A stretch of DNA of 64,000 nucleotides from IMG/VR virus record IMGVR_UViG_3300034103_001746, positions 85,533 through 149,532 of that record; one strand, 5' to 3'. The translations under genes and the position numbers were made by a program. A model generated the notes under the pieces. The model did not search any database. It was not told the DNA's origin and saw nothing but the letters and a program-made list of their open reading frames with translations. This document shows positions 1 to 64,000 of the stretch, in pieces. Positions within the stretch are counted from its first letter, which is position 1, and every line of letters starts with the position of its first letter. The stretch is from a virus.

Positions 1-2
1 AC

Positions 3-3000
3 TTTAAGCAACGACAACATTTAGATGTTTATACCGTGCTTGAAATAGATATTTGTGAAAATTGTATTTTAAAATTATCAGAGGGAATAGTGCAGCTGGT
101 GACACCTACGCAGAATACTAATGTCAATAATACTGATTCATTTGTGATACTTCAAAATTTTAAAGACTCATTAAAATCAGAATCTTATCCATTATTAAGA
201 AATAAGTATTATGAAACCAAATGGGGCGATTTGATTCATTTTGATAATAAAACATTTCAGGATCTTAATAATTCCACAATTTTAAATCATGCTCTTGATT
301 TATATTATCCATCATCATTATATGATAATATTTTGTATAGTATATCTGTTAATAATTTAGAAACTGGGAATTTTAAATTTTTAATTACTTCGACCAATAA
401 TTCAAATTTGCAAACTATTAGTGGAGTTACTACATACGACGATGTTGTATATTACAATATTCATCAGAAATATAATATTGGTTTAAATAATTTATATATG
501 GAAAATATTATTACTGATTATCAAAATTATTTACCATTTATAGATATTAATTTTATTAATAGTTCAAAAATTAAAAATCAACCCTGGTTTAATAATATTT
601 ATCAAAATTTTGAGACAAACACACTATCAACAGGACAATTTTATATTAGTGGAATTAGATCTTTTGTAGAAACCAAAGATTTAAAGGTTGATCCATCTAA
701 AAATTCAGTATTTTTTATATCTTTAAATAAAGAACAAAAATTAAAACCGGTATTATTTAATAAATCTTTTTATTATAATACTTTAAGAGTAGATGATGTT
801 TATTATAGATTGGCTAAATTAGAAAAAGAAGATGTTTATAATTCAACGCAATGTGCTACTATTTTTATGCCAAAAATAAATTTTTCTAGTCAAACATTTA
901 CGGACTATTTTGATACTAATGGTTTTGATGCATCATCTTCTCTAATAAAAACTACATTTGATACATTTCCAATATATTGTGATACAGATAAAGCCCAAGC
1001 ATTATGCGGTAATGAATCCTGTTCTATTAAAACTATTGGATTTACTAGACTTAAAGCCGGATACCAACATTACAACTACTCATATATTACAGCAAAAGAT
1101 TTGGAGGGGTCTAATTCTCTAGAATTTGCACTATCGGTAGACGAGGGTTTGTATAATACTATTGGTACTAATATGGTTCCTTATATTCAAAGATTTGAAA
1201 TTCCACCGAACTCTAATTTATTTAATAATATTACATTAGACGGAACAGACAATTGCTTGATTGGAGCAGATAACCGACCATCGAGACAACAAAATTACAT
1301 AGATACCGAATATCAAAACAAATTAGTTGAATATATTTTACCAGAAGATAAAAAAGGGGACTTGGTTCGTGATACTGATATTCTTGCTAATGAAATGTTA
1401 TTTAGGTTAATTTATGGTTCTAAACAACAAATATCTTATGATAATATTAAAAAGAAAACCACAGCAGACATTATTAAAGACAATACTAAAAAATCGATTT
1501 CCTATTTATTACAGTATTCTGAGCCACGCACTACTGCTGATGTAATATATGATTTAATTCCTTATGATTATTCAGTAAATGCTGATGTGTCAAAAAGAAA
1601 AATTAATGGATCTATTAGTATAGACGGCGTACTTGCTGTGGGATCAAATGTGTCTGTTAATATTGGCGGATATGTGATAACAATTTCTATACAAAATATT
1701 AATAACAAAATTTGTGCTGTTGCGTCCTGTAATGGCAAAACATATACTAGTTCGTTTTTTGATACCAAGCCCACTAGTACCACGACTACTGCTGTAACTG
1801 CTGGCACAATACTATATCCTCCATCTGAAAATAGTAGAATAGTTAAGCTTACAACCTGTAGGGGCGGTGTTACACCGTTGTACTGGTCACTGAATAAGCA
1901 TTTTACTAAGATAGAAATCGAAGGAGGAGAAGAAAATTTTGACCTTGTAGCAGAATATAAACGATGTGTAGAGACCAACCCCGGTGGTTGTATTACTAAT
2001 TCAGTAAATCCGGCCGTTACATCGCTTGCTACAATCGGACCAGGCCCAATTTGTCCGTTTACTTGTCTTGTCTGTAACCCAAGAGGTTGGGCCAGCAGCC
2101 CTGCTGTGCCATCTAATTGTAGTATATTAACAAGCACAAATAAATCTGTTAAAATTGGTAGTGTTAGTAGAGGGGTGTTTTCTTATTATTCTTGTTCACC
2201 AAGACATAGTAGTGTTAGTTTATCTCCCGCTTTATATGAAGGAGACTTTGATGGTCTTATGGGTGGTTTAGCTATTAGAGATCATAGTTTTGTAGCCAAT
2301 TGCAATCCTAAACCAGCCCCATGCAAAGGTAATTGTGTGTCTTTAGATGCAGAAGATCAGTTTGGTAAAATTTTTGATCCATTAAGATATACAGCTAATT
2401 CTTTATATACTCCGTGTGAATGTCAATCATACTCATATGATTATTGTACTATCACAGAAAATTCTTGTAATTGCAAAGCATATGCTAAAGGGTTTCCAAA
2501 GATTTTTGATTATGAATTCGATAATTGTAACTATACATTTAATAATATGAAAGGTCATTTGTATAAATATGAAGATGGCGATCCTATAGAATCTAATAAA
2601 GTTTCTGAAGATTATGGGTGTTCACCGCAAGCGGAAACTCTAGCTATTGGACAAAGAAACGGAAAGGCTGATGAATTTTGTTATTGGCTTGAATGTGAGG
2701 GACCAACCCCTCCCAATTGGGATATATATAATATTATTACATCCACTCCGAGTCCATATGAACCAAAATGTCCGGTATTTTTATGTTCTATAACTTATGA
2801 TAATAATACTGCCACCGTTAATTTAGCTGGGGGAACAGCAGGATGTTTTGATATTAATCTTAGAAATGATTGTCCAGTCATATCAATTACACTACCTAAT
2901 AATTCATTTACATTTACAGACTCTATTAATAGTGAATGTACAGAATGTAATGTAGATAAAAATATAATATCTATGAATCCAAAAGAGCAAAATCCAGACT

Positions 3001-3845
3001 GGGATATTATTACAGAAACTAGAACTGCAATATTAGGATATCTACCAATAGAGGGCAATAAAAACGTAGATGTAATTGGTGGTGGCGGTCGAACATTTGC
3101 AGATAACATAATATGTAATCCTCTCATACAGCTTTGTTGTTACGATAATTGTTACTCATCATCATCTGCAACTTTACAATGTGGTCAATCGGCTCCTAAT
3201 AGTTGGCCATGGAGTCATGCTTTGGTTTGTAATTTAAATGGGGCACCACCTCCCACATTTACTCCGTGTATTTCTAATCCTATTCCAAACGTAGGCGTTA
3301 ATTCTACTATAGTAAGCAACATACTTGGTGGAATAAATTTTGCTGTAGGCTCTGATAATAGCACTGTTAAAAGAAACCATATTGCTCATTGGAAAGATTT
3401 AATGAAGGCAGCATACTTTGATGTTTCAGCTTGTCATAATAATTATGGGGTATTTCAGGTAGAAGATCTTGTAGAAGGTGTTGTCCCTGGTTCTTGTACA
3501 GATGTAAAGTTTGAAGTTTTAACATATCCAATGGTTGCATGGAGACAAACATTGAACGGTGGTCAAATAGAAAACGGCTATTTAGGCGTTCATGTTGCAT
3601 ATTTTCAATATGAATATAGAAGACCAAGAACCATTCAAGATGTATTTCTTAAAGATGAAGCCACTAGATGCTCCACAAGAATTGCATACCCTGCTCCATC
3701 CTCTTATAATATAACTGAAAAATATACTATAAAAGATTGTCAGTCCACACCATCGTGTTTCGACACTAAGATTGCTCCATGCAATGTTGGTAATATTTGT
3801 TGTGAACAACATCAATCTAATGCTAATATCACATCGAGGCCATAA
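3..3845 (+). CDS. Large Cys-rich putative virion protein, 5' partial
   Basis: The frame is open from the first bases of the window, so the GTG at 36 is probably internal and the gene starts upstream. At least 1,280 residues are visible. The first ~600 residues are Asn/Ile/Tyr-rich without obvious domains. A Thr-rich stretch near residues 590-610 looks like a linker, and the last ~650 residues hold dozens of Cys in short CxC and CxxC spacings, suggesting disulfide- or metal-stabilised modules. I recognise no catalytic motif. Size, linkers and position suggest a phage structural or adsorption protein, but this is inference. It lies two bases upstream of the next plus-strand gene and is convergent with the rest of the window. 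Confidence 0.75.
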   Translation, partial: FKQRQHLDVYTVLEIDICENCILKLSEGIVQLVTPTQNTNVNNTDSFVILQNFKDSLKSESYPLLRNKYYETKWGDLIHFDNKTFQDLNNSTILNHALDLYYPSSLYDNILYSISVNNLETGNFKFLITSTNNSNLQTISGVTTYDDVVYYNIHQKYNIGLNNLYMENIITDYQNYLPFIDINFINSSKIKNQPWFNNIYQNFETNTLSTGQFYISGIRSFVETKDLKVDPSKNSVFFISLNKEQKLKPVLFNKSFYYNTLRVDDVYYRLAKLEKEDVYNSTQCATIFMPKINFSSQTFTDYFDTNGFDASSSLIKTTFDTFPIYCDTDKAQALCGNESCSIKTIGFTRLKAGYQHYNYSYITAKDLEGSNSLEFALSVDEGLYNTIGTNMVPYIQRFEIPPNSNLFNNITLDGTDNCLIGADNRPSRQQNYIDTEYQNKLVEYILPEDKKGDLVRDTDILANEMLFRLIYGSKQQISYDNIKKKTTADIIKDNTKKSISYLLQYSEPRTTADVIYDLIPYDYSVNADVSKRKINGSISIDGVLAVGSNVSVNIGGYVITISIQNINNKICAVASCNGKTYTSSFFDTKPTSTTTTAVTAGTILYPPSENSRIVKLTTCRGGVTPLYWSLNKHFTKIEIEGGEENFDLVAEYKRCVETNPGGCITNSVNPAVTSLATIGPGPICPFTCLVCNPRGWASSPAVPSNCSILTSTNKSVKIGSVSRGVFSYYSCSPRHSSVSLSPALYEGDFDGLMGGLAIRDHSFVANCNPKPAPCKGNCVSLDAEDQFGKIFDPLRYTANSLYTPCECQSYSYDYCTITENSCNCKAYAKGFPKIFDYEFDNCNYTFNNMKGHLYKYEDGDPIESNKVSEDYGCSPQAETLAIGQRNGKADEFCYWLECEGPTPPNWDIYNIITSTPSPYEPKCPVFLCSITYDNNTATVNLAGGTAGCFDINLRNDCPVISITLPNNSFTFTDSINSECTECNVDKNIISMNPKEQNPDWDIITETRTAILGYLPIEGNKNVDVIGGGGRTFADNIICNPLIQLCCYDNCYSSSSATLQCGQSAPNSWPWSHALVCNLNGAPPPTFTPCISNPIPNVGVNSTIVSNILGGINFAVGSDNSTVKRNHIAHWKDLMKAAYFDVSACHNNYGVFQVEDLVEGVVPGSCTDVKFEVLTYPMVAWRQTLNGGQIENGYLGVHVAYFQYEYRRPRTIQDVFLKDEATRCSTRIAYPAPSSYNITEKYTIKDCQSTPSCFDTKIAPCNVGNICCEQHQSNANITSRP

Positions 3846-3847
3846 TA

Positions 3848-4339
3848 ATGATATCTGATACCAGCCCATATTGTAACTTAACCGATACCGGCACAATATT
3901 TAATAACAAAAAAGTATATTCTTGTGAGTATTGTGGAATTAAAATTGGACTAGATAATCCTGATACAAAAATGTTTTGTTTTAAAAAAATACAAGATTTT
4001 TCAATGTCTATTAAAAAATATGCTAATCCATCAGCAGTTGTTAATCCTATTGATATAGGAGAAAAAGAATTTTTACAAGATATTGTCTTAAACAAAGTTA
4101 TTCAAGATCATTCCGAAGAGCAAAAAATTAAAACTAATGAAAACAATCCATTAAATCTTTGCAGTGAAGAACAAATAGAATCAAGACTTAAAGTATGTAG
4201 ATCATGTGAATTTTATAAAGATAATTCATGTATGTTATGTGGGTGTCAAATAGTTAGAGAAGCTAATCATATGAATAAGCTAGCTCATAAAGATCAAAAA
4301 TGCCCAGCAGATAAATGGGGGCCTATCGTTGACGAGTAA
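3848..4339 (+). CDS. Small zinc-cluster protein (DUF6171-like C-terminus)
   Basis: A 163-residue protein starting two bases after the preceding stop, hence probably co-transcribed. The N-terminus has a CxxC pair (CEYC). The C-terminal ~55 residues carry CRSCEF, then CMLCGC, then QKCPADKW, a compact multi-Cys zinc-binding module of the kind found in small phage and bacterial proteins (DUF6171-like; assignment from memory). A second copy of this module is encoded at 55662-55967. The last 17 bases overlap the 3' end of the convergent minus-strand gene. Function unknown; metal binding is inferred from Cys spacing. Confidence 0.8.
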   Translation: MISDTSPYCNLTDTGTIFNNKKVYSCEYCGIKIGLDNPDTKMFCFKKIQDFSMSIKKYANPSAVVNPIDIGEKEFLQDIVLNKVIQDHSEEQKIKTNENNPLNLCSEEQIESRLKVCRSCEFYKDNSCMLCGCQIVREANHMNKLAHKDQKCPADKWGPIVDE

Positions 4340-5279
4340 AAGTTGTTATGCGGGTAACCGGATCCCCGTATTTAACTATTACAGGAAAACTTTTTGTTTC
4401 ACCGTCTACTTTGATGACTAATATTCCTCTAATTTGTTGTGCTCGTGACCAATTCATAAAGAAATGAACACCAACAACATATTCCGCAAACGGAGCGTTT
4501 CCTCTCGCCCAAAATATGTTTTCTATCGGTCTTTGATTTAATAGCCTGGGGTGAGCATTCATATCTATATCCAAAGCCCCGCCACAAATACCAACTCTGT
4601 TTGTCCAGTTAATATCAGATCCTATTGGTTTAACTAGAACATATAGATCTAAATCGTCTATAGTATCCCAGGATAAAGAAATTTGAACATCTCCAGTTTT
4701 TGCTCCGTACTGCTGAAGTCTTTTTTGCATCTCTCCAACCTGTGTTTGTTCCATTATATTAGGAACACTTTGTTGTTGCGCAATTCCTCTTCTCGATAAA
4801 AGAACCTGGTTTGTACGTCCAGTATATTCTATCTTTTTTTCTTCTTTATTAGAGGGCTGCTTAATTTCTTGTGCAAGATCGGCTGTGTTGATACTGTCTA
4901 TTAGATCTACTTGTTTCTCTATGCCGGTGTCGGGTATAGCGATACTAGGGATCTCAACACTATCTTCTAATAAAGACACAGTATCTAGTCCAATTTTTTG
5001 AGAAGTGGATTCTAAAGAATCTTTTGATTCTTCAAGAGAAACAATTTTAATCGGATGGTCTTCAAAAGTTTCTAGATCAGGTTCAGTAGTTTCTTCTGTT
5101 GATGTAAAATGTAGAGTTAGTTGTATTTTTTGTTTGTGAACTTCAGAGGGAAACATCATAGCTAAAATTAAAAATAATACAGTATGTACTATTAAGCTAT
5201 GCCAAACCCCTCTATAGTAAAGAATACTAACTATAGACTCAATTTTATTTATGTTTGACTGTCTGTGTTTTTTTGCCAT
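4323..5279 (-). CDS. TonB-like single-pass membrane protein with YfaP/DUF2135-like domain
   Basis: About 318 residues. A basic N-terminus is followed by one hydrophobic segment (roughly residues 25-45, after WHSLIVH), then a low-complexity acidic/Ser-Thr region (~50-170), then a globular C-terminal domain. That domain has the pattern SLSWDTIDDLDLYV, GGALDIDMNAH, PENIFW-like and YVVGVHF, typical of YfaP/DUF2135 beta-sandwich domains with an Asp-rich metal site. The layout resembles TonB-type anchored proteins common in Planctomycetota. I chose the ATG at 5279; a TTG at 5288 is possible. Either start overlaps the upstream gene by 30-40 bases. Function unknown; likely displayed across the host membrane. 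Confidence 0.75.
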   Translation of the reverse strand: MAKKHRQSNINKIESIVSILYYRGVWHSLIVHTVLFLILAMMFPSEVHKQKIQLTLHFTSTEETTEPDLETFEDHPIKIVSLEESKDSLESTSQKIGLDTVSLLEDSVEIPSIAIPDTGIEKQVDLIDSINTADLAQEIKQPSNKEEKKIEYTGRTNQVLLSRRGIAQQQSVPNIMEQTQVGEMQKRLQQYGAKTGDVQISLSWDTIDDLDLYVLVKPIGSDINWTNRVGICGGALDIDMNAHPRLLNQRPIENIFWARGNAPFAEYVVGVHFFMNWSRAQQIRGILVIKVDGETKSFPVIVKYGDPVTRITTFTRQR

Positions 5280-5581
5280 TTGTGCCAACCATTATGTGGT
5301 AACCAATTGTTGTTGTCATCTTTTCTTTTGGGGAAAAGAGTACCACCCTTCTTATGTTGTCCGAAAGCCAGAATTGCTCCACAATCACTGCATCGCAATT
5401 CATAGTAATCATTGCCGTCTACATTCCTGACGATATATTTAATATTGTTTTTGCTACATAAACCACACTTCTCTTCACCAAAAATTTCTTGAATTAGCGC
5501 CAGTTCTTTAAAAATCTCTTTTTGTCCAGAACCTTCTAATTCGAATTCTAGTTTTGAGTTTGGTTTATATCGTAGTTTCAT
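5249..5581 (-). CDS. Zinc-ribbon phage protein
   Basis: A 110-residue protein. The central region has two Cys pairs (CGLC near residue 39 and CSDC near residue 70), the classic spacing of a single zinc ribbon, followed by a Trp/Lys-rich tail. It sits three bases downstream of the putative annealing protein and overlaps the membrane-protein gene that follows, so it belongs to the same transcript. Zinc ribbons of this size in phage replication regions often bind DNA or polymerase subunits, but nothing here fixes the function. Confidence 0.75.
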   Translation of the reverse strand: MKLRYKPNSKLEFELEGSGQKEIFKELALIQEIFGEEKCGLCSKNNIKYIVRNVDGNDYYELRCSDCGAILAFGQHKKGGTLFPKRKDDNNNWLPHNGWHKWQKNTDSQT

Positions 5582-5584
5582 AAG

Positions 5585-6301
5585 TTACTTTCTTTGTTTC
5601 CAGTTAGGTTGATAATTCAACAGGTCTGGAGATATATTTTCCATATTTTGTTGAAGTTTTGTTAATTCTTTGATGAGCAACACAGCGTCATCATGAGATA
5701 TATTATCTATATTATCTGATGATATTGCAAGCGTTTGCATTAAAGAAACCACATTAATATTTAATCGCTTAGACATTACGTCTATAAAGTTGACCTGATT
5801 GTTGCTGATTTTAGAGACCGAATTTTCGTCGGGATTATCTTCTATGTCTTTAGCAATTTCTTCAGCCGCCACAACTTTACGCAATCTTAATGCTCTACGC
5901 AAAGCTCGACCTTCTGCTCTGGTTTCGGCCACAGCCACAGGATGATTACGATATACTTTGTCACAATTACCCCAATAAACGTCGGCAGAGCCATCCACAA
6001 CCACTTTATTTAAAAGAGTAGGGTCCGAAGATGGTTCATTTAAATAAAACGCTATGGAATGAACTACGGTCGCTCTTTTTTCATTATTTGGGTCCGGAGA
6101 TTGGACCACTTTTGATACAGATTCTACAACTCTACAATTCATAACCTTTTCAAAAATACGTCTCAAACCATCTGTTGTGGGATTTCCGGCTATTTTTTCA
6201 TCTTCAGATAATAAACTTAATACATGATCGGTCCATTCCAAATCATGAATAGAGGGCATCTTATCTTTTTCCTTTTTTTCCGATGACTTTTCTTTGCTCA
6301 T
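5585..6301 (-). CDS. Putative single-strand annealing recombinase-like protein
   Basis: A 238-residue protein. A Lys/Glu-rich start precedes a globular region with the pattern VAVAETRAEGRALRRALRL (about residues 125-143), reminiscent of Rad52- and ERF-type annealing proteins. The C-terminal ~60 residues look like the helical 'add-on' found on such proteins, ending in a motif like DDAVLLIKEL. Its stop codon is followed three bases later by the zinc-ribbon gene, and its start overlaps the upstream endonuclease stop by four bases. Presence of RecA and RuvB elsewhere supports a recombination role. The family assignment is tentative; a generic ssDNA-binding protein is the alternative. Confidence 0.7.
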   Translation of the reverse strand: MSKEKSSEKKEKDKMPSIHDLEWTDHVLSLLSEDEKIAGNPTTDGLRRIFEKVMNCRVVESVSKVVQSPDPNNEKRATVVHSIAFYLNEPSSDPTLLNKVVVDGSADVYWGNCDKVYRNHPVAVAETRAEGRALRRALRLRKVVAAEEIAKDIEDNPDENSVSKISNNQVNFIDVMSKRLNINVVSLMQTLAISSDNIDNISHDDAVLLIKELTKLQQNMENISPDLLNYQPNWKQRK

Positions 6302-7095
6302 AGTGAATCCTCTATTTCTATTGTCTTTTCGTTTGAGTTTTTTATGTCTTTAATAGCGTTGATTAATTTAGTATAAACAATACTTGCTCGTGATTGAGAA
6401 TAGTCATGTATTTGTTTAACCCTAATCAAGGACAATCCTTTTCCTATTATCAATCCTGTTTTTTTCTTATCATACTTTTGATTTCTAGCCAAAACATCTT
6501 CTCCCCACACGGGAAGAAAATGAGAAGGACCATCAACCTCAATTGCTAGATTCATTGTAGGAAGAAAGAGGTCAATTTGCAACTTTGTATTTGATAAGAT
6601 TTGTTCTTTATGAAACTCTACAACAAACCCATCTTCTAGTAATTTTTGTAGAAGAAATTTTTCTAGTTTTGATCCTGTTTTACTGCTTTTCCTCACAGCT
6701 TGATTAGCTGATGCTATAATATTTTCTTTTTGATCGTCATCTAATGCTTGCCATGCTAATTTACTTTTATGTTTTCTAGCATCCAGCGTTTGCTGATCCA
6801 TATCATCCCAAGACTTCATTACAGACAATCCAATTTTACTTTTTGTAATTTCGTCTCTTGATAAACCTTTAGTTGGATGTTTATGTTTACCAGTCTGTAA
6901 CGCATTTATTTGGGCTGCGCTTTTGTCTCTAATTGGTATACCTAATTTTTTAGCGTCTCTTCTAATTTTATTGGCATAGGTTCCACACTCACTAGCTATG
7001 TCGGCAAAACTTTTTTTCTGAACTAAATATTGTTCATTAATTAAAGCTATTTTTTGTTGATCTGATAATTTATTATACTTTGGTAATAACATCAT
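6298..7095 (-). CDS. HTH plus PD-(D/E)XK/Vsr-like endonuclease, possible homing enzyme
   Basis: A 265-residue protein. Residues ~10-60 look like a helix-turn-helix (FADIASECGTYANKIRRDAKKLG). Residues ~65-130 hold Lys-rich NUMOD-like segments. The C-terminal ~110 residues carry a nuclease core: LQIDLFLP then AIEVDGPSHF, then LIRVKQ, matching the D-x(n)-ExD arrangement of DUF559/Vsr-like (EDxHD) enzymes. This HTH-linker-nuclease layout is that of free-standing phage homing endonucleases such as the I-Bth0305I group. It overlaps both neighbours (23 and 4 bases), so it is inserted without breaking the operon. Confidence 0.75.
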   Translation of the reverse strand: MMLLPKYNKLSDQQKIALINEQYLVQKKSFADIASECGTYANKIRRDAKKLGIPIRDKSAAQINALQTGKHKHPTKGLSRDEITKSKIGLSVMKSWDDMDQQTLDARKHKSKLAWQALDDDQKENIIASANQAVRKSSKTGSKLEKFLLQKLLEDGFVVEFHKEQILSNTKLQIDLFLPTMNLAIEVDGPSHFLPVWGEDVLARNQKYDKKKTGLIIGKGLSLIRVKQIHDYSQSRASIVYTKLINAIKDIKNSNEKTIEIEDSL

Positions 7096-7537
7096 AAAGT
7101 TCCTTAGCGTTTATGTTTTCTATCGTTGCTATAGGTTGCGACCAGCATATACTTAGTAAGTCTTCTATTTCTTTATTTCTAGCTATAAGCTTAATATCTG
7201 GATTAACATATATACCATGCCAAAACATTACTGGTATAGTATGGTCATTAGACCAGCTTAATTCATCAACATAAAGTATTTGTTTTTCTGGAGACGGAAA
7301 GGTTTTTGTGACCATAGCGCTTTTAATATCAAAGCACACCAATTTGCCTCTAAAGTATTTGGCTTGATTAAGATGTATTATAGGAAATTTTTTATTGGAA
7401 TCTGTACGATTAAATTGACTATTAAATAGTATGATATTATCATAAGGATGTTGATCGATCATGTCGTTTAATATATCAATAATCCTATTGCATTTATCAG
7501 AATGATCAGCGTTTATTAAATAAAAAGCTATGTCCAC
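7073..7537 (-). CDS. Hypothetical protein at the start of the glycosyltransferase run
   Basis: A 154-residue protein I do not recognise. It looks alpha/beta with several short hydrophobic strands and no signal peptide, membrane segment or Cys cluster. It lies one base downstream of a glycosyltransferase-like gene and overlaps the endonuclease gene by 23 bases, so it is the last member of the glycosyltransferase block. A truncated or highly diverged glycosyltransferase-fold protein is possible, but no donor-binding motif can be seen. Confidence 0.65.
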   Translation of the reverse strand: MDIAFYLINADHSDKCNRIIDILNDMIDQHPYDNIILFNSQFNRTDSNKKFPIIHLNQAKYFRGKLVCFDIKSAMVTKTFPSPEKQILYVDELSWSNDHTIPVMFWHGIYVNPDIKLIARNKEIEDLLSICWSQPIATIENINAKELYDVITKV

Positions 7538-7538
7538 T

Positions 7539-8264
7539 TTATGCCTCTATAAGTTTTAGAAGTTTATTGTTTATAAAATTTTCCATAGAATATTGTTGAA
7601 TATTATCTTTTAACGATATCAAATTTAATTCTTTTATATTGTCTATTAAATTACCATTTAAAGATATATTTTTAATTCCACAAGACTGTGCCTCAAGACT
7701 ATAAGATTGTGTTAAATCTAACACATATTCAAATTTATTCAATAATACAGCCATATCAGCGCTATTAGCTAGTCCAATATTTTGAGGGTGATTAAATTGG
7801 GGATTATTGATTAATACAATTTTAGTATTACTTTTAGGATATAGGATATCGTCTAACAGCTGATGATTGATAGTATTATCATTATGCAATATAGTTAAAA
7901 TTTTATCATTTCTTTGTGTTTTTAAATCCACAAATACTGTTGAATCATATATATATTCATAAGTTTCACCTTGCTTTATGGTTTTAATATTAAACTTATG
8001 ACAATATTCGGTTAGATCCTTATGGACAATATCACCCATAAAAATAACGATGTTAATTTTGTCTTTAAACGTATCAACAAACTCATGGAATTCTTGAGTA
8101 TATTCATATATTGGTAAGATCACCGTATTTGGTTGATATTTATGATAGGCATCAAAAATATTACCATGTAAAGACCCATTAATAATATCAATCTTTTGAT
8201 TAAGTTGTTGTAATAGTGGAAAGTATATTCTTTGATTGCAAACATGGGCTAAGATTTTATTCAT
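7539..8264 (-). CDS. GT-B-like glycosyltransferase, diverged
   Basis: A 241-residue protein. The second half ends with a run like LLNKFEYVLDLTQSYSLEAQ then SCGIKNISLNG, which resembles the C-terminal donor-binding region of GT-B glycosyltransferases (an acidic Glu followed by an A-x-x-CG-x-P-like turn). It is shorter than typical GT-B enzymes (about 350-400 residues). It overlaps the upstream gene by four bases (ATGA-type). The target of glycosylation (phage DNA, virion or host surface) cannot be read from the sequence. Confidence 0.6.
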   Translation of the reverse strand: MNKILAHVCNQRIYFPLLQQLNQKIDIINGSLHGNIFDAYHKYQPNTVILPIYEYTQEFHEFVDTFKDKINIVIFMGDIVHKDLTEYCHKFNIKTIKQGETYEYIYDSTVFVDLKTQRNDKILTILHNDNTINHQLLDDILYPKSNTKIVLINNPQFNHPQNIGLANSADMAVLLNKFEYVLDLTQSYSLEAQSCGIKNISLNGNLIDNIKELNLISLKDNIQQYSMENFINNKLLKLIEA

Positions 8265-8953
8265 ACTGTTTCTTTTATTTTGTTAGAGTCTTTTATACTG
8301 GAAATTTTGATAATACTATTATTTTTAGTTTTGACCGGATGATAAAGTGTACCAGCATCGATTGATTTATTAATTAATTCAAATAAAAACATATTTCTCA
8401 TAGACTGGTTGTATATAGTCTTATATTTGAGCATAGACGAGTTGTCAATGTATATTATTTCATTCCACGCATTATCTGTTAAATTAAAAAACATGTGTTG
8501 TACTTTAGAATCAATAATCGTAAAACCAATAGGAAAATCCGCTTTATTAGAATTAGTATAATAGATTTTTGGTATTGTAAGATCAGAATTTAATAAATTA
8601 TTTTTGATATCGTTATTAAACAATATGCCATTATTAATAATAATACATCCGTCATATTTTTTTGTATTGTATTGATTTAGTATAAGTTCAAAAGCATATC
8701 CGTGATTAGCTGATTCATATAAATCATTTTTTATGATATAAACATTTGGATATTCGATTCTTTTTTTAATTTTATCCAATCCAAAACCCAAAATAACATA
8801 CGTATCTATTACCTTATCTCTGATGTTGGCAATTTGACAATTTATTAATTCTTTAGATTTAGATTTTTTAGATTTTAATAAGCCTTTTGGGCCTACAGAT
8901 TTCATACCTCTAGTAATTTCATAAGATAGAATAAAACAAGCTAATTTTTTCAT
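8261..8953 (-). CDS. GT-A/nucleotidyltransferase-fold protein
   Basis: A 230-residue protein. The order of elements, an N-terminal strand, a Lys-rich loop (MKSVGPKGLLKSKKSKSK), then YVILGFGLDKIKK, then YDGCIIINNGILF, resembles the GT-A/nucleotidyltransferase fold in which a 'NNG'-type turn replaces the usual DxD. It overlaps genes on both sides by four bases within the glycosyltransferase block. It may make or transfer an activated sugar or alcohol phosphate. The assignment rests on pattern only. Confidence 0.6.
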   Translation of the reverse strand: MKKLACFILSYEITRGMKSVGPKGLLKSKKSKSKELINCQIANIRDKVIDTYVILGFGLDKIKKRIEYPNVYIIKNDLYESANHGYAFELILNQYNTKKYDGCIIINNGILFNNDIKNNLLNSDLTIPKIYYTNSNKADFPIGFTIIDSKVQHMFFNLTDNAWNEIIYIDNSSMLKYKTIYNQSMRNMFLFELINKSIDAGTLYHPVKTKNNSIIKISSIKDSNKIKETV

Positions 8954-9360
8954 AGTTTCTTTTGTAAAACAATAACAACATGATTATTGTCATTATATAT
9001 TTTATATATTTTGATACCATCCATTTGTGAAATAATTTCTATCATATCAGAATCTAAAAATAAAGACTTAGACTGAGCTACAATATTGGATAAAAATTGA
9101 CTATTAGCATTTCCCTTAGCGACATCTTTGCAAATTTTTGTGGCGTTAAGAAACTTAAAAGTTAAAAAGCCAGAATTGGTTAGTTTTTTACATAAATTTA
9201 CAATATACGAAACCCTATCCTTATACAAATAAGAGTCTAATACTCCACAGATAATTTCTCCGCACGTACCATTAGTTACCTTATCTAGATGATCAATAGT
9301 CAAATTGAAATAACCATCAAGATTATCTGATTCTGTAATAACAATATTAAGTTTATTCAT
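8950..9360 (-). CDS. Small methyltransferase-like protein
   Basis: A 136-residue protein. A stretch like GTCGEIICGVLDSYLYKDRVSY followed by LTNSGFLTFKFL and a late strand-rich tail matches the second half of a class I SAM methyltransferase (as in SAM-methyltransferases paired with glycosyltransferases), but the glycine-rich SAM-binding motif I is missing. It overlaps both neighbours by four bases. A decayed or partner-dependent methyltransferase is one reading; a novel small protein is another. Confidence 0.55.
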   Translation of the reverse strand: MNKLNIVITESDNLDGYFNLTIDHLDKVTNGTCGEIICGVLDSYLYKDRVSYIVNLCKKLTNSGFLTFKFLNATKICKDVAKGNANSQFLSNIVAQSKSLFLDSDMIEIISQMDGIKIYKIYNDNNHVVIVLQKKL

Positions 9361-10274
9361 ATGATATATGCCTCATTATTAGACTGATTAATAAGATTGC
9401 TGGTATGATTTTTAAATTTTTCAAAGTTGTAATTCAATTCTAGATGTGTCGTATATGTTTCTGTCAATGGGGATATTAATGCTTGTTTAGCAACAGAAAT
9501 AAGATCCTGAACGGTTCTTGCCATATATAAATTTGGCGTATTTGTATAATTATTAATTATCATGGGCGTAGCATATGTAATAACCTTACATCCACAAGCA
9601 ACAGCGCACAAGAGATTAATAATATTATGTTCACCAAGATCTATACATACGGAATATTGATTAAATAAATCTCTTATTAAGTCTATATCAAAATGAATCT
9701 CTGTTAAAATATCAATTTCGAGTCCTTGGCTGTGTAAAAATTGAGCTAATGGTTCTATATTTGGGGATTTTTCAAAATTTAAAAGTAATACTTTGTTTGA
9801 TCTAACTTTTTTCTCTGGATATAGTTTATTTGTAGGAACACCATAATTGTAGACAACGCGATTGTTGAGCCTCCACGAGTCCGCAACATCTTGAGAAAAG
9901 AATACTTTAGTATCTCTTCTTAGGTTTTGATCTAACAATACAACATCTTCTTTTTTAATTTGTTGTGGTTTATATGAGTGTGTAAAGATAATAGCGTTTA
10001 GATGCTCTACAGCAAATCTTTTGTGTGTCGAATATCCAATAATATTATTTGTAATACCAAGATTATAATTAAATAGATGCTCTTGATTATTATCAACAAG
10101 AGTCATATTAGATTCTTTTAATCCTAAAAAATTATATGTTTTTGGTGAAAAAAGTCTAAATCCACTTTCTGATAATAGAAGATCAAATAAGCTTCTTTGT
10201 GGTTCATATAAAATGTTGATTGGTTGATTATTAAATTTATTTAATATATTACCAGTAATTTTGCTTAGATACAT
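9357..10274 (-). CDS. GT-B-fold glycosyltransferase-like protein
   Basis: A 305-residue protein. The C-terminal half has the GT-B rhythm: a strand-loop LLLNFEKSPN, then IDLIRDLFNQYSVCIDLGEH, then LLCAVACGCKVITYATP, the last resembling the EAxACGxPVI motif of group 1 enzymes but with the acidic residue replaced. It overlaps the next gene upstream by ten bases. Donor and acceptor are unknown. It fits the block of GT-like genes running from 7.1 to 13.1 kb. Confidence 0.65.
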   Translation of the reverse strand: MYLSKITGNILNKFNNQPINILYEPQRSLFDLLLSESGFRLFSPKTYNFLGLKESNMTLVDNNQEHLFNYNLGITNNIIGYSTHKRFAVEHLNAIIFTHSYKPQQIKKEDVVLLDQNLRRDTKVFFSQDVADSWRLNNRVVYNYGVPTNKLYPEKKVRSNKVLLLNFEKSPNIEPLAQFLHSQGLEIDILTEIHFDIDLIRDLFNQYSVCIDLGEHNIINLLCAVACGCKVITYATPMIINNYTNTPNLYMARTVQDLISVAKQALISPLTETYTTHLELNYNFEKFKNHTSNLINQSNNEAYII

Positions 10275-11389
10275 AGCTTAGAGCCTATACTTTCATAGGA
10301 GAAGTTATTTAAACACGACATACCATTTTGTTGTTTTCTTAAAAGTAGAGAATCCTGTTTTTGATGCATATCATAAACCATTCTCATTTTTTCTATGAGA
10401 TCATAAATATCAACTTTATACCAATATTCATTAGCATTATAAATATCAAAATCTTCAGACAGTGTTCTCTGATTTAAAATCACAGGTGTTCTATGGCTTT
10501 TAACTAAAAAGCCATTATCATCAGTAATATAATCTTTCATTCCCGTATTTTGATTAACTATAGGAGTCTTACCAAGTACCACAGCTTCGGCAGCTGGTCT
10601 ACAAAATGCTTCGCCATAAGATGGTGCAACAAAACAATCACAAGAATTATGCAATCCGATAATATCTTGATAAGATAGTGAGTTAGTTATAATAATTTCT
10701 TTTTTGTATTTTTTACTAATGCCTAGCTTATTTTTGACAATATTAATTTCTTCTTCTAGTCTTCTAGCTACCTCTGTTGGATTTACTCCTCCTTGATTAG
10801 TTTTGATAATTAAGCACACGGGTTCAGAGTAATCGAAAGCTAAATTAAAAGCTATTACTAGATCAAGAATATTTTTTCTAAAATTATGTTCGCCTATAAA
10901 ATAGAACTTAAACATATTATCTAGTATACTATTGAGCGATAACTTATAGTTGCGATTTTCTTCAATAAATGCTGTGTCTAGCGGTTGTGAAATAATTTTA
11001 ATATTTGTGGTTACGCCCGATTTTTTGAGACATTGTTCCTCCATCTTTGATGGAACCCACACCTCATCCATCCTATTAATATTATCTATGCATACTGATT
11101 CTTTGATATTATTGGTTTCTAGTACAAATAGGCCAATATTTTTTGTATATGATTTATTTAAAAACAAGCAATGAGGTAGTGTTTTTTGTATGACCATATC
11201 ATAATGATCGTACCTATTATTTTCATATCCAATAATTTCTTGGTCATTAAAAGTTAAATCTGGTTTAGATAAATATATGGGTCTGGTTGTTATATTTTTG
11301 TGTTGTGTAGCTAAAGCTTTTATATAAGATCTTGTAGCCAACCCCCAACCATCATTTTGACGATAGGGCCCTATAAACAAAGTATTCAT
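10265..11389 (-). CDS. Glycosyltransferase, group 1 (GT4-like)
   Basis: A 374-residue protein of typical GT-B length. An N-terminal glycine-rich turn (GWGLATRSY) is followed by the C-terminal donor-binding motif FVAPSYGEAFCRPAAEAVV with the expected E-x7-E spacing, then GKTPIVNQNTG. This is the clearest retaining GT-B enzyme in the block. It overlaps the upstream gene by four bases. It probably acts in the cytoplasm on a nucleotide-sugar; the acceptor is unknown. Confidence 0.85.
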   Translation of the reverse strand: MNTLFIGPYRQNDGWGLATRSYIKALATQHKNITTRPIYLSKPDLTFNDQEIIGYENNRYDHYDMVIQKTLPHCLFLNKSYTKNIGLFVLETNNIKESVCIDNINRMDEVWVPSKMEEQCLKKSGVTTNIKIISQPLDTAFIEENRNYKLSLNSILDNMFKFYFIGEHNFRKNILDLVIAFNLAFDYSEPVCLIIKTNQGGVNPTEVARRLEEEINIVKNKLGISKKYKKEIIITNSLSYQDIIGLHNSCDCFVAPSYGEAFCRPAAEAVVLGKTPIVNQNTGMKDYITDDNGFLVKSHRTPVILNQRTLSEDFDIYNANEYWYKVDIYDLIEKMRMVYDMHQKQDSLLLRKQQNGMSCLNNFSYESIGSKLCI

Positions 11390-13056
11390 TTAATGCTATC
11401 CTTCATATGTGCATAATTAATATAATCTTCTGGATTTAATTTATCTAAATTATTTTTAGCCGTTTGTCCTAAATTATGGTTTTTAATAATAGTATTTAAT
11501 ATATCTAGTGCCTTTTGAACACTGTAACCTTCCGTACTTAATCCTTGAGTAATAAAACCATAATCTAAATCCCTAATGATATTTAGCATAATAGTTGATG
11601 ATCCAATTTGATGGTTAGGAAGATGTTTTGACACCAAGAAGGTTATTAGATCATATGAATTATTAATATTTTCTGGAATATCTGTAATTTCTTCCATTAA
11701 TGGAATTACTTGATCCCATTTACCTTGCAAACCAGTCAGTTGAATATTATCGAAATAATTTTCCCATTTTTTAGCTATGTCATCCCAATTATAATATTTT
11801 TCTGTTAATTTTCTAGTCTCAAATCTTTTTTGTTCCTTTAGTGGCTCAGGCATCTTATAAAAAGATTCAAGCGTTTGTATTAAATCTTTATTATCTGGAA
11901 AAACCCTAATGGCTCTGGTTTCTAATTCTTTGAAATATTGTCCAACCTTAATTGGGTAACCATTAACTTTCCTTACTACATCGCTCATAGCGCTATAGTC
12001 TATGGATGCAACTGGGACGCCGCAAGCAGAAGCTTCTACCTGTGGCATACCAAAACCTTCGCAAATAGCATATTGTACATAAATATCAAAAAGATTCATC
12101 ACCATGGCCAAGTTATTGGATGAAACACCATTACTAACATTTGGCATACTACAAGCCTTCTGTCCACATCTTGGACAAACTGCTACTGGATGTTGAAATA
12201 ATGATGGATAAAAATATCCACAGCTTTTGCAAGAATAAGTGAACAGCACCCTGTTTCCGATTTTGTATTCTTTTAATAGTTGCGGTATATCCCAACCAGC
12301 ATCCGGATAGCTTGTATGTAAATATAAATACAGGTTTTTGCCTAATTTATGATTGTTGGTTTGTTCACATTTTTCTAGTAGCTTTTTGATTGCGTAAAAT
12401 AAGTCTGGTATTAGTTTACGCTTTTGATTCCTCATTACTGACCCAACAATAAATAAGTCTTCGCTGAGATTAAACATCTTACGAAGTCCTTTTCTATCAG
12501 TTGTGGGTACGAATGTTTGTAGATCTACACCTGGAGATGTTGTGTCAATATAATTAATTTTGCCATTACTTTGTTTGATTAGGGTATCTCTACCAAAATC
12601 AGAATAAGTAAATATCGCATCCGCATGTAAAAACGTATCTATCCAATCCTCTTGTTGTGGTTCAGAATCGACTGTTGGCATTAGTACCCAGTGAAAAAAT
12701 GGTCTTAGTGGAGAGAATTGTTGATAAGAATTCATCCAATAATCTCTAACATCAAAAACCACATCTGGTTGAAAATCTAATAGAACTCTTTCAAATCTCC
12801 ATCGACCAAACTGATTTTCAGCAGAAGATTGGTATTCTGAATATCTGGGGTCTTTTTCATCAACGGCTCCAGCATAATATTTCCAATGAATATCTACGTC
12901 TTTTGGGTCGTTAGTTTTTCCATAACAAGCAAGTTCAGCTATGTCATACTTGCCTGTGGCATGAAGTCTCTTTAATATTTCTTTAGCATAAGTACCGAAT
13001 CCTGAGCTTAAAAAGCTAGCCTCTGATACCATTAAGATTTTAAGTTTTTTATTCAT
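11386..13056 (-). CDS. Glycosyltransferase group 1 with inserted zinc ribbon
   Basis: A 556-residue protein, longer than usual. The N-terminal Rossmann domain starts with LMVSEASFLSSGFGTYA. The C-terminal donor domain has VQYAICEGFGMPQVEASACG, the E-x7-E signature of GT4-type enzymes. Between them, Cys276/279 and Cys294/297 form a zinc-ribbon insertion, which is unusual in this family. A ~100-residue helical tail follows the catalytic domain. It is the first gene of the glycosyltransferase block, 65 bases downstream of SSB and separated from it by a terminator, so it is probably reached by read-through or an unseen promoter. Confidence 0.85.
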   Translation of the reverse strand: MNKKLKILMVSEASFLSSGFGTYAKEILKRLHATGKYDIAELACYGKTNDPKDVDIHWKYYAGAVDEKDPRYSEYQSSAENQFGRWRFERVLLDFQPDVVFDVRDYWMNSYQQFSPLRPFFHWVLMPTVDSEPQQEDWIDTFLHADAIFTYSDFGRDTLIKQSNGKINYIDTTSPGVDLQTFVPTTDRKGLRKMFNLSEDLFIVGSVMRNQKRKLIPDLFYAIKKLLEKCEQTNNHKLGKNLYLYLHTSYPDAGWDIPQLLKEYKIGNRVLFTYSCKSCGYFYPSLFQHPVAVCPRCGQKACSMPNVSNGVSSNNLAMVMNLFDIYVQYAICEGFGMPQVEASACGVPVASIDYSAMSDVVRKVNGYPIKVGQYFKELETRAIRVFPDNKDLIQTLESFYKMPEPLKEQKRFETRKLTEKYYNWDDIAKKWENYFDNIQLTGLQGKWDQVIPLMEEITDIPENINNSYDLITFLVSKHLPNHQIGSSTIMLNIIRDLDYGFITQGLSTEGYSVQKALDILNTIIKNHNLGQTAKNNLDKLNPEDYINYAHMKDSIK

Positions 13057-13070
13057 ATTAGATGATAAGA

Positions 13071-13103
13071 GAAAAAAGATAGGGGGTTTTTACACCCCCA
13101 TCT
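13071..13103 (-). terminator. Intrinsic terminator downstream of SSB
   Basis: On the minus strand an AGAT-GGGGG arm pairs with CCCCC-(T)-ATCT around an eight-base loop and is followed by six T residues. It lies about 20 bases after the SSB stop codon, so it should end or attenuate the strong SSB transcript before the glycosyltransferase genes. Confidence 0.85.
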
Positions 13104-13121
13104 TTAAGAATGAAAAATATA

Positions 13122-13499
13122 TCAGAACGCTACGGTTTCGTTCTGTTCGGACTTATTCTTCTTTGATAGCTTGGTAATCTTGGAGAAGTTGTTTACGCGT
13201 ACCTTTAGAGTACTATGCTTTACTCCATCCTTTTCCCAAGAATCATTACGCAATGAGCCTTCAACTAGCACTAGATCGCCCTTCTTAAAAGAATCAGCGA
13301 TGATCTCAGCGCCTGTGTCCCAGGCTTCACATGAAACGAATGTTGTTACCTTATCCTTTTCACCATTAGACTTGGTATACTCACGAGAAACAGCAACTGT
13401 AAAGTTAACAACAGTAGTCTGCCTTCCGCCAGTGTTAACAACACGAACTTCTGGATCACGAGCTAAATTTCCTCTTAAGATATTAATATTCATATTCAA
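13122..13499 (-). CDS. ssb: Single-stranded DNA-binding protein
   Basis: A 125-residue OB-fold protein of the bacterial SSB family: INILRGNLARDPEVR at the start, VNFTVAVSREY, FVSCEAWDTGAE, and KKGDLVLVEGSLRNDSW. The C-terminal tail (ETVAF) keeps the terminal Phe but lacks the strongly acidic DDDIPF-type tip, so partner binding may differ from that of bacterial SSB. It coats ssDNA during phage replication. A consensus promoter lies just upstream and a strong terminator just downstream, so it is likely an abundant, largely monocistronic transcript. Confidence 0.95.
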   Translation of the reverse strand: MNMNINILRGNLARDPEVRVVNTGGRQTTVVNFTVAVSREYTKSNGEKDKVTTFVSCEAWDTGAEIIADSFKKGDLVLVEGSLRNDSWEKDGVKHSTLKVRVNNFSKITKLSKKNKSEQNETVAF

Positions 13500-13531
13500 A
13501 CTCCTTGATGTGAAAAACCAAATTACAAACT

Positions 13532-13559
13532 ATTATAGAAGGTCTCTGATCGGTGTCAA
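13532..13559 (-). promoter_or_regulatory. Perfect sigma-70 consensus promoter of ssb
   Basis: On the minus strand TTGACA (13554-13559) and TATAAT (13532-13537) are separated by exactly 16 bases, ending about 32 bases upstream of the ssb start codon, which has a good AAGGAG site. The -35 overlaps the stop of the polymerase C-half gene. Both hexamers match the bacterial consensus fully, so host RNA polymerase should use it early. Confidence 0.9.
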
Positions 13560-15181
13560 GATTTTGCGATGTAAGCCTTTTCCACTATGAGCGAATCCCC
13601 GGTCTTTGACCTATTACCTTTCACTATGATAACATTGCTTCCAAACAACAAGTTTCTATAGCTTCTGTATTGCTCTGGAAAAAATACAACAGAATCTAAC
13701 ACACCAGAACCATCTGTTAATGTTACAAATGCCATCTCTAAACCGGGATTCTTTCCTGTTTTGGTTTTGGTAACACTAATATTGTCTACCTCTCCACATA
13801 ATATGATATTATCTTTATTGAGACTATTTTTAAATTCTTTACAAGTTGTATTAGTCATACTAATATCATACATATCAACCTTGGAACACGTTATACTACA
13901 ACCGAGCGTTTCTTCCTCTGTATCCGCTATCCATTCTGGATTATCTTCTAAAGCATATGGAGGTCTCTTTAAAGTATTAAGTAAGTTTTGTACTACAGTT
14001 ACTCTGTTTTTATTGAGTTTGCCTATTTTCATTAATCCTATAAAAGCATCTTCTAAATTAGAATAAGAATATATATTTGTTAATATCGTTCCGATTTCTT
14101 TCTTTGTCAATTCATTTATTAAACTCAATTCAAACAACATAGAGTTTCTGGTCTTTTTTAAAAAAGACAAGGCCCCGCTCTGAATTAAAGATTTTGCTGC
14201 TGTAGAATTAATGTCTGATAGTATCATTAAAGCTGTTTGAATCCAGTTCAATTTATTTAAATCTATTTGCTTACTAGATATAATATTATTTAGTTTTTCA
14301 TATACAGCATTTCCAAATCCCTTGATATCTGTTAAGCCAAAATAAATTTGATTATTTTTTAAGATAAATAACTTGTTCAGATTACGAATGTCTGGGGTGC
14401 TAACAGTTATATCCATCTCGCTAGCATTTTGTACTAATTCTTTAATTTCTGCTTTTGGATCAATTTTATCTTTAGCAAATCGTAAATAAGATGCGAAAAA
14501 TATTTTTGGGAAATGCGATTTGGTATACGCTGATAAATATGCATTAATAGCATAGCTAACAGCATGTGACTTATTAAAAGAATATCTTTGAGACTTTTCA
14601 ATCCAACCAAAGATCTGCTCTGCCTCATCTTCTGTGACTAAATTTAGATTTTTAGCACCCAATAAAAATTTTGATTTAACTTTAGCCATTTCTTCTGGCT
14701 TTTTCTTTCCAATAGCTTTTCTTAACATATCGGCTTCTTGTAGATTAAAACCAGCGATAGTTTTAGCGATCTCCATCGCTTGTTCCTGATAAATCATTTC
14801 GCCATATGTTGTTTTCAAAATGGGTTCTAGAGATGGATGAAAATTATCTATAGTTTCTTGTCCATTTTTTTTATCTATATAGTGATTAGTCACACTCTTT
14901 CCATCACGTATAGCCTCTAAGCATCCGGGTCTAAGAATACTGATTAGGGCAGATAATTCTTCAATATTGGAAGGTTTTAATTTTTTAGCAATAGATCTTC
15001 CTAGTCTAGACTCCAACTGAAAACAACCTTTTGTGTTTCCATCAGATATTAAATCCCATGTTTTATAACATTCCAAATTGATAGTTTCAATACGGGGATC
15101 AAAGGACAATTTCATATCCTCTCCTTCGCCCGAAATAATATTAAAAGAACATCCGCACGGATATTGAAATTTTTTAGACAT
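13556..15181 (-). CDS. dnaE: DNA polymerase III alpha subunit, C-terminal half
   Basis: A 541-residue protein matching the fingers and C-terminal part of DnaE. Key segments are GCFQLESRLGR, ILRPGCLEA, YQEQAMEIAKTIAGF, MLRKAIGKKKPEEMAK and YSFNKSHAVSYA, then a helical region and an OB-fold near the end (VTVTKTKTGKN to VIIVKGN). The palm with the catalytic aspartates is in a separate gene (16050-17921), so the two halves must associate to work. The start has a short Cys motif (PCGCSF) I recall from other phage DnaE proteins. It overlaps the exonuclease gene by eight bases. No intein motifs are seen at the break. Confidence 0.92.
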   Translation of the reverse strand: MSKKFQYPCGCSFNIISGEGEDMKLSFDPRIETINLECYKTWDLISDGNTKGCFQLESRLGRSIAKKLKPSNIEELSALISILRPGCLEAIRDGKSVTNHYIDKKNGQETIDNFHPSLEPILKTTYGEMIYQEQAMEIAKTIAGFNLQEADMLRKAIGKKKPEEMAKVKSKFLLGAKNLNLVTEDEAEQIFGWIEKSQRYSFNKSHAVSYAINAYLSAYTKSHFPKIFFASYLRFAKDKIDPKAEIKELVQNASEMDITVSTPDIRNLNKLFILKNNQIYFGLTDIKGFGNAVYEKLNNIISSKQIDLNKLNWIQTALMILSDINSTAAKSLIQSGALSFLKKTRNSMLFELSLINELTKKEIGTILTNIYSYSNLEDAFIGLMKIGKLNKNRVTVVQNLLNTLKRPPYALEDNPEWIADTEEETLGCSITCSKVDMYDISMTNTTCKEFKNSLNKDNIILCGEVDNISVTKTKTGKNPGLEMAFVTLTDGSGVLDSVVFFPEQYRSYRNLLFGSNVIIVKGNRSKTGDSLIVEKAYIAKS

Positions 15182-15869
15182 TGCCTGAAAAAGAATCCTT
15201 AAACTTAATTTTTTGAGCCAAATTTCTGTGTAGTTTTAGAAACCTAATAAGAATTTCTGCACAATCTTGTACGTCTTTTAGAGCGTCGTGAGCGCCTTCT
15301 TTCGATAATCCAACATAATCCCTCACAGAATCAAGAGTATAGCTCTTTAAGTCATTATTGTATTCAAACCAATAAAAAATTAAATTCATTATATCAACTA
15401 CGTCTCTTGGGAAAAAGACATTAGAGGTACCTTCTTTATTTGTATTTCCATATTTACCACTAAGCCTATCTATAATTTTGAGATCAAATCTATTGATATT
15501 ATATCCAGCAGCAATTGGGGCTGTAAATTGACTCTTTTTAGAAGACCTAGTATGATACATATCTAGATAATTTACAAACAGTTTCCAAGATTGTTCTTGA
15601 GAAGGGTAGTTTTTCCATTGGCTTAATATATCGTCTTTAGAACAACTTTTAACTTTTGCATGAAAATCCAGAATGTCTGTGGTATAAGTATAGTTATCAT
15701 CATTCGCCAAAACTTCCGGCTTAAAGAAAATATTAAATTCGGATTTTGGTATAACCTCTAATTTGATCGGGTCGATCATGACAGCAGCTATTTGTACAGG
15801 ACTGCATTGCTTAGGATCGGATCCATCTGTTTCAAAATCGAATACGCAAATTTTGTTATAATTAATCAT
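15174..15869 (-). CDS. DEDDh 3'-5' exonuclease (DnaQ-like proofreader)
   Basis: A 231-residue protein with the full DEDDh set: VFDFETDG (Asp11, Glu13), GYNINRFD, and GAHDALKDVQ with the final His and Asp. It should remove mispaired 3' ends, as the epsilon subunit does for Pol III. It is encoded between the two halves of the polymerase and overlaps its neighbours by eight bases on each side, which supports a role as the dedicated proofreading subunit. RNase T-like or structural use is a less likely alternative. Confidence 0.92.
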   Translation of the reverse strand: MINYNKICVFDFETDGSDPKQCSPVQIAAVMIDPIKLEVIPKSEFNIFFKPEVLANDDNYTYTTDILDFHAKVKSCSKDDILSQWKNYPSQEQSWKLFVNYLDMYHTRSSKKSQFTAPIAAGYNINRFDLKIIDRLSGKYGNTNKEGTSNVFFPRDVVDIMNLIFYWFEYNNDLKSYTLDSVRDYVGLSKEGAHDALKDVQDCAEILIRFLKLHRNLAQKIKFKDSFSGNV

Positions 15870-16044
15870 TAACTTCTACTTCTGTAATTGGTATGACTTG
15901 AATTTTTGTGTTACTATCATTAGCTTGTGATGCATTATTAACATGGCAACAACTAACTCTTTCATCAGGTATCTTCACATATTCGATACCGTTTAGAGTA
16001 AATTTGTCACCAACCTGAACATCAATAAACTTTTTTAAAGACAT
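15862..16044 (-). CDS. Small conserved phage protein within the polymerase operon
   Basis: About 60 residues from the ATG at 16044, which has an AGGAG/AGGTG site just before it; a GTG at 16053 overlapping the polymerase stop is the alternative. The pattern VGDKFTLNGIEYVKI suggests a small beta-barrel; similar short proteins occur in many phages without known function. A related pattern appears in the 84-residue protein at 55903-56157. It is translationally coupled to the polymerase N-half and the exonuclease. Confidence 0.75.
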   Translation of the reverse strand: MSLKKFIDVQVGDKFTLNGIEYVKIPDERVSCCHVNNASQANDSNTKIQVIPITEVEVND

Positions 16045-16049
16045 ATTAA

Positions 16050-17921
16050 TCACCTATCTCCTAGAATATCTTGAATTGTCATAATTTTATCCAACATTGC
16101 TACTCCTAATATATCAAATTTAATAATACCAATTGATTCTAAATCTTGCATTTCCATTCCCGCTATTAATTGCTTATTCTTAGAGTCATAAACCATTGGA
16201 CAGGCTTCGTTCAATGGTAATGCACTGATAGCAATACCGGCCGCGTGTTTGGATTGATTCGATTTAGTACCCTCTAATCTAATAGCTTGTTCGAAGCGTT
16301 TGGCAAGTGGTCCTTGTAGTTCATTTTTTTCATCAATAAAGCACCACTCTTTGAGTTTGTCCGGATTATTCTCCAAAGCCCATCTAATAATAGACGCTTC
16401 TCCGGTTTCTTCTTTCATTTCTTGTAAATCGTCTGCTATTTTGGCTTCGTCCGGAATATTTTTAGTAATTTTATTCATTTCATCAAAAGAAATATTGCCA
16501 TATACTCTTAATACGTCCTTCAAGGCTCCTCGACCCTTAATAGTATTAAATGTAATCATTTGAGAAACTTTATCGTGACCATATTTGTTTTTAATATATT
16601 CAATAATAGTTTCTCTCTTATTGATCGGTACGTCCACATCAATATCTGGCATGGATATATGGTCTTTTGAGTTACGACCAGCATTATAAAATCGATCAAA
16701 CATTAGATTATATTTCATCGGATCAATACTGGTAATACCAATAAGATAAGATACTAAACAACCGGCAGCACTACCTCTACCCGGACCCGGAAGCCAAGAG
16801 TTATGTCTTACATAGTTAACAATATCTTGTACTATCAAAAAGTAGCTACTAAGTCCAGCTCCTTGTAGAACTTCTAGTTCATATTTAATTCTATCTACAT
16901 ATTGTTGTTGATCGTCTTTATTAATAGTGTTTGCTATTTTGTCTCTCCAGCCATCTCTACACAGTTGTCTTAGATATTCGTCTGGATTATATCCATCAGG
17001 ACAAGCAAACGGAGGAAGCCTAGGCTTACTCAAAACATTATATTCTTCACACAAACCAGCAACAAAATTGGTATTTTCTATTTCTTCTTCTGTATGCAGA
17101 CTATTCATTTCTTCTTGTGACAACAAATGAAAGTTATCAGAAGTAAAAAAACAAGAAAGAGGAACTTCTTCGTCATTGCTAATTTTTCTACTAATTTCTG
17201 GAAATGTTGTCTTTAAATTGTTACACAGTAGGATTCTTTGGTCATTAGCATCTTCTTTACGACAATAATGAGCATCTGGTGTGCAAACCACTTTAGTATT
17301 AGTGAGTTTTCCCAATTCTCTGACCACACCGGTTAAATCTTTTTGGATCGGGGTGTTGTTCATATCCATTAACTGAGATTCTAAAAAGAAATTATCTTTA
17401 CCAAAGATATCTTTCAATATACCTATTTGCTCTAGTCCTACATTTTTCCAATCCTTAATTAATGCGTTATTTTGAACTATCTTGTCCGCTAATACAGAGC
17501 CTAAATGACCACAAATGCCTATAATGTCGCCATCGCAAAATCTAGCAACATGATCTAGACTTAATCTGGGTTTATGATAATAAAAATCTGGCCTATTAGA
17601 TTCAGACACCAACTGAATAAGTTTATTCCAACCCTTTAAGTTTTTTGCCAAAACAAGAAAATGACTTAAGTCTTTATTAGACTTGTCTTGTATTGTGGGG
17701 TCTTGATCACAAACATAAATCTCGCAACCTAGTATGGGTTTGATGCCCTTAGACTTCATTTCTGTATAAAACTTAATAGCCCCAGCTATATTTCCGTGAT
17801 CTGTTAAGGCACAAGCAGATGCCCCAATTTCTTGACATCTTTCTGATATTTGTGATGGTTTTGATAGTCCGTCCAACAAACTAAACATTGAGTGACAATG
17901 TAAAGGTATATAATTCCTCAT
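16050..17921 (-). CDS. dnaE: DNA polymerase III alpha subunit, N-terminal half (PHP and palm)
   Basis: A 623-residue protein. Residues 1-~270 are a PHP domain with metal-type residues (HCH at 8-10, TDHGN at 40-44, GCE at 65-67, DAH at 216-218), so phosphoesterase activity may be retained. The palm follows, with LPGPGRGSAAG and catalytic PDIDVD (Asp426, Asp428) and the third aspartate in KFDILGV (Asp603). The protein ends 20 residues later, where bacterial DnaE continues into the fingers. The remainder is encoded by 13556-15181. It starts within four bases of the nuclease gene upstream. Confidence 0.93.
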   Translation of the reverse strand: MRNYIPLHCHSMFSLLDGLSKPSQISERCQEIGASACALTDHGNIAGAIKFYTEMKSKGIKPILGCEIYVCDQDPTIQDKSNKDLSHFLVLAKNLKGWNKLIQLVSESNRPDFYYHKPRLSLDHVARFCDGDIIGICGHLGSVLADKIVQNNALIKDWKNVGLEQIGILKDIFGKDNFFLESQLMDMNNTPIQKDLTGVVRELGKLTNTKVVCTPDAHYCRKEDANDQRILLCNNLKTTFPEISRKISNDEEVPLSCFFTSDNFHLLSQEEMNSLHTEEEIENTNFVAGLCEEYNVLSKPRLPPFACPDGYNPDEYLRQLCRDGWRDKIANTINKDDQQQYVDRIKYELEVLQGAGLSSYFLIVQDIVNYVRHNSWLPGPGRGSAAGCLVSYLIGITSIDPMKYNLMFDRFYNAGRNSKDHISMPDIDVDVPINKRETIIEYIKNKYGHDKVSQMITFNTIKGRGALKDVLRVYGNISFDEMNKITKNIPDEAKIADDLQEMKEETGEASIIRWALENNPDKLKEWCFIDEKNELQGPLAKRFEQAIRLEGTKSNQSKHAAGIAISALPLNEACPMVYDSKNKQLIAGMEMQDLESIGIIKFDILGVAMLDKIMTIQDILGDR

Positions 17922-18916
17922 TCTACGCTTCCTGGTGCTTTGTACTTACCAACAGTATAGCCGGGAGTCGTGTACTCGTCAACAACGTTTTTTATACCTT
18001 TCATCTCTATATCGTGTCGAATTTGTTCACATTTAGTCATAAATTTATCTTTTTGTGTTACCTGACCATCTCTATATTCTATTATTGGTAACAACTTAGA
18101 GTTTTCAAAAGTTGTTTTTCCAAAATGGCATAATTTAGTACATTTCCATGTTTTGGTTAGTTTCGGGATTTGAGCATTTTTAATTGCTTCAAATTTTTTA
18201 CGAAGCATTTCTTCTGTAGATAATAAATCATCTTTATCATAGCAAATAGTAAATGGTCCACCATCATTAATAAAATTAATAGAGACCATTACATGATCAA
18301 TATCAGGATATAACTGACTCACAGCATAATGATATATTTTAAGCTGAGGATCATTTTGTAACTTCTCATGAGTTTTTTCCTCACCAGTTGCCCAATCTAA
18401 TCTTCTTCCTGTTTTCCAGTCTATAATTTCTATAGTATTATTATCTACTTTTGTTATTAAGTCTATTGTACCTTTAATTGCTAAATTACCCTCTATAATT
18501 TCTCCTTGATGATTATATTTAAATTTTGCCCACTCTCTTTTGATTTCTATATCAAAATGTTGTTCGGGCTGTAGGATATTTCTATTTCTAGGATCAAACA
18601 TTCCATTATTACTGTCTAATGCCTTATGTACCCAAGCGTGACAATCTTTATAGTCCTTTAGTTCCCATGCGTGGTGAGTAAATTGGCTAGTATAGTAATT
18701 ATAGACTTTCTCAATAATAGTGTTCAAATTATATTTGTTTGTACTAACTTTTCCAATAACATCGTCTATTATGTCTTTTTCTTTATTTTGGTCGGCCAAT
18801 TTGATACAGGCTAGAATTTCTAGAACTTTATGTACTATTGTTCCTTTGTCTGCTTTTTTATTCGAGGGTGATCTCATTCCAAGAACATACTCTATAAAAT
18901 ATTGCTGTTCGCACAT
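17918..18916 (-). CDS. RecB/Cas4-like PD-(D/E)XK exonuclease
   Basis: A 332-residue protein from the first ATG. It has KGTIVHKVLE (the family His), a later IKGTIDLI and IEIIDWKTGRR, the D-x(n)-ExK-like (DWK) core of RecB-family nucleases, then a Q-x-x-x-Y segment (QLKIYHYAV). A Cys at the start (CEQQY) and Cys residues late in the protein (CTKLC) fit an AddB/Cas4-type iron-sulfur site. The reading frame is open for ~20 more codons upstream and encodes YLRSSSYGTHS, which looks like part of the fold; with no ATG there, an ATT/ATA start near 18955-18961, coupled to the upstream stop and a GAGGGA site, is likely. Confidence 0.87.
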   Translation of the reverse strand: MCEQQYFIEYVLGMRSPSNKKADKGTIVHKVLEILACIKLADQNKEKDIIDDVIGKVSTNKYNLNTIIEKVYNYYTSQFTHHAWELKDYKDCHAWVHKALDSNNGMFDPRNRNILQPEQHFDIEIKREWAKFKYNHQGEIIEGNLAIKGTIDLITKVDNNTIEIIDWKTGRRLDWATGEEKTHEKLQNDPQLKIYHYAVSQLYPDIDHVMVSINFINDGGPFTICYDKDDLLSTEEMLRKKFEAIKNAQIPKLTKTWKCTKLCHFGKTTFENSKLLPIIEYRDGQVTQKDKFMTKCEQIRHDIEMKGIKNVVDEYTTPGYTVGKYKAPGSVE

Positions 18917-18954
18917 AGAGTGTGTGCCATAGGAACTACTTCTAAGGTATGTAA

Positions 18955-19575
18955 TTATAATGGTAGTATTCCCTCGGTTTTAAGAAAATGAAAGATTTGA
19001 TTATTTTTATCATCTAGATTTAGATTTTGATTATCTACAACTAGACTAAATTTAGACCAATCATAATTATTTTTATCTAAAGCAACTTCAGCTTCTGCAT
19101 TGGAGTTAAATAGATCTCTGGTTAGTCTAATAACAAATCCTCCAACATTGAGTATTCCATCAACCTCATTAGGGAATCTATTGTCTAATACTATTGCTAG
19201 ATCGTATTGTTCTCTATCAATTTTATCTAAAGTGGCATCAACCCATATATTATTTTTGATTTTTCTAAATATTTTAGTGCCAACAACTTCCATGACTTCT
19301 CTGGCAGTCATGTATTCATCTCTGTTACAGTCTATGCCGGGTATGTCTTTCCACTTTACAGAAGTTAAAGTATTTTTTTGCTCGTCTGTACCATAGCATT
19401 GTTCATGTGTTAAACCCAATAAATTAATACATATGTCTTGTTTTAATGGATCAGCAAAGCTATATAGTTTATAACTGATTGGTAAATTATAAGTTTTGAT
19501 AAGATGTTCTATATATTCTCCTCCAGTACTTTTACCAGATTGCTTGCGTCCAGAAAAGGCTAAAATTTTTGTCAT
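18955..19575 (-). CDS. Deoxynucleoside monophosphate kinase
   Basis: A 206-residue P-loop kinase with FSGRKQSGKST at residues 7-17, a middle part resembling phage T4 gp1-type enzymes (FADPLKQD, MTAREVMEVVGT) and a conserved VLDNRFPNE. It phosphorylates dNMPs to dNDPs for phage DNA synthesis. It overlaps the primase gene by four bases and its stop region overlaps the likely true start of the nuclease gene. Confidence 0.9.
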   Translation of the reverse strand: MTKILAFSGRKQSGKSTGGEYIEHLIKTYNLPISYKLYSFADPLKQDICINLLGLTHEQCYGTDEQKNTLTSVKWKDIPGIDCNRDEYMTAREVMEVVGTKIFRKIKNNIWVDATLDKIDREQYDLAIVLDNRFPNEVDGILNVGGFVIRLTRDLFNSNAEAEVALDKNNYDWSKFSLVVDNQNLNLDDKNNQIFHFLKTEGILPL

Positions 19576-20732
19576 ATAATTTTTCCCATATATTCCACGA
19601 TCTCCTTTTTAATTTCGTCCGGTGTCATTTCTGCTATGTCTGGCTTAGATATTTGTGGTATAAATATCCTATAAGTGTTTTGACACTTATTTTTAATTTG
19701 TTCCGCAGCTTTTTTGCCCGCTTCGTCATTATCTGTTAATATTACTATATTCATTGCTCCAGAAGAATCAAGTATTATTTTCTGTCTATCGCTCAACGAA
19801 GAACCAAACATGGCTACGCTATTATGTATATGATTTTCTTCTAACTTCCATACATTTCCTGGGCTTTCTACAATAATAACTATACCAGAATCTAGTATCT
19901 GTTTTTTTGCAAACCAGAAGTTATATAAATAATTTTGGCTTTTAAATTCATGGTTGTGCTTCCACTTTGAATATTTCCATTTTTCTTCATCAGTAGGACA
20001 ATTGTCTATCGGATTATGATGAGATTTACACTTGTCACATTTTTCAAAAATACTTCTTCCTGAACACCCAACAAGATATTTGTGGTCGTGATCATATATA
20101 GGAGCTACGGCTCTATTAAACATTTCTTTTCCTTGTTTATCACATACGCCCACATCATACTTGTCTAAGATTTCTGGAGAAAAGCCCCTATCAATAAAAT
20201 ATTGTGCTGGTATGGTCAAAGACTTTCTTACAGAGTCTCTAGAGACTAAGGCAGATGCTAAAGGGGTTGGCTCCGATTTCATATGGCCCACCAGACTAGT
20301 GAAAAGTCTTTTGTCTCTATCTGCTTTAGATATTTTAATTTGTTTTAAGTCTTTTTTGAGAAAAGTTAAACAATAATCTAATGCCTCATCAAAAGTGCAA
20401 GTAGAATCTCCCTGTTTTTGCCAGCCGTGTTTTTTATTGGACAAAACCCCTCTTACAAATCCAATGATAGAACCCTTAAAACACTCTTCACAACCGTGTG
20501 TTCTACATTTCCAGTTACCCCTATAGTTATCTCCCTCATAATATATATTAAGAGCTGAACTATTATCCCCGTCATGAATAGGACAGGCCATAGATAACAT
20601 CTTGGGTCTAAGATTATATTCTAATCCTAGATTATCCATTAATGATTCTATATTATCGCAAAGATCGTCGCAAACTACTTTAAGCTTGGCTTGATCAATT
20701 GAACGGGATTTCTTCTGCATGGCTGTTTTCAT
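19572..20732 (-). CDS. dnaG: DnaG-like DNA primase with zinc and Toprim domains
   Basis: A 386-residue protein. Residues ~45-85 hold a CHC-type zinc site (ACPIHDGDNSSALN then WKCRTHGC). Later come the RNA polymerase-like elements (FSPEILDKYDVGVCD, a four-Cys/His insert CDKCKSHH...C) and the Toprim core (IVIIVESPGN, ILTDNDEAGKKAA). It lacks the long helicase-binding tail of bacterial DnaG (usually ~580-600 residues). The start lies inside the end of the helicase gene (38-base overlap); Met5 (20720) is an alternative. It primes lagging-strand synthesis. Confidence 0.92.
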   Translation of the reverse strand: MKTAMQKKSRSIDQAKLKVVCDDLCDNIESLMDNLGLEYNLRPKMLSMACPIHDGDNSSALNIYYEGDNYRGNWKCRTHGCEECFKGSIIGFVRGVLSNKKHGWQKQGDSTCTFDEALDYCLTFLKKDLKQIKISKADRDKRLFTSLVGHMKSEPTPLASALVSRDSVRKSLTIPAQYFIDRGFSPEILDKYDVGVCDKQGKEMFNRAVAPIYDHDHKYLVGCSGRSIFEKCDKCKSHHNPIDNCPTDEEKWKYSKWKHNHEFKSQNYLYNFWFAKKQILDSGIVIIVESPGNVWKLEENHIHNSVAMFGSSLSDRQKIILDSSGAMNIVILTDNDEAGKKAAEQIKNKCQNTYRIFIPQISKPDIAEMTPDEIKKEIVEYMGKII

Positions 20733-22155
20733 CGTCTACTATAAATCCTTGATCTGATGTTGATTTGTTATTTACTATTTCAAGTCTAGTCTTACCTTCT
20801 GTAATTTTAGCGCACCAGCCCTTCATATGACAATTAATATAGTCATTGTCATCTAGACCTCCTCCGTGTCTACTAATAAGAGGTAAAAGCTTACGATTTC
20901 CGTTGGTCGGCCCGTCCTCCGCTATTTCCTCGTCACTCTTTCTTTTAAAGATCGTAAAATTACTACATAGCCATATTATACGATCAGATCCACTCGCTGA
21001 GTCTGTGCTTTCTTTTGTTATGCCGTCTCTATTTAATTGTATAAATGCCACAATAGGAACTTTATATCTTACAGCAAAATTATGTAGACTTGTCATCATA
21101 AAACCTAGTACTTGGTATTCTTTCATATCTTGACTAATACCCGCACTATCCATAAGTTTAAGATAATCATAAAAAATTACGCATTCTTTTGCTGTTCCGT
21201 CATCATTCAAACCAACCTCTTTTACTAGCCATCGCCTCATAATTGCCAACTGGTCTTCGAATGGTTTACCAGCAATACTTTTATGATATAGTTTCATCTG
21301 TTTTAGTTCTGAAACCGCTTGTGATATTTTTGTTTTAGAATCTGCTGTTTCGGCGAACTTTCCGGTTTCAATATGATTAATTTCTATCTCTGTCATCATC
21401 GCTAAAATTCTATGGATATGATCCTCTTTATTCATTTCTGTATCCATATTCAATACCGGTATACCAAGCTTTGCAATATTTTTACCCATATTGTCAGATA
21501 GCAATGTTTTACCGGTTTTTGGTCTGGCTCCTATTACATTAATAGTTCCTTTTCTTAAACCGCCTCCGATAGCTTGGTCATAAATAGGAAACCCGGTTGG
21601 TATACCTACTTGATCTATTTTATTTTCTTCAAGAGCTTTAATATAGTCATCAATATTAGAGCCAATAACTTCCGGGCTTCCATCAGCATCATTTAACAAA
21701 GAAGTAAAATTAAAAATGCTATCTTCTGCTAAACCTATAATAGAAGATATCGGTTCACTACCCGTTACATCTAGAATTTTTTCTTGAGCTAGTTCTAGTT
21801 GTTGTCTTAATAAACGAGCTATTTCTAGTTTGCGTATTTTTGCTGCAAATCTACGAACGTTTTCCAAACTAACTGGAAAATCCATTATAGCCCTTAGATG
21901 CTGTGCCTCTTCTTTTTTAGCAAGAACATGACTCAGATTTAATTCTTGTGCAATAGAGTATATTGAGGCTATGTCTATTTTAGCCTTTGTTTCTGATTCA
22001 CACAACTTTTTAACGCATTTAAAAATTAAAGCGTTACTATCAATAGTAAAAGATGATTCTTGGACGATATCAGCAACATCCAAAAAAGCATCTTCGCCAT
22101 AATTACAAATACCCGCCAATACGGCTCTTTCTGCCGAAGGATCACTCAAAATCAT
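20695..22155 (-). CDS. dnaB: Replicative DNA helicase, DnaB-like
   Basis: A 486-residue protein with the DnaB N-terminal helical domain (SAERAVLAGI to residue ~110) and a RecA-type motor: GIPTGFPIYDQAIGGGLRKG, Walker A GARPKTGKT (209-217), NMDTEMNKEDHIHRI, and a Walker B-type FYDYLKL. It unwinds DNA at the fork and would work with the adjacent primase. Ten bases separate it from the upstream gene. Confidence 0.95.
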   Translation of the reverse strand: MILSDPSAERAVLAGICNYGEDAFLDVADIVQESSFTIDSNALIFKCVKKLCESETKAKIDIASIYSIAQELNLSHVLAKKEEAQHLRAIMDFPVSLENVRRFAAKIRKLEIARLLRQQLELAQEKILDVTGSEPISSIIGLAEDSIFNFTSLLNDADGSPEVIGSNIDDYIKALEENKIDQVGIPTGFPIYDQAIGGGLRKGTINVIGARPKTGKTLLSDNMGKNIAKLGIPVLNMDTEMNKEDHIHRILAMMTEIEINHIETGKFAETADSKTKISQAVSELKQMKLYHKSIAGKPFEDQLAIMRRWLVKEVGLNDDGTAKECVIFYDYLKLMDSAGISQDMKEYQVLGFMMTSLHNFAVRYKVPIVAFIQLNRDGITKESTDSASGSDRIIWLCSNFTIFKRKSDEEIAEDGPTNGNRKLLPLISRHGGGLDDNDYINCHMKGWCAKITEGKTRLEIVNNKSTSDQGFIVDDENSHAEEIPFN

Positions 22156-22165
22156 AAATTTAATT

Positions 22166-22561
22166 TCATCCTGACGCCGCTGAACACTTGTTACACTTAT
22201 ATCTATCGACGGATTCTGGTACTAGTCCAGGACTTACTTTTTCCCTTTTTCCGCATACACGACACACTACGTTTAGGAGCTTAAATGGTCTTGCTCTAGG
22301 AACCGGCGGTTGAACAACTAATTTTTTATCTACAAGAACATCCTCTTTGTGCATATTTTTTTCTGGCATGTCTGTAAATTTATTATAGTGTTCTTCTCTG
22401 CTGCCTCTGCTTTTGGATTTTCCTTGACTATTAGAAGAGTTTTTTCTTTTAGTTTTCTTAACAGAAAATTGTTTCGTTGTATCGTCATTACTACTATTGG
22501 GTAACATATTTTGTAACATAGTTATCATAGCTTGAATCTGTTCTGGTGATAAATTATCCAT
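22166..22561 (-). CDS. Basic protein with C-terminal zinc ribbon
   Basis: A 131-residue protein. The N-terminus is a short helix (MDNLSPEQIQAMITMLQNML), the middle is a Lys/Ser-rich disordered stretch, and the end has CRVCGKREKV and YKCNKCSA, a four-Cys zinc ribbon. It sits directly upstream of the helicase and overlaps the next gene by eight bases. A nucleic-acid-binding helper is plausible; function unknown. Confidence 0.75.
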   Translation of the reverse strand: MDNLSPEQIQAMITMLQNMLPNSSNDDTTKQFSVKKTKRKNSSNSQGKSKSRGSREEHYNKFTDMPEKNMHKEDVLVDKKLVVQPPVPRARPFKLLNVVCRVCGKREKVSPGLVPESVDRYKCNKCSAASG

Positions 22562-23045
22562 GTTTTAAAGCCTTTATTTTTTGTATAGAAATGAGAATAT
22601 CAGATAAATTTTTAATACCATTTGCTAAATATGACAACCTATCGCTTCTTTGTTTAGCATATTTTTTAATTTTGTTTAATGATTGAGCCCTATCGTTGTG
22701 CTTAATCGCCTGATAGGCTTTTTCTACATAGCCATAACCCTTATAATTATTTATTTCGTCTGCGATAACTTCTTTAATAGTCTCTTCTGCCCAATTATAT
22801 CTAGCCAATTCTCTATTAATGGTTCGTTGCACATGAAAAGAAAATTGTCCTAATCTATATGATATTTGAGCACAATCCTCTGGTGTTAATTTTTCTAGTT
22901 CATCTCGACTCATCGTTAAATAACCATTTAATTCAGTTTCTGATAAAACAGTAGAATTATATGTAGACAATCCTAGACTATTTTCATATTGGTCTAAAAC
23001 TGTATCCCATTCATTTAATTCTTCTTTAGCATTTTTGGTTGTCAT
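22554..23045 (-). CDS. Helical protein in the RecA/helicase operon
   Basis: A 163-residue, mostly helical protein with a patterned core (ISYRLGQFSFHVQRTINRELARYNWAE, split here only by length) and a basic C-terminus (AKQRSDRLSYLANG). It overlaps the Vsr-like nuclease by 20 bases and the zinc-ribbon protein by eight. Location between RecA and DnaB would suit a UvsY-like recombination mediator or helicase loader, but I cannot see a family-specific motif, so this is context only. Confidence 0.65.
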   Translation of the reverse strand: MTTKNAKEELNEWDTVLDQYENSLGLSTYNSTVLSETELNGYLTMSRDELEKLTPEDCAQISYRLGQFSFHVQRTINRELARYNWAEETIKEVIADEINNYKGYGYVEKAYQAIKHNDRAQSLNKIKKYAKQRSDRLSYLANGIKNLSDILISIQKIKALKHG

Positions 23046-23445
23046 ATATTATTCTATTTTTCCATTGGTCAATATCTTCATGAAATGGTAACTCAATATA
23101 TTTAATATTATTAATATCGCACCATTCTTGTTTTTCTCTATCTCTTTTTTGTGCTTTTAAAAAGTTTAACATATTCGAGTGATAGAAAGCTATAAACTTA
23201 TAATGTTGTTCTCCATGAACCTCAAAACAAATCTTTTTTAATGGTAAGTAAAAGTCTAAATAAAGAATTTCATTTTTTCTAAGTTGTATCGGTACTTCTT
23301 CTAAGATTTGTAGTGTTGGATATGATTGACTAATTAAGTTTCTAGCATTTAGATGATATGATGATTTATTGGTTATTTTACCTTTAGACATGTTTCCAGT
23401 TAGTAGCCAATTATGATTATTTCCATCTAAATCTTTTATCAGCAT
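23026..23445 (-). CDS. Vsr/DUF559-like endonuclease
   Basis: A 139-residue single-domain nuclease candidate. LYLDFYLP, then CFEVHGEQHY, then YIELPFHE give the D...ExH...E/Q pattern of the EDxHD/Vsr-like PD-(D/E)XK superfamily. It has no DNA-binding accessory domain. Similar small nucleases are often encoded near recA in large phages. It overlaps RecA by seven bases and the helical protein by 20. A nicking or repair role at mismatches or branch points is possible. Confidence 0.75.
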   Translation of the reverse strand: MLIKDLDGNNHNWLLTGNMSKGKITNKSSYHLNARNLISQSYPTLQILEEVPIQLRKNEILYLDFYLPLKKICFEVHGEQHYKFIAFYHSNMLNFLKAQKRDREKQEWCDINNIKYIELPFHEDIDQWKNRIIYDNQKC

Positions 23446-24452
23446 TTTAGGCCCATTGTAACCTTAATATTTTTTACTAAATCTATATAAGCAGCCTCAT
23501 TATCATATAGATATTGACGTAATTTTTCTGTACCTTGAAACTTTGGTTTGTCTGGCAAAGAAGTCAAAGTATACCAGGCCCCACCTTTGTGAATAATACC
23601 CATATCAGATCCTAGTGTTATGGCTTCCATATATTTATCAACACCTTGTCCATATCTGATATAACTAGTAATATTGCCGCCTGGAGGACCAAGAGCGGAA
23701 CAAATAACTTGCCACTCAATTTCTTGTCCTATTTGTGTACTGTCCGCACTCAGAGTCCAAGGCTTGAATGTTTTTGCTCGTAACTTAATATCGGTTTGAT
23801 AAGCAATAGCCTGACCACTCTTCTCTTTAAATTCTGCACCATATCCTGTTGGATTTCCCATAAGATGAGTAATACCTATAACAATATTTTTATTAACAGG
23901 AATAACATTGGCAACTTTACGACAAAACTTAGCTAATAATTTAGCTCCGTCTGCTCTTTGCATTTTATCCATTTCACTAGTAATTTCAGCTTCGGTACAT
24001 AGTGCAGAATAGGAGTCTATGATTAGAACACATCCTGGTACTTCATTAATAATTTTTTCTGCTATTTGTAAGTATTCTTCAGCGTGTAGAATTTTTCCTT
24101 GCTGACTACCAATTACATGAAACTTATCTAGATTTAGTCCAGGTATACCTTCTAAGTCTCTTTTCTTTAGTCTACCTTCTATGTTTAGATAATACACCTC
24201 TCTGGTGTCTTTCAGATCTCCTTTATATTCTGCTCTTTGTGCTGTTGCTGCGAAGTCTAATGATGTTGTGGTTTTACCACACTTTGGCTGACCAGTTAAT
24301 ACTACAAAACTTCCTTCTGGTATTCCACCATTTAATACTATGTCTAACGACGGACTAACTGGAATAATAACGCTTTTTTTATCTACAATAGCATTGCCAT
24401 TAAGAATAATATCGTCGCCGAAATTTTTTGTTACATCTTCTTTAAGACTCAT
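23439..24452 (-). CDS. recA: RecA/UvsX-like recombinase
   Basis: A 337-residue protein with a Walker A of GQPKCGKTT (54-62) and Walker B-type VLIIDSYSAL. A long middle part with LAKFCRKVANVIPVNKNIVIGITHLM follows the RecA order. The usual MAW-like segment is changed and the C-terminus ends with a winged-helix-like segment. It should catalyse strand exchange in recombination-dependent replication. The gene overlaps both neighbours by 7-11 bases. Confidence 0.9.
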   Translation of the reverse strand: MSLKEDVTKNFGDDIILNGNAIVDKKSVIIPVSPSLDIVLNGGIPEGSFVVLTGQPKCGKTTTSLDFAATAQRAEYKGDLKDTREVYYLNIEGRLKKRDLEGIPGLNLDKFHVIGSQQGKILHAEEYLQIAEKIINEVPGCVLIIDSYSALCTEAEITSEMDKMQRADGAKLLAKFCRKVANVIPVNKNIVIGITHLMGNPTGYGAEFKEKSGQAIAYQTDIKLRAKTFKPWTLSADSTQIGQEIEWQVICSALGPPGGNITSYIRYGQGVDKYMEAITLGSDMGIIHKGGAWYTLTSLPDKPKFQGTEKLRQYLYDNEAAYIDLVKNIKVTMGLKC

Positions 24453-24864
24453 TGTCTAAATCCTTAAGTTTTGAGATTATGTTTTGTGAGTGTGCGGTTT
24501 TTTGAAAAACAACATCTTCTTTTCGTTCTATCGGCTTAGTTATCGATGTGTTTTCTGTAGCCAAGATCGCAGCTTGTTGTTCTATCATAGCCGGAAGATG
24601 TGGCGCTCGCAATGAATATATTTTTTTCCCTTTGTCACTTTGCAAAGCTCTTATAATAGCTTTTGCCGGATATCTTTGTAAAAGCTTATGGGCGGATCCT
24701 ATTTGGTTTCTATAAAAAGCAGCCCATTTCTTTTGTATCCAAAATCTGTAATGAAGATCAGATTTTTCTGTTACGGCTTTTCTTTCGCATATTATCTCCG
24801 TAATGTATTGTGCCGGAGACACCTCTTTGCCGTTGGAATACTTAGACAGATATTTATCGTTCAT
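24442..24864 (-). CDS. Hypothetical protein upstream of RecA
   Basis: A 140-residue protein I do not recognise. The first ~90 residues are compact, rich in aromatic and basic residues (DLHYRFWIQKKWAAFYRNQ), and resemble a small DNA-binding core; the C-terminal ~50 residues are Lys/Ser/Glu-rich and probably flexible. It overlaps RecA by 11 bases. A role in recombination or packaging of the replisome is only a guess. Confidence 0.7.
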   Translation of the reverse strand: MNDKYLSKYSNGKEVSPAQYITEIICERKAVTEKSDLHYRFWIQKKWAAFYRNQIGSAHKLLQRYPAKAIIRALQSDKGKKIYSLRAPHLPAMIEQQAAILATENTSITKPIERKEDVVFQKTAHSQNIISKLKDLDNES

Positions 24865-24869
24865 TTTCT

Positions 24870-25274
24870 TTATTGAACAGGCTTTACCAATTCTTGACAG
24901 GTAGCAGTCAACTTTTGTTCAAATGTACTAAAAAACTTTTCTGTATATACCATATAATCCTTTCCCGTGAGTACGGGAATATGATAATTTTTTCTAAAAA
25001 CATCTTTAACATCCTGCAAATAACCCTTATCATCGATACTACTTATTTCGGCCACAACCGTTATTTTAATCTCGTGAGGAGCTTCTGTTATGTGCGTGGG
25101 AGATATTGTTTCCGGATGTTTTTGAGACAAATCTAAAGGGGTATCATTATCTAAATGATCATATTTATGATTTTGTATACTTTTAATTTTTTCAGAAATT
25201 TTTTTTTCCAAATCAATCAATATTTGTTTTTCTTCTGGAGTTAAAATCTCTTCTAAAAAATTATTAGTTTCCAT
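24870..25274 (-). CDS. Hypothetical protein
   Basis: A 134-residue protein without a recognised domain. An N-terminal acidic helix (PEEKQILIDLEKKISEKIKSIQN) precedes a polar linker rich in His, Thr and Pro and an alpha/beta-looking C-terminus. No signal peptide or Cys cluster. It lies in the operon between RecA and HNH/PhoH genes and overlaps the HTH gene by 11 bases. Confidence 0.65.
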   Translation of the reverse strand: METNNFLEEILTPEEKQILIDLEKKISEKIKSIQNHKYDHLDNDTPLDLSQKHPETISPTHITEAPHEIKITVVAEISSIDDKGYLQDVKDVFRKNYHIPVLTGKDYMVYTEKFFSTFEQKLTATCQELVKPVQ

Positions 25275-25605
25275 TGGGTCTATATATTCCAGTATTATTT
25301 CTTACCGGTGGAGCAGTCTTCTTTTTTAATTCATCATTTAACATAGAAGATTCTTTGGTCATAATAGAGACGTTGTTTCTTTTGTTTGCCGTTTCCCTTA
25401 TCATTAAATTTTTAGATGGAGATGTGGCAACCGGTGATGATACTGTTTTGATTGGATTGCTATCGTTCGTCTTTTGTGATTTTTCTATTAAGTTCTGTAT
25501 CTGTTTTTCTGTTAAGTCTAATTCATTGGATATTTTTGTTATGCTCCAACCCTGTGAATTTAACCAAAGAGCCGCATAACTTTGTGTTTTATTAACCCTA
25601 GACAT
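25264..25605 (-). CDS. Small HTH protein with disordered tail
   Basis: A 113-residue protein. Residues ~5-42 look like a helix-turn-helix of the kind seen in sigma region 4 and invertases (AALWLNSQGWSITKISNEL then LTEKQIQNLIEK). The rest is Ser/Thr/Lys/Asn-rich and probably unstructured. It could be a small transcription regulator or a DNA-binding adaptor. The stop codon of the upstream gene overlaps the start by one base. Confidence 0.65.
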   Translation of the reverse strand: MSRVNKTQSYAALWLNSQGWSITKISNELDLTEKQIQNLIEKSQKTNDSNPIKTVSSPVATSPSKNLMIRETANKRNNVSIMTKESSMLNDELKKKTAPPVRNNTGIYRPNGN

Positions 25606-26006
25606 TATTCCATCTCCCTTTCTGCGTTATTTAACCAGCCTATGTTTTTAGTATTTAAAAATTTTAGATACCAATCAAATGTTTTTTGATTAACTTCTCT
25701 AAACTTTTTATTGGACCTACACACACGATTTAGAAAAGAATTGTCTTGTTCTACCCCATAAATAGATAAAGGATTAAATAGCTTTCCATTGCTAGCTAAT
25801 CTAATCATGAATTTGGTAGTTCCATCTTTTCTAGAAATTTGTTTGGCAAAGACCTTCTCATTATTTTCATTAGTGAGTTTAGCTAAACCTACAGAATCTA
25901 TAAAATCCTCAAAACCCACAAGAGTAAAAAATTGCTCTTCTACATTCGAGTCTTCTGGTTTAATGTTTGTAAACACACTAGTTGGATTATATATAAAATC
26001 ACTCAT
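25605..26006 (-). CDS. Hypothetical conserved-looking phage protein
   Basis: A 133-residue protein with an even alpha/beta composition, conserved-type turns (GKLFNPLSIYG, FLNRVCRSNKKF) and a C-terminal helical region. I do not recognise it. It is followed with only a one-base overlap by the HTH gene and begins six bases after the FmdB-like gene. No function is visible. Confidence 0.65.
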   Translation of the reverse strand: MSDFIYNPTSVFTNIKPEDSNVEEQFFTLVGFEDFIDSVGLAKLTNENNEKVFAKQISRKDGTTKFMIRLASNGKLFNPLSIYGVEQDNSFLNRVCRSNKKFREVNQKTFDWYLKFLNTKNIGWLNNAEREME

Positions 26007-26012
26007 ATTTGT

Positions 26013-26357
26013 TTATGTCCATTTGGGTTTAGTTTTTGGTTTTTTAATTCTAGACATTCCGGTTGGAAGTTGTTTGATTGATTCTTGCTCTTTATAATCA
26101 TTGTGTTTCTTTTGTAGGGCAAGTTTTTCATCATTAGACAATCTGTCTCTATTTCTATTTGCTAAATCTCCCACTGTTTTTAGTTCACTGTCTGATTTTC
26201 TTACAGATCCAATAATAGTACTAAAATCTTCTAAATAATTTCTTTCAGTATGATTACTCCCGCAATCGCACACAGGATTATTCACATAGTCTTTTATGTG
26301 AAAAAACAATTCAAAAAAATTGTTGCACTTTAAGCAATGATAAGAATATGTTGGCAT
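26013..26357 (-). CDS. FmdB-like zinc-ribbon protein
   Basis: A 114-residue protein. The first ~45 residues have the FmdB/CxxC regulatory zinc-ribbon pattern: PTYSYHCLKCNNFFE followed by CDCGS. The rest is a Lys/Asp-rich helical tail (NRDRLSNDEKLALQKKHNDY). These proteins are common in phages and bacteria; most have no defined role. It abuts the HNH gene. Confidence 0.8.
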   Translation of the reverse strand: MPTYSYHCLKCNNFFELFFHIKDYVNNPVCDCGSNHTERNYLEDFSTIIGSVRKSDSELKTVGDLANRNRDRLSNDEKLALQKKHNDYKEQESIKQLPTGMSRIKKPKTKPKWT

Positions 26358-26939
26358 TTATATATATGAACTAGGAAGATATGTCATCCACTCTTCAGGG
26401 ATGTCTGTCCTTATCTTAAGGAGATATGAGGACAAAGGCAAGTATTTAACACTTTTTACAGGTTCTCTTGGCAAATTTTTAAGAGGCATATTGGCCTGTT
26501 TTGGTGTTCTATTACCTTTCTTTCTATTACAATGGACACATGCTGTAACAATATTAAACCATGTTGTTGGAGATGTATCTAAATTTTTCCATAATGATTT
26601 TGGGATAACATGATCATATGTTAAATTATTGATATCTTGTTTAATCCCACAATATTGACATGTATAATTGTCTCTAATAAATATATTTCTTCTAGAAAAA
26701 TTTACTCTTTGATTATGCACTCTAAAATATTTGGATGTTCTTGCCACCGCTGGTATGGGAAACTTTTTTCCATTCACGCCAGCAATATAATCATTTTTAT
26801 AGAAATCAATAATTTCTATACCGACATTATTATCCTCTTCATGTTTAATAGACCATATTAAAGCTCTTTTCCATCCAATAACAGTTAATGGAGAGAAATC
26901 TGCATTTAAAACTAAACATCTACTGTTTTGTGTTCTCAT
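26358..26939 (-). CDS. HNH endonuclease
   Basis: About 193 residues from ATG at 26939, chosen because the family usually begins CLVLNADFSPL and the TTG at 26978 would be a 13-residue extension running deep into PhoH. The C-terminal half has the zinc-linked HNH core: YTCQYCGIK, LTYDHVIPKSLW, CVHCNRKKGNRT. It may be a homing or defence-type nuclease or a packaging nuclease; sequence alone does not decide. It overlaps PhoH by 20 bases. Confidence 0.87.
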   Translation of the reverse strand: MRTQNSRCLVLNADFSPLTVIGWKRALIWSIKHEEDNNVGIEIIDFYKNDYIAGVNGKKFPIPAVARTSKYFRVHNQRVNFSRRNIFIRDNYTCQYCGIKQDINNLTYDHVIPKSLWKNLDTSPTTWFNIVTACVHCNRKKGNRTPKQANMPLKNLPREPVKSVKYLPLSSYLLKIRTDIPEEWMTYLPSSYI

Positions 26940-27654
26940 TTTGTTCAAAGTTATCCAATCTAGATAAAATTTTTCCAATAATGGGATTTCTCACAATATC
27001 AGAAAAATCTAGCCTTGATATACCTATTCCTTCTAAATTTTCTAATACGTTGGTCATGGTATAAAAACCACCCCGCATATGCCTAATTAAGTCTGATTGA
27101 CTAACATCGCCAGTTAATACCATCTTACTATCTGTTCCTAATCTTGTTAGCAACATTTTAATTTGATCATAAGAAGCATTTTGACATTCATCAGCCACAA
27201 TAAAAGCATTATGAAAATTACGTCCACGCATAAGTCCTAAAGGAACTATTTCTATTCTATTATTCAGTTTAAGAGTAGCAAACTGTGCGGATGAAATAAA
27301 ATAATTTACTTCATCTAATAATGGAAGCAGATATGGGTGTAATTTTTCCTCTGCTGTACCTGGAAGATAACCAATCTTTTCTCCAGATTCAACAACAGGT
27401 CTAGTGATAATAATTTTTTTAACTTTTTCGTCAAGCAGATATTCTAATGCCATACCTATTGCGATATGGGTTTTACCGCTACCTGCGACCCCATGACAAA
27501 ATGTTATAGAATTTTCTGCTATAGTTCGAATATATTCTTTCTGATTTTCACTCCTTGGCTTTAATCGATTTCGATATGTCTGTGTTACTGGTCCAATCTC
27601 ATTGGCTAGGTCTATAACTTTAGACCTTTTCTTAGAATTTTTATTTTTTCTCAA
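26920..27654 (-). CDS. phoH: PhoH-like ATPase
   Basis: A 244-residue protein with CHGVAGSGKTH as Walker A, ITRPVVESGEKIGYLPG, and VADECQNASYDQIKMLLTR and LTGDVSQSD as in PhoH. It belongs to the PhoH helicase/ATPase family often found in phages, with RNA- or phosphate-related roles proposed but not settled. It follows the ribonucleotide reductase gene by 22 bases. Confidence 0.92.
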   Translation of the reverse strand: MRKNKNSKKRSKVIDLANEIGPVTQTYRNRLKPRSENQKEYIRTIAENSITFCHGVAGSGKTHIAIGMALEYLLDEKVKKIIITRPVVESGEKIGYLPGTAEEKLHPYLLPLLDEVNYFISSAQFATLKLNNRIEIVPLGLMRGRNFHNAFIVADECQNASYDQIKMLLTRLGTDSKMVLTGDVSQSDLIRHMRGGFYTMTNVLENLEGIGISRLDFSDIVRNPIIGKILSRLDNFEQNENTKQ

Positions 27655-27676
27655 GTTTTGCCCTTTTATGAATAAG

Positions 27677-29869
27677 TTAAATTAGACACGCGCCACCAGC
27701 GCAACTAATTTCCTCTATTCCAACCGTGTTATCTTCCGTCTCAGATAGTTGCGTATAATCGACCTTAGAAAAACTATTAAATAAATCACAATAGATTTTC
27801 CAATTATAAACATCTTTCATACAGTATGTTAATCTACGAATATCTCCATTAAAATATTTGCCAGCAAAGTTTTTCATTTTTGTAACAAATATTAGCTTAG
27901 ATTCGTGATGGTCCTTATGAGCTTGATTCAATGTTACATAATCACACGCTGCCCAAAGATTATTATCAAATGCATTTAATCCTAATTCTATTAAACCTGA
28001 ACACCATAATGCGGCATCTCCGTATTCCTTAACGATCTCTCTACTGGTATAAACAGTAGTGAATGGGGCTTGTGGATAATCCTTGTCTCCACTTTGAGGA
28101 ATTAAACTAATACCAGCAAAATATTTTCTATTATCATAGATATATTTAGTAACATCGTCCCATTCATCTGGTTTAACAGTAACGGTGTTACTTACATTAT
28201 GACTTAGATAATCTTGAGTACATAATGATCTATTTTTCCCAGAATGGACCCAATTTTTTTGGGTTTCTTTTACTATGGATAACATTTCCACGGCTGGAAG
28301 TTGATTCTTAAGTTTTGCACCGTCTGGAACTTCTATTGGAAACTTAATAACCTCGTCAGTATTATTGGCCGACCACGATGACTTCTCACACGCTTGCGGG
28401 TTTGATTTCTTAAAGTGTTGGTATGGTGCTTCTAAAACGTTGGCCTGTACATGGCGTATATATCGTTTAGCGTGATGTGGATGGATACCAGAACTTGTTC
28501 CAAGCATACTGCTACTAGTACCTTCTGGTTTTAAACACGTTACTCTAGCGGCTTGATTAATTTGAATTTTTTCGGCTAACTTTTTGTTAGTTTCAACAGC
28601 AATTTTAGCCCCTTTAGTAAGAACTTTTTCGGTTAAAACCAAGTCATGCTTTTCCATTGTCCCGGTTAATGAAACACCAAGTAGCGCTTCTCTTTCGAAT
28701 ATCTTTTCACTAATAGAGCCAAGATATTCTAGTTTTGTAAAACCAGCTTGTAAAGTTCCAATAATAGCAGCAGCCTTGCATCGTTCATAAAAATCTTCTT
28801 CATCAGTAACACTAGAGCAATTAATTGTTGATAAATTACAACCCTGCCATCCACTCTTTCCGCTTTCTTCATCAACTGGCCACATACCAATTTCTACACA
28901 TGGATTAAAAATCATTTCTGTTGATTCGCTCCATATGAATCCCGGTTCTCCGAATTCTTTCACAGATTGCATTAAAGTACTAAATTCCTCAAATGTAGTT
29001 TCATTTTTTAATAGGAGTGCTGAATTGTTACTTCTGGCTCTCTGTGGATTATCAATATACCAATTACCTGTTTTTGCTTTTGCCATTTCTTCATCATCTG
29101 GACTAAATAGTGCTAATGATGCGCTTCTGCGAACACCGCCAGATAGAACAGCATCACTGCTATGCATCACAATGTCATAGGCGTCAATAGGACGTAGTTT
29201 TTTTTGTCCATTAGCAATGCAACGATCAAGCAAAGCTCTAATTTTTTCTAAACCCTTTTGCAACGGCTCAAAGCCTGGAGCTTTACCAACACCAGAACTT
29301 AAAGAAGAACCCTTTTGACGAATATTAGAATAATCAAATATTACGTGAGAATTTTTATAAGTCTTAAATTCTTCTATAGGTTTACTGAAATACGAACTTA
29401 ATAGAACCCCCAATGCATCAGCCCAACCCTCTATACTATCTTCAACAACATATTTAGTACCGATACCTGGTTCTACATTATGTTCAAAAGTTGGCAATTT
29501 AGATACGTGTTGCTTTTGTACACTAAAACCTGTTCCGCTACCACACAACAATAACCAAAAACACTCTTGAAAAAATCGTAATCTATCACAATAAGAGCTA
29601 GTGCAATTGTAGATTTTTGCGTGTCTTTTAAGGATGGGTTCGCCACCAAACTGTAAGGCTCTTTGACTGCCAAGAACCTTCTTTTTATACATCATGTCAT
29701 AAGCCCAGTCTATATCTTGGCCTATATCGAAGTCAGCATATTTTGTATGCATCATCTGCTTCACTCTTTCAACAGCTTCTTTCCAAGTTTCTCTACGATT
29801 TTTGTCCTCCATCCACCGAGCGTATTTGCTGACGAAAGTATAATTTTGAAGCTCTTGTAATGCTGACAT
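27677..29869 (-). CDS. nrdJ: Adenosylcobalamin-dependent ribonucleoside-triphosphate reductase (class II)
   Basis: A 730-residue monomeric reductase of the Lactobacillus RTPR type. Seen are NCTSSYC near residue 108, GSGTGFSVQKQ, NPCVEIG and GWQGCNLS in the active-site order, PEGTSSSMLG, and the C-terminal reducing pair Cys723/Cys728 in CAGGAC, the C-x4-C spacing of this family. It makes dNTPs without oxygen, using host or environmental B12. A separate thioredoxin, or the C-terminal pair, supplies electrons. An AGGAG site lies ahead of the start. Confidence 0.94.
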   Translation of the reverse strand: MSALQELQNYTFVSKYARWMEDKNRRETWKEAVERVKQMMHTKYADFDIGQDIDWAYDMMYKKKVLGSQRALQFGGEPILKRHAKIYNCTSSYCDRLRFFQECFWLLLCGSGTGFSVQKQHVSKLPTFEHNVEPGIGTKYVVEDSIEGWADALGVLLSSYFSKPIEEFKTYKNSHVIFDYSNIRQKGSSLSSGVGKAPGFEPLQKGLEKIRALLDRCIANGQKKLRPIDAYDIVMHSSDAVLSGGVRRSASLALFSPDDEEMAKAKTGNWYIDNPQRARSNNSALLLKNETTFEEFSTLMQSVKEFGEPGFIWSESTEMIFNPCVEIGMWPVDEESGKSGWQGCNLSTINCSSVTDEEDFYERCKAAAIIGTLQAGFTKLEYLGSISEKIFEREALLGVSLTGTMEKHDLVLTEKVLTKGAKIAVETNKKLAEKIQINQAARVTCLKPEGTSSSMLGTSSGIHPHHAKRYIRHVQANVLEAPYQHFKKSNPQACEKSSWSANNTDEVIKFPIEVPDGAKLKNQLPAVEMLSIVKETQKNWVHSGKNRSLCTQDYLSHNVSNTVTVKPDEWDDVTKYIYDNRKYFAGISLIPQSGDKDYPQAPFTTVYTSREIVKEYGDAALWCSGLIELGLNAFDNNLWAACDYVTLNQAHKDHHESKLIFVTKMKNFAGKYFNGDIRRLTYCMKDVYNWKIYCDLFNSFSKVDYTQLSETEDNTVGIEEISCAGGACLI

Positions 29870-29904
29870 AATAATTTTAATCTCCTAGATGTTCTAAATA
29901 TACA

Positions 29905-30606
29905 CTATTGTAGTTGGTTGATATCAAAATTTAAGTCGAGAAAATCCGACTTTAAAGAACGATTGATACCTTTATTTAATTCAACCGAAATAACTTTTGT
30001 AGGCCAATTTAAAAAATTTATTATAATATTTGCGATTTCATATTTTGTATATGTGATATTACCAAATAAATGATATAGTCCGGTACTATTATTTTCTAAA
30101 AGTTTTTTTGTTTCGATTGCTACTTGTTTAGCCGTCAAGCCATTCCAGTAATAATTACTATAGCCACAGAACTCTTTGTCGCAAGATAGTTTTTGTACGA
30201 ATTCACTTCTAATATCCAAAAACGATGTTCTTATAACTGTGGCGTTTGTATTGTTTAACAAATATTCTGAGCCCATGCTTTTGGTAACACCATACTGATT
30301 AGTAGGACAAACAATATCGTTTTTAGTATATTGCTGTCCAAGAGTCTTAAAACCAGAAAATACCGCATCTGTGCAAAAATGAATAAGCTTATCAGAATGT
30401 TTAGAAAGAAAATTTGGTAATTCTATATTAACTACTGGATCACCGGTTTTGTCTACTGCACAATTAATAATTGTAGAATATGATTTTTTCTTAATAAGAT
30501 CTATAAATTCTACAGATGGAAACTTAAAATTTATTGTTTCACAATCTATAATAGATCTAATCCTAGATCCTAAGATACCATTATGACCAATTAACAAAGG
30601 TATCAT
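29905..30606 (-). CDS. RmlD-like NAD(P)-dependent sugar reductase (SDR)
   Basis: A 233-residue short-chain reductase. LLIGHNGILGSRI is the nucleotide-binding turn; later come DAVFSG and YGVTKSMGSEYLL (the Tyr-x3-Lys catalytic pair). The closest pattern is dTDP-4-dehydrorhamnose reductase, but it is shorter than typical RmlD (~290). It probably reduces a nucleotide-linked 4-keto sugar. It overlaps the PseB-like gene by four bases in the sugar island. Confidence 0.82.
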   Translation of the reverse strand: MIPLLIGHNGILGSRIRSIIDCETINFKFPSVEFIDLIKKKSYSTIINCAVDKTGDPVVNIELPNFLSKHSDKLIHFCTDAVFSGFKTLGQQYTKNDIVCPTNQYGVTKSMGSEYLLNNTNATVIRTSFLDIRSEFVQKLSCDKEFCGYSNYYWNGLTAKQVAIETKKLLENNSTGLYHLFGNITYTKYEIANIIINFLNWPTKVISVELNKGINRSLKSDFLDLNFDINQLQ

Positions 30607-31529
30607 ACTAAAGCTAATTCTTTTAAGTAGTTGAATAGTTCTTGTTTTGAGACTTTATTATGTTCACTAGAATATACGTCTGTAACTGCTGGACTATTAC
30701 ATACAACATTTGGACTAATAAGAATATAATTATTATCTAGTTTTGTTCTTGGCGCCTCTTCTTTTCCTATCATTAGTTCGTGTATTTTTTCGCCAACTCT
30801 TGGTTGAGATAATGTATATTGTAGCCCATGGGTTTCTTTATAAAGATCGAATAAATCTTTCACTAGAAAAGACTTGAGTTGAGGTACAACAACAGCACTA
30901 GTAGCATTTAATAAACTATATATTACTAAATCTACAGCTTCAGATTCTGTAATCATAAATCGTGTCATAATATCAGAATATAATGTTAAACTTTGTTTAC
31001 TATTAATACTATGCTTGATTAATGGAATAATAGAACCAGTTGAATTAGTAACGTTCCCATATCTACATGCAGATAACATAACATGTGATTTATTAACAAT
31101 AAAAGATTGTTCTGCCGTATATTTACAAGAACCATAAATAGTGGTCGCCTCACATGCTTTATCAGTAGATATAAAACAAGCAGACTCAAAATTATTATCT
31201 TCAGCAGATAGCCTTGAATTTATAGCACCAATGCAGATAGTATTTATTGCTTCTATTGGATTTTCATCACAAGCAGAAATTTGTTTTAAACTAGCGGTAA
31301 AAATTCCTAGATCATGATTTTTAGCAGATCGTCTGAGCCTGTCGGCGTCAACAATACTACCAACTACACAATCAATATTTGGATATTCTTTTTTCAGAAA
31401 ATAATGTTTTGCTTCATCTCTACTATAGATAGTAATATGATTGTTAGGATAAAGTCTTTTAATTAACGCTTTTCCTAAAAATCCAGCACCACCGGTAATA
31501 AATATTCTCTTATTAATTATTGTGTCCAT
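30603..31529 (-). CDS. Nucleotide-sugar 4,6-dehydratase/epimerase (PseB/FlaA1-like)
   Basis: A 308-residue extended SDR. Key segments are IFITGGAGFLGKALI, FISTDKACEATTIYGSCKYTAE (with Tyr-x3-Lys), and CRYGNVTNSTGSIIPL followed by MTRFMITESEAVD, the pattern of PseB/FlaA1/CapD-type UDP-GlcNAc dehydratases. It would make a 4-keto-6-deoxy sugar for the neighbouring reductase and C-methyltransferase. It overlaps both neighbours by 4-13 bases. Confidence 0.87.
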   Translation of the reverse strand: MDTIINKRIFITGGAGFLGKALIKRLYPNNHITIYSRDEAKHYFLKKEYPNIDCVVGSIVDADRLRRSAKNHDLGIFTASLKQISACDENPIEAINTICIGAINSRLSAEDNNFESACFISTDKACEATTIYGSCKYTAEQSFIVNKSHVMLSACRYGNVTNSTGSIIPLIKHSINSKQSLTLYSDIMTRFMITESEAVDLVIYSLLNATSAVVVPQLKSFLVKDLFDLYKETHGLQYTLSQPRVGEKIHELMIGKEEAPRTKLDNNYILISPNVVCNSPAVTDVYSSEHNKVSKQELFNYLKELALV

Positions 31530-32734
31530 ATAGTTTTAATATTAGGGAGAGGGATTATCCATTTAGCCTTTAACGCTTCGTGTTTTTTTGATATTTCATT
31601 AAAGAAGGTATATGCTAAACACAATATATAATCTGGTTTATGTTCATATAAAAAACTAGACGGTTTAATTGGAATCAAACCGCTAGATGTGAATTTGCCA
31701 ATTTTAAGAGGGGAATCGTCAATGATAAATGGAACTAAACTACTATCTATCCCATAGAAAGATAAAAATGTATTAGCTTGACCAGATGCTCCATAGGCTA
31801 CAATTTTTTGCCCACATTGCTTTAGACTTTGTAACATTTGTTTAGTTTGATCTCTTAAGATTAAAATTCTTTGGCCAAAATTATCAAATGTAGCAGCGGA
31901 GTAAAGTCCCATATCTTTTTCTTCATTTTCTAGATCAACAACAGATTGTTCTATAATTCTAGCCCCTTTTTTACAACAATAATATCTAATACTTCCTCCG
32001 TGCGTGGGTATGTGTTCCACTTTATAAACATCTATATTCACAAGATTTAATAAAAATCTGAAACTCTTTAAACTATAATAGAAAATATGTTCATGGTAAA
32101 TAAACGGAAATTGTAGATTTTTAATTAACGACCCAAGCCAATGTACTTCACATATGAAAACGCTTGATGTGTCTGTTAAAAGTGTTTCGACGCCTTCTGC
32201 TACTCCTAATATATCGGATATATGAGCAAAACAATTACTAGTATAAACAATATCTATATGAGGATTATCTGCTATAATGGCTTTAGCAATATCTTTGTTA
32301 AAAAATGTATTGATTAAACTAAGACCATTATTTGTATTTAATGACACAAACTCTCTTTGAGCAACATCGCTAGGATCAACTCCTATAATTCTGTCGCTAT
32401 CATTTAGAAAATTTTTCAAAAAGGTAAAATCATTGGAACCTATTTCTACAATAGTGTTGTGTTTAAAGTTTTTTTTTATAGAAGTAGCGCATACATCAAA
32501 ATGGTCTACGAGCGTTTTTATTGCTCCTGTTTTATACATATATTCATTAAATAGTTTACCGGGAGGAATGTCTTCCGCTACCTGTACCAAACCAGAATCT
32601 TCGCAAAACTCTACAGTAATAGGGAAGTGCTCATTAGGAGAATTGATGTCAGATAAAAAAGATCCTGCTAGTGGCATACTAAAGGACATGAAGCTTTTTG
32701 TGGGTTTTTTAGAAATTCTACAAATTCCAGTCAT
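31517..32734 (-). CDS. Sugar C-methyltransferase (NovU/TylCIII-like)
   Basis: A 405-residue protein with the three-part layout of C-methyltransferases acting on dTDP/UDP-keto sugars: an N-terminal zinc-type domain (here with degraded Cys pattern, only MTGICRIS at the start), a SAM domain (VEIGSNDFTFLKNF, GVDPSD), the FIYHEHIFYYSL segment, and a C-terminal Rossmann-like unit with VAYGASGQANTFLSF. It should add a methyl group to carbon 3 or similar. The loss of the zinc Cys is unusual. It overlaps the upstream glycosyltransferase by four bases. Confidence 0.85.
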   Translation of the reverse strand: MTGICRISKKPTKSFMSFSMPLAGSFLSDINSPNEHFPITVEFCEDSGLVQVAEDIPPGKLFNEYMYKTGAIKTLVDHFDVCATSIKKNFKHNTIVEIGSNDFTFLKNFLNDSDRIIGVDPSDVAQREFVSLNTNNGLSLINTFFNKDIAKAIIADNPHIDIVYTSNCFAHISDILGVAEGVETLLTDTSSVFICEVHWLGSLIKNLQFPFIYHEHIFYYSLKSFRFLLNLVNIDVYKVEHIPTHGGSIRYYCCKKGARIIEQSVVDLENEEKDMGLYSAATFDNFGQRILILRDQTKQMLQSLKQCGQKIVAYGASGQANTFLSFYGIDSSLVPFIIDDSPLKIGKFTSSGLIPIKPSSFLYEHKPDYILCLAYTFFNEISKKHEALKAKWIIPLPNIKTIWTQ

Positions 32735-34179
32735 ACTTCACTCCCATAATTAATTTTTTGTCTAAATTCTATTATATTCATATTTGTATACTTAATGAAT
32801 AGGTCTTGATTATGATTTTGTTGCCTATAATGATGAGAAAGTTTTTTCATAGTTCCGCTTGATAAATGAAAGACGAAAGAATTATTAGAACATATAAATT
32901 TATATGCATTATTAAATTTCCATAATTCATAAGCAAACATATCGTCTCTTCCATAGCCACTTAAAAAATTTCTATCCCAATTTCCTGAATAACCTCCAAT
33001 ATTTAAGAAATCTTTAGATTTAACCATAATAGGATGATTGTAACTAATAATTTTCTTATATGTTTTATATTTTAGATTATCATAATTTTTATGAAATTGT
33101 TGAATATAAAAATCATCATATTTACTTAAAGAAGTGTCAACCACCACACACAGATTGTTGCTATTAAAATTTTCTATTAAACCACACGAAGCGGAACAGG
33201 GATAGTTACTGTCTATAATATTGATCAGATCAGAAATAAAATCTCCATGATATATCATATCATCATTAGTATTTAAGAAATATTCACTTTGTTCAATAAA
33301 AGGCTTTAGAAAATCAATTGCTAACGGGCCCCCGTTTTTATTATTACATACAAAGGGTATTCCAAGATTATATAAATAGTTTATAGACTCAGGATCCGGC
33401 TCATTTAATACTACTGCTATACCATCTTTTTCATGATCGATGCACGACAAAATTGAGTCGATGCAAGACTTTAAAAGATAAAAATTATTCCAAGAACATA
33501 AACCAATTAAAACTCTATATTTTTGTATAGATATAGGATTTGATATTTTTTTAGCTATTTGATCATAAAAAGTATTCTGTTCTCTTTGCCTATTGATTTC
33601 TTTGTGATGTGTAATAGCTAAAAATTCATTCTCTGTGATAGCACCGTAGTTTTCATATCCCTGTAGAGTTTCATGAACATCACCCTGCCATAATATTTTT
33701 TTATTATTTTTATATAGTCTGGGTTGAAAATCTGGCCAGTTAATCCATCCCCTCTCATTAACTCTCCAAGACCATTTTTGTATATCGTCTTCTGTTATTC
33801 CTTCTACAGTATTTATTCTAGGAAATAAATATAGATCTAGATCATTTTCTTTTAGAATTTGTCTAATAATTGGAAAAGCTTCGTCTTTTAAGTTTTCATC
33901 AGCATCTAAATTTAGAATATATGTTTTAGTAGCTAAGGATGTGAGATAGTTTTTAAGTTTAGCAAATTTACCATCAAACCTATATTCATAGGGGATAATA
34001 TTATTATTTTTTAGATAATTATAAATATCTTGATACCATTGGGTATTTTTTTCAGATTCATCTTTGTGAGTTTGAACAACAACTATTTCTTCATCTTCTT
34101 GTTTTGCTGCTAAGATTGTATTTATTAATTGTTGAATATAGTCTACTTCATTGTAAACTGTAATGCAGTATGAAATCAT
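32731..34179 (-). CDS. Two-domain GT2 glycosyltransferase
   Basis: A 482-residue protein made of two GT-A units. Residues 1-~210 are a GT2 domain of the kind used in polysaccharide synthesis, with the LNLDADE motif (DxD). Residues ~220-482 form a second domain starting YRVLIGLCSWNN and carrying NTNDDM and a late GGYSGNWDRNFLSGYGRDDMF. Fusion of two GT2 domains in a single phage gene suggests a processive or bifunctional enzyme. It starts 28 bases downstream of the O-methyltransferase gene. Confidence 0.88.
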   Translation of the reverse strand: MISYCITVYNEVDYIQQLINTILAAKQEDEEIVVVQTHKDESEKNTQWYQDIYNYLKNNNIIPYEYRFDGKFAKLKNYLTSLATKTYILNLDADENLKDEAFPIIRQILKENDLDLYLFPRINTVEGITEDDIQKWSWRVNERGWINWPDFQPRLYKNNKKILWQGDVHETLQGYENYGAITENEFLAITHHKEINRQREQNTFYDQIAKKISNPISIQKYRVLIGLCSWNNFYLLKSCIDSILSCIDHEKDGIAVVLNEPDPESINYLYNLGIPFVCNNKNGGPLAIDFLKPFIEQSEYFLNTNDDMIYHGDFISDLINIIDSNYPCSASCGLIENFNSNNLCVVVDTSLSKYDDFYIQQFHKNYDNLKYKTYKKIISYNHPIMVKSKDFLNIGGYSGNWDRNFLSGYGRDDMFAYELWKFNNAYKFICSNNSFVFHLSSGTMKKLSHHYRQQNHNQDLFIKYTNMNIIEFRQKINYGSEV

Positions 34180-34207
34180 AGTTTATTTTCTAAAATCATT
34201 AAAGATA

Positions 34208-34903
34208 TTATTTGACAATATAACAACCTGGTGGTAGACCTGTCTCATCGTCGGCATACTTATTCCCCATAGTTAGAACCTGTTTGGTATTTGGATGTAT
34301 AACAGTTAACGGGCGTCCAATTTCTGTAAAGAATGTTATCATTGCATCAAAAGTTTCTCTCAGTCCAGAATCATCAAATATTATATATCCTCCTTTTATC
34401 ACCTTATCATATAAATTATAGAGAACCTCTAATACAGCGGAGTAGGAGTCAACGTCTATGCGTAATAAAGATATCTGTTGAATATCTAAATTCTTGGTTG
34501 TATCTCTGACAAATCCCTTTACAATAGAAATGCGCTTTTTATTAATATCGGAATCCAAACCATAAAGCTTAAAGTTATTTAATGTCTCGTTGTAAGGTAT
34601 TCCTATGGGTCCAACCATATTAGCAGTGAAAGAAGGTATGTGTCTTTCTGTTTTAGAATAGGAATATATGGCATCGTTAATATTTTGAAAACCTTCAAAG
34701 GAATCCAGTACCCATATCTTTTTATGTGGAAACAATTTTGATAGAAAAATAGAAAATCCTCCTCGCCAACACCCGCATTCTATAATATCTCCATCTAATT
34801 GGTCTATTACATCTTTTTGCTGTAAAACAGTATCAAAATTATTTTTATATACCATAGAAATTTTTTGAGATATTAAATTATCTATTAATTCATTGATTTC
34901 CAT
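34208..34903 (-). CDS. TylF-like O-methyltransferase
   Basis: A 231-residue class I methyltransferase of the TylF/macrocin O-methyltransferase family: IIECGCWRGGFSIFLS, VLDSFEGFQ, RIDVDSYSAVLEVLYNLYD, IIFDDSG. The SAM site and the metal-binding Asp pair (the two DD/DxD elements) are present. It likely methylates a hydroxyl on the sugar made by the island. Confidence 0.87.
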   Translation of the reverse strand: MEINELIDNLISQKISMVYKNNFDTVLQQKDVIDQLDGDIIECGCWRGGFSIFLSKLFPHKKIWVLDSFEGFQNINDAIYSYSKTERHIPSFTANMVGPIGIPYNETLNNFKLYGLDSDINKKRISIVKGFVRDTTKNLDIQQISLLRIDVDSYSAVLEVLYNLYDKVIKGGYIIFDDSGLRETFDAMITFFTEIGRPLTVIHPNTKQVLTMGNKYADDETGLPPGCYIVK

Positions 34904-34923
34904 ATAAAATATTTCCTTTTTAT

Positions 34924-35385
34924 TTAATTAATATTTTTTAACCAAGTTAAGTCAGGATTAACATATTCAATTTTCATTCCACTCATTTTAACGAATAGAT
35001 CAAAGCGTTTTTGGTGTTCTTCATCAAACAAGTGTGTACCATGTCCTTCACACATATATACTTGAGTAACACCTTCTTGCCATAAGGCCATAATACAATC
35101 ATTACAACATTGGCCAGTTACATACGCTATTCCGTTGTCTGGTCTAATCACACAGTTTGATAGAGCATTTCTTTCAGCGTGGATCATCCACGGATATTTG
35201 TCTGGTCTAGTATTTGGTAATTGACTGTCATCTAATCCTTTTGGAAAGCCGTTGTAGCCAACGCCCAATATTCTATGATTAGTATCTGTGATAATACAGC
35301 CGTGCTGTGTTTGAGAATCATGACTCCTCAAAGAGACAACTTTAGCCAAACCTATAAAATATTCGTTCCATGATGGTCTATTCAT
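34924..35385 (-). CDS. dCMP deaminase
   Basis: A 153-residue zinc deaminase: HAERNA (His69, Glu71) and CCNDC (Cys94, Cys97) form the catalytic zinc site; GCIITDTNHRILGVGYNG matches dCMP deaminases. It makes dUMP for dTMP synthesis. It is shorter than T4 Cd and shows no distinct allosteric tail. A promoter with a perfect -10 lies only five bases before the ATG, so the mRNA may be leaderless. Confidence 0.92.
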   Translation of the reverse strand: MNRPSWNEYFIGLAKVVSLRSHDSQTQHGCIITDTNHRILGVGYNGFPKGLDDSQLPNTRPDKYPWMIHAERNALSNCVIRPDNGIAYVTGQCCNDCIMALWQEGVTQVYMCEGHGTHLFDEEHQKRFDLFVKMSGMKIEYVNPDLTWLKNIN

Positions 35386-35390
35386 GACAT

Positions 35391-35418
35391 ATTATATCGA
35401 GCGCGACGCATAGTGCAA
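35391..35418 (-). promoter_or_regulatory. Putative promoter upstream of dCMP deaminase
   Basis: On the minus strand TTGCAC (35413-35418) and a perfect TATAAT (35391-35396) are 16 bases apart in the 42-base gap after the repeat-protein gene. The spacer is G+C-rich, unlike the surrounding DNA. The -10 is so close to the ATG that a leaderless transcript would be expected. Confidence 0.6.
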
Positions 35419-35427
35419 GTTGGGTTG

Positions 35428-38400
35428 TTAACAGCCACAACCGCTACAGGCGCCCACTACCGTTCCATAATTACACGAGCTTTCATCAAATGTAGCATCG
35501 CCATTCACCGTACCATAATTATATGATCCATTAGAAAAAGTTGCATTGCCATTCACCGTACCATAATAATTATTAGATGCATTGAAGGTGGCATTAGTAT
35601 TAATAGTACCATAATTAGTAGAGTTTATAAATAATCCACTATTAACAGAACCATTATTTGAAGAAGTTATAAAAATACCAACGTTAGTTACTGATCCATT
35701 GTTAGAACTATAAGATGTAAAAGTGCCAGTTTGAACAACTGTACCTTCGTTTGTACTAGTATTAAAAGTGACATTACCACCAATATTATTGTAATTAACA
35801 GAATAAGAATTAAAAGAGGCGTTTCCGTTAATATAGCCATAATTACTAGCATTATTAAAAGATATATCTGTGCCTAAATTACCATAATTTGCACAACCGG
35901 GTCCAAAGGTCACTGTTCCAGTAATAGTCCCAGAGTTAATGGCCTGATTAGTAAAAGAATGACCACTACCATTTAATGTACCAAAATTAATAGCATTATT
36001 AAAAGATGAAGTTTTATGAATAACACCCCTATTAGAAGCAGGAGGAATTACGATATATGTTGATGTATCATTATTCCATATATAATTATATGATCCATTA
36101 AAAGAAGCAGTACCGGATATATGTCCATTATTTATACTTTGGTCTTGAAATGATAAAGAAACCCCGCTGAATGGTATATCTGAATTATTAATAGATTCAT
36201 TATAAAAAGTTCCTCCAGATATTTTAGCATTATTAACACTATAATTATAAAAAGATGTTGATGGTAACAAACCGGTAGCATTATTAATTCCTGAATTTCT
36301 AAATGTAGATACTGATGAGTACGATCCTCTATTTATTGCATTATTATAAAATGTTCCTTGATTGATTCGCCCATAATTAATGCTGTTATTATAAAAGTTA
36401 ACATTACCTGCTATTCCAGAAAAATTATTCTGACTAGAGTTATAAAAAGTGGCGTCTTGTATTACCCCATTATTTTTAGAGTCTGAATAAAAAGTGCTGT
36501 TACCCAAACAAACACCACTATAATCATTAGATGACGATTCACGAAACACAACTACGCAAGATAGCCCTGAAGACTGATTCATAGAATTACCAGAAAATTC
36601 TACAGAAGATGTTACATTACCGATATTAATACTATTATCAAAAAAATAAGCTATACTGCCTGTGCCATGATTTTTACTGTTATTATAAAATTTACTATTA
36701 TAGAAAGAACCTTTATTAGTACTAGAATTTTGATAAAATCCGTATGTTACAGATCCGGAGTTGGTTGAAGAATTATTAAAATATCCACTATACGATATAA
36801 AACTAGTATTAATTGACAAGTCATTAAAAATTCCGTTTGATATATTGCTGTAGTTAAAAGTAGCGTTTTGAAAGTATCCTGTAGTACTAATAGTCCCAGA
36901 GTTTATAGTATTATTTTGAAATATTCCTTTGTTTATAGTTCCTTGATTTACGCTATTGTCTTTAAAAATCAAATATCCACTACTTGAAACATTAATATTA
37001 GCTGCGTTCTTTGCAAACTTTTGAAATGTAATATCGAATATAGATATATTCGCATTATTTGTGGAGGTATCAGAAAAAGTAGCTTTACCAGTTAAGGGAC
37101 CACTGTTAACACCAGACACAGTAAAAACTGTTACACCACTCACGCTACCGTTATTATTAGAGTTATTAAAAGCATGAGTACCCGATATGATACTACCATT
37201 ATTAGTAGAATTATTAAAATTTGTACTTTTAGTAATAGTGCTATTATTAATGCTTTGATTATTAAAATCTGCTGACCCATCAATACTGCCATTATTTGTA
37301 CCACTACTAAAAATACATTGACCACTTACACTAGCATTATTTGTAGCATTAACAAATTGACCATATCCTTGAATGATCCCACCGTTTTGGCCACTAATCA
37401 TATACAGATTTCCAATAATTCTTCCAGCGTTATTAGATTTATAAAACTTGACTGAGCCGGATATAGATCCATTATTAGAAGAGTCTATAAATAAACTATT
37501 TCCATAAATAATATTGTTATTCAGAGAAGAGCTTCCACTAAAAATAGATAAAGCCCCTGAAATAATGCCATTATTTACAGAGTTTAAAAAAAGACTTGTG
37601 GTATTAATAATACCATTATTGACTGCTGAACCGCTAAAAATAGTGTTTCCATATAATTTACCATTTACTGAGTTAATAGAATTAGATATAAATAATGTTT
37701 CAGAAAAACAATATCCATTATTTGTAGAAGCATTTTCAAATCTAGCCTCATTTGTTATAGTCCCATAATTAATAGAATTCAATAAAGTAGTTTTAGCAGA
37801 TATGGTGCCATAATTATTTGACGAGGATAATAAGGCCGATGGGGCCGTGAGTGAGCACCCAGACGCTATATTAGAATCAAAAAAATATGCTCCGGGTGGA
37901 ATACTTTTTAAAAAATTTGGATCATCACTTCCATTATCGGTCTGTGCGGAATTAGGGTATATCGAAGAACTTTCCGAGCTTCTAATATTAATATTAATTA
38001 ATATTCCAGAAATATTTAACTCTTGATTATATGTTTTAAAAGAGCTATTTTGAAAAAATAATCTTTTATTAAGATTAATATTTAATAAAGGAGATATTAA
38101 GCCTTGAGAACCTATTATACCATTGGTAACAAGTAGATTATTAGTTGTAATATTTCCAAAAGAGAAAGGAACCCTATCCTCCGGCCGATTTGTATCTGCA
38201 CCAAATATTATTAGAGTGTTTTTTACTTTGATAGATTTAAGACCCAACAATCCGATGGAAGATTTACTAAAACATGAATTCGTTTGTGCCATAACACTAG
38301 CGTCAATAGTAATTACGCTAGGTTTACTAATCACAATATCTGTTTTATTACTGGGAAGATTTTTACTATTAATTTCTAAAGAGCCATCCTCAAACCACTT

Positions 38401-38442
38401 AGATAAGTCGCACCAGACATTTCTTGAAAGAGGATTGCTCAT
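35428..38442 (-). CDS. Long Asn/Gly-rich repeat protein, probable beta-solenoid fibre or adhesin
   Basis: A 1,004-residue protein. Residues 1-~190 are non-repetitive. The remaining ~800 residues are dozens of degenerate ~20-residue units of the form N-N-G-x-I-x-G-x-x-x-F-x-x-S-x-N (for example NNGSISGSVKF and NNGSIDGSADF). The regular alternation of small polar turns and hydrophobic residues predicts a parallel beta-helix. The tail ends GACSGCGC, which could be cross-linked or metal-bound. The gene starts by sharing one base with the stop of the papain-like gene. A virion fibre or surface adhesin is the best guess. Confidence 0.85.
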   Translation of the reverse strand: MSNPLSRNVWCDLSKWFEDGSLEINSKNLPSNKTDIVISKPSVITIDASVMAQTNSCFSKSSIGLLGLKSIKVKNTLIIFGADTNRPEDRVPFSFGNITTNNLLVTNGIIGSQGLISPLLNINLNKRLFFQNSSFKTYNQELNISGILININIRSSESSSIYPNSAQTDNGSDDPNFLKSIPPGAYFFDSNIASGCSLTAPSALLSSSNNYGTISAKTTLLNSINYGTITNEARFENASTNNGYCFSETLFISNSINSVNGKLYGNTIFSGSAVNNGIINTTSLFLNSVNNGIISGALSIFSGSSSLNNNIIYGNSLFIDSSNNGSISGSVKFYKSNNAGRIIGNLYMISGQNGGIIQGYGQFVNATNNASVSGQCIFSSGTNNGSIDGSADFNNQSINNSTITKSTNFNNSTNNGSIISGTHAFNNSNNNGSVSGVTVFTVSGVNSGPLTGKATFSDTSTNNANISIFDITFQKFAKNAANINVSSSGYLIFKDNSVNQGTINKGIFQNNTINSGTISTTGYFQNATFNYSNISNGIFNDLSINTSFISYSGYFNNSSTNSGSVTYGFYQNSSTNKGSFYNSKFYNNSKNHGTGSIAYFFDNSINIGNVTSSVEFSGNSMNQSSGLSCVVVFRESSSNDYSGVCLGNSTFYSDSKNNGVIQDATFYNSSQNNFSGIAGNVNFYNNSINYGRINQGTFYNNAINRGSYSSVSTFRNSGINNATGLLPSTSFYNYSVNNAKISGGTFYNESINNSDIPFSGVSLSFQDQSINNGHISGTASFNGSYNYIWNNDTSTYIVIPPASNRGVIHKTSSFNNAINFGTLNGSGHSFTNQAINSGTITGTVTFGPGCANYGNLGTDISFNNASNYGYINGNASFNSYSVNYNNIGGNVTFNTSTNEGTVVQTGTFTSYSSNNGSVTNVGIFITSSNNGSVNSGLFINSTNYGTINTNATFNASNNYYGTVNGNATFSNGSYNYGTVNGDATFDESSCNYGTVVGACSGCGC

Positions 38443-40052
38443 TATGTATTACCGTCAAAAAATAATTTAAGTTTGGGCTCATATGTATTTTCTCTAGCCT
38501 TATAAAATTGTGTATAATCTAAATCCTGTTTGGGGAATCCTTCTGTCATAGATAAAGCAAACACCATTCCCATAGCATGTTGTTTAGTAGCACATCCCCA
38601 TGGAGAACACGCCGTATCATCCACACACGGATCATTATTAGGGTCGTTTGGATTGGACACAGAAGTTTTTCTTCTACAATTAACTTTATCGACTCTATAT
38701 AAATTTAACATACATTGTAGATGACTCTCTGTTACTAAAAATGATCCGTCAGGAATTGGGCCCCAAGAAGGATGTCCTCCGTCGTTCCATTTTCCCCAAC
38801 TATTTGCTAATAAGTATACACACTCAGTATAATCTACTTTTCTATCATCATACCCAATAATAGCATAAGAATGATACCATATTCTATCTGGATATGAAAC
38901 ACCACCAGAGTCTCGGATATTTGGAAAACCAACATTAGTCATTAGTATTACTCCATAACCATTATATATTAAATCTTTAATAGACTGTAATACATTCGAT
39001 GTGTTTGTGAACTGAATTATTGATATAGTTCTTACTCTATCAATAGTTTCTACTGGTTTTCCTAAATAATCAACATTTTTTGATTTTTCATATTTATTAG
39101 TTTTATAGTCATAATTATTAATTGTTTGAAAATATTTTAAAAGTATATCTCCGGGACAGCTATAAAAATTAGGACCACTATTATTAATTAAATTAACATA
39201 TCCACCATATGATTTTCGTTTTAATATCCCTATGTGCCTAAGTGGAAAATCTTCATTTGTTACATTGGTTGTATCGGTTGTTAATTGAGTATATTCCCAA
39301 TAACCATAACGAGTACCAGTAATATCTCCACAACACCAGTTCATTTTTTCTGCGCATGATCCGCTAGTACAACAATCTTGTTGGTCTGGTGTTATATCTT
39401 CCGGATTAGATGTACAAGCTCCGCATGGTGTGCATTCTCTAAATCCAGATTTTTCATTCTGTTTACATTCAAATGTTGCTCCTAACGCAGATCCTTCCTT
39501 TTTAGGATCAAATTTTGGTAAACAATCTAAATCTCCACATCCTGTTCCTCTATTCATAGAGTCACTTTCGGGAACTAGGTCTGGTCCTAAGAGCATTAAA
39601 CAGTCTGTTATATAATTTTGACCAAAATATTGTAAATACTCTGTTGCTCCTCTGTGTTCCCAAGAGGATCTAGTGCCAGAAGCCTCAACATAACACGCTC
39701 TCATAACATCGCAAGCATTACGAATAGCGTGAGACGTACCACTTTTAATGTCGGGTTGAATCTCTGAAAAAGCTTCAACATCTATTCTTTGTAAAAACCT
39801 AAATGGCAAAGCTAATTTTCTTGATCCTGTATTTAGAATACCGAATGGATCACTATCGCTTGGCTCTATTTGTGTATATGGAGCTTTATTAAAACAAGGA
39901 TATTTTAGTTGTTTTAAAAAATTACTTAATCTAGGTAAATCGTATGGAGTTCCGCGTCCAACATTTTGTTCAGGACGCCCAACAAAATCTATTACACCCA
40001 TTTCGCACGGGGATGTGGTGTATTCGTAATAAAGCTCTTTGGGCGTTAACAT
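38442..40052 (-). CDS. Papain-like protein lacking the catalytic Cys (pseudo-protease)
   Basis: A 536-residue homologue of the protein at 41220-42143. Shared landmarks are LKYPCFNKAPY, TSHAIRNACDVMRACY, WYHSYAIIGYDDR and NSWGKWNDGGHPSWGPIPDGSF. At the position of the nucleophilic Cys there is Gly105 (IKSGTSHAIR), while the His and Asn are kept, so peptidase activity is probably lost. A ~60-residue insert rich in CxxC pairs interrupts the fold. It may serve as a substrate-binding or structural partner of the active paralogue. Confidence 0.9.
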   Translation of the reverse strand: MLTPKELYYEYTTSPCEMGVIDFVGRPEQNVGRGTPYDLPRLSNFLKQLKYPCFNKAPYTQIEPSDSDPFGILNTGSRKLALPFRFLQRIDVEAFSEIQPDIKSGTSHAIRNACDVMRACYVEASGTRSSWEHRGATEYLQYFGQNYITDCLMLLGPDLVPESDSMNRGTGCGDLDCLPKFDPKKEGSALGATFECKQNEKSGFRECTPCGACTSNPEDITPDQQDCCTSGSCAEKMNWCCGDITGTRYGYWEYTQLTTDTTNVTNEDFPLRHIGILKRKSYGGYVNLINNSGPNFYSCPGDILLKYFQTINNYDYKTNKYEKSKNVDYLGKPVETIDRVRTISIIQFTNTSNVLQSIKDLIYNGYGVILMTNVGFPNIRDSGGVSYPDRIWYHSYAIIGYDDRKVDYTECVYLLANSWGKWNDGGHPSWGPIPDGSFLVTESHLQCMLNLYRVDKVNCRRKTSVSNPNDPNNDPCVDDTACSPWGCATKQHAMGMVFALSMTEGFPKQDLDYTQFYKARENTYEPKLKLFFDGNT

Positions 40053-40303
40053 TATGCATTTTTAGTCAGTTTATTATATACTACTAAAGATAAAATTGAT
40101 CCAGCAACCCCCATAATAATTCCAGCTGGGGACACAGCATCATAGCTTCCTAATAAATAAAGTATGGCTCCTCCCATATATGAGCCAGCAACTCCCAAAG
40201 CTACTGTTTTTACAAAACCAAAATTTTCTTCGCCAGGAACTATACTTTTGGCAATAGACCCTACAAATAAGCCATATACACACCACACTAAAATATTAAA
40301 CAT
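40052..40303 (-). CDS. GlsB/YeaQ/YmgE-type small membrane protein
   Basis: An 83-residue protein with three hydrophobic segments and the family's glycine-rich turns (GLFVGSIAKSIVPGEENFG, GVAGSYMGGAILYLLG, GIIMGVAGSILSLVVYNKL). In bacteria these proteins are stress-linked inner-membrane proteins of unclear mechanism. It overlaps the upstream gene by eight bases. It is unusual in a phage and may act on the host envelope. Confidence 0.85.
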   Translation of the reverse strand: MFNILVWCVYGLFVGSIAKSIVPGEENFGFVKTVALGVAGSYMGGAILYLLGSYDAVSPAGIIMGVAGSILSLVVYNKLTKNA

Positions 40304-40688
40304 TTGCTGCCTCCACTAAACATAAAACTTCTTGATTATTTAAATTTTCGCCAGTATCTAATAAAGCGTTGACTAATGCTAAACTATATTTTTCGTATTG
40401 TTCTTTATCTAGTTCTCTTCGTAATATTTTTTTAATTCTCATTTTGGTAAACCAACCACGACGAATACTATACTCTTTAATTTCTTGTCCATATAACTCA
40501 TATTTATCAGAAGACGAACAATTTGCGGATAATTTATTTTTGTTGCATTCCTGTAATACTCTAACTAAAGTAAGAATTATACTAATAATCATAAGTATAG
40601 CTACTACACTGCCAAATTTTTCTTCTTGTGGAACTTTGGCTTTTTGTAATACTTTAGAGGCGATCTCTTTTAATTTATTATCATTCAT
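40296..40688 (-). CDS. Single-pass membrane protein
   Basis: A 130-residue protein with a short charged N-terminus, one hydrophobic segment (GSVVAILMIISIILTLVRVL, residues ~26-45) and a charged helical C-terminus. No motif identifies a function. It overlaps neighbours by four and eight bases inside the cluster of small membrane genes. Confidence 0.7.
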   Translation of the reverse strand: MNDNKLKEIASKVLQKAKVPQEEKFGSVVAILMIISIILTLVRVLQECNKNKLSANCSSSDKYELYGQEIKEYSIRRGWFTKMRIKKILRRELDKEQYEKYSLALVNALLDTGENLNNQEVLCLVEAANV

Positions 40689-41050
40689 GGTTGTATCCTA
40701 CAATTAGGTCCGGTGCATTGTGGTTGAGGATTACGAATTATAATAGGCGGATGTTGGATAATGGTTTTTTGTGGAGTGCTAGGTTGTACTTTTGGTGTGG
40801 TAGGCATCTCTTTTTTTTCTGGTTCACAATATCCACAATCCACCATTTTTATACCATCTCCGCTCAAATATCTACCTGTGCCTTTACATACGGGACAATT
40901 TTTGCGTTCATATTTTTTATCTGGCATTTCAATATGTGTAGATTTTATAATGCCACCAGCTAATATTACTGCTGAGGTTGTTGACCCTTTATATGGAGAT
41001 GATCCAAATAATATAGTTGCTATTAATAATAAACATATTGTGTTATTCAT
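40685..41050 (-). CDS. Exported small protein with DnaJ-type zinc motif
   Basis: A 121-residue protein with an N-terminal hydrophobic signal-like segment (CLLLIATILFGSS), a Cys motif CPVCKGTGRY followed by DCGYC that matches one half of a DnaJ central zinc domain, and a Pro/Gln-rich C-terminus ending with another CxxxxC. It may bind metal or clients outside the cytoplasm. It overlaps neighbours by four bases on each side. Confidence 0.7.
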   Translation of the reverse strand: MNNTICLLLIATILFGSSPYKGSTTSAVILAGGIIKSTHIEMPDKKYERKNCPVCKGTGRYLSGDGIKMVDCGYCEPEKKEMPTTPKVQPSTPQKTIIQHPPIIIRNPQPQCTGPNCRIQP

Positions 41051-41211
41051 TTTCTAATCCTTGGAAAAATTCTTTTTCTTTTAGGTTTAGGATTATCAGT
41101 CTCATCATTAGCTTCTGTTTTTTCAGGCACGAATAACTTAATTAGTACTAATATAAAATTTAACAACATACTGATGAGTCGTTGTAAAGCAATTCTATCT
41201 ATTATTCTCAT
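41047..41211 (-). CDS. Short membrane-associated peptide
   Basis: A 54-residue ORF with an ATG at 41211 preceded by AGGTG, eight bases after the papain gene stop. Its stop overlaps the following start (ATGA). The sequence has a hydrophobic middle (LISMLLNFILVLIKLFV) and a Lys/Arg-rich end (PKPKRKRIFPRIRK). The tight overlap and ribosome site make it credible as a gene. It may be a small membrane-anchored accessory protein of the lysis/envelope block. Confidence 0.65.
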   Translation of the reverse strand: MRIIDRIALQRLISMLLNFILVLIKLFVPEKTEANDETDNPKPKRKRIFPRIRK

Positions 41212-41219
41212 AATACACC

Positions 41220-42143
41220 TTATAGGTAATCAAAACCATAGTCTGGTAATTTTTGTACAGGAAATCCGTTAAAATTGCTAAATGCGTAGGTGGCATTTTG
41301 TTTAATCATTCCCTCTGCCACATCGCTATGAATAAGAAATGACCCATCTGGGATCGGACCCCAATCTGGATGTCCACCATCATTCCATTTTCCCCAACTA
41401 TTTTGTACTAAAAATGCTGTGTCCCCATTAGTATCATCACAAGCTATCCAAGCCATACAATGAGCCCAACTACCACTGGTTCTTGAAAATCCTTTGCTAT
41501 CTCTTTTATTACTAAAACCATAATTAGAACATACAGCTAATCCATATCCATTAGCTAGAGCGTCTCGTGCTTCTTCAACGCTTGTAATTAAAGATACTGT
41601 TTTAATTTGATGATCATTAGCTAAATCTAATACTTTGTCTGGAACGCCACGACCTCCCCAACCAGCGCCAAGCATCCCGTCGTATTTAGTAAGATCAACA
41701 ACTCCTTTATAATTTTTACGAACAAGAATACCTCCAATTTTATTTACAAATTCAGCAGCTTTGCTGCCTGTCATACCTTGACCACTCCAACCACGAGCAC
41801 CATAAATAGCTTCTGTAGCTCCTCTGGCTACCCAGCTCTCCTTTTCTCTTAATATATCTATCTCTACTGCTCTACTAATATCACATGCGTTTCTTGTTCC
41901 ATGACTTACGCAATCACCAGTAACTTGTCTCTCTTCATAAGGCTTCTTATCAAATTTTAATACGCTTTTGTATGGTGTTGATAGTTTGCCTTTGCCACTA
42001 TTTGTAATTTTAGAGCTAGCATCACCAAAGTATGGATATTTCAAGGTTGTCATTAAATGATCAAATTCTAATTGATTCCAAATGGCTCCCTGAAAGCCCT
42101 GTCTATAATTATCATAAAGATCTACTGGAGATAAACGAGGCAT
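41220..42143 (-). CDS. Papain-like cysteine protease (C1-type)
   Basis: A 307-residue protein. QVTGDCVSHGTRN supplies the oxyanion Gln73 and nucleophile Cys78; SWAHCMAWIACDD supplies His228; LVQNSWGKWNDGG supplies Asn248, the C1A triad order. It lacks a visible signal peptide. It could process virion or host proteins. It is the active partner of the Gly-substituted paralogue at 38442-40052. The stop is followed by the short peptide gene. Confidence 0.88.
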   Translation of the reverse strand: MPRLSPVDLYDNYRQGFQGAIWNQLEFDHLMTTLKYPYFGDASSKITNSGKGKLSTPYKSVLKFDKKPYEERQVTGDCVSHGTRNACDISRAVEIDILREKESWVARGATEAIYGARGWSGQGMTGSKAAEFVNKIGGILVRKNYKGVVDLTKYDGMLGAGWGGRGVPDKVLDLANDHQIKTVSLITSVEEARDALANGYGLAVCSNYGFSNKRDSKGFSRTSGSWAHCMAWIACDDTNGDTAFLVQNSWGKWNDGGHPDWGPIPDGSFLIHSDVAEGMIKQNATYAFSNFNGFPVQKLPDYGFDYL

Positions 42144-42644
42144 TTATTTTGCTCCTTGTTGACAGGCCCATGCTAATGCTTTAAAACCCTCTACTGCTTG
42201 AGATCGAGATTCTGAGTTTAAAGCAACACTATCGTCACCAATAGCCTCAACCATAACAGCGTAGCAAGCTTCTGCTAATTTAGAATATTTATTTTTCATA
42301 TCTAATTTTAGCATGGTTCCTGCTAATCTATTGGCTTGTCTAATTTCTTCTGTATTTTTCAGAACTTCGTCATCTCCATCTAGAGATACAAGAGTTGCTA
42401 AATCTACATATAAACTAGATAATCTTTTACCATCAAATTTACGATCAGAATCGCCCTCTTTTAAAATTTCAACAACTTTATCCGCTTTAGCCTTTAATCC
42501 TTCTCTAACTGGAGCTGATAATTCTTCAACTTCGATTACAACAACAGGCTTTGGACGATTAACTAATGATCCTAAATCTGGTTTAAATAAACCCACAACC
42601 ACTAAAACGCCGCCCAAAACTAATAGTATATTTTTCGCGTTCAT
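42144..42644 (-). CDS. Exported or membrane-anchored hypothetical protein
   Basis: A 166-residue protein with an N-terminal hydrophobic segment (ILLVLGGVLVVVGLF, ~residues 6-20) and a soluble helical remainder rich in Ala/Lys/Glu. No motif is recognised. The stop codon abuts the start of the papain-like gene. The layout (anchor plus helical domain) suits a periplasmic or spanin-like partner, but this is speculation. Confidence 0.7.
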   Translation of the reverse strand: MNAKNILLVLGGVLVVVGLFKPDLGSLVNRPKPVVVIEVEELSAPVREGLKAKADKVVEILKEGDSDRKFDGKRLSSLYVDLATLVSLDGDDEVLKNTEEIRQANRLAGTMLKLDMKNKYSKLAEACYAVMVEAIGDDSVALNSESRSQAVEGFKALAWACQQGAK

Positions 42645-43015
42645 GCTGTTTCCTTTGTGCAGACTACTGGGGATAAATATGGGAACATTTGGTCAGCAAC
42701 CTTAACAGCTTCTGAGCAACCACATTCTGCTGCTAAGTCTCTCGTTTGTTTCCAACTAACTACTAATTTAAAAAAAATATCTTCTTTGGAAGTTACTACA
42801 GGTTTTACTGCTGGTACTACCACAGAAACTGGACTAACTGGTTTAAGAGGAGACACGTTCTTAAATTTATCCACCAATCCAAGTAGGAAAGTTTGTACAG
42901 GGCTTAATTTTTCCTTAAATAAAACCCACAATATTAAACCCGCACCAGCATATAAGGCCAAATTCATTGGGCCAACCTTGCTTGCAAACTCTTCAAAGGT
43001 TTCTGCGTAATTCAT
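42641..43015 (-). CDS. Small protein with one membrane segment
   Basis: A 124-residue protein. Residues ~17-32 (MNLALYAGAGLILWVLF) form a hydrophobic helix; then comes a Pro/Val-rich stretch (SPLKPVSPVSVVVPAVKPVV) and a C-terminus with several Cys (CGCSEAVK and a final CTKE). It overlaps both neighbours by four bases. Function unknown, likely part of the lysis/envelope group. Confidence 0.65.
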   Translation of the reverse strand: MNYAETFEEFASKVGPMNLALYAGAGLILWVLFKEKLSPVQTFLLGLVDKFKNVSPLKPVSPVSVVVPAVKPVVTSKEDIFFKLVVSWKQTRDLAAECGCSEAVKVADQMFPYLSPVVCTKETA

Positions 43016-43398
43016 AGTCCAGCCTCTCTTTTAATAAAAACACCCGTATTTCTAAAAATCGTTACCGTAGCATCAATACTAGCACTCACCATTATCATGA
43101 GAATATTTTTGATGTACTTATGTATTATAGGCTCAATAATATTTGGAACAAAGGGGACATCTACTACTAAAAATATTTTATCATAAAAACTATTTAATAG
43201 ATCCATTGCCAAAGCTTTTTTATCAGGATTGCTTAGATCATTACCAATAGCTTCTATAATCTGTACAACAGCTGCTGTGGTTAATTGTAATAGTTTCCAT
43301 GCTTCACCAAGAGCAAATCTTTTAACTTTATTTACTCTTTCTTTTGTGTTGATTATTAGTTTTTCTACTTCTGTTCTTATTAGTTCTCGGCTTGACAT
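43012..43398 (-). CDS. Hypothetical protein overlapping the holin-like gene
   Basis: A 128-residue protein, largely helical, with two long hydrophobic-rich helices late in the chain (NILMIMVSASIDATVTIFR). An AGAGGTAG ribosome site precedes its ATG. It overlaps the 3' end of the holin-like gene by 71 bases in another frame, which is more than the usual overlap here. No family recognised. Confidence 0.65.
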   Translation of the reverse strand: MSSRELIRTEVEKLIINTKERVNKVKRFALGEAWKLLQLTTAAVVQIIEAIGNDLSNPDKKALAMDLLNSFYDKIFLVVDVPFVPNIIEPIIHKYIKNILMIMVSASIDATVTIFRNTGVFIKREAGL

Positions 43399-43687
43399 TT
43401 TTTACTACCTCTTTGTTTATTACCGTTAGTTCTTCTATTTGTTTATTTGATTCTATTTGATTGCTCCACCAGATTTTCTTAATTTCATTACGCCCCTTCA
43501 CATATCGAAATAACACTGTCAACTGACCAATAATAAGAATTAGTGCTTCTAAACCTCGACTAGTTTCTTGGATCAGATCTTCTTTTTGAGAATTACTATC
43601 TAATAAGCCTACTAAATATAATCCACTGAATAAAAAGCTTACTAGTGTAAACCAAAATTCGCTAGTTTTATATCCTGGTTTTAACAT
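43328..43687 (-). CDS. Holin-like protein
   Basis: A 119-residue protein with the start KPGYKTSEFWFTLVSFLFSGLY, seen in phage holin-type membrane proteins, a second hydrophobic helix (RGLEALILIIGQLTVLFRYV) and a highly basic tail (TNKNRSRKTNNQHKRKSK). Two membrane segments with a basic cytoplasmic end fit a class II holin. If so it would permeabilise the inner membrane at lysis. It starts downstream of the 70-residue protein gene. Confidence 0.75.
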   Translation of the reverse strand: MLKPGYKTSEFWFTLVSFLFSGLYLVGLLDSNSQKEDLIQETSRGLEALILIIGQLTVLFRYVKGRNEIKKIWWSNQIESNKQIEELTVINKEVVKNVKPRTNKNRSRKTNNQHKRKSK

Positions 43688-43736
43688 ATTAAAAACCTAT
43701 CTATAAAAGAAAGGAATATATCACACCAAAACATTA

Positions 43737-43949
43737 TCAACCACTGGGTGCTACAGCACCACCGTAATAATAGCTTGGATCATCAAATCTATGGTCAAAC
43801 TTATTTTGAATATTTGCTATTGTTAGATTTACTGGATAATTAGGTCTGATTAATAATTTAGAACTTTTACCGGTTGGTAGTGTTGAACAAACGGCTCTTT
43901 TATTATTAATGACTATGCCACTTATTGCTGTTGTAATATCATTGGCCAT
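43737..43949 (-). CDS. Small hypothetical protein
   Basis: A 70-residue protein with a good AAGGAA site and an upstream AACTATAAT-type sequence. It contains a basic middle (IVINNKRAVCSTLPTGKSSKLLIRPN) and a Tyr/Gly-rich end (DDPSYYYGGAVAPSG). The composition resembles short virion or surface proteins. Not recognised. Confidence 0.65.
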   Translation of the reverse strand: MANDITTAISGIVINNKRAVCSTLPTGKSSKLLIRPNYPVNLTIANIQNKFDHRFDDPSYYYGGAVAPSG

Positions 43950-45407
43950 ATTTTTTTCCTTATTATAGTTGGATATTTATTATTACACCAAGTATGGTAA
44001 GATAAATATTGTGCTAATATTTTATAATAATTCTTCTAATGGTCCCATTTGATTCAAATCTTTAAGTCCAGGATCTGACATTCCAAACAAATCTCGTGGA
44101 GCGCCAGCTAGATGCAAAAATGTTAAGTACATATTAGCAATTGTTCTATGATTAGGTTGTCCATAGCCTGGATAATCTATATAACGTCCACTTTTTAATT
44201 TACCACCCATATCTCCAATTACTACCATCGGCCACTCCCAACACCGACTGTGATGAGCTTCAGCGGCATCACTTAGATAAACGATCACGGTGTTGTCGAG
44301 CATCGTACCGTCCCCTTCTTTTATTGCTTCAAGTTTCTTACATAACCCCGCAATCAGATCAAAATGGAAGTGACGTATCATATCGTACAACTCCAACTGT
44401 GACATTCCGTTCTCTCCGCCTCCGTGACCCATATGATGCTTGCCCATCTTGAGTCCAAGGCCAGAGAAATTAATATCAAAATCCTGTTCGCCAGCCGCCG
44501 ACGAGATTGTTACCACATTTGTTAATCCACTAATCAATGAGGCTGCTGCTATATCAAATTGAGCATCTAATCGGTCTGTTTCAATAACACTATTATATTT
44601 ATTATTTACTACTGGACCCTTTTCTCTTAAAGTATGTTTTATATCGTTTAGTTTGCTCTGTCTATTACTTAATGCTTCAAAAGTTTCTATATAGGCTGTT
44701 AATTGTTGTCGTTCTGGGCCAGCAAGATTAGCTTCTGCTATTTTTATATCATTTTTAAGAAAATCTAAAAGATTATTTTTTGCTATAAATTCTTGTTTTG
44801 CATTACCTTCGGCAATGCTTCCAAATAAATTATTATATGCTTGTTGTGGTTGACATATAATTGGCATTAATTTAGCTTTATCCCACGCCGAAATGCTATA
44901 TACCACATTATTGTCGAGTTTTTTAGAAATACCAAGTCCAACAAATGGGAAAATACTAGGAAGAGCTTTAGCAAGAGCGCAGTCGATAGTTTCGCTAATA
45001 GATGTTGCTCCTTTGCGACCTCCAGGCACAACTCCTAAAGCTCCATGATCATTAGAATGTCCACCTCCGCATACGCGACCAGATAATCCATTAACAATTG
45101 TTAATTTATTTTGCCATTTAGCTACTGGCTCTAGAGACATTGGTAGTTTTTTCCCTGTCAATGATATGTTAATAAGCTCTGGAGGACCATTAAAAGGTTC
45201 TTCTGGACGCTCAGGGCGTATAATGCCTTCTGGTGGCATTTGTTGAGGTTTTACTCCATTGCTTTCAACAACAAAAACAAATCGTTTTGCTGTAATTGGT
45301 AAACCAGCCGCTTCTGCTTTTAACTTATTAAGTATAGGATATAAAAACGTAGCTGCTGCTGATAAACCAAGAGCTTTAAGCGTGTTTCTGCGCTGTTCCA
45401 AAAACAT
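43841..45407 (-). other. See DUF1552 entry; region boundary note
   Basis: This span includes the 5' part of the 70-residue gene, a 72-base gap (43950-44021) with AACTATAAT, and the DUF1552 gene. The gap shows no hairpin terminator on the minus strand; transcription of DUF1552 could run into the small gene. Confidence 0.3.
44022..45407 (-). CDS. DUF1552 protein with Tat signal
   Basis: A 461-residue protein. RRNTLKALGLSAAATFLYP (Arg6-Arg7) is a twin-arginine export signal. The body follows DUF1552: FVFVVESNGV, LTIVNGLSG, GGGHSNDHGALG, TIDCALAK, LDAQFDIAAASL, and the C-terminal IVYLSDAAEAHHSRC and MVVIGDMGGKLKSGRY. DUF1552 is abundant in Planctomycetota and a few other phyla, linked with secreted or cell-wall proteins, function unsettled. 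A full-length, exported copy in a phage is unusual and suggests capture from the host. Confidence 0.92.
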   Translation of the reverse strand: MFLEQRRNTLKALGLSAAATFLYPILNKLKAEAAGLPITAKRFVFVVESNGVKPQQMPPEGIIRPERPEEPFNGPPELINISLTGKKLPMSLEPVAKWQNKLTIVNGLSGRVCGGGHSNDHGALGVVPGGRKGATSISETIDCALAKALPSIFPFVGLGISKKLDNNVVYSISAWDKAKLMPIICQPQQAYNNLFGSIAEGNAKQEFIAKNNLLDFLKNDIKIAEANLAGPERQQLTAYIETFEALSNRQSKLNDIKHTLREKGPVVNNKYNSVIETDRLDAQFDIAAASLISGLTNVVTISSAAGEQDFDINFSGLGLKMGKHHMGHGGGENGMSQLELYDMIRHFHFDLIAGLCKKLEAIKEGDGTMLDNTVIVYLSDAAEAHHSRCWEWPMVVIGDMGGKLKSGRYIDYPGYGQPNHRTIANMYLTFLHLAGAPRDLFGMSDPGLKDLNQMGPLEELL

Positions 45408-45444
45408 AGTATTTGTAATTCCTTTTTGGCATGAGACCTGATTT

Positions 45445-45450
45445 ATTATA
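45445..45450 (-). promoter_or_regulatory. Possible -10 element upstream of DUF1552
   Basis: TATAAT on the minus strand lies in the 107-base gap, within GAACTATAAT. No convincing -35 is visible at 16-17 bases. It resembles the AACTATAAT before the 70-residue gene at 43949. Confidence 0.3.
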
Positions 45451-45514
45451 GTTCAACACAGAACTATTGGTACTTTGTCGATTTTTTGAAACTTAACACA
45501 AAGGTATATTTGTA

Positions 45515-45835
45515 TTAGTGTCGTTCTATTCTGTCTTCTAAAGCTTCTAGTGTTTTACCTAGCGTTGCTATTTGAATTTTCAGTTCTGTCATGACTTCTG
45601 TATTTCTCTGTAAAGCTACAGATAATGCTGCTTGACTTTCTTTATTTATTGCTAATCTTTCCATAATAAATTGTCTATCTTGAAGATATGGACTTTCATT
45701 TTTTATTAACTCAGCCACTTCTGATTTAGTTACCATTTTTTTTCCTATTGCTACCCAAAATCCCATCATAGTCACAATAATTCCGATACTTGTTGTAGCA
45801 ATATTTTCCCAAAAATGAATAATTGTATCACTCAT
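45515..45835 (-). CDS. Membrane-anchored coiled-coil protein
   Basis: A 106-residue protein with one hydrophobic segment (ATTSIGIIVTMMGFWVAIG) and a long amphipathic C-terminal helix with heptad-like spacing (ALSVALQRNTEVMTELKIQIATLGKTLEAL). The layout resembles spanin-like or holin-associated anchors. A role with the lysis block to its left is plausible but unproven. Confidence 0.7.
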   Translation of the reverse strand: MSDTIIHFWENIATTSIGIIVTMMGFWVAIGKKMVTKSEVAELIKNESPYLQDRQFIMERLAINKESQAALSVALQRNTEVMTELKIQIATLGKTLEALEDRIERH

Positions 45836-45901
45836 ATTATTTCTTTCTTATTATGACATTTATGTTATTTTGAGGAAAACTACAATAGATATACACTAAA
45901 A

Positions 45902-45935
45902 AGAAAAAGCCGACAGTACTTAGTACTATCGGCTT
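45902..45935 (-). terminator. Strong intrinsic terminator downstream of the 184-residue gene
   Basis: On the minus strand an AAGCCGA-(C/A mismatch)-AGTAC arm pairs with GTACT and TCGGCTT around a three-base loop, followed by a run of T residues broken by one C. It lies about 25 bases after the stop at 45961. The stem also reads well on the other strand, but no plus-strand gene ends here. Confidence 0.88.
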
Positions 45936-45960
45936 ATCTTATTTTAACATTTAATGGTTA

Positions 45961-46512
45961 TTAGCCGCCAGTTTTAGCCTTATAATCATTGTTGGTAACA
46001 GGCACAGGTCTGCCGATATTATATGTTAGTTGACCTGGAGCTGTTCTGGTTGGAGTAGCTGCTGTGTCGGTAGATAAAGAATCTACAGCCACAACAGGGA
46101 ATCCATTATCCCAAACGCCCGTAACACGATTATACTTATTGGCTCTAATTGCAGTAGTTAGTCTACGTGTTCTTAGAGTTTCTAGTTTATGAATACTACG
46201 AATTAATCTCGGTTGATTAGCTCCACTACGAAGAACGTTATTACTAACACCAGATAGTGTACTGGTTACTCTTTTGCCAACAGGTCTTACATTATTATAA
46301 GCAAAAGATCCAGCACTAACAGCTTCGTCAGCCCATGAATTATCTAAAACTGTTGATGCAAAAACTGTTGTGTTGAATCTGGAAACCTTTACATTAGCTA
46401 GTTTCGTTGATGTACCAGCACGAGTTGTAACGCCTCTATTGTTTACGGCGCCACTACCCTTAACATTAGGTTGAATTGTATAATCTACGCCATTGACTTT
46501 TGCTATAGCCAT
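45961..46512 (-). CDS. Basic Ser/Thr/Arg-rich protein, putative virion component
   Basis: About 183 residues from the ATG at 46512, which follows a GGAGA ribosome site; the upstream ATG at 46524 would place the site inside the gene. It is rich in Arg, Asn, Thr and Ser with no Cys and no membrane segment. Its composition and single-gene unit ending in a strong terminator suggest high late expression, as for minor capsid or DNA-binding virion proteins. No family recognised. Confidence 0.75.
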   Translation of the reverse strand: MAIAKVNGVDYTIQPNVKGSGAVNNRGVTTRAGTSTKLANVKVSRFNTTVFASTVLDNSWADEAVSAGSFAYNNVRPVGKRVTSTLSGVSNNVLRSGANQPRLIRSIHKLETLRTRRLTTAIRANKYNRVTGVWDNGFPVVAVDSLSTDTAATPTRTAPGQLTYNIGRPVPVTNNDYKAKTGG

Positions 46513-46557
46513 TTTTGTCTCCATAAAAAGGGTGTGTAATATACTTATACCCTAAAT

Positions 46558-47211
46558 TTAGGAATTTAGTTTATTTTCTTGTAAAAGTTTTAAGGCATTA
46601 ACAGAATTGACCTTTATACCAAAGAGTTTGGTTTTATAGATATTTTTAACTTGACCAATATTCCATATGTTTCCATTACAAATAATATTTATAGGAACTT
46701 TTTTATTAATTAAAGCAGAGGCGAGAATATTATCATTTATATCATCCAAAAGATACCCTGTGGATGGATAAATTGTATCTATTCCTCCAGTTAAAAGTAT
46801 TTGAGAAACTTTATAAAGTAAATCATAAGTAAAAATACGATATTCTAAGATATATCTTAAAGAGACATTATGTTTTTGACACAATTCTAAACTTTGTTTT
46901 ATGTCATCTCTAAACTTATCATATTTTCTATTACATAGATAGTATGGTTGTGCTACTAAATTAATAACTTGAGCACCCTGTTTAATTGCTGATTCTATTG
47001 AAACTAATCTAGTTTTTGTATCAGATATGCCTAAAGGGTAGTCTATAGAACTAGATATAATAATATGTTCTGGTAAATTATTTCTGGCTAATTTAATATG
47101 ATTTAAAAAAACAGAAACAGTATTTACGGAGGTGGTTTGAACTTCTTTAAAAAGACCTTTTAATTCTTCGTCTGATGCTGATATATCATATGCAGAAAAT
47201 TCTGTTATCAT
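46558..47211 (-). CDS. DeoC-like TIM-barrel protein lacking the Schiff-base lysine
   Basis: A 217-residue protein following the deoxyribose-phosphate aldolase pattern: SSSIDYPLGISDTKTRL, AIKQGAQVINLV, YILEYRIFTYDLLYK and IYPSTGY. The last corresponds to the aldolase FIKTSTG motif but has Tyr148 where the catalytic Lys would be, so aldolase chemistry is unlikely unless another Lys takes over. It overlaps the ClpP-like gene by four bases. The purpose of a DeoC fold in a structural-type gene block is unknown. Confidence 0.8.
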   Translation of the reverse strand: MITEFSAYDISASDEELKGLFKEVQTTSVNTVSVFLNHIKLARNNLPEHIIISSSIDYPLGISDTKTRLVSIESAIKQGAQVINLVAQPYYLCNRKYDKFRDDIKQSLELCQKHNVSLRYILEYRIFTYDLLYKVSQILLTGGIDTIYPSTGYLLDDINDNILASALINKKVPINIICNGNIWNIGQVKNIYKTKLFGIKVNSVNALKLLQENKLNS

Positions 47212-47885
47212 TTGAATTTTTTATAAGATTTGAGTGCCTCTAGTGATGGAAACTGCTTACTACCTAATACACCATCAGCAAAACCGTATTCTACTGCCTC
47301 TATTGAATTCAGAATCCAATCACACTTATTTGCAAGCTGAGAAACAATATGTTTTCTGGCCATCATTCTTTTCCAATTTTTAGTCGCTGCTATAGGACTA
47401 CTCATACATTTATCAGTGAAAATATCAACCATTTTATCACACTCTTGCTCATTCCATTGTACGCTACTGGCTGCGGCTTTCGAGTGTTCATCATTAATAC
47501 TAAAAGAGCCATAATGAATTAATACATTTGTATTTGGCATTAAAATACGCAAATCTGGAGATTGTAGTATCACACTACTTGCCGATTCAACACTTCCATA
47601 TGCCAATATAATTGTTTTTGCTTTAGAAAACTTAATAGCATCATAAAGACCTAAACAATCCGACCACATACCTCCTGGCAAATGCATATGAATTAAAATA
47701 GAATCATTAGACAGACTATTGAGGTATCTAATATTTTTTTCAAACGTTACTGCAACCCTATATTCTACTCCAGCCTCATCTTCAGTATCTATATGAGAAT
47801 GTAAAAAAATTTCTCTATTTTTTATATCTAAATTAAAAGTATGAATATTATATATGTCACTATCGTTAGCAATGTGAGATACCAT
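47208..47885 (-). CDS. ClpP-like serine protease, probable head maturation protease
   Basis: A 225-residue protein with the ClpP core: ILIHMHLPGGMWSDCLGLYDAIKFSKAKTIIL (split), GSVESASSVIL with Ser101 as nucleophile and VLIHYGS with His124. The order and spacing match ClpP and the S14 prohead proteases of phages. Location among conserved virion-type genes supports a role in capsid maturation. It overlaps the gene upstream by 20 bases. TATAAATA lies just upstream. Confidence 0.87.
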   Translation of the reverse strand: MVSHIANDSDIYNIHTFNLDIKNREIFLHSHIDTEDEAGVEYRVAVTFEKNIRYLNSLSNDSILIHMHLPGGMWSDCLGLYDAIKFSKAKTIILAYGSVESASSVILQSPDLRILMPNTNVLIHYGSFSINDEHSKAAASSVQWNEQECDKMVDIFTDKCMSSPIAATKNWKRMMARKHIVSQLANKCDWILNSIEAVEYGFADGVLGSKQFPSLEALKSYKKFK

Positions 47886-48321
47886 CTTTATGTCCTAAAT
47901 ATTTATATACTTTATCATTAATGTGTTTCATAACCTTAGAACCATCAAATGCTTTACCAATTGCTATTCTGAATCTGTATCTTGTAAAGATATCCAATGC
48001 TTCGACCCCATGAGAAGCTTCTATGAGATCAGAAATTTCTTTAGTGATTGAAAAATTGGTGTGGCCTATCCAAAAATTAAAGATTTTACCAGAGGCTGTA
48101 TTTTCATTGTACGGAATTAATCCCATCGGAGTTGCTATTGCTCTAATAGGTTTACTATGAATATGTGACTCATCGCTTTCTATATCGTCTTCATAATTGT
48201 TAGTAAATTTTTCTTCACTATCTGTTGACACTAATTCTATATTCTGTTCTTCATCACTGCCAAAAGGATCAAACCATTTTTGCCAAATAATTAAATAGTT
48301 TTCTGTTGTTTGATTTGACAT
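47866..48321 (-). CDS. Hypothetical phage protein
   Basis: A 151-residue acidic protein with a patterned C-terminal half (IFNFWIGHTNFSITKEIS and VEALDIFTRYRFRIAIGKAF). I do not recognise it, but the conserved-looking C-terminal region suggests an established phage family. It overlaps the ClpP-like gene by 20 bases and is likely in the same late block. Confidence 0.65.
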   Translation of the reverse strand: MSNQTTENYLIIWQKWFDPFGSDEEQNIELVSTDSEEKFTNNYEDDIESDESHIHSKPIRAIATPMGLIPYNENTASGKIFNFWIGHTNFSITKEISDLIEASHGVEALDIFTRYRFRIAIGKAFDGSKVMKHINDKVYKYLGHKDGISHC

Positions 48322-48323
48322 AT

Positions 48324-48710
48324 TTATCTCGTACTATACTGTTTAAATACACTTGATGGTTTAACTACTGGATCGTATTTTTGTGCATCTGATTTCTTAT
48401 TCTCTGAGTATTCTAATAATTTTACTAAGCATAGTTGAATAAACATATTATCAAAAGTATTGCTTTTATCTGTTAAAGATGTTAACGTAGTTATCGTGTC
48501 ATTCTGTAGCATTCCGGTATTAATCATATGTAATAACGTGCTAAATTCTGTACTAACTGGACTAATTTTATCCATATTATTTTTATCAAAGTTTGGCCAA
48601 TAACAAATAATATTAATTGTTCCATCATAATTTAATTCAAAATTAATACTGCACATAAAAGGTGGGCTATTTTTTCTTTTTGATAATATTTTTTTTAGAA
48701 ATTTAAACAT
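48324..48710 (-). CDS. Hypothetical protein
   Basis: A 128-residue protein with a basic N-terminus (KFLKKILSKRKN) and a beta-rich-looking middle (FELNYDGTINIICYWPNF). The basic start looks like a possible DNA- or membrane-surface contact. No family recognised. It overlaps the next upstream gene by eight bases. Confidence 0.6.
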   Translation of the reverse strand: MFKFLKKILSKRKNSPPFMCSINFELNYDGTINIICYWPNFDKNNMDKISPVSTEFSTLLHMINTGMLQNDTITTLTSLTDKSNTFDNMFIQLCLVKLLEYSENKKSDAQKYDPVVKPSSVFKQYSTR

Positions 48711-49053
48711 ACATTAATGCTTTTTTTATTATTGGGGTGTTCGCAACAAACTCATACGAGATATTATATGCATTGGTTACTTTAGAACCAATTGGTAATC
48801 TGCATACATAATGTACTACTATTAGTTTTTCTTGTTTTTCTACGTCTAAAAGAAATAAAGGTATTTTTTTTACATTTGTAGAAATATAAGAATCTAAAAT
48901 GGTATAGATATAATCCTGTATCGTATAATTTTCTTGATCATTAATAATCATTGTCAATGGATCATAATAATTTTTTGACAATGAAACTAGATGAGGAATA
49001 TTGGATTGAAGAGAATATAAAAATGTATGTAAGTTTATTTTAAAATCAAACAT
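48703..49053 (-). CDS. Hypothetical protein
   Basis: A 116-residue protein of mixed alpha/beta appearance (VVHYVCRLPIGSKVTNAYNISYEF). No signal peptide, Cys cluster or known motif. It overlaps both neighbours by eight bases, directly downstream of the sigma factor gene. Confidence 0.6.
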   Translation of the reverse strand: MFDFKINLHTFLYSLQSNIPHLVSLSKNYYDPLTMIINDQENYTIQDYIYTILDSYISTNVKKIPLFLLDVEKQEKLIVVHYVCRLPIGSKVTNAYNISYEFVANTPIIKKALMYV

Positions 49054-49630
49054 ATTCTCTGATTTTAGATAATCCTTTTTGAATATTTTGTCTTACTGCT
49101 TCTCTCGTCACTCCGAATTGCTTTCCAATGTCTGATAATGTCTTATCATTAAAATAATATTCTATAATTTGCTGTTTTTGTTTATCTGATATAATTCCGG
49201 ACGACAGCAATACTTCAATATTAGAAGATAGATGTTCCGAATATTCCTGATCTTCAATAATTTTAGCAGGATCGTATTCTACGTTATCAGAAATATTTTC
49301 TGCAAAAGTTGAGTCGTTGTTTGCTTCGTTATTGTATAGAGACAATGATTGATTATTTTTTTTATATTTATTAGTCAAATATGTTTTAATAGCCCATATT
49401 CCACACTGATTGCGATAAGAATATTTTGTTTTTCCTTTACCATCAAAACCTTTACGATTTGCGTCCCATCTCCAATCTGCAAACATAATCGCGGAGGCTA
49501 TGTCTGCTATCGCGTCTTCATTATTTAATAATTCTTTTCTAAGAGATGAATAAAAATTAGGAGCAAACTTAGAAATAATTTTTTTTGCTAGAGTGATGTA
49601 TGTAGATAGATTGTCAAATTCTTTTTCCAT
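49046..49630 (-). CDS. Phage sigma factor (gp55-like), sigma-70 region 2 and 4
   Basis: About 194 residues from the ATG at 49630, which follows an AAGGAA site (the TTG at 49657 has none). Residues ~40-85 (ADIASAIMFADWRWD and TKYSYRNQCGIWAIKTYL) match sigma region 2. Residues ~155-190 (TLSDIGKQFGVTREAVRQNIQ) match region 4. It should redirect host RNA polymerase to phage promoters, like T4 gp55. TATAAATA sequences occur upstream of some genes nearby. Region 3 and the N-terminal region 1 are missing. Confidence 0.9.
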   Translation of the reverse strand: MEKEFDNLSTYITLAKKIISKFAPNFYSSLRKELLNNEDAIADIASAIMFADWRWDANRKGFDGKGKTKYSYRNQCGIWAIKTYLTNKYKKNNQSLSLYNNEANNDSTFAENISDNVEYDPAKIIEDQEYSEHLSSNIEVLLSSGIISDKQKQQIIEYYFNDKTLSDIGKQFGVTREAVRQNIQKGLSKIREYV

Positions 49631-49683
49631 GAAAATTCCTTTATTTAAAAATTCCAAATAGTAAACAGTTTTATTACTTACTA

Positions 49684-50208
49684 TTATTTAGTTAACTTTT
49701 TCCACTGTTCAGGATCAGGTCTGTCTTTATCTCCAGGTTTTGCTGGTCTATAATTTTTACCCTCCTTTTGCTTCTTTTTTCTGATGTTGTCCCATAGTCC
49801 TGGTTTTGAGTCTGCTTCACTTTCTTCGTCATTTGACTCCACAAACATAACAAAATCGTGAATGGTTCTCATATAGTCCTCGGTGATGGCGATTTTACCC
49901 TGTAGCCAGCTTTCTGTCAAGTTTTCCTTAATATTTGGATTCTCAAGGGCTGCTAGTATCGCCTGACTATGTTGCATAATTGCTTTTAATGAACCAACGC
50001 TCATTTCAAAAAAATCTTGTTTATATTCTAAAAGTTCAGTATCTGTATTTTCATCAGACTTGCATTTTCCTTCCATGACATCTTGCGTTAAAGGATCGGC
50101 AAAATTATCCTCTTTATTTGAAGGATAAGTAGATACTTGATTAATTAATTTTTTAGATGATGTAACAGCATCATTGAGCTTATTTAGGATATCTATAAAT
50201 CTATTCAT
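49684..50208 (-). CDS. Phage protein with conserved basic C-terminal motif
   Basis: A 174-residue protein, largely helical. The C-terminus GLWDNIRKKKQKEGKNYR then PAKPGDKDRPDPEQWKKL is a basic motif I recall from many phage structural-region proteins. It begins three bases downstream of the 138-residue Cys-motif gene. It may bind DNA or a virion partner. It is upstream of the sigma gene in transcription order. Confidence 0.78.
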   Translation of the reverse strand: MNRFIDILNKLNDAVTSSKKLINQVSTYPSNKEDNFADPLTQDVMEGKCKSDENTDTELLEYKQDFFEMSVGSLKAIMQHSQAILAALENPNIKENLTESWLQGKIAITEDYMRTIHDFVMFVESNDEESEADSKPGLWDNIRKKKQKEGKNYRPAKPGDKDRPDPEQWKKLTK

Positions 50209-50211
50209 GGG

Positions 50212-50628
50212 TTAATCCTTTAGTGGGCCACCAGTAATCCAAACGTCGCAAGTTCTGTCTCCAGCACATTTAAAATCAAATAGTTCACAATAGCCAAGAT
50301 TTGCTAATTCAACAATTTTTCCAGCCTCATTCATATCTTCTTCACAAATACCTTTTTCGATGCACTTGCGCATTTTTTCTTTTATAATAAATGCTGCACA
50401 ATTTTTACATCTCATAGTTTTAGCTTCTTCTACAGACGTTTTGAATAAATCTGCTTTTTGTATCCAAAATTCTGGATTATCTAATTCTGGATTGGCTGGT
50501 CCATAGTTAGCTTTTTCTACACAAATTTTGCGATTGGCTAAATTTAGAGTAATATCTTGAGTCGCTGGTGGACATTCTATATTGTTCTGTATTTGATTTA
50601 GAAGTTCGTCTGCTCGTGATTTAAACAT
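50212..50628 (-). CDS. Cys-motif phage structural-type protein
   Basis: A 138-residue protein. MRCKNCAAFIIKEKMRKCIEKG, then GYCELFDFKCAGDRTCDVWITGGP form the Cys pattern (CxxC...C...C...CxxC) known in small proteins of large tailed phages; I cannot name its role. Six or more Cys suggest a metal-binding site. It overlaps no neighbours but lies within four bases of both. Confidence 0.82.
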   Translation of the reverse strand: MFKSRADELLNQIQNNIECPPATQDITLNLANRKICVEKANYGPANPELDNPEFWIQKADLFKTSVEEAKTMRCKNCAAFIIKEKMRKCIEKGICEEDMNEAGKIVELANLGYCELFDFKCAGDRTCDVWITGGPLKD

Positions 50629-50632
50629 AAAA

Positions 50633-51175
50633 TTAAGCCTGAATACTTAAGAAGTTGTCTAAACCCATTTGGTCTATAAGCTTTAAAAAGCTTTCATAAA
50701 GAACAATACCATCCTCACTACCTTGAAGTAATGGAATCATAATATTAGCAGTTAATTCATCTCCTACTGCTCTGGCCGCTGTGATTGTTGCTTTTTCTGT
50801 AGCAGCAGCTTCTCTAACTGATTCTAAATTGTATTTGATCATAGCAACCATATCATGTCTAGTCCAAGAAGGAGGACTAACAGTAAGGGGTTGATAGTCA
50901 GCATCAAAAAATTCTAATCTAGATAGATTAATTATAGCATGTTCATGCTCTTCTTTCGCGTCTGCCCTGATGGTTTCTGCTAATTTTTTATAGCCCCATC
51001 TATCTAAATGAATTGCTTGTGCTGATAATGATGTCGTTTGTTGCCAGTGAATATTTAATGACTTTTTAAGTAGTTCAATAACCATATCACTAGAATAATT
51101 TTCAACTGTTTGTGCTGTTGTATTCACTATTTTATCCTTTTGTTCTTTTAATAGTTCTGATATTGTTTTAGTCAT
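50633..51175 (-). CDS. Bacterioferritin-fold protein with altered ferroxidase site
   Basis: A 180-residue four-helix protein aligning to bacterioferritin over the whole length, including LDRWGYKKLAETIRADAKEEHEHA and the final DQMGLDNFLSIQA. Glu76 and His79 (Bfr Glu51/His54) and Glu118 (Glu94) are kept. The positions of Bfr Glu18, Glu127 and His130 are His43, Ser153 and Gly156, and the haem Met is His77, so iron oxidation is doubtful. It may be structural or bind metal differently. It sits next to virion-type genes. Confidence 0.85.
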   Translation of the reverse strand: MTKTISELLKEQKDKIVNTTAQTVENYSSDMVIELLKKSLNIHWQQTTSLSAQAIHLDRWGYKKLAETIRADAKEEHEHAIINLSRLEFFDADYQPLTVSPPSWTRHDMVAMIKYNLESVREAAATEKATITAARAVGDELTANIMIPLLQGSEDGIVLYESFLKLIDQMGLDNFLSIQA

Positions 51176-51178
51176 TTT

Positions 51179-51694
51179 TCACCATGCCTTACAGGACCAG
51201 TATCTTGCTTTCCATTTAGGGCCAGGATTTTCACAATTATGTCTGGCTCTAAAACTTTTACGTCTTTCGGGAATATTCTTTTTTATTTTCATATTTGGGT
51301 CACCAAAATTTACTTTAACGACATTGCCTTTATCGTTTTTAACATAAACACTAAATTTTTTGGGGCCATCTGGTGTTCTGAATGGTTTATTTAAGGTTAC
51401 TTTGCGACCACCCTTTTCAGCAGCTATAAGCTTCTCATCTTCGTCATATATTGCTACACATTCTGTTTCCCATGTAAATTCATTCCATTCATCATCCCAT
51501 TCACAATTTGTAGCCAAAAGCTCGTCGTGCATTTGTTCAACAAGAGATGCCTTGTCTTTTTTTCTTGTTTGAGATAAACAAATAGCCACTCTCTGTTTTG
51601 TATCCGGGTAGTCTTTTTTCATTGTTTCGTTGCTCATGCAACGATTTAAGAACTTATTTTTTTCTTCGTTATCTTTTTTTTCTGGAATAGGCAT
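51179..51694 (-). CDS. Phage protein with DUF6321-like C-terminal motif
   Basis: A 171-residue protein. The N-terminus has FLNRCMSNETMKKDYPD then QRVAICLSQ, and the C-terminus has MKIKKNIPERRKSFRARHNC and PKWKARYWSCKAW; both motifs are familiar from phage prohead-region proteins. The basic Cys/Trp end likely binds metal or nucleic acid. It starts ten bases after the glycosyltransferase stop. Confidence 0.82.
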   Translation of the reverse strand: MPIPEKKDNEEKNKFLNRCMSNETMKKDYPDTKQRVAICLSQTRKKDKASLVEQMHDELLATNCEWDDEWNEFTWETECVAIYDEDEKLIAAEKGGRKVTLNKPFRTPDGPKKFSVYVKNDKGNVVKVNFGDPNMKIKKNIPERRKSFRARHNCENPGPKWKARYWSCKAW

Positions 51695-51704
51695 ATATTA
51701 TCTC

Positions 51705-52769
51705 CTATGAACTAATACACCTTAACAGTTTATCGGCCGAATTTTTCCAGCTAAATTCTTTTGCGGTCAATATTCCATTTGGATTATTTTTGATCTGATT
51801 TTTATAAACATATTTCATGTAATCAACAATTTGATCTTTTTGTTGATCTCCAATTTTTGCCCATTGACCAAAACCCTTGAACCAAAGACCATCGTTAGCA
51901 TCTTCTAGTTCTGTGATATCAACCAATAACGAATTATTACTATTACAAAATTCCGTATGTGCAGAATAGTTGGTGACTATAACAGGCTTGTCCAGAGACA
52001 TTGTTTCTAACATATCCAAATTCCAGCCTTCTGATCTAGATATATAAACTCCGCAATTAGCATAACTAATAATATTGGCTAGTTCTTTTTGGGTTCTAAT
52101 TCTAGGAAATATTTTAATATGTTGTCTCATTTTGCTATTTTCAGCCAAATTATGCCATTGTTCTTCAATTTCTTGTGGTAAAAATGGGTTGTGTGTAACC
52201 ATCCATAGTTCAACATTATCTTCTGGACTAAAAGCTCTATTAAATAATTCAATAACTATATCATGAGATTTTCTTTTTTCCCATTTGCCAACAGTAATAA
52301 ATATATATTTATCTTCTATTTTATTAGAAGTAAATAATTCATGATTGAAAATTTCTCTATCAACACCAAGAGGTACAACACTAATAAGCTGTGTAATATT
52401 ATTTTGTAGCAAAACTTCTTTTGCCCATTGTGAAGATACTACTAATTCATCAGGAAAATTTAAATGATGAATTTCTCTTTCATTAAGAAGCGTCAACTCA
52501 AAAAATGGAAAAGCAAAATATTTCCCGTTACCTATTTTATTTGCTAAATCAAATTGATGCCATATCTTAATACACGGTGCATTATAATCAAACTCCGCTT
52601 GATTTTGTAATCCTTTTTGAATAATATCTACATCTGATTCATATTCGATATTTGGATTACCCATCGGAAATAATGCAATATTATTATCTTTAGATAATTG
52701 TTTGTATAAATTGATGCCAGCAACACCGTATCCTGTGCCGCCAATAGGACTATATAAATTAATATTCAT
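51705..52769 (-). CDS. Glycosyltransferase, group 1 (GT4-like)
   Basis: A 354-residue GT-B enzyme: GGTGYGVAGINLY at the N-terminus, FITVGKWEKRKSHD at the start of the donor domain, and VYISRSEGWNLDMLETMS with E-x7-E. It resembles the 10-13 kb enzymes but is separated by 40 kb, so the phage carries glycosyltransferases in at least three places. A possible extended -10 lies upstream. Confidence 0.86.
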   Translation of the reverse strand: MNINLYSPIGGTGYGVAGINLYKQLSKDNNIALFPMGNPNIEYESDVDIIQKGLQNQAEFDYNAPCIKIWHQFDLANKIGNGKYFAFPFFELTLLNEREIHHLNFPDELVVSSQWAKEVLLQNNITQLISVVPLGVDREIFNHELFTSNKIEDKYIFITVGKWEKRKSHDIVIELFNRAFSPEDNVELWMVTHNPFLPQEIEEQWHNLAENSKMRQHIKIFPRIRTQKELANIISYANCGVYISRSEGWNLDMLETMSLDKPVIVTNYSAHTEFCNSNNSLLVDITELEDANDGLWFKGFGQWAKIGDQQKDQIVDYMKYVYKNQIKNNPNGILTAKEFSWKNSADKLLRCISS

Positions 52770-52851
52770 TTTTCATAGACTTTATTATGAGTATTGTTGA
52801 CTTGTATAAATGTTATTTTTACTAATTTTATTACATATATCTATAAAATAG

Positions 52852-52860
52852 ATTATATCA
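52852..52860 (-). promoter_or_regulatory. Possible extended -10 promoter
   Basis: The minus strand reads TGATATAAT, an extended -10 (TG-n-TATAAT), about 85 bases upstream of the glycosyltransferase start. No -35 is evident. AT-rich DNA makes chance matches likely. Confidence 0.3.
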
Positions 52861-52872
52861 AAATCGCTTAGT

Positions 52873-54000
52873 TTATATACCAAAAACTGGATTTTTGTTG
52901 GAATGAATTTGATTAACCCTATAAAATTGTCCGCATTTACTCATATTTTTTATAGAGTTTGCTCCTATATAGCAACAACAAGATCTGATACCTCCCAATA
53001 ATTCTTGAACTATGGTATCTAAACTTCCTTTATATTGGACAGTAATTTTTGTTCCTTCGCTGGCTCTATAAGTTTTAATATTATCTTCATAAATTTCTTG
53101 AGCATGGTGGGTACTCATACCGTAATATGTGAACTCAATTTTTCTTTTTTCACACTCAAAATCATATTTGGGATTTAATGGTTGCCAAAATCCAGCGCTA
53201 GTAAGATACTCATACTTCCATTCTCCTTCACATTCATCTACTCCGCAAAAATACCCACCCAACATAACAAAATCCGCACCACCGCATATTGCTTTACATA
53301 CATCTCCAACAGTTTTGTGTCCCCCATCTGAGCAAATTAAACCCAGTTTTTTATCTCTATTTTGAAGGCCGTGGGCTATATAAGCATTTTCTAAACAACA
53401 AGACAATTGAGGCAGGCCGCAGCCTGTCAAGAAGCGTGTTGTACATGCGGAGCCTCCACCTATTCCGCATTTTACAATGTCTACGCCTCCGTAAATAATA
53501 AGTTCTTGTGTGGACGAAGTATTGGTTACATTACCAGCGATTATAATACTTTCTGGAAAATTATCTCTTACTTTTTTACAATACTTAACAAAAACATCCA
53601 TATGGCCATTAGGAACATCTATACAAATATTCGGTTGAAAATTGAGTTTATTTTTTAATTCCAATAAATGATTTAGATCGCTTTTTTTGTATCCAATAGA
53701 TACAAATGTATAGTCTAAATTATCTGGATGGTCTATAAAGTACTGTAATAATTGATCTACAGTATGATATTTATGTAAACAGGCTATCATTTTATGACGA
53801 GCTAGCGCAATAGCCATAGAAAAACTGCAAAAACTCATATTTGCACATATAATAGGTACACCTTTCCAAGTTCTTGGAGAATGGTAAAAGTGAAAGGTGC
53901 GACTAATATCTATATCTGATCTACTAGTTAAGGTAGACCTTTGAGGAGCAATTAAAACATCATCAAAATCTAACTTAGTTTCATTTATTATCTTTTGCAT
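52873..54000 (-). CDS. guaC: GMP reductase
   Basis: A 375-residue enzyme matching E. coli GuaC: FDDVLIAPQRSTL near the start, GVPIICANM, ICIDVPNGH, IIAGNV, the catalytic loop GIGGGSACTTR with Cys186 (the same number as in E. coli), CSDGGHKTVGDVCKAI, GGADFVMLGG and ELLGGIRSCCCYIGA. It converts GMP to IMP with NADPH, moving guanine nucleotides toward adenine. It overlaps the SET gene by 20 bases. GMP reductase in a phage is rare; it might feed AT-rich genome synthesis. Confidence 0.94.
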   Translation of the reverse strand: MQKIINETKLDFDDVLIAPQRSTLTSRSDIDISRTFHFYHSPRTWKGVPIICANMSFCSFSMAIALARHKMIACLHKYHTVDQLLQYFIDHPDNLDYTFVSIGYKKSDLNHLLELKNKLNFQPNICIDVPNGHMDVFVKYCKKVRDNFPESIIIAGNVTNTSSTQELIIYGGVDIVKCGIGGGSACTTRFLTGCGLPQLSCCLENAYIAHGLQNRDKKLGLICSDGGHKTVGDVCKAICGGADFVMLGGYFCGVDECEGEWKYEYLTSAGFWQPLNPKYDFECEKRKIEFTYYGMSTHHAQEIYEDNIKTYRASEGTKITVQYKGSLDTIVQELLGGIRSCCCYIGANSIKNMSKCGQFYRVNQIHSNKNPVFGI

Positions 54001-54457
54001 AATCGTAATCTATCTTTTTTCTATTTTGAAAATATTTTGAGCCGTATGAAACGAATATTTCTTCACCCGCTAATATTTTATGTTCCGCTATAACATCAGC
54101 TACAAAACGACTGTAATCAAATTTCCATTTAGTATTTGGCGTGTCTTGATGATTATACATCATACCGTAGCCTAATACCATATGAAAAACAAAGCCATGA
54201 TTCTTACATTCGTTACACGGACATGGCGGTTGACTATATAAATATTCCCAAATTTGAGGATCAGTATGATATCTTGATCTAAATGCTAGAGGAACCATAG
54301 GACAACGCTCTACTATTTCTCCTACCTCAATATCTTGAGTAGCAAAAACTCCACGAAAGTGTATTTCGGATAAACCTAGTTTTATTTTATTTGGTTGTAA
54401 AAATTCTACTGGTTCTATTTTTATTTCTGGTTGTGATTGTGTTATAGGATTATTCAT
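53981..54457 (-). CDS. SET-domain protein methyltransferase
   Basis: A 158-residue protein with the SET pattern: GVFATQDIEVGEIVERCPMV, then YNHQDTPNTKW and ILAGEEIFVSYGSKY. The catalytic Tyr and the NH motif are present. A CPCNEC cluster lies between. Phage or host targets are unknown; small SET proteins occur in some large phages. It overlaps guaC and the deoxyribosyltransferase-like gene by 4-20 bases. Confidence 0.85.
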   Translation of the reverse strand: MNNPITQSQPEIKIEPVEFLQPNKIKLGLSEIHFRGVFATQDIEVGEIVERCPMVPLAFRSRYHTDPQIWEYLYSQPPCPCNECKNHGFVFHMVLGYGMMYNHQDTPNTKWKFDYSRFVADVIAEHKILAGEEIFVSYGSKYFQNRKKIDYDYAKDNK

Positions 54458-54984
54458 ATATTAAAAAAATACCACCTTTTATCTGTATCTATTTCTGTAT
54501 TAGAATTAATGTAATTTAGATAGTCTTTAATAGAGTCCCAAGAAGAAAAAATCATTTTGTGTGGAATGGTGCCAAATAACCAATCAGGAGCATTTTGTTT
54601 CCCTTGAACCATATGAATGATTATGGGTTTTTTTTGACGGTTTGCCCAGAAAATTTCCTCATATGTGCCACATGGATGAATATCTAGATCTAAGTTGACA
54701 ATTAAAAAATCACTTATATCTACTAGTCTTAGATCCACACTTCTAATAATTTTCATTAACTGTGATAGTTCTTCATAGTTTTCTGCTTTTTTTAATTTTT
54801 GCTTATACAGATGAGTTTGTGAATCCTCCATTCCAATGACAGATGGTTTCTTAATTGGATTGAATACTGTGATACCTAACTCCTCTAAGAATGGAGTAAT
54901 ACTATCTCTCCATCCATTCCCTCTGTCTGCTACTCTATCCATAGCACCAGCCAGATAAACTCTTTGATTATTTAATCTGTTCAT
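54454..54984 (-). CDS. Nucleoside 2-deoxyribosyltransferase-like protein
   Basis: A 176-residue protein with VYLAGAMD, GWRDSI, VDLRLVDISDFLIVNLD and CGTYEEIFWANRQKKPIII, the fold and acidic/Tyr site of the nucleoside deoxyribosyltransferase family. These enzymes exchange bases or hydrolyse nucleosides; relatives act on nucleotide-derived signals. It lies next to the macro-domain gene, so an NAD/ADP-ribose or nucleotide-recycling role is possible. Confidence 0.83.
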   Translation of the reverse strand: MNRLNNQRVYLAGAMDRVADRGNGWRDSITPFLEELGITVFNPIKKPSVIGMEDSQTHLYKQKLKKAENYEELSQLMKIIRSVDLRLVDISDFLIVNLDLDIHPCGTYEEIFWANRQKKPIIIHMVQGKQNAPDWLFGTIPHKMIFSSWDSIKDYLNYINSNTEIDTDKRWYFFNI

Positions 54985-55111
54985 TTAGTAAAAAATCTAC
55001 TATATTTTTAGGCGACTTATAGTTTTTGTTTACTTGTCTACAAAGATTCATTTCTTCAAAACCCAAATATATTCCATAAAAAATACAGAAAACCAAAAAA
55101 TAATAATACAT
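54968..55111 (-). CDS. Short membrane peptide
   Basis: A 47-residue ORF from the ATG at 55111 in an otherwise empty 138-base gap, overlapping the next gene's start by 17 bases. It has a hydrophobic N-terminal helix (YYYFLVFCIFYGIYLGF) and a polar tail. I see no ribosome site, so expression is uncertain. Confidence 0.45.
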   Translation of the reverse strand: MYYYFLVFCIFYGIYLGFEEMNLCRQVNKNYKSPKNIVDFLLNEQIK

Positions 55112-55122
55112 AGTATTCAATT

Positions 55123-55665
55123 CTATTTGTAAGAGTAAATAAATACAGGAATATCATACCAAATATCTTGTATAAGATCTGCAATAAAATTCCAATTTCC
55201 ACCCGCTAGTCCACTACCAAATTTAGGAGCATGAATTTCAACCTTTAGAGAATCACTATTTTTTTCTAAGTCTTTAATATAATTTCGTACTTGTGTCATA
55301 GAATATACCAAAGCACCATAGTTTAATGGTCTGGCGTTTTGGGGGCCGATAAGTTTATTTTGTGCTATCATATTAGCAAAAATCATTTGATGCTTATATT
55401 TATTATCTGTTTTAGCTATGACAAATTGTACATGACCTAATTTGGACTTAGTGCCAAGTAAATGAAAATTTGTTTTTACTTGAGGATAAAGAGTAGCAAC
55501 CTGTCCAGCAAACCCAGCCCCAAAAGCATTAACGTTGTTACATACGTGTGGAATAACAACACTATTCCCATTATGTCCAGCAGATATTCTTGACTGGGCA
55601 ACATCAAATAAGTTTTTATTTCTTAATAAGGTTATATTACTATTGTTAATAATATTAGCGGTCAT
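55123..55665 (-). CDS. Macro-domain protein (ADP-ribose binding/hydrolase)
   Basis: A 180-residue macro domain: HVCNNVNAFGAGFAGQV near residue 40, RPLNYGALV and IHAPKFGSGLAGGNW, the substrate loops of ADP-ribose-binding macro domains. It may remove ADP-ribose from proteins, nucleic acids or signals, a plausible countermeasure to host ADP-ribosylation defences. It overlaps the zinc-cluster gene by four bases. Confidence 0.86.
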   Translation of the reverse strand: MTANIINNSNITLLRNKNLFDVAQSRISAGHNGNSVVIPHVCNNVNAFGAGFAGQVATLYPQVKTNFHLLGTKSKLGHVQFVIAKTDNKYKHQMIFANMIAQNKLIGPQNARPLNYGALVYSMTQVRNYIKDLEKNSDSLKVEIHAPKFGSGLAGGNWNFIADLIQDIWYDIPVFIYSYK

Positions 55666-55967
55666 GATTTATTCCTTTCAACAGGTTGCCATTTTTCTAA
55701 TGGACATTTTTGATCAGCCCAAGCCAGTTTATTCAAAAATATTTTTTTATCATTAACATTGCATCCACACATTAAACATTGTCGTAACTCTTTGTGAAAC
55801 ATCTCACATTTTGTGCATATGTCGTATCTAGTATTAATTTCCTCTTGTGTTGATTTAGGAAAACCAGAATAGACATGAAAAAATAAAGACTTGATGAATG
55901 TGCTAAGTCTTTGAAGGTTCCTTGTAAGGATCTTTGTATTCTTTAAATGGTAAAATATTGCCATCAT
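55662..55967 (-). CDS. Small zinc-cluster protein (DUF6171-like), second copy
   Basis: A 101-residue protein whose C-terminus ICTKCEMFHKELRQCLMCGC then ADQKCPLEKW repeats the module of the gene at 3848-4339. The first ~45 residues may be a non-native extension: the start overlaps the preceding gene by 65 bases, more than usual. Function unknown; zinc binding inferred. Confidence 0.72.
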   Translation of the reverse strand: MMAIFYHLKNTKILTRNLQRLSTFIKSLFFHVYSGFPKSTQEEINTRYDICTKCEMFHKELRQCLMCGCNVNDKKIFLNKLAWADQKCPLEKWQPVERNKS

Positions 55968-56157
55968 TATCTCTTTTGTATAATTCTATGATATCAACCA
56001 TTCTATTCCCCTCTAACCAAAATCCGCTACCATCAATCATTGATATGCAAAAATACTTCACGGATTCCTTTGATTTCTTAAAATCTGTAGTCTTAATAAG
56101 ATAAGATCCATTACTCACAAAAAAATCTCCAAAAGACAGTTCTTCAATATATTTCAT
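55903..56157 (-). CDS. Small beta-rich phage protein
   Basis: An 84-residue protein. LSFGDFFVSNGSYLIKTTDF resembles the VGDKFTLNGIEYVKI pattern of the protein at 15862, suggesting the same small beta fold. The tail is charged. Not otherwise recognised. It overlaps the neighbouring genes by 14 and 65 bases. Confidence 0.65.
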   Translation of the reverse strand: MKYIEELSFGDFFVSNGSYLIKTTDFKKSKESVKYFCISMIDGSGFWLEGNRMVDIIELYKRDNDGNILPFKEYKDPYKEPSKT

Positions 56158-56344
56158 CGTTCCAATCTTCTAATAATTCATCTTCTAGTTCTTCTTCTAG
56201 AATCTGCTGTTTATGTCTCTTAAATTGTTTTTTAATTTTATTTTGATCTCGATACTCAGTATTTTCATACTTCTTATCTAAGTGACGCTTTTTCAAGTGA
56301 TCGCGTCGTGTATTTTTTCTGTTGTCTTGTTCTGAATTACTCAT
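56144..56344 (-). CDS. Short highly charged protein
   Basis: About 66 residues from the ATG at 56344 (AAGGCG site upstream). The open frame runs 47 codons further (to 56485), but that part lies over promoter-like sequence and the preceding gene end, so I take the inner ATG. It is rich in Lys/Arg/Glu/Asp (KKRHLDKKYEN, KKQFKRHKQQILEEELEDEL). Function unknown, perhaps nucleic-acid binding. Confidence 0.65.
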   Translation of the reverse strand: MSNSEQDNRKNTRRDHLKKRHLDKKYENTEYRDQNKIKKQFKRHKQQILEEELEDELLEDWNDEIY

Positions 56345-56365
56345 TTTTCTTACGCCTTGCAAGGT

Positions 56366-56393
56366 ATTATAGGTGATCAGAGGACATACGCAA
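56366..56393 (-). promoter_or_regulatory. Putative promoter for the 56-kb small-gene operon
   Basis: Minus strand TTGCGT (56388-56393), 16-base spacer, perfect TATAAT (56366-56371), 21 bases upstream of the charged-protein start. Same 16-base spacing as the ssb and dCMP deaminase promoters. The 121-base gap 56345-56465 holds this and a second AACTATAAT about 70 bases further up. Confidence 0.6.
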
Positions 56394-56465
56394 GCGGATC
56401 GATAAGAAATTTTAAACTTGACCACCATAAAAAATTGCATTATAGTTATGCAGCGGGTGGTAGTA

Positions 56466-57215
56466 CTATTCTTTATTGAACTCAATGTTTTCTATAATCC
56501 ACTTTTTATACATACTAATTCTAGTGTGACCTGCTTCGTCTCCGTAAGTTGAGTCTGGTTTTTTATCCTCTGCTATAACACATGAGTTAATACCAGCTAA
56601 TTTGTTTCCTATAAATAGGCCACCCCCACTATCTCCACTAGATATTAAAAATTCTAAAGCTGTTTTTTTATTGTTGACAGATGGCGAACATATTAATAAA
56701 TGTCTATCAATAGAATCAATTCTATTTGATCCTGCTCTTTGTTGTGTATCGGATTTGTTGGCCCCAGTATTAAAATTACCATGTAACCCAAATCCAGATA
56801 TAGAACACACCTTGCCTATCTCGTCATCTTTATCATATAGTTCGGGATAAAATTTTAATCCAATATCATCATCACACCAACCAATAGCAATATCATATAT
56901 TCCAAAATTCTGTTCATTAAAATCTTTGTGCGTAATAATTTTAGATACAGATATTTTTTTACTATTAATGTTTAAGGTGCATGTTTTAGAGCCTGCAACA
57001 ACGTGTGCTGCTGTAACTATCCATCTTGGTTTTATAGCCACAGCAGATGCACAATATGCTTTTTTATCTTCTGTTTGACCACAAAGTTTACCTACATAAA
57101 CAAAATTTTTAGCATATTCTATGTATCTTGAATCTGGAGTAGCTGGGTCTATAGTTCCGGCTAGTAAAATTGAGCTAAATAATGATACTATGAAAAATAA
57201 AATTAAATGTTTCAT
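56466..57215 (-). CDS. Exported trypsin-like serine protease
   Basis: A 249-residue S1-family protease with a signal peptide (LILFFIVSLFSSILLAG). The triad is complete: WIVTAAHVVAG (His71), GIYDIAIG (Asp108) and SSGDSGGGLF (Ser196). Several Cys may form disulfides. It may act in the periplasm or outside the cell on host envelope proteins. TATAAATA lies ~65 bases upstream. Exported S1 proteases are uncommon in phages. Confidence 0.9.
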   Translation of the reverse strand: MKHLILFFIVSLFSSILLAGTIDPATPDSRYIEYAKNFVYVGKLCGQTEDKKAYCASAVAIKPRWIVTAAHVVAGSKTCTLNINSKKISVSKIITHKDFNEQNFGIYDIAIGWCDDDIGLKFYPELYDKDDEIGKVCSISGFGLHGNFNTGANKSDTQQRAGSNRIDSIDRHLLICSPSVNNKKTALEFLISSGDSGGGLFIGNKLAGINSCVIAEDKKPDSTYGDEAGHTRISMYKKWIIENIEFNKE

Positions 57216-57406
57216 AGATTACCTGTTTATTTTATTGGCGATTTTCACCTTATTAAGAATACACCACTGGATTATTTTTATTTATAACATTGTGTATAGT
57301 TAACCTCTAAATCACTCTGATTGTCACAATAAAGGTATCTAGTATTGTCTTCTTGTTTTAAGATACTTAGGCAATCTTACAACAAACCTTATTTTATTCC
57401 AAAACA
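57216..57406 (-). promoter_or_regulatory. 191-base gap upstream of the exported protease
   Basis: No coding frame with a plausible start is visible on either strand. On the minus strand there is a TATAAATA (57279-57286), similar to the T4 late -10, an inverted repeat ATTGT-c-ACAAT and a weak AT hairpin just after the actin-like gene. No GC-rich terminator is seen. A late promoter is a low-confidence reading. Confidence 0.35.
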
Positions 57407-58414
57407 TTACGATAATACTTTAGATGCTATTAAACAACCTTTAGAAACAGCATGTAAAGGATCTTCTGCGTGTCTTACTTCTTTTATATTTAGTGGAAAA
57501 CTATTTTCTTCTAATTTTTTACGAAATAAATCTATGTATCCATCTGCCTGCGAAGTGCCGCCCGCCACAACAATAGATAGAGGATTTTTAAATTTGGGTA
57601 AAGCTTTATGTAATGTTAATGCTGAAGCTAATTGTTTAGTAGTATAATCTATTAGTCTATCATAGTATGCTGATACCGCAGCAAGCACCGGATTATCGTT
57701 CGGTTCGCCTATTTTAAAATTACCCGCCTCCTTCTCTGCCTGAACAACACTGTCCTGTTCTCCGGTCGCTACAGCACTCATACGATCAATCCAATCGCCA
57801 GATTTGGTCGTACTAAATACAACTGTTGGTTCGCCATTGAGCATAACACAAACATTAGTCATTCCAGCACCACAGCTAACTGCTATTCCTGTATAATCAT
57901 CATTCTCTAATTCAGCATAGCATAATGCTTCTGCTTCATTCACAGATCTAGCATCATAACCACATTCTGATAGAATGGTTTTAACCACATCCTCATGATA
58001 TCCAACATCAAAATCTTCATCTTCTTGATCTACTGGTTGTGCTGGAACACAAAAAACAAGTTTTTCACCGGGTTCCGATGCCTGCCCGACTACTTCTTTT
58101 AAGATAAATGCTAAAATTCTTTTTGCATTTTTTTCTTTTGCTGATACGACACCCTTATGCATCGGTCTTTTTGCTGTGTCGTTTCTTTCTATGGCTTTTT
58201 CTATAGCGTCCTTACCCAATAATATAAAAGAATTATCTGACTCATCTTTTATAAAAACTTTTCCTGATAAGCCTTTTTCTATCATTTTTGTGGCTACGGG
58301 TGTTGTTGGCTTAATTATATAGAAGGCATCTCTAAAGTCTTTATAGATAACGCCGCTCTGAGAATCTTCTGATAGAACAATGAAACTTGTTCCAACGTCT
58401 AAACCTTTAGCCAT
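57407..58414 (-). CDS. Actin-fold (ParM/MreB/Hsp70-like) ATPase
   Basis: A 335-residue protein with phosphate-1 loop GLDVGTSF (4-11), a phosphate-2-like SCGAGMTNV (180-188) and adenosine-loop VVAGGTSQADG near residue 285. The usual Asp of phosphate-2 (DxG) is Ser180, so ATP hydrolysis may be altered. SGDWIDRM follows, as in related actin-like proteins. It may form filaments for genome positioning or partition. It is followed by a membrane protein and an exported thioredoxin upstream. Confidence 0.83.
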   Translation of the reverse strand: MAKGLDVGTSFIVLSEDSQSGVIYKDFRDAFYIIKPTTPVATKMIEKGLSGKVFIKDESDNSFILLGKDAIEKAIERNDTAKRPMHKGVVSAKEKNAKRILAFILKEVVGQASEPGEKLVFCVPAQPVDQEDEDFDVGYHEDVVKTILSECGYDARSVNEAEALCYAELENDDYTGIAVSCGAGMTNVCVMLNGEPTVVFSTTKSGDWIDRMSAVATGEQDSVVQAEKEAGNFKIGEPNDNPVLAAVSAYYDRLIDYTTKQLASALTLHKALPKFKNPLSIVVAGGTSQADGYIDLFRKKLEENSFPLNIKEVRHAEDPLHAVSKGCLIASKVLS

Positions 58415-58416
58415 AA

Positions 58417-58719
58417 TTACCCTTTCATATTTTTAAGCTTATTAATAGCCGAATCAATCTTTTCTGTTGACTCTTTCTTTTCTCCTAGTTGGGTATATTT
58501 TTTTTCCAAACCATCCGTATCAATATTGGTAACATATTTTTTGTCATCAATATTAATTTGTGTAGCAGTAAGTGTATTCTGGTCAAAAAAAGATTTCGGC
58601 TTAGTATTATATACACCATTATTTTGGCCTATTTTTGCCAAAACATATCCCATAAAGAAGAATAGGATATTTGTTAATATCAGAATACAAATAATAATAT
58701 TACTTGTGTTGTCTAGCAT
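58417..58719 (-). CDS. Small membrane protein before the actin-like gene
   Basis: A 100-residue protein with an N-terminal membrane helix (IIICILILTNILFFFMGYVLA) and a polar, Lys/Asp-rich C-terminal region. It starts two bases after the actin-like gene's upstream boundary and overlaps the thioredoxin gene by 20 bases. It may anchor the actin-like filament, inferred from context only. Confidence 0.65.
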   Translation of the reverse strand: MLDNTSNIIICILILTNILFFFMGYVLAKIGQNNGVYNTKPKSFFDQNTLTATQINIDDKKYVTNIDTDGLEKKYTQLGEKKESTEKIDSAINKLKNMKG

Positions 58720-59101
58720 CGTTTATCCATGTTAAATATTTGACCTTACCCTTATATCCAACATAGATTGATACTTCAACTTTATCTTTTATGATCCTTG
58801 AGTCTGGCAAACTTTTAACTCCATATTCTTTAGCAAGATCTTTATCTTTGTCTATATCTATAGAACATACAATGAAATCATCTAATGCTTTGGCAGCATC
58901 TTCATCCTCTAAATCTTTATGAAGAACACCACAGTATCGACACCAATCTGCCCCGAATATTACTAGCACAGGTTTCTTTGAAGATTCTGATAATGCAATA
59001 GCATCTACCAGATTATTCATGAAATATGCGTTTTCTCCATAAGCCCTATCGCTAATCATGCCTAGCATAATGACAAATAGTAATAGGGTTTTCTTTATCA
59101 T
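58700..59101 (-). CDS. Exported thioredoxin-like protein
   Basis: A 133-residue protein with a signal peptide (LLLFVIMLGMISDRAYG), the active-site WCRYC (Trp53-Cys57) and the cis-Pro region KSLPDSRI. It should be a periplasmic disulfide oxidoreductase. Several phage proteins here are Cys-rich, so a role in their folding is plausible. It overlaps ruvB by four bases. Confidence 0.88.
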   Translation of the reverse strand: MIKKTLLLFVIMLGMISDRAYGENAYFMNNLVDAIALSESSKKPVLVIFGADWCRYCGVLHKDLEDEDAAKALDDFIVCSIDIDKDKDLAKEYGVKSLPDSRIIKDKVEVSIYVGYKGKVKYLTWINDARQHK

Positions 59102-59994
59102 ATGTCACCAATGACTCTACCTTGAGACGTTCTTCGTGCAAAACCTTTTCTAACGAGATAGGGTTCGATGCTATTCTCAATGGTATCTATAGCGATTCCG
59201 GTCATGGACGATATAGACTTAAGACCTAAAGCACTTCCTCTCGACTTCTTTAATACACTAATATACATTCTATCATATATATCTAGACCATTTTTATCTA
59301 TACCTTGAATATTAAAGATCTTATCAATATCATTTTCTTCTGGATGACAAGACTTATAATTTCTATACCATTGAAGTCTCGCGTTAAGAATACGCGGAGT
59401 TCCTTTGCTTCTTTTTGCTATTTCCAATAGATCATCTTCTGAAACAATTAGTCCCAACTTCTCGGCGTTTGACCCTGCTAGTTTAGCAAGTTCATCGTCT
59501 TGATAAAAGGACAGATGCTCTTTAATTTGAAAACGGTCATAAAATGGCTGACTTAATGATCCACCACTAGTTGTTGCTCCCACAACAGTAAACATTGGTA
59601 GATCTATTGTTTCTGGCTTATCTTCTACACTTATACTGAGAACAAAATCTTCCATAACTGGATATAGAAATTCTTCCACTAACTTTGGTAGTCTATGGAT
59701 TTCATCAATAAATAATACTGATCTTGGAGCTATGCTCATTAAATATGGCAATATACTCTTAACATTACGAATATTAGCCGCATTAGTGGTATATAAATTA
59801 ACGTTAAGTTCGTTTGCTATAGCACTCGCTATTGTTGTTTTACCAAGGCCGGGAGGCCCGTCAATTAAAACATGGGGCATCACCGCCTCTGTGTTTTTAC
59901 ACCCGGTCACAGAGACTCTCAGACGCTCTATAACGTCACTTTGGCCGATCACATCATCAAAGGTGGTAGGTCGCAAGTTGTTTTTCATAATCAT
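59098..59994 (-). CDS. ruvB: RuvB-like Holliday junction helicase
   Basis: A 298-residue AAA+ motor: GPPGLGKTT (46-54), FIDEIHRL (Asp97/Glu98 Walker B), GATTSGGSLSQPFYDRF (sensor and arginine-finger region) and a winged-helix C-terminus with GLKSISSMTG and EPYLVRKGFARRTSQGR. It is shorter than bacterial RuvB (~330-340). It should drive branch migration in phage recombination. The neighbouring gene supplies a RuvA domain III-like partner. Confidence 0.92.
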   Translation of the reverse strand: MIMKNNLRPTTFDDVIGQSDVIERLRVSVTGCKNTEAVMPHVLIDGPPGLGKTTIASAIANELNVNLYTTNAANIRNVKSILPYLMSIAPRSVLFIDEIHRLPKLVEEFLYPVMEDFVLSISVEDKPETIDLPMFTVVGATTSGGSLSQPFYDRFQIKEHLSFYQDDELAKLAGSNAEKLGLIVSEDDLLEIAKRSKGTPRILNARLQWYRNYKSCHPEENDIDKIFNIQGIDKNGLDIYDRMYISVLKKSRGSALGLKSISSMTGIAIDTIENSIEPYLVRKGFARRTSQGRVIGDI

Positions 59995-60419
59995 CCTCCA
60001 AATAGTACAAGTGTATTTTTTACCAATTTACCACAATCTAGTTCTGGATTCTTAGAGTAGCTATCTTTTAGTAGTTTCTCGGCTTCGTCTTTGTCAAATC
60101 CATATCCAACTAAAATTTTGATCGATTTTTCTAATAGATAAGAAGGAATTGATTTATCGTCATTATCTATAGCAGATGACTTTGTGACCTCTTTTCTCTT
60201 TGTAGTTTTTGAGACTGAAGAAGCATAAGTGATCTTTATTGTCTTGATTCTTTTGGGTTTGAATACTAGCGCACAATCACATACAACCTTAAAATTTTTT
60301 GTTTGGGTTTCTTTTAAGGATAACCAATGATGATATCCACAATCTTTATTTGGACAAGCATACTTAATATGCAAATCAATATCAATCGGTTTCTGGTTTT
60401 TCAGCGTTTTTGTTTTCAT
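59991..60419 (-). CDS. Zinc ribbon plus RuvA domain III-like protein
   Basis: A 142-residue protein. Residues ~20-50 hold a zinc ribbon (ACPNKDC, VVCDCA). A linker (60-90) leads to a three-helix end (92-141: PSYLLEKSIKILVGYGF, DEAEKLLKDSY) resembling the mobile domain III of RuvA, the part that touches RuvB. It overlaps ruvB by four bases. The OB-fold and HhH parts of RuvA are absent. It may recruit or regulate RuvB by a zinc-ribbon DNA contact. Confidence 0.78.
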   Translation of the reverse strand: MKTKTLKNQKPIDIDLHIKYACPNKDCGYHHWLSLKETQTKNFKVVCDCALVFKPKRIKTIKITYASSVSKTTKRKEVTKSSAIDNDDKSIPSYLLEKSIKILVGYGFDKDEAEKLLKDSYSKNPELDCGKLVKNTLVLFGG

Positions 60420-60804
60420 CTTTTATCCAAAATACAAAATCGTTTGAGTTTTCATCAAATGCTGTTTCTACCAAGCCCTTATTTACTAGAGTATTTAGTA
60501 AATTACTAATCATTCTGTCATTAAGGGACTGAATCATATCGAAATATATTATATCAGAAACTAAATATCTAGTCTCATTGGTTTTTTTATTTTTTTGTTT
60601 TTTTAATAAACTTTTAGCTATAATCATTGATTCATCATGAGATAAGATGCTATTAAATTCGTCTTCATCTTCTGGTTTAATATCGTCTAATAAATTATCT
60701 ATCTCATTATTTTCATCACTATGTCCAAAATTATTGAATACCATAGCTCTTGTTTTATCAACAAATTCACCTATATTTTTAATCACATACCATTCTTCAT
60801 TCAT
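60382..60804 (-). CDS. Hypothetical protein with winged-helix-like end
   Basis: A 140-residue protein. The C-terminal half (SDIIYFDMIQSLNDRMISNLL, then TLVNKGLVETAFDE) has the look of a winged helix; the first half is acidic. It overlaps the RuvA-III gene by 38 bases. A DNA-binding adapter for RuvB is possible; no motif confirms it. Confidence 0.6.
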   Translation of the reverse strand: MNEEWYVIKNIGEFVDKTRAMVFNNFGHSDENNEIDNLLDDIKPEDEDEFNSILSHDESMIIAKSLLKKQKNKKTNETRYLVSDIIYFDMIQSLNDRMISNLLNTLVNKGLVETAFDENSNDFVFWIKDENKNAEKPETD

Positions 60805-60812
60805 ATTTCACC

Positions 60813-61235
60813 TTAGTTTAGGATATCGAATAATCCTTTATAGTATATTGGTTGACCAACAAAATGTTTAGCATGGGCCTGTAAATGTAATTTATATTCA
60901 ATATTTATTGGATCATTAATAAAATATTTCTTTTTCCATACTTGCTGACCGTCATAATTGGACCCCAAATACTGGAAAGAACTATCCTTTCCAGCATTGG
61001 GATTCCAACTATTCACAGGAACACTAAACACAGGAAAGCCAGGAATATTATTTATTAATGGTACAGATGGTATCTGACTCCAGTCTATATCACTAAACAT
61101 ATCTGTTAACCATTTTGATAATGGATTGTCAGCAGATACATTAAACTTAAAATAATAATAAGGATTGGCGGATGGATGATCATAATCATATTGATCATCG
61201 TCATATTCATCCTCACCATCATAATCTTCATACAT
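60813..61235 (-). CDS. Acidic N-terminus hypothetical protein
   Basis: A 140-residue protein starting with a Tyr/Asp/Glu-rich run (YEDYDGEDEYDDDQYDYD) and a Pro/Asn/Trp-rich body. The tRNA-like element lies just upstream, followed by a AAAGGAAG ribosome site. No family recognised. The acidic run resembles the C-terminus of rIIB nearby. Confidence 0.65.
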   Translation of the reverse strand: MYEDYDGEDEYDDDQYDYDHPSANPYYYFKFNVSADNPLSKWLTDMFSDIDWSQIPSVPLINNIPGFPVFSVPVNSWNPNAGKDSSFQYLGSNYDGQQVWKKKYFINDPINIEYKLHLQAHAKHFVGQPIYYKGLFDILN

Positions 61236-61250
61236 AATACTTCCTTTAAA

Positions 61251-61305
61251 AAGTGGTGATGGAATCGAACCATCCTTTAACTAGTATCCGCCCAGCGGCC
61301 CACTT
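61251..61305 (-). ncRNA. 55-nt tRNA-like element (possible remnant or terminator)
   Basis: On the minus strand a T-arm (GATGG-TTCGATT-CCATC) is followed by ACCACTT and T residues. The 5' side AAGTGGG pairs with ACCACTT in six of seven positions, giving a closed acceptor-like stem. Only 24 bases remain between it and the T-arm, holding CCGC-TGG-GCGG, so there is no room for a normal D-arm plus anticodon arm. Read another way it is a large branched hairpin followed by five T residues, i.e. a terminator. It lies between the rIIB-like and acidic protein genes. Confidence 0.4.
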
Positions 61306-61316
61306 TCTTCCAACGA

Positions 61317-62177
61317 TCAATACTGATCGTCGTAATCCTCGTCATCATAATCTACATCTTCAGACTCATCATCAAACTGATCCCAGTATGATTCATCAAG
61401 ATCATAATTATCTTCATCATAATCTTCATCTTCATCGTAACTAAAATCAGATGAATACAGAGGCTTGAGCAATTCGCCTTGATACTCTCCGACTACTTCA
61501 TATCGGCAAGTACGAAGTTTCTCACAATTACAATCACTTGGAACACTTACAACATCACGCGGATTAATCTTGACAATCACAATACGGTCGCCAGATTCTA
61601 CAGACCCATAACCGGCCACATAATTCAATGCTCCAGCATGAAGTCCATCAGAGCATCCTCTTGCACGATCATCGTCAACTTTTGCTCGCTGCATTTTAAC
61701 AACTTGACCAACACTATTATCAAACGTTCCACGATACTTATCCTTAAAATCACCCCTAACTGCCTTATAGGCCAGAAAGTGACCATCCTCAGTAATTGGC
61801 AGATGTTCATGCTCAAGGAAATCATAAAGTTCCTTCTGACTCTGCATACTAGGATTTTCCATAAGATTATGAAGGAAATTAGTAAGAGGCTGAAAAGGTA
61901 GACCCTTACTCATAAACTCCAGAATACGCTTGCTAATACTACCATGAACAACTTCACCCTCATAAGTAACCTGACCATTCTTGATTTCAACAAGACCATC
62001 ACTAAATGTAGCAATAGCCTTTTCCACATCAACAATTTCTAGCAACTCATCAGCGGTTGCTGTTGGCAAACGCTCAACAATCATCTTGTAATTGATATGA
62101 TCTGGCAAAACCTGGTAACTCTTGTTATTAAGAACAAGCGTCAAATTACCATCAACAAACATAAACGGAACAGACAT
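61317..62177 (-). CDS. rIIB: rIIB-like protein
   Basis: A 286-residue protein with the rIIB pattern: HLPITEDGHFLAYKAVRGDFKD, a later DDDRARGCSDGLHAGALNYV and IVIVKINPRDVVSVPSDCNCEKLRTCRYEVVG (shown in parts). The end is a long Asp/Glu/Tyr-rich tail (DEDEDYDEDNYD). Together with rIIA it is a T4-type membrane-associated pair linked to phage exclusion and growth control. It lies 32 bases from rIIA. Confidence 0.86.
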   Translation of the reverse strand: MSVPFMFVDGNLTLVLNNKSYQVLPDHINYKMIVERLPTATADELLEIVDVEKAIATFSDGLVEIKNGQVTYEGEVVHGSISKRILEFMSKGLPFQPLTNFLHNLMENPSMQSQKELYDFLEHEHLPITEDGHFLAYKAVRGDFKDKYRGTFDNSVGQVVKMQRAKVDDDRARGCSDGLHAGALNYVAGYGSVESGDRIVIVKINPRDVVSVPSDCNCEKLRTCRYEVVGEYQGELLKPLYSSDFSYDEDEDYDEDNYDLDESYWDQFDDESEDVDYDDEDYDDQY

Positions 62178-62209
62178 AATTAAACTCCTTAGTGTTACTT
62201 ACCTGTGAA

Positions 62210-64000
62210 TTACTTAATCAAACTACTCAACTGAATCTTGAACAGATCAACGCTATCACTATCCATTTGACCAAACCAATCCTTGTTATTATCAGTATAA
62301 TAACTAGAACGAGAGCCAAGACCAGAGATAGGATTTTTATTGGTCAAATCTCTAATCGTACCACTGACTTGATTCGTTCCCATAATGTACTTGATCATCG
62401 GATTCTTGTCAATAGCGTCTTTAATCATTTTCTTAACTTCAGACGCTTTTGGCAATTGATACTTAGTCTTAGTCTGTGACTTTATAATCTTAATATACTT
62501 ATCACTATCTGTCTTATAGACACGATCTTCAATCATATCAATTAGCCTATGATACTCTATATTAGTAGTACGAATATTTTCACTATCAATCTTATCAATA
62601 CCAATCGTTTGTAGAATAGTATTCATATGATCAAAATACGCTTCCTTAGTAAATTTTGTAATATCATACTTAAATCTATGAATAGTATCGGCAAAAAATT
62701 CTGTAATCAAGTAATAATTGACAGCATCAACCATATCTTGATTTTTGATAAACTTAGCATAGTCCAAACCAAAAATATTCAACATATGATATGCGAATTG
62801 ATGCAAGACTGTGCCGTGATTATAGTATCTATAATTATTAGAGGTATCATTTTCATGAAATTGCTCCCGACAGTATTCCACCAGATCGTTATAAGATATG
62901 ACGCTATCAAAACGACTCTTAATTTTCTTTAGACTATCCATAAAGAAGTCATTAAATGGAATCATATTGTATCCATCATCTGACATTTTCTTTACAAGAC
63001 TACTCTTGATAGCATAAATCTTAGTATTTCCAAACATATCTTTGATTAGATTCTTCATTGAAGCATCATTAATCATAATATTTAGTTCGGAAATCATAGG
63101 TAGATTTTCATTATCATTACTCTTATAGCGAGTAATAGGAATATATACAATATCTTCACTATCACTAAAATCATCAAGTTCAGTCTGTGTTAGTGTCTTT
63201 AGATATTTAGCATCATTATATTGATTAGTAATGTTACCGCTATCCTTAGATGCACCATAGATAAAGAATACATCTTGGTCGCTAACACTACCCTGACTAC
63301 TTCTTGTGCTTTTCTTTCTTGGAGTATTGCTTTGGCTAAGGTGCTTATAATCAGAAACCTTGAGAATATTATGCTGACCAACATCCTCAATAAGTTGATC
63401 AAAACCTTCACTACTCTGAGTGTGATCCTTAGTATCAAGCATCATATAACCAAAACAATCATTTTGATTACAATACTTGGTAACGATCTTTTTGGCTGTT
63501 TCTTCGCTCTTAACATCACACACAAAGAAAGCGATCTTGCCATTTTTCTTGGCACTATAGTAGTAGCCATAGCCCTTACCAGTTAGTGTTTCATTATGGA
63601 TTTTATCCGTAAGAGCCACCAATCTGCGTGACCTATAGCCAGAACTCCTATAGTTAAAAACATACAGACTCTTTCCAGCAGGAATTTTATATTCCAGATC
63701 ATTACCAGAATTAATAGAATGACTCTTGCCCTTTCTATCTGTCCACGAAGCACCCACTCCCCATCCACCAGCAAGTTCATTCAGTGTATAATATGTTGTA
63801 ATTGCTTCAACTTTAGTTTTGGCATCAGCAATCTTTTGAGTAAACATACTCTTGAGTTCAGTAAAAATCTCCTGAGTCTTTTCTCTCAGACTTTTCTTGA
63901 CTTGCTTGGTATACTGCAATCCTTCTCTTGAAACATCCATTTCAAGTTCACCAATACCAAAATCCAACTCAAGATAAAGACCAGAATTGATAATTTCATG
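62210..64000 (-). CDS. rIIA: rIIA-like protein, 5' partial
   Basis: At least 597 residues; the frame is open to the window edge (upstream codons spell SGLYLELDFGIGELEMD), so the start is outside; the TTG at 63967 is internal. It has a GHKL/Hsp90-like boundary motif (GELEMDVSREGLQYT), typical of rIIA, followed by long helical regions. In T4 it works with rIIB at the membrane. The visible part lacks the ATP-binding N-box, which would lie upstream. Confidence 0.84.
   Translation of the reverse strand, partial: HEIINSGLYLELDFGIGELEMDVSREGLQYTKQVKKSLREKTQEIFTELKSMFTQKIADAKTKVEAITTYYTLNELAGGWGVGASWTDRKGKSHSINSGNDLEYKIPAGKSLYVFNYRSSGYRSRRLVALTDKIHNETLTGKGYGYYYSAKKNGKIAFFVCDVKSEETAKKIVTKYCNQNDCFGYMMLDTKDHTQSSEGFDQLIEDVGQHNILKVSDYKHLSQSNTPRKKSTRSSQGSVSDQDVFFIYGASKDSGNITNQYNDAKYLKTLTQTELDDFSDSEDIVYIPITRYKSNDNENLPMISELNIMINDASMKNLIKDMFGNTKIYAIKSSLVKKMSDDGYNMIPFNDFFMDSLKKIKSRFDSVISYNDLVEYCREQFHENDTSNNYRYYNHGTVLHQFAYHMLNIFGLDYAKFIKNQDMVDAVNYYLITEFFADTIHRFKYDITKFTKEAYFDHMNTILQTIGIDKIDSENIRTTNIEYHRLIDMIEDRVYKTDSDKYIKIIKSQTKTKYQLPKASEVKKMIKDAIDKNPMIKYIMGTNQVSGTIRDLTNKNPISGLGSRSSYYTDNNKDWFGQMDSDSVDLFKIQLSSLIK

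Follow-up and report, generated by a model that had tools for sequence, protein, structure and literature searches.

The sole recognisable and presumably replicative DNA polymerase of the uncultured-phage clade represented by the 64,000-nucleotide stretch of DNA analysed here (the window) is very probably a DnaE-type enzyme made as two proteins that assemble non-covalently, with an exonuclease encoded between them as the likely proofreader and with a gene split of single origin. The split locus for the polymerase III alpha subunit comprises four open reading frames (ORFs), all on the minus strand and with the gene borders given in the initial annotation. Together with two neighbouring genes, they are as follows:

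17918..18916, minus strand: PD-(D/E)XK nuclease, directly upstream of the N-half and overlapping it by 4 bases
16050..17921, minus strand: N-half of a DnaE-type DNA polymerase III alpha (PHP, palm and thumb, the palm carrying each of the three catalytic Asp), 623 aa
15862..16053, minus strand: small ORF, 63 aa, GTG start
15174..15869, minus strand: DEDDh 3'-5' exonuclease (Pfam, conserved residues), 231 aa
13556..15181, minus strand: polymerase III alpha C-half, 541 aa, with fingers, helix-hairpin-helix and OB behind a short CGC...C leader
13122..13499, minus strand: single-strand DNA binding protein (SSB), downstream of the C-half

The N-half overlaps the small ORF by 4 bases, and overlaps of 8 bases were found both between the small ORF and the exonuclease and between the exonuclease and the C-half. 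The ORF check and Pfam bore out the initial annotation, which had described a DnaE gene divided in two, with an exonuclease and a small ORF in between and overlaps of 4–8 bases. The genes are presumably co-transcribed, and the overlaps suggest translational coupling. The surroundings of the polymerase halves form a replication block, with genes for a DnaB-type helicase, a primase, SSB and RecA-like proteins.

The family consisted of 234 related loci (232 from IMG/VR and two genome contigs, with some contigs fetched twice), collected as the best 80 matches per scan and reaching down to 40% identity; clustering at 95% removed the duplicate contigs and left 102 clusters. The same break, which the initial annotation had proposed to look for in related DnaE genes, was present in all of them: N-half and C-half were separate ORFs in 102/102 clusters and fused in none. 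Neither a recent frameshift pair confined to one isolate nor a continuous gene in close relatives, both named there as contrary evidence, was encountered among the best 80 per scan. A second clade, whose C-halves are 40–46% identical to that of the window, was also split. The PD-(D/E)XK nuclease gene was a common neighbour in both clades, while the SSB gene was common in the window's own clade and had no match beside the second one.

Sixteen further loci (L324–L339) were kept outside the 102-cluster count. Both halves were visible in 11 of these and never fused (in L333, only the start of the C-half was seen); of the five without a C-half match, four were short fragments, and the fifth, L334, extends only about 740 bases past the N-half. 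Scans starting from the window's C-half, an alignment led by L078, L158, L264 and the N-half of L250 yielded split members only, and no unsplit sister, among the best 80 per scan. For the window's C-half and the next two scans, these were the best 80 of 326, 534 and 170 relatives, respectively, among matches to short peptide patterns; an unsplit relative could therefore be hidden if its identity to L158 is under about 41% or if the peptide patterns missed it. Among the matches listed, at least two family members were genome contigs, L157 in a Flavobacteriales bin and L158 in a Lokiarchaeota bin, and the next genome-contig homologues, at 29–38% identity, were labelled cellular. The cultured phage collection contained no match to either half at 60% identity or above. 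The controls were unsplit in 77 of 78 cellular homologues and in all eight viral DnaEs of other clades.

The two proteins together carry the complete DnaE-type domain set (PHP, Pol III palm and thumb, fingers, helix-hairpin-helix and OB) in the usual order, as judged from Pfam, PDB profiles and structure matches. In the N-half, Pfam detected PHP as a continuous match (residues 7–183, E 1.3e-35) and DNA_pol3_alpha over its full length (1–260 of 260); in the C-half it detected DNA_pol3_finger and HHH_6, with an OB match slightly under the cut-off. The best PHROG for both halves was the unsplit phrog_405, covered at residues 41–615 by the N-half and 622–1068 by the C-half. Single-chain structure predictions reached a mean pLDDT of 91.4 for the N-half and 90.2 for the C-half. 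Alignment of these models with VIA-align matched the N-half to residues 3–575 and the C-half to residues 576–910 of E. coli alpha (2hnh), and to residues 5–638 and 639–1125, respectively, of Taq DnaE (2hpi). The halves tile both enzymes end to end, so that nothing is missing at the break.

The PDIDVD aspartates D426, D428 and D430, the third catalytic aspartate (residue 603, KFDILG) and G381–S384 of the GPGRGSAAG motif were invariant in 29/29 aligned N-halves. The initial annotation had correctly placed the third aspartate at position 603, but the protein ends about 20 residues later rather than right after it. Its designation of the N-half as the palm was likewise accurate but incomplete, since Pfam and structure alignment also place the whole PHP domain and the thumb there. 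By its sequence the enzyme is a C-family (DnaE-type) polymerase; the separate chains give no reason to remove it from that family, because a single polypeptide is common to the family and does not define it. According to the models, the N-half would fold as a PHP-palm-thumb unit containing the entire active site, the C-half would form a fingers-HhH-OB unit, and the two would pair non-covalently at the palm/fingers interface into a complete alpha subunit.

The exonuclease matched RNase_T in Pfam, and its best PHROG match was phrog_192, "DNA polymerase exonuclease subunit". The DEDDh signature (D-E, D, H-x4-D) was present in both Pfam match and alignment: D129, H194 and D199 were conserved in 24/24 aligned rows, and D11 and E13 in 23/24, the remaining row starting late. 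The initial assignment as a DEDDh exonuclease was thereby confirmed. A PolC-type exonuclease insertion was not found in the PHP domain, whose match is unbroken, the exonuclease being a separate gene. DnaE-type enzymes usually have epsilon as a separate exonuclease (PMC3919608). By analogy with E. coli epsilon, which docks on PHP, the DEDDh protein most likely supplies proofreading.

The exonuclease gene lay between the two halves in 102/102 clusters, no more than 300 nt from the N-half in 93 of these, and it overlapped the C-half by 1–16 nt in 58 of the 71 loci having four intact ORFs. In 8/102 clusters, however, 116–3900 nt separated it from the C-half, with other genes intervening in some, which makes its link to the pair loose. 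Since the gap exceeds 30 nt in these eight clusters, gene order alone does not imply a three-protein unit. The reading of the locus in the initial annotation held for a two-gene split free of inteins, and not for gene order as a sign of such a unit. A stable place for the exonuclease in the N–C assembly is suggested less firmly still than that assembly itself.

An unlikely alternative, though one that deserves serious weight, is that the two halves form the polymerase while the exonuclease is an independent phage nuclease, proofreading being either absent or provided by an intact metal site in PHP. Candidate residues of the PHP metal site were kept in 26–29 of the 29 aligned N-halves; the adjacency of exonuclease and C-half is not constant, and the exonuclease gave only weak matches to DnaQ/ExoI-type structures. 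Its invariable position between the halves, its usual proximity to the N-half and its top match to a polymerase exonuclease subunit argue against this independence.

Other polymerases were sought in the window's own record and in 20 large records (114–231 kb), all of them possibly fragments. No family A or B polymerase was detected in any of them, PF00136 (family B) being found in 0/1 and 0/20, respectively. In each of the 20 large records, a single fingers domain and a single palm gene were counted; in two of them the palm gene was in pieces. Because the completeness of the records is uncertain, the absence of a second polymerase is not proof.

A beta clamp was not detected in the 21 records searched. 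The one simple type of clamp motif tried, Qxx[LMI]F, occurred in 1 of 31 C-halves, and at no conserved column. With regard to processivity, the lack of a clamp match and of a conserved motif of this simple type is a point against the best explanation.

It is improbable that the halves are not the replicase, with a host polymerase copying the phage genome and the two proteins having other or separate roles, such as repair or decoy. The lack of a clamp match and of a conserved motif of the simple type would fit such roles, and polymerase activity is predicted from the conserved residues. Against this stand the position of the halves among the replication genes and their status as the only polymerase found in the 21 records.

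A still less probable reading is that the halves are rejoined covalently into one long chain by a split intein, RNA trans-splicing or programmed frameshifting. In cyanobacteria, protein trans-splicing links the DnaE halves again at FNKSH, the split-intein site. This motif is uninterrupted in the window's C-half, in agreement with the earlier statement that the break is not at the cyanobacterial site. Pfam found no intein domain in either half, as also stated earlier, and the C-half has a start codon of its own, ahead of which no intein segment lies; an intein at the break is thus ruled out. No Rfam intron was found across the locus, although an intron of unknown type may escape Rfam. A frameshift would need to cross the exonuclease gene and often the small ORF too, and exonuclease–C-half gaps of -8, -4, -1 and +2 set the C gene in different frames among relatives, so that a programmed frameshift fusion is ruled out as well.

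Covalent rejoining draws its support from inteins in the same gene family at other sites. A split intein was found at GPGRG/SAAG (N-half residue about 383) in the N-halves of L018, L035, L038 and L302, and the break in L036 and L053 lies at the same site. In L018, L035 and L038, the two N-half pieces are separated by a reading frame that looks nuclease-like on visual inspection. Contiguous inteins were present in the C-halves of L326 and L338, and some relatives had extra inteins or endonuclease-like ORFs in or beside the polymerase genes. As read from these sequences, the N-half of the split-intein relatives is cut again, giving a three-gene polymerase.

There is next to no likelihood of an artefactual or decaying split, whether from a frameshift, an assembly error or pseudogene formation, and the relatives rule it out: sequence errors or decay do seem to have damaged the N-halves of L308 and L006 and the exonuclease of L064, and L222 among the 78 cellular controls is broken too, but the halves are apart in every cluster, the catalytic residues are conserved, the gap holds one or two other genes, and dN/dS was 0.02–0.09 for N-half, exonuclease and C-half in the comparisons with unsaturated dS (still 1.5–2.3). 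These ratios indicate that both polymerase halves are under purifying selection, and the arrangement, as judged from the relatives, is old and fixed and not a sequencing accident.

In the tree, the split family formed one clade (23 of 53 rows, SH-aLRT 100). The tree was built by a quick method with support by SH-aLRT only. For the cellular rows 26 loci were chosen, of which L222 and L234 were dropped, as their best N-half and C-half matches were not in one ORF; the phage rows were the six uninterrupted ones of 10 annotated phage regions, a non-random set in which some had been chosen for an interrupted-looking annotation. Given this method and the long branches of the outgroup phages, the sister of the split clade is left unplaced. 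Judged from the tree, a single splitting event preceded the diversification of the sampled clade.

The one family match of the small ORF, to phrog_2183, was weak (E 0.003). Its relatives occurred in 78 of 80 close loci and were not universal across the family; a Cys-Cys pair was invariant in 16/16 aligned members. A metal site shared by this pair and the CGC leader of the C-half was considered and is unsupported, as their presence does not co-vary: L311 has the small ORF and no leader, while L298 and L303 have the leader and no small-ORF match.

The nearest published precedent is a minimal split Pol III alpha from jumbo phages of group 2.2 (Iyer et al. 2021; PMC7824862). There, a C-family polymerase reduced to catalytic and template-binding parts is encoded as two standalone proteins by genes far apart, and a single enzyme is proposed to form from the two. 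The NTP-binding part lies on one side of the cut and the parts that bind Mg2+ and template on the other, and these phages also have a family B polymerase. The window's clade likewise has a phage C-family polymerase in two proteins. Unlike the jumbo-phage form, it keeps PHP and OB, its genes lie close together, its cut falls after the third aspartate, and a family B gene was not found. Cyanobacterial DnaE is split into two genes by an intein (PMC3919608); the window's is also a two-gene DnaE, but with an intact FNKSH and no intein at the break. No description of the palm/fingers break was found in open-licence PMC full text, including PMC7824862, PMC6892783, PMC3919608 and PMC12926913; most subscription papers and the preprint servers lie outside this scope.

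Interrupted dnaE genes were found in three cultured phages, Alicyclobacillus phage KKP_3916 and Bacillus phages KLEB27-3 and Jayan, whose proteins are 23–37% identical to the split family. One interruption in KKP_3916 lies 3 residues past the third catalytic aspartate, about 20 residues before the window's break, and its intervening ORF carries homing-endonuclease-associated repeats; a group I intron occupies a different interruption of the same gene. Endonuclease-type genes lie between dnaE pieces in two of the three phages and, together with the group I intron, make the interruptions look like mobile-element insertions. Two PHROGs resembling dnaE pieces, phrog_13169, ending at N-half residue 417, and phrog_12219, beginning at residue 424, suggest that dnaE is cut into separate proteins already among known phages. 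These pieces are cut within the palm, ahead of PDIDVD, whereas the window's cut is at the palm/fingers joint. In phage DNA from the environment, Dassa et al. 2009 are said to have reported fractured genes bearing split inteins. This pattern is matched by the N-halves of L018, L035, L038 and L302, whose two pieces carry the intein halves, but the main break is intein-free, and the GPGRG/SAAG cut is a second site of narrower distribution. Split archaeal family B polymerases and the split gp43 of T4-like Aeromonas phages are also DNA polymerases in two polypeptides, but they belong to another polymerase family.

A plausible origin of the split, offered as a guess, is that a homing element inserted in conserved active-site codons and splicing was later lost. 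The inteins and endonuclease-like ORFs in or beside the relatives' polymerase genes prompt this guess; the break itself showed no trace of a homing element.

C-family replicative polymerases are among the most conserved bacterial enzymes, and nucleotide addition is expected to involve movement at their palm/fingers joint. The clade probably relies on an obligate two-protein replicase with an ancient, single-origin and intein-free division at this joint, some members having three genes with one joint trans-spliced and one held by binding. If the only detectable polymerase lacks the palm/fingers peptide bond, a covalent link there would be dispensable. If true, this would provide engineering with a naturally split polymerase whose interface is defined, and it would suggest that mobile-element invasion of catalytic motifs may end in a permanent new subunit. 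The split polymerase also offers a ready marker for this phage group, for which the best cultured-phage match among those listed was 34.5% identical.

The polymerase locus consisted of four minus-strand genes at window positions 13556-17921, whose successive overlaps of 4, 8 and 8 bases suggest translational coupling:

16050-17921 (-), N-half of polymerase III alpha, 623 aa
15862-16053 (-), small ORF, 63 aa
15174-15869 (-), DEDDh 3'-5' exonuclease, 231 aa
13556-15181 (-), C-half of polymerase III alpha, 541 aa

PHP and a complete DNA_pol3_alpha domain were detected in the N-half by Pfam, and fingers, HHH_6 and a weak OB domain in the C-half, while phrog_405 was covered at 41-615 by the former and at 622-1068 by the latter. 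On the basis of these Pfam and PHROG matches, the two halves are assigned to one DnaE-type polymerase III alpha. The exonuclease matched RNase_T (Pfam) and phrog_192, 'DNA polymerase exonuclease subunit'. The coordinates and motif reading of the initial annotation were correct; besides the palm, PHP and thumb are also present in the N-half. Neighbours within the window included SSB, a PD-(D/E)XK nuclease, a primase, a DnaB-type helicase and a RecA-like protein (Pfam, PHROG). Other features were recorded elsewhere in the window:

35428-38442 (-), 1004-aa protein of short Asn/Gly/Ser-rich repeats, no Pfam or PHROGs family match; apparently a tail or surface protein of repetitive type
57407-58414 (-), actin-like protein, strong Pfam Volactin match (E 4.5e-63), surprising in a phage; Volactin is a family name known from haloarchaea
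59098-59994 (-), RuvB-like ATPase with RuvB_N and RuvB_C (Pfam), clamp loader by PHROGs ranking; may act in clamp loading or in branch migration
61317-62177 (-), RIIB lysis inhibitor by PHROG match (phrog_609, E 1.2e-73)
62210-63967 (-), RIIA lysis inhibitor by PHROG match (phrog_612, E 1e-20)

In a profile search against PDB sequences, the N-half aligned with Taq DnaE 6-637 and the C-half with 641-957. AlphaFold2 models of each half alone were confident (mean pLDDT 91.4 and pTM 0.89 for N; 90.2 and 0.81 for C), and both retrieved the same DnaE chains in Foldseek.

VIA-align results for the modelled halves
N-half on E. coli alpha (2hnh) 3-575: Z 37.8, 566 aligned, rmsd 3.5
C-half on E. coli alpha (2hnh) 576-910: Z 17.4, 328 aligned, rmsd 3.3
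C-half on 5fku 575-1074: Z 20.9, 460 aligned, rmsd 8.4
N-half on Taq DnaE (2hpi) 5-638: Z 39.7, 561 aligned, rmsd 4.4
C-half on Taq DnaE (2hpi) 639-1125: Z 20.5, 437 aligned, rmsd 7.7

The N and C alignments abut on the DnaE structures, so the cut lies at the palm/fingers joint, with no stretch of polymerase absent there. Residues 1 to 15-22 of the C-half, the CGC leader, had no counterpart in the E. coli or Taq DnaE structures (VIA-align). The catalytic aspartates and GPGRGS were invariant in 29/29 aligned N-halves, and PHP metal-site candidates were conserved in 26-29 of the 29. DEDDh residues were conserved in all exonuclease rows that hold them.

An IMG/VR scan with the C-half yielded 326 relatives. 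In all of the best 80 of these, N, exonuclease and C were separate ORFs in the same order, and 78/80 (all but L074 and L075) also had a relative of the window's small ORF. Two further viral scans and one genome scan added a second clade (L158, L237-L254, L261) with identical gene order, whose aligned C-halves were 40-46% identical to that of the window; in this clade, 11/20 loci (L158 counted) carried a small ORF of another kind, akin to the one in L158. In some loci of both clades, e.g., L250 and L303, N and the exonuclease were too close for any small ORF to fit between them. Two contigs of this phage family, L157 and L158, lay inside MAGs labelled Flavobacteriales and Lokiarchaeota and are probably misbinned viral contigs.

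After clustering of 234 loci at 95% identity, N and C were separate in 102/102 clusters and fused in none. The exonuclease lay between them in every cluster; its distance to the C gene downstream was at most 30 nt in 94 clusters, and its distance from the N gene upstream at most 300 nt in 93. No unsplit relative appeared among the loci returned by five scans begun from different members. With the same procedure, N and C were in one ORF in 77/78 control homologues from genome contigs and in 8/8 other-clade IMG/VR phage DnaEs. Ten INPHARED regions, some picked since they were apparently interrupted, comprised 6 uninterrupted and 4 interrupted cases. A tree of 53 sequences, built by a quick method with N and C joined for split members, placed the 23 split members on a single branch (SH-aLRT 100, stem length 1.42). 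The split arrangement is fixed and old.

The dN/dS values for N, exonuclease and C were 0.022-0.032 against the related locus L003, and those for N and C were 0.081-0.091 against L017, both at dS 1.5-2.3; the remaining comparisons for these genes were saturated at synonymous sites. The small ORF is under weaker constraint, with values of 0.02 (L003), 0.16 (L005 and L017) and 0.46 (L007).

Covalent rejoining of the halves was also considered. The gap between them in the window holds two genes. A conserved frameshift joining N to C is countered by the exonuclease-C gaps in 71 loci (-16 in 1, -8 in 33, -4 in 16, -1 in 8, +2 in 6, others 7), which set the C gene in differing frames among relatives. 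No intein domain was found in either half (Pfam), in agreement with the earlier reading, and no Rfam intron over 12900-18100, where the single match, STnc390, was far under the gathering score. N and C are most unlikely to be covalently rejoined at this break.

No family A or B polymerase was matched in the phage's own record or in 20 records of 114-231 kb. In each of the 20, there was just a single fingers domain and a single palm gene; the palm gene was split in two in L286 and consisted of frameshifted pieces in L308. The split polymerase is probably the phage replicase. A beta clamp was not found in any of these 21 records, and a clamp motif of one simple type was not conserved in C-halves.

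In relatives, this polymerase has been repeatedly struck by mobile elements. In L018, L035, L038 and L302, the N-half was cut a second time at GPGRG/SAAG, the N-terminal part of an intein ending the first piece and its C-terminal part opening the second; L036 and L053 were broken at the same site. The two L018 pieces scored 34.2 and 16.1 bits for Intein_splicing and the first L038 piece 32.4, all below the curated Pfam cut-off of 35.8. A reading frame between the N pieces of L018, L035 and L038 was nuclease-like by eye. In such phages the polymerase would be the product of three genes. Contiguous inteins occurred in the C-half of L326, at RPG/CLEA (Pfam Intein_splicing, 2.1e-16), and of L338, in roughly the same position (1.3e-10).

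Intein-bearing stretches in related loci
L018 2993-6126, N-half re-cut by split intein
L038 3047-6154, N-half re-cut by split intein
L302 4900-6126, N-half re-cut by split intein
L326 5992-8391, contiguous C-half intein
L338 8824-11220, contiguous C-half intein

L281 carried a LAGLIDADG ORF at N 429/435, and the same break was present in L282, L284, L286, L287, L289 and L290. ORFs of endonuclease look were inserted between N and exonuclease in L030 (weak helix-turn-helix Pfam models only) and L264 (treble-clef zinc finger only), with a similar layout in L031 and L265. Extra genes separated the exonuclease from the C-half in L055 (3762-6850) and L058 (4794-6830), among them a DUF1559 pseudopilin-like gene (Pfam in L058, by eye in L055) and, by eye, a thyX-like ORF. 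The window itself encodes a DUF1552 protein at 44022-45407 (-) (Pfam, E 4.2e-38). Both families are typical of Planctomycetota and Verrucomicrobiota and give no more than a hint at the host, which on DUF1552 may be Planctomycetota-like.

The dnaE gene of the cultured, unrelated Alicyclobacillus phage KKP_3916 (L315 1-5980) was divided into four pieces. One break carried a group I intron, and there were two endonuclease-like ORFs: one, recognised by Pfam through its homing-endonuclease-associated repeats, lay 3 residues past the third catalytic Asp, and the other was judged by eye. The ORFs are annotated in the record as hypothetical proteins. The ancestral N/C split may have started as a mobile-element insertion of the kind seen in relatives; no mobile-element remnant was found at the N/C break itself.

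Cyanobacterial DnaE is cut at another site and rejoined by an intein, whereas the present break has no intein domain. The families phrog_13169 and phrog_12219 are shaped like dnaE pieces, with their cut inside the palm. PMC3919608 mentions the cyanobacterial enzyme as split by an intein. Among the published cases found, the nearest comes from group 2.2 jumbo phages, whose minimal split Pol III alpha is described in PMC7824862 as two standalone proteins from distant genes, divided between NTP-binding and Mg2+/template parts, without other Pol III domains and alongside a family B polymerase. The present polymerase differs in gene distance, cut site, domain content and family B partner.

Searches of open-licence full text found no description of the present break. 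The split polymerase is real and conserved, a variant within a known enzyme family that has apparently not been described before. We infer with confidence that the N and C halves assemble together and, with less confidence, that the exonuclease is a bound subunit of the polymerase.

Follow-up and report, generated by a model that had tools for sequence, protein, structure and literature searches.

Why should a tailed phage carry a gene for a putatively exported protein of a family otherwise found in bacteria, from which bacteria was the gene taken, and what might it do during infection? These questions are raised by an open reading frame at 44022-45407 on the minus strand of a 64,000-base window, which is the whole stretch of DNA analyzed here and covers 85533-149532 in a virus record of 149,532 bases. 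The gene is complete, with an ATG start, and encodes a 461-aa protein of the DUF1552 family (PF07586, HXXSHH). In a Pfam search, residues 42-351 (44355-45284, minus strand) aligned with positions 1-305 of the 307-position profile (E 4.2e-38; score 132 bits, cut-off 30), in agreement with the first-pass annotation of a full-length DUF1552 protein, and this is the sole PF07586 match in the 149.5-kb record. The N-terminus, MFLEQRRNTLKALGLSAAATFLYPILNKLKAEAAG, begins with two adjacent arginines ahead of a stretch of moderate hydrophobicity, and a twin-arginine (Tat-type) signal is assigned to residues 1-34 (45306-45407, minus strand), running from RRNTLK through the hydrophobic stretch to AEAAG. 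The twin-arginine signal that had been noted at the outset is thus present, and both R6 and R7 are kept in 63 of 65 aligned DUF1552 proteins; the motif, together with its conservation in the family, points to Tat export of the phage protein. The phage copy has all of the family-conserved residues (the RR pair, D142, S173, H324, H328, E364, D371, and S379), including the two histidines H324 and H328 (44424-44438, minus strand), which are invariant in all 65 aligned proteins and are putative active-site residues or metal ligands. As a protein, the phage copy is an ordinary member of its own family, for no member of which was a published function found.

An AlphaFold2 model built with 65 diverse sequences reached a pLDDT of 83.8 and a pTM of 0.85; a first model, built with 16 close sequences, was dropped (pLDDT 52). 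The top match of the model in a Foldseek search of the PDB was the lipoteichoic acid synthase LtaP (E 2e-4, probability 0.99, TM 0.32-0.35), and almost all of the top matches listed belong to the alkaline phosphatase superfamily (sulfatases, phosphonate hydrolases). The DUF1552 fold reads as a distant AlkP-like core: this superfamily provides the best matches to the model, yet at TM-scores of only 0.3-0.37 and about 10% identity. Conserved His and Asp residues were found in the DUF1552 alignment. No PDB entry was matched by sequence, and no significant match to the model was found in a viral structure library.

The record is that of a phage, as had been proposed, and of a lake type. It encodes a terminase large subunit that an intein/LAGLIDADG insertion divides (G000:20138-23227; L003:138-3227) in its left part, a ClpP-like head protease at window position 47208, and, in the window, RecA and a class II ribonucleotide reductase (RNR), and approximately 160 related IMG/VR loci share the genes that flank the DUF1552 gene. 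The intein in the terminase bears a LAGLIDADG homing endonuclease domain. By eye, the window also encodes a DnaB-like helicase and a PolIII-alpha-like polymerase, the latter apparently in two ORFs (16050-17921 and 13556-15181, minus strand) that are separated by a DnaQ-like exonuclease gene (15174-15869). An actin-like protein (57407-58414, minus strand) has a whole-length match to the Volactin (haloarchaeal actin) Pfam family (E 4e-63), and its relatives in the phage collection are confined to two uncultured large phages without a host, at 31-34% identity. A trypsin-like protease and a thioredoxin (56466-57215 and 58700-59101) appear by eye to be secreted-type phage proteins with an N-terminal signal-like sequence. 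A subtilase (L002:15005-16216), likewise of secreted type, has an N-terminus, FETLENKSVLSS, that by eye resembles planctomycete LEPR-XLL starts; no family match was found for this motif.

A bacterial gene might have been joined to a phage contig during assembly, and it can be said in favor of such an artifact that no other contig confirms the junction and that near-identical records may escape the search tools. However, the DUF1552 gene lies on the same (minus) strand as its neighbors, conserved phage genes directly flank it on both sides, and its codon-position GC contents (0.52/0.38/0.24) include a third position like that of the other phage genes. The phage codon usage and shared strand make an assembly chimera very unlikely, to the point of being almost negligible.

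Among viruses, the gene stands alone in the collections searched. No match to DUF1552 was found in 50,697 GenBank phage records, no second viral copy among 2.9 million IMG/VR contigs that were scanned three times, none in the 159 related phage loci, and none in 50 related phage records examined by HMM search; the PHROG collection gave no convincing match (best E 0.009), and no paper coupling DUF1552 with a phage was found in the literature searched. These scans covered IMG/VR, GenBank phages, and the related records; divergent copies may escape those that were pattern-based, and near-identical records of the same virus may stay hidden. The phage DUF1552 gene is thus the only viral copy in the collections searched, which bears out the early remark that it is not a usual phage gene; because there is a single phage copy, this rarity is not separable from sampling.

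When 84,980 genomes of bacteria and archaea were scanned, full-length relatives with 60-74% identity turned up in the Planctomycetota and the Verrucomicrobiota, often from lakes, and more distant relatives in Myxococcota and Alphaproteobacteria. The nearest cellular copy, in the Verrucomicrobia MAG K_Offshore_80m_m2_222 (L011), is 74% identical over residues 2-461. A phylogenetic check had been suggested; in the maximum-likelihood tree that was built from 39 proteins, the phage copy pairs with the L011 protein (support 100/100) within a Planctomycetota/Verrucomicrobiota clade, that is, it groups with cellular PVC proteins and not with phage proteins. This nesting within a cellular PVC clade indicates a cellular origin, and the donor is, on this phylogeny, a PVC bacterium of the Planctomycetota or Verrucomicrobiota. 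The subfamily to which the phage copy belongs is sparse, since other DUF1552 copies in the family of the L011 MAG (11 genomes) are at most 54% identical and only 2 of 199 Planctomycetota genomes have copies above the strict cut. The first-pass annotation had described DUF1552 as typical of Planctomycetota and related phyla; the PVC affinity stands, but the nearest copy is filed under Verrucomicrobia and the family occurs also in Myxococcota, Sphingomonadales, and others, so the gene is a pointer to PVC bacteria in general and not specifically to planctomycetes. The DUF1552 contigs L044, L034, and L048 are of lake-type Verrucomicrobia, yet they come from genome records under the names Klebsiella pneumoniae and Akkermansia muciniphila, which are probably misnamed MAGs.

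The phage and L011 proteins are alike in their length of 461 aa, their Tat motif, and the positions invariant in the subfamily. Identity by codon position is 0.75/0.89/0.26, the synonymous distance is saturated, and GC at third positions (GC3) is 0.236 in the phage gene compared with 0.809 in L011 and 0.55-0.94 in cellular homologs generally. Saturated third positions alongside second positions that are 89% identical indicate that the gene has long been resident in the low-GC phage and has been kept there by strong purifying selection. An accidental acquisition, in which a host gene recently entered by chance or by generalized transfer and serves no phage function, would fit the finding of DUF1552 in one phage only. 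Against it, GC3 has come all the way to the phage level and the third codon positions are saturated, yet the protein is intact at 74% identity, whereas a passenger of such age would be expected to have decayed; the purifying selection, which extends to H324 and H328, likewise favors a kept cellular activity over carriage by chance. We therefore regard a neutral passenger as highly improbable.

The place that the gene occupies in the phage genome provides a further indication of its use, which is probably in the cell envelope of the host. Relatives of the phage were collected by scans with two neighboring genes, giving 159 related IMG/VR loci, near-duplicates included; one query was a conserved phage protein (p41220; 41220-42143, minus strand) that is papain-like by eye and has no Pfam match. 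In these loci, which represent a widespread phage clade, a hypervariable slot of 0 to approximately 9 kb (43688-45514 in the window; the same interval in L095-L253) lies between two conserved borders: upstream, a transmembrane and coiled-coil protein (p45515; 45515-45835, minus strand) that is up to 99% identical in relatives, and downstream, a transmembrane protein (p43328; 43328-43687, minus strand) that is holin-like by eye. Within the slot and directly downstream of the DUF1552 gene is a conserved small gene for a 70-aa protein, "MANDI" (p43737; 43737-43949, minus strand). The recognizable slot proteins of the relatives are mostly of receptor-binding types: among 88 scanned, the domains included Mtd_N (major tropism determinant; 8), the FGE/C-type lectin fold (7), and laminin-G (4), and others of the 88 had domains of the phage tail, FN3, collagen, subtilase, and sulfotransferase types.

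One relative, L163 (IMGVR_UViG_3300029933_000001), has in this slot a gene (L163:5829-7076) for a 415-aa DUF1559 (PF07596)/SBP_bac_10 protein (Pfam E 4e-19) whose leader is of the prepilin type. Like the DUF1552 gene, it encodes an apparently exported protein of Planctomycetota type and lies directly upstream of the MANDI homolog, but it belongs to an unrelated family and has a pseudopilin-like N-terminus. Its GC3 of 0.19 corresponds to phage codon usage, and its identity to the cellular copies sampled is mostly 27-42%, along only a part of the protein. DUF1559 was found in the slot of L163 alone among 50 related records, and when 147 non-redundant slot proteins from the relatives were screened by hydropathy, a clear N-terminal export signal was seen in this protein only. 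In two phages of the clade, therefore, the slot is occupied by two unlike proteins of PVC type that bear export signals. A broader proposal, that the receptor-binding slot of the clade carries captured PVC envelope proteins that are exported by host routes to remodel the host surface or periplasm, we consider rather unlikely; if true, a tropism locus would here be serving host mimicry, unlike ordinary metabolic auxiliary genes.

The slot may be transcribed on its own, given a terminator-like 13-pair hairpin followed by a T-run (45907-45935, minus strand) upstream of p45515, although two terminator-like sites were found in the region compared with 1.7 expected by chance. A motif, TGGTGTA/TGGTGTGATA, occurs approximately 25-60 bases before late and structural genes (window positions 43990 and 43728, both minus strand; 2967, 25453, and 30266 in the left part, all plus strand) and also upstream of p43737 homologs in many relatives; it is a candidate late promoter. 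No exact GGTGTA motif was found upstream of the DUF1552 gene. A shared element, AACTATAATAA, upstream of both the DUF1552 and MANDI genes was set aside: there are two exact copies and, when one mismatch is allowed, it is not above chance.

In cells, DUF1552 usually has a partner. A PSCyt3 gene lies directly upstream of the DUF1552 gene in 31 of 36 cellular loci, and in L011 its product has the Pfam domains DUF1595, DUF1592, DUF1588, and DUF1585; on Sphingobium plasmids, DUF1552 adjoins cytochrome c and cytochrome b genes, and on one such plasmid it follows an annotated DUF1592 gene. In freshwater Verrucomicrobia, PSCyt2 and PSCyt3 genes adjoin two gene families without known function, and are suspected to have a part in carbohydrate use or metabolism (PMC5615132). 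Single PVC genomes have 14-33 matches to the phage DUF1552 protein. In contrast to the cellular copies, the phage gene is an orphan: no DUF1592, DUF1588, or PSCyt3 was found in the phage record, and the phage protein would thus need the partner of the host, or act alone.

We propose that a tailed phage acquired a DUF1552 gene from the genome of a PVC bacterium, and that the gene entered the variable receptor-binding slot and stayed until its synonymous sites had turned over, with selection keeping the protein. The product, made with its Tat signal, would fold in the cytoplasm, be exported to the host periplasm, and there do the job of the host copy together with the host PSCyt3 (DUF1595-1592-1588-1585) cytochrome protein, such that a periplasmic redox or hydrolytic step, perhaps acting on a surface or substrate carbohydrate, might be sustained or redirected during infection. 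This reading, with Tat export of the phage protein and action beside host PSCyt3 in the periplasm, is the likeliest of those considered, and we hold it to be about evenly poised between right and wrong. The retained Tat motif and the purifying selection lend indirect support to the earlier suggestion of an auxiliary gene acting outside the cytoplasm. As with phage auxiliary metabolic genes, DUF1552 is host-derived, codon-ameliorated, under purifying selection, and inside a phage genome; it differs from them in being putatively exported, in lying in a receptor-binding slot and not in a metabolic cluster, and in having a benefit that is putative.

The same slot offers other readings, and since its contents are otherwise adhesins, a part in host recognition is conceivable. 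In the main alternative, an exported AlkP-like hydrolase or surface protein could alter or mask a receptor on the host surface, leading to superinfection exclusion or aiding the release of progeny, and this would suit the receptor-binding contents of the slot in relatives (Mtd_N, FGE/C-type lectin, laminin-G, and phage-tail domains, and sulfotransferases), the pilin-like DUF1559 of L163, and the best fold matches, LtaP and the sulfatases being enzymes of surface polymers. A surface role is possible but in our view doubtful: a catalytic nucleophile was not found, and the protein is near its cellular form with the family-wide residues kept, so it probably retains the cellular reaction. The placement of DUF1552 among tail-fiber genes might instead suggest a virion component, with a host-derived adhesin or depolymerase borne on the tail, but the kept Tat signal would take the protein out of the cytoplasm, where virions are assembled, and the tail-fiber-type genes of the slot are generally without export signals; this we judge improbable. 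Action in the host periplasm alongside PSCyt3 is the reading that we prefer.

The gene had also been taken as a clue to the host. Its affinity, together with the DUF1559 protein of L163, suggests that the phage may infect PVC bacteria, although the donor of DUF1552 is not necessarily the present host. For 20 kb of the phage window, no CRISPR spacer match was found in 392 Planctomycetota and 289 Verrucomicrobiota genomes; no spacer match to a different phylum and no prophage came to light. The search of these 681 PVC genomes returned weak matches only, and eleven short ones that were checked had no CRISPR-type repeats around them. In the three contigs richest in matches, the coding sequence was RNR-like and DNA-polymerase-III-alpha-like, and none of it was syntenic with the phage. 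The search of the 50,697 phages, and those with p41220 (which matched none of the named phages) and the actin-like gene, likewise yielded no named relative whose host is known.

Phages of Planctomycetota and Verrucomicrobiota are little known. A phage clade of approximately 160 IMG/VR loci with two host-type exported proteins in one slot suggests infection of PVC bacteria. For the DUF1552 family, a copy that has long persisted by itself in a phage with little change indicates that the protein can be selected for without its usual partner in the operon, and this provides a simple handle on its function.

Follow-up and report, generated by a model that had tools for sequence, protein, structure and literature searches.

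Bacterial RuvB is taken to junctions by RuvA, and domain III of RuvA gates the ATP cycle of the motor (PMC9477746). The locus considered here encodes RuvB in a phage with no visible RuvA, and the question it raises is what, if anything, performs the functions of RuvA for this motor. We analyzed the locus in a window of 64,000 nucleotides (the whole stretch of DNA under study), which is the end of a 149.5-kb virus record, itself a fragment.

The phage ruvB gene and its genomic setting

The product of the gene at positions 59098–59994 (minus strand, 298 aa) is RuvB. Its AAA+ large domain with the P-loop (RuvB_N, 3.7e-47), lid (AAA_lid_4, 5.2e-9), and C-terminal winged helix (RuvB_C, 4.5e-16) are all matched by Pfam over the cut-off and follow in canonical order, and the nearest solved structures are RuvB proteins (5.5e-64). 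The Lys and Thr of Walker A, Asp and Glu of Walker B, the Arg finger, and the sensor-2 Arg are present in 65/65 compared phage rows. The C-terminal DNA-contact positions in these rows hold Arg (62) or Lys (3) at position 288, Lys (63) or Gln (2) at position 291, and Arg (64) or a gap (1) at position 293. The predicted activity is ATP-driven branch migration of Holliday junctions.

Directly upstream lies the gene of a 142-aa protein, P142 (59991–60419, minus strand), composed of a predicted zinc ribbon, a linker, and a RuvA-domain-III-like domain. Both open reading frames are located where the first-pass annotation had placed them, and the P142 stop and the ruvB start share the four bases ATGA (59991–59994, minus strand), an overlap that suggests translational coupling. 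The start of P142 is in turn overlapped by the gene of a 140-aa winged-helix-like protein, wH (60382–60804, minus strand), a constant upstream neighbor.

The gene content around the pair is T4-like, with rIIA, rIIB (61317–62177, minus strand; phrog_609, 1.2e-73), a split DNA polymerase, and a DnaB-like helicase; a primase, a UvsX-like recombinase (23439–24452, minus strand; phrog_97, 7.8e-38), and exonuclease subunits are also encoded in this phage. The polymerase occupies two genes (13556–15181 and 16050–17921, minus strand) matching successive parts of phrog_405. Several other minus-strand genes of the window deserve mention: a thioredoxin-like protein (58700–59101; PF00085, 1.1e-12), whose gene has a four-base overlap with ruvB and whose N-terminus is signal-like by eye; an actin-like protein (57407–58414), the fourth gene after P142, with a full-length Pfam match to Volactin (4.5e-63), a type of actin relative unusual for a phage; a trypsin-like serine protease (56466–57215; PF00089, 3.1e-16), again with an N-terminus that is signal-like by eye; and an HXXSHH/DUF1552 protein (44022–45407; 4.2e-38) from a family of unknown function.

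A search of IMG/VR with RuvB yielded 219 relatives, of which the best 80, at 73–85% identity, were kept. Among 50,697 named phage records, 82 have a RuvB match, all below 60% identity, and the 33 matches with 80% coverage are about 36–41% identical. The RuvB proteins of bacterial loci (best 80 of 126) show about 35–41% identity to the phage protein. The bacterial set contains two closer matches, in a Flavobacteriales MAG (L101, 70%) and a Chitinophagia MAG (L102, partial, 78%). Both encode P142, and an rIIB-like sequence is visible by eye upstream in L101. The two have the look of phage contigs assigned to Bacteroidota in binning, a weak hint at Bacteroidota as hosts. In the tree, to which a long-branch warning applies, a fully supported branch parts 66 phage RuvB rows from seven bacterial rows; the mutual identity within the phage clade is 66% or more.

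The first-pass annotation counted a complete RuvA elsewhere in the genome against its reading; none was found in the records searched. The 149.5-kb record, a fragment, has no match to RuvA_N, RuvA_C, or RuvC (RuvC was searched in this record only). RuvA_N (PF01330) is matched in none of 21 phage records (our own and 20 relatives, all possibly fragments), P142 included; the same search matched in 10 of 14 control genomes. Across 12 whole records, our own and 11 relatives, the sole RuvA_C match lies inside the P142 of one relative (7.1e-4, under the cut-off). As the records may be fragments, the absence of RuvA and RuvC is not proof.

UvsW is the branch-migration helicase of T4. A single-protein search for it, run with no control, was empty, hence the profile phrog_16 was used; it matched none of 12 phage records (G000–G011), and the T4 control scored 2.3e-125. 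Endonuclease VII is encoded in 8 of the 12 records, our own being among those without it. In four relatives (G002, G007, G008, and G009) it lies about 10–16 kb upstream of P142, and in G003 about 24 kb upstream, so that the equivalent position of the window falls beyond the contig end. With UvsW undetected and endonuclease VII present, the phage RuvB may replace UvsW.

Domain composition of P142

It had been suggested from the sequence that the C-terminal three-helix segment of P142 resembles RuvA domain III, and that a zinc ribbon stands in place of the OB-fold and HhH parts. Taken alone, the P142 sequence of the window matches no Pfam family; the resemblance emerges when relatives are included. 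Among PDB sequences, the P142-family profile picks out 11 rows at E <= 10, seven of them RuvA, with the best match to RuvA domain III (1ixs_A, 6.7e-4; positions 79–130 aligned); next comes a designed repeat protein (0.0021), no stretch of which passes alone. Comparison by hhalign with 68 bacterial RuvA places the C-terminus of P142 onto the RuvA C-terminus (Prob 86, P 4.9e-6). The RuvA_C model of Pfam, the check proposed along with the original suggestion, matches 8 of 40 P142 members at E <= 10, the best at 0.0077, a weaker resemblance than those by profile and fold. When the C-terminal profile was run against 873 ORFs near bacterial ruvB, a set fetched through RuvB and hence RuvA-rich, the 30 matches at E <= 0.1 were 27 RuvA, one truncated RuvA (by eye), and two P142; at E <= 1, the 48 matches are 43 RuvA, a further two truncated RuvA (by eye), two P142, and one other.

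Structure comparison points the same way. The AlphaFold2 model of P142 has pLDDT 85.7 and pTM 0.43, with residues 79–86 below 50. The first 24 rows of a Foldseek search of PDB are all RuvA, although with weak E-values (0.12–0.98). VIA, whose matches span residues 86–142 only, lists RuvA in its first 13 rows (Z 6.6–8.2, rmsd 1.4–2.3 over 46–51 residues), Z of about 7–8 being middling for a small helical domain according to the tool's note. In the viral fold library no match reaches E <= 0.001, and no RuvA-like name is found among the 50 matches listed. The structural match to RuvA domain III, on which the suggested likeness depended, was thus obtained, and we assign the domain to residues 92–142 (59994–60146, minus strand; model residues 90–142 in VIA).

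RuvA is followed in the VIA list by UBA domains (Z up to 5.5) and the C-terminus of TnsC (5.2). It is conceivable, if highly improbable, that the C-terminal domain is a UBA-like three-helix bundle with another ligand and that its likeness to RuvA is convergent. The rank of the UBA domains and the lack of any Pfam match for the window sequence agree with such an origin; however, RuvA leads both the profile and the fold lists, ruvB adjoins P142 in 74 of 76 loci, and the RuvA-docking surface of RuvB covaries with P142 (see below). As for TnsC of Tn7, another AAA+ DNA protein, its C-terminus resembles residues 90–141 of the P142 model, which may be chance.

The plan of P142 is similar to the end of RuvA, where a flexible linker is followed by domain III; in E. 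coli RuvA, the substitutions L167A and L170A abolish RuvB activity and keep junction binding (both points from PMC2628435). The equivalent positions of P142, given the aligned ranges (profile 82–127 to E. coli 156–199) and assuming no gap, are L103 (Leu in 34 and Met in 6 of 40 relatives) and Y106 (Tyr in 36, Leu in 4), both strongly conserved.

The N-terminal part is different. Its putative zinc-ribbon region (residues 17–60; 60240–60371, minus strand) carries C22, C27, C47, and C49, which are Cys in 40/40 non-redundant relatives and form two knuckle pairs, C-x2/4-C and C-x-C (C-x2-C in L018 and L026); zinc binding is predicted from this pattern. P11, W32, and G107 are also among the invariant positions. 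The region is well modelled (pLDDT block means 92–97 over residues 11–60). The N-terminal part is basic, with a median net charge of +7 (range 2 to 14), and the C-terminal part is about neutral; the linker between them varies from 9 to 59 residues among relatives. Matches of the 40 members to Pfam and PHROGs families are weak and scattered, and give the ribbon no known family. In named phages, P142 matches only two rows, tail sheath proteins at E 7, and a second P142 none. As to the junction-binding parts of RuvA, the P142 model has only strands and one five-residue helix before residue 92, and no HhH family is found among the matches listed (25 of 46 Pfam families) for the 40 members. Together with the absence of RuvA_N and the four constant Cys, this agrees with the suggested replacement of the OB and HhH parts.

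Co-occurrence of P142 with ruvB and the docking surface of RuvB

In the search with P142 (best 80 of 127 loci, the 76 newly fetched being counted), ruvB is the next gene on the same strand in 74 of 76 loci, with stop-to-stop frames from -73 to +4 bases, and the other two loci end there. In the search with wH (best 80 of 342 loci, 74 new), ruvB follows in 71 of 74, the other three again ending there, and 22 of these 71 have no P142. In the first set, where some loci share contigs, P142 is seen in 80 of 95 viral loci and wH in 95 of 95, both also in the window. Hence, in this sample, P142 does not occur without ruvB where the sequence allows a judgement, and ruvB does occur without P142. Within the stretches fetched, P142 is missing from 15 loci among the best 80 RuvB loci, all keeping RuvB and wH, the latter directly before ruvB; it is also absent from 6 of 20 whole records searched, three of them of 153–187 kb. 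Its presence or absence changes about 12 times on the RuvB tree. These absences imply that not every such RuvB needs P142, which seems to be an accessory partner and not an obligate loader.

The P142-less loci yielded no hidden domain III or ribbon (best matches E 0.93 and 1.6, nothing usable), and no P142–RuvB fusion exists among the RuvB ORFs, which are about 870 to 950 bp long. The catalytic residues are kept in 13 of 13 P142-less RuvB. The conserved EKPETD tail of wH (60382–60419, minus strand) overlaps the P142 start; three P142-less loci (L024, L056, and L060) retain this tail, which would fit a recent loss of P142. At L074:4060-4469, the wH gene is matched in two different frames, as if split.

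The constancy of wH, which accompanies RuvB also where P142 is missing, could mean that wH is the true partner bringing RuvB to DNA, with P142 only a regulator and RuvB perhaps serving a purpose other than branch migration, e.g., in replication or transcription. We regard this as improbable. The gene order in the first set and in 71 of the 74 new loci speaks for it, but neither sequence nor fold gives wH a role: Pfam matches are scattered (HTH_56 in 14 of 49, best 5.4e-4; DsrD in 10, best 1e-4), the AlphaFold2 model (pLDDT 83.5) is SarA/MarR-like at best (Foldseek E 0.08), VIA finds no chain at Z >= 5, and the search of named phages returned no wH. Moreover, the phage RuvB retains the catalytic positions of a branch-migration RuvB and almost all of its C-terminal positions for DNA contact.

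Bacterial RuvB binds domain III of RuvA via the presensor-1 beta-hairpin and the helix before Walker B. If P142 docks at the hairpin, its loss should free the residues there. The RuvA-binding hairpin of E. coli is L135–L152 (PMC2628435), with which residues 119–132 of the phage RuvB (59599–59640, minus strand) align. Residues 75–88 (59731–59772, minus strand), a helix lying between the Walker A and B motifs, make up the second part of the surface; this helix is putatively alpha3, because the Glu127–Asp130 motif is placed on alpha4 by Wald et al. (2022).

A first ranking of sites over 65 rows singled out the hairpin. For the larger scan, full RuvB sequences with a visible upstream gene (199 from loci with P142 and 33 from loci lacking it, repeated contigs included, after 17 loci whose RuvB was partial had been set aside) were reduced to 107 distinct ones, and then at 95% to 82, of which 64 have P142 and 18 do not. 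Each site was scored by how unusual the residues of P142-less rows are against those of P142-bearing rows. The hairpin (119–132) ranks first among 282 segments, with a mean of 0.97, compared with 0.04 for the rest (one-sided rank test, 0.0019; with one row per clade, 0.0065). When one clade at a time is left out, it keeps the first place in 12 of 13 runs and is second to an overlapping segment in the other. The second non-overlapping segment is residues 73–86, in the putative alpha3. Hydrophobic residues at both positions 121 and 123 are found in 59 of 64 P142-bearing and 7 of 18 P142-less rows (Fisher test, 6e-6, without kinship correction, at sites chosen after looking); the pair is thus kept in some rows lacking P142 and missing from 5 of the 64 that have it.

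The presence and absence of P142 were also simulated along the tree, a quick, midpoint-rooted one. None of 500 such histories attains the hairpin value; under three rate settings, 1, 0, and 2 per 1000 do. Under the same settings, the helix value is reached in 15, 3, and 22 per 1000, and both together in 1, 0, and 4. Some 14-residue segment or other does equally well in 13 of 500 simulations, and none of 300 random draws of 18 P142-bearing rows attains the hairpin value. The same scan of the wH core gives nothing (266/500 simulations); residues 127–140 of the wH tail do differ with the P142 state (mean 0.93), in part trivially, since the tail overlaps the P142 start. Well-supported branches provide only three independent pairs, for which a sign test is powerless (median p 1).

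The RuvB surface for domain III thus tends to decay where P142 is absent. Because the residues particular to P142-less rows are concentrated in the hairpin and the helix, P142 very probably binds the phage RuvB in the manner of RuvA domain III, a contact predicted from sequence covariation. Of the 65 phage rows, 60 have a hairpin stretch of 18 residues and the other five one of 23–24, against 22 in 71 of 71 bacterial rows, so the bacterial contact cannot be transferred position by position; the phage RuvB and P142 seem mutually adapted rather than fitted to host RuvA. Host RuvA was considered as the partner and is less likely, since the docking surface should then persist without P142.

The loss of the surface agrees equally well with another reading, a main rival although we think it unlikely, in which P142 is a shield or decoy: its domain III would occupy the hairpin against host RuvA, or would block host RuvB, and phages without P142 would mutate the hairpin. 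Fewer hydrophobic hairpin residues are indeed seen where P142 is absent, and a domain III that lacks the junction-binding parts would naturally compete. Host RuvA, however, may not fit the shortened hairpin in the first place, and a conserved basic zinc ribbon would be needless for a decoy.

Proposed role of P142 and comparison with known systems

We consider it probable on balance that P142 is a RuvB adaptor, combining domain-III-like docking with zinc-ribbon anchoring, for a phage RuvB active in recombination-dependent replication. The domain-III-like part would dock on the surface used by RuvA, formed by the hairpin together with the helix preceding Walker B. The basic zinc ribbon, at the end of a variable linker, would hold another ligand, the likeliest candidates being DNA (branched or single-stranded) and a phage recombination protein. 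In this way P142 may tie the motor to its substrate, provide the nucleotide exchange and ATPase stimulation of domain III, or do both, without a junction-clamping tetramer. RuvB would then drive branch migration in the place of UvsW, together with UvsX and, where present, endonuclease VII. Docking, DNA binding, and loading by P142 are all predictions. The first-pass idea of a minimal phage loader for RuvB stands in part: the domain-III-like part without OB and HhH domains, the lack of RuvA_N in the 21 records, and the decay of the docking surface support it, but the absence of P142 from 15 of 80 loci does not fit a loader that is always needed.

A broader proposal, plausible yet held with less assurance, is a RuvA-free branch-migration machine in which RuvB works either with the zinc-ribbon/domain III adaptor or with no domain III partner, the clamp of RuvA and the control by domain III being separable. 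The P142-less motors keep their catalytic residues and often lose the surface for domain III, which suggests that they can run without such a partner. If true, a motor of this kind can evolve independence from domain III. The phages look like a natural dissection of RuvA, with domain III kept and the junction-binding parts replaced in some, and with domain III and the hydrophobic docking surface lost in their sisters. The RuvA functions that the motor needs thereby become directly testable, and the system is a candidate for the replacement of UvsW in uncultured T4-like phages.

RuvB and domain III are individually known; their combination in a phage group without visible RuvA is new as far as our searches of the open PMC literature go, in which no description of a domain III adaptor for a phage RuvB came up. 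The "RuvB helicase-like protein" of PaBG is a 221-kDa virion band (PMC7412058), a different thing.

Among known systems, T4 UvsW presumably shares with the phage RuvB a role in T4-like recombination-dependent replication, but it is an unrelated SF2 helicase, matched in 0 of the 12 records. Phage resolvases of the RuvC type and endonuclease VII also process junctions in large phages, by cutting them. The phage RuvB is like bacterial RuvB (PF05496/PF17864/PF05491) in its three domains, catalytic residues, and C-terminal DNA-contact Arg and Lys; it differs in identity (at most about 41%), in the hairpin stretch (18 instead of 22 residues in 60/65), and in forming its own clade. P142 resembles bacterial RuvA (domain III, PF07499) in its C-terminal three-helix domain, of the RuvB-docking type and placed behind a linker, in an L-x-x-[LY]-G-[FY] core, and in a gene position just before ruvB; unlike RuvA, it lacks OB domain I (PF01330), is too short to accommodate HhH domain II, carries a putative zinc ribbon instead, and would not be expected to form a junction-clamping tetramer.
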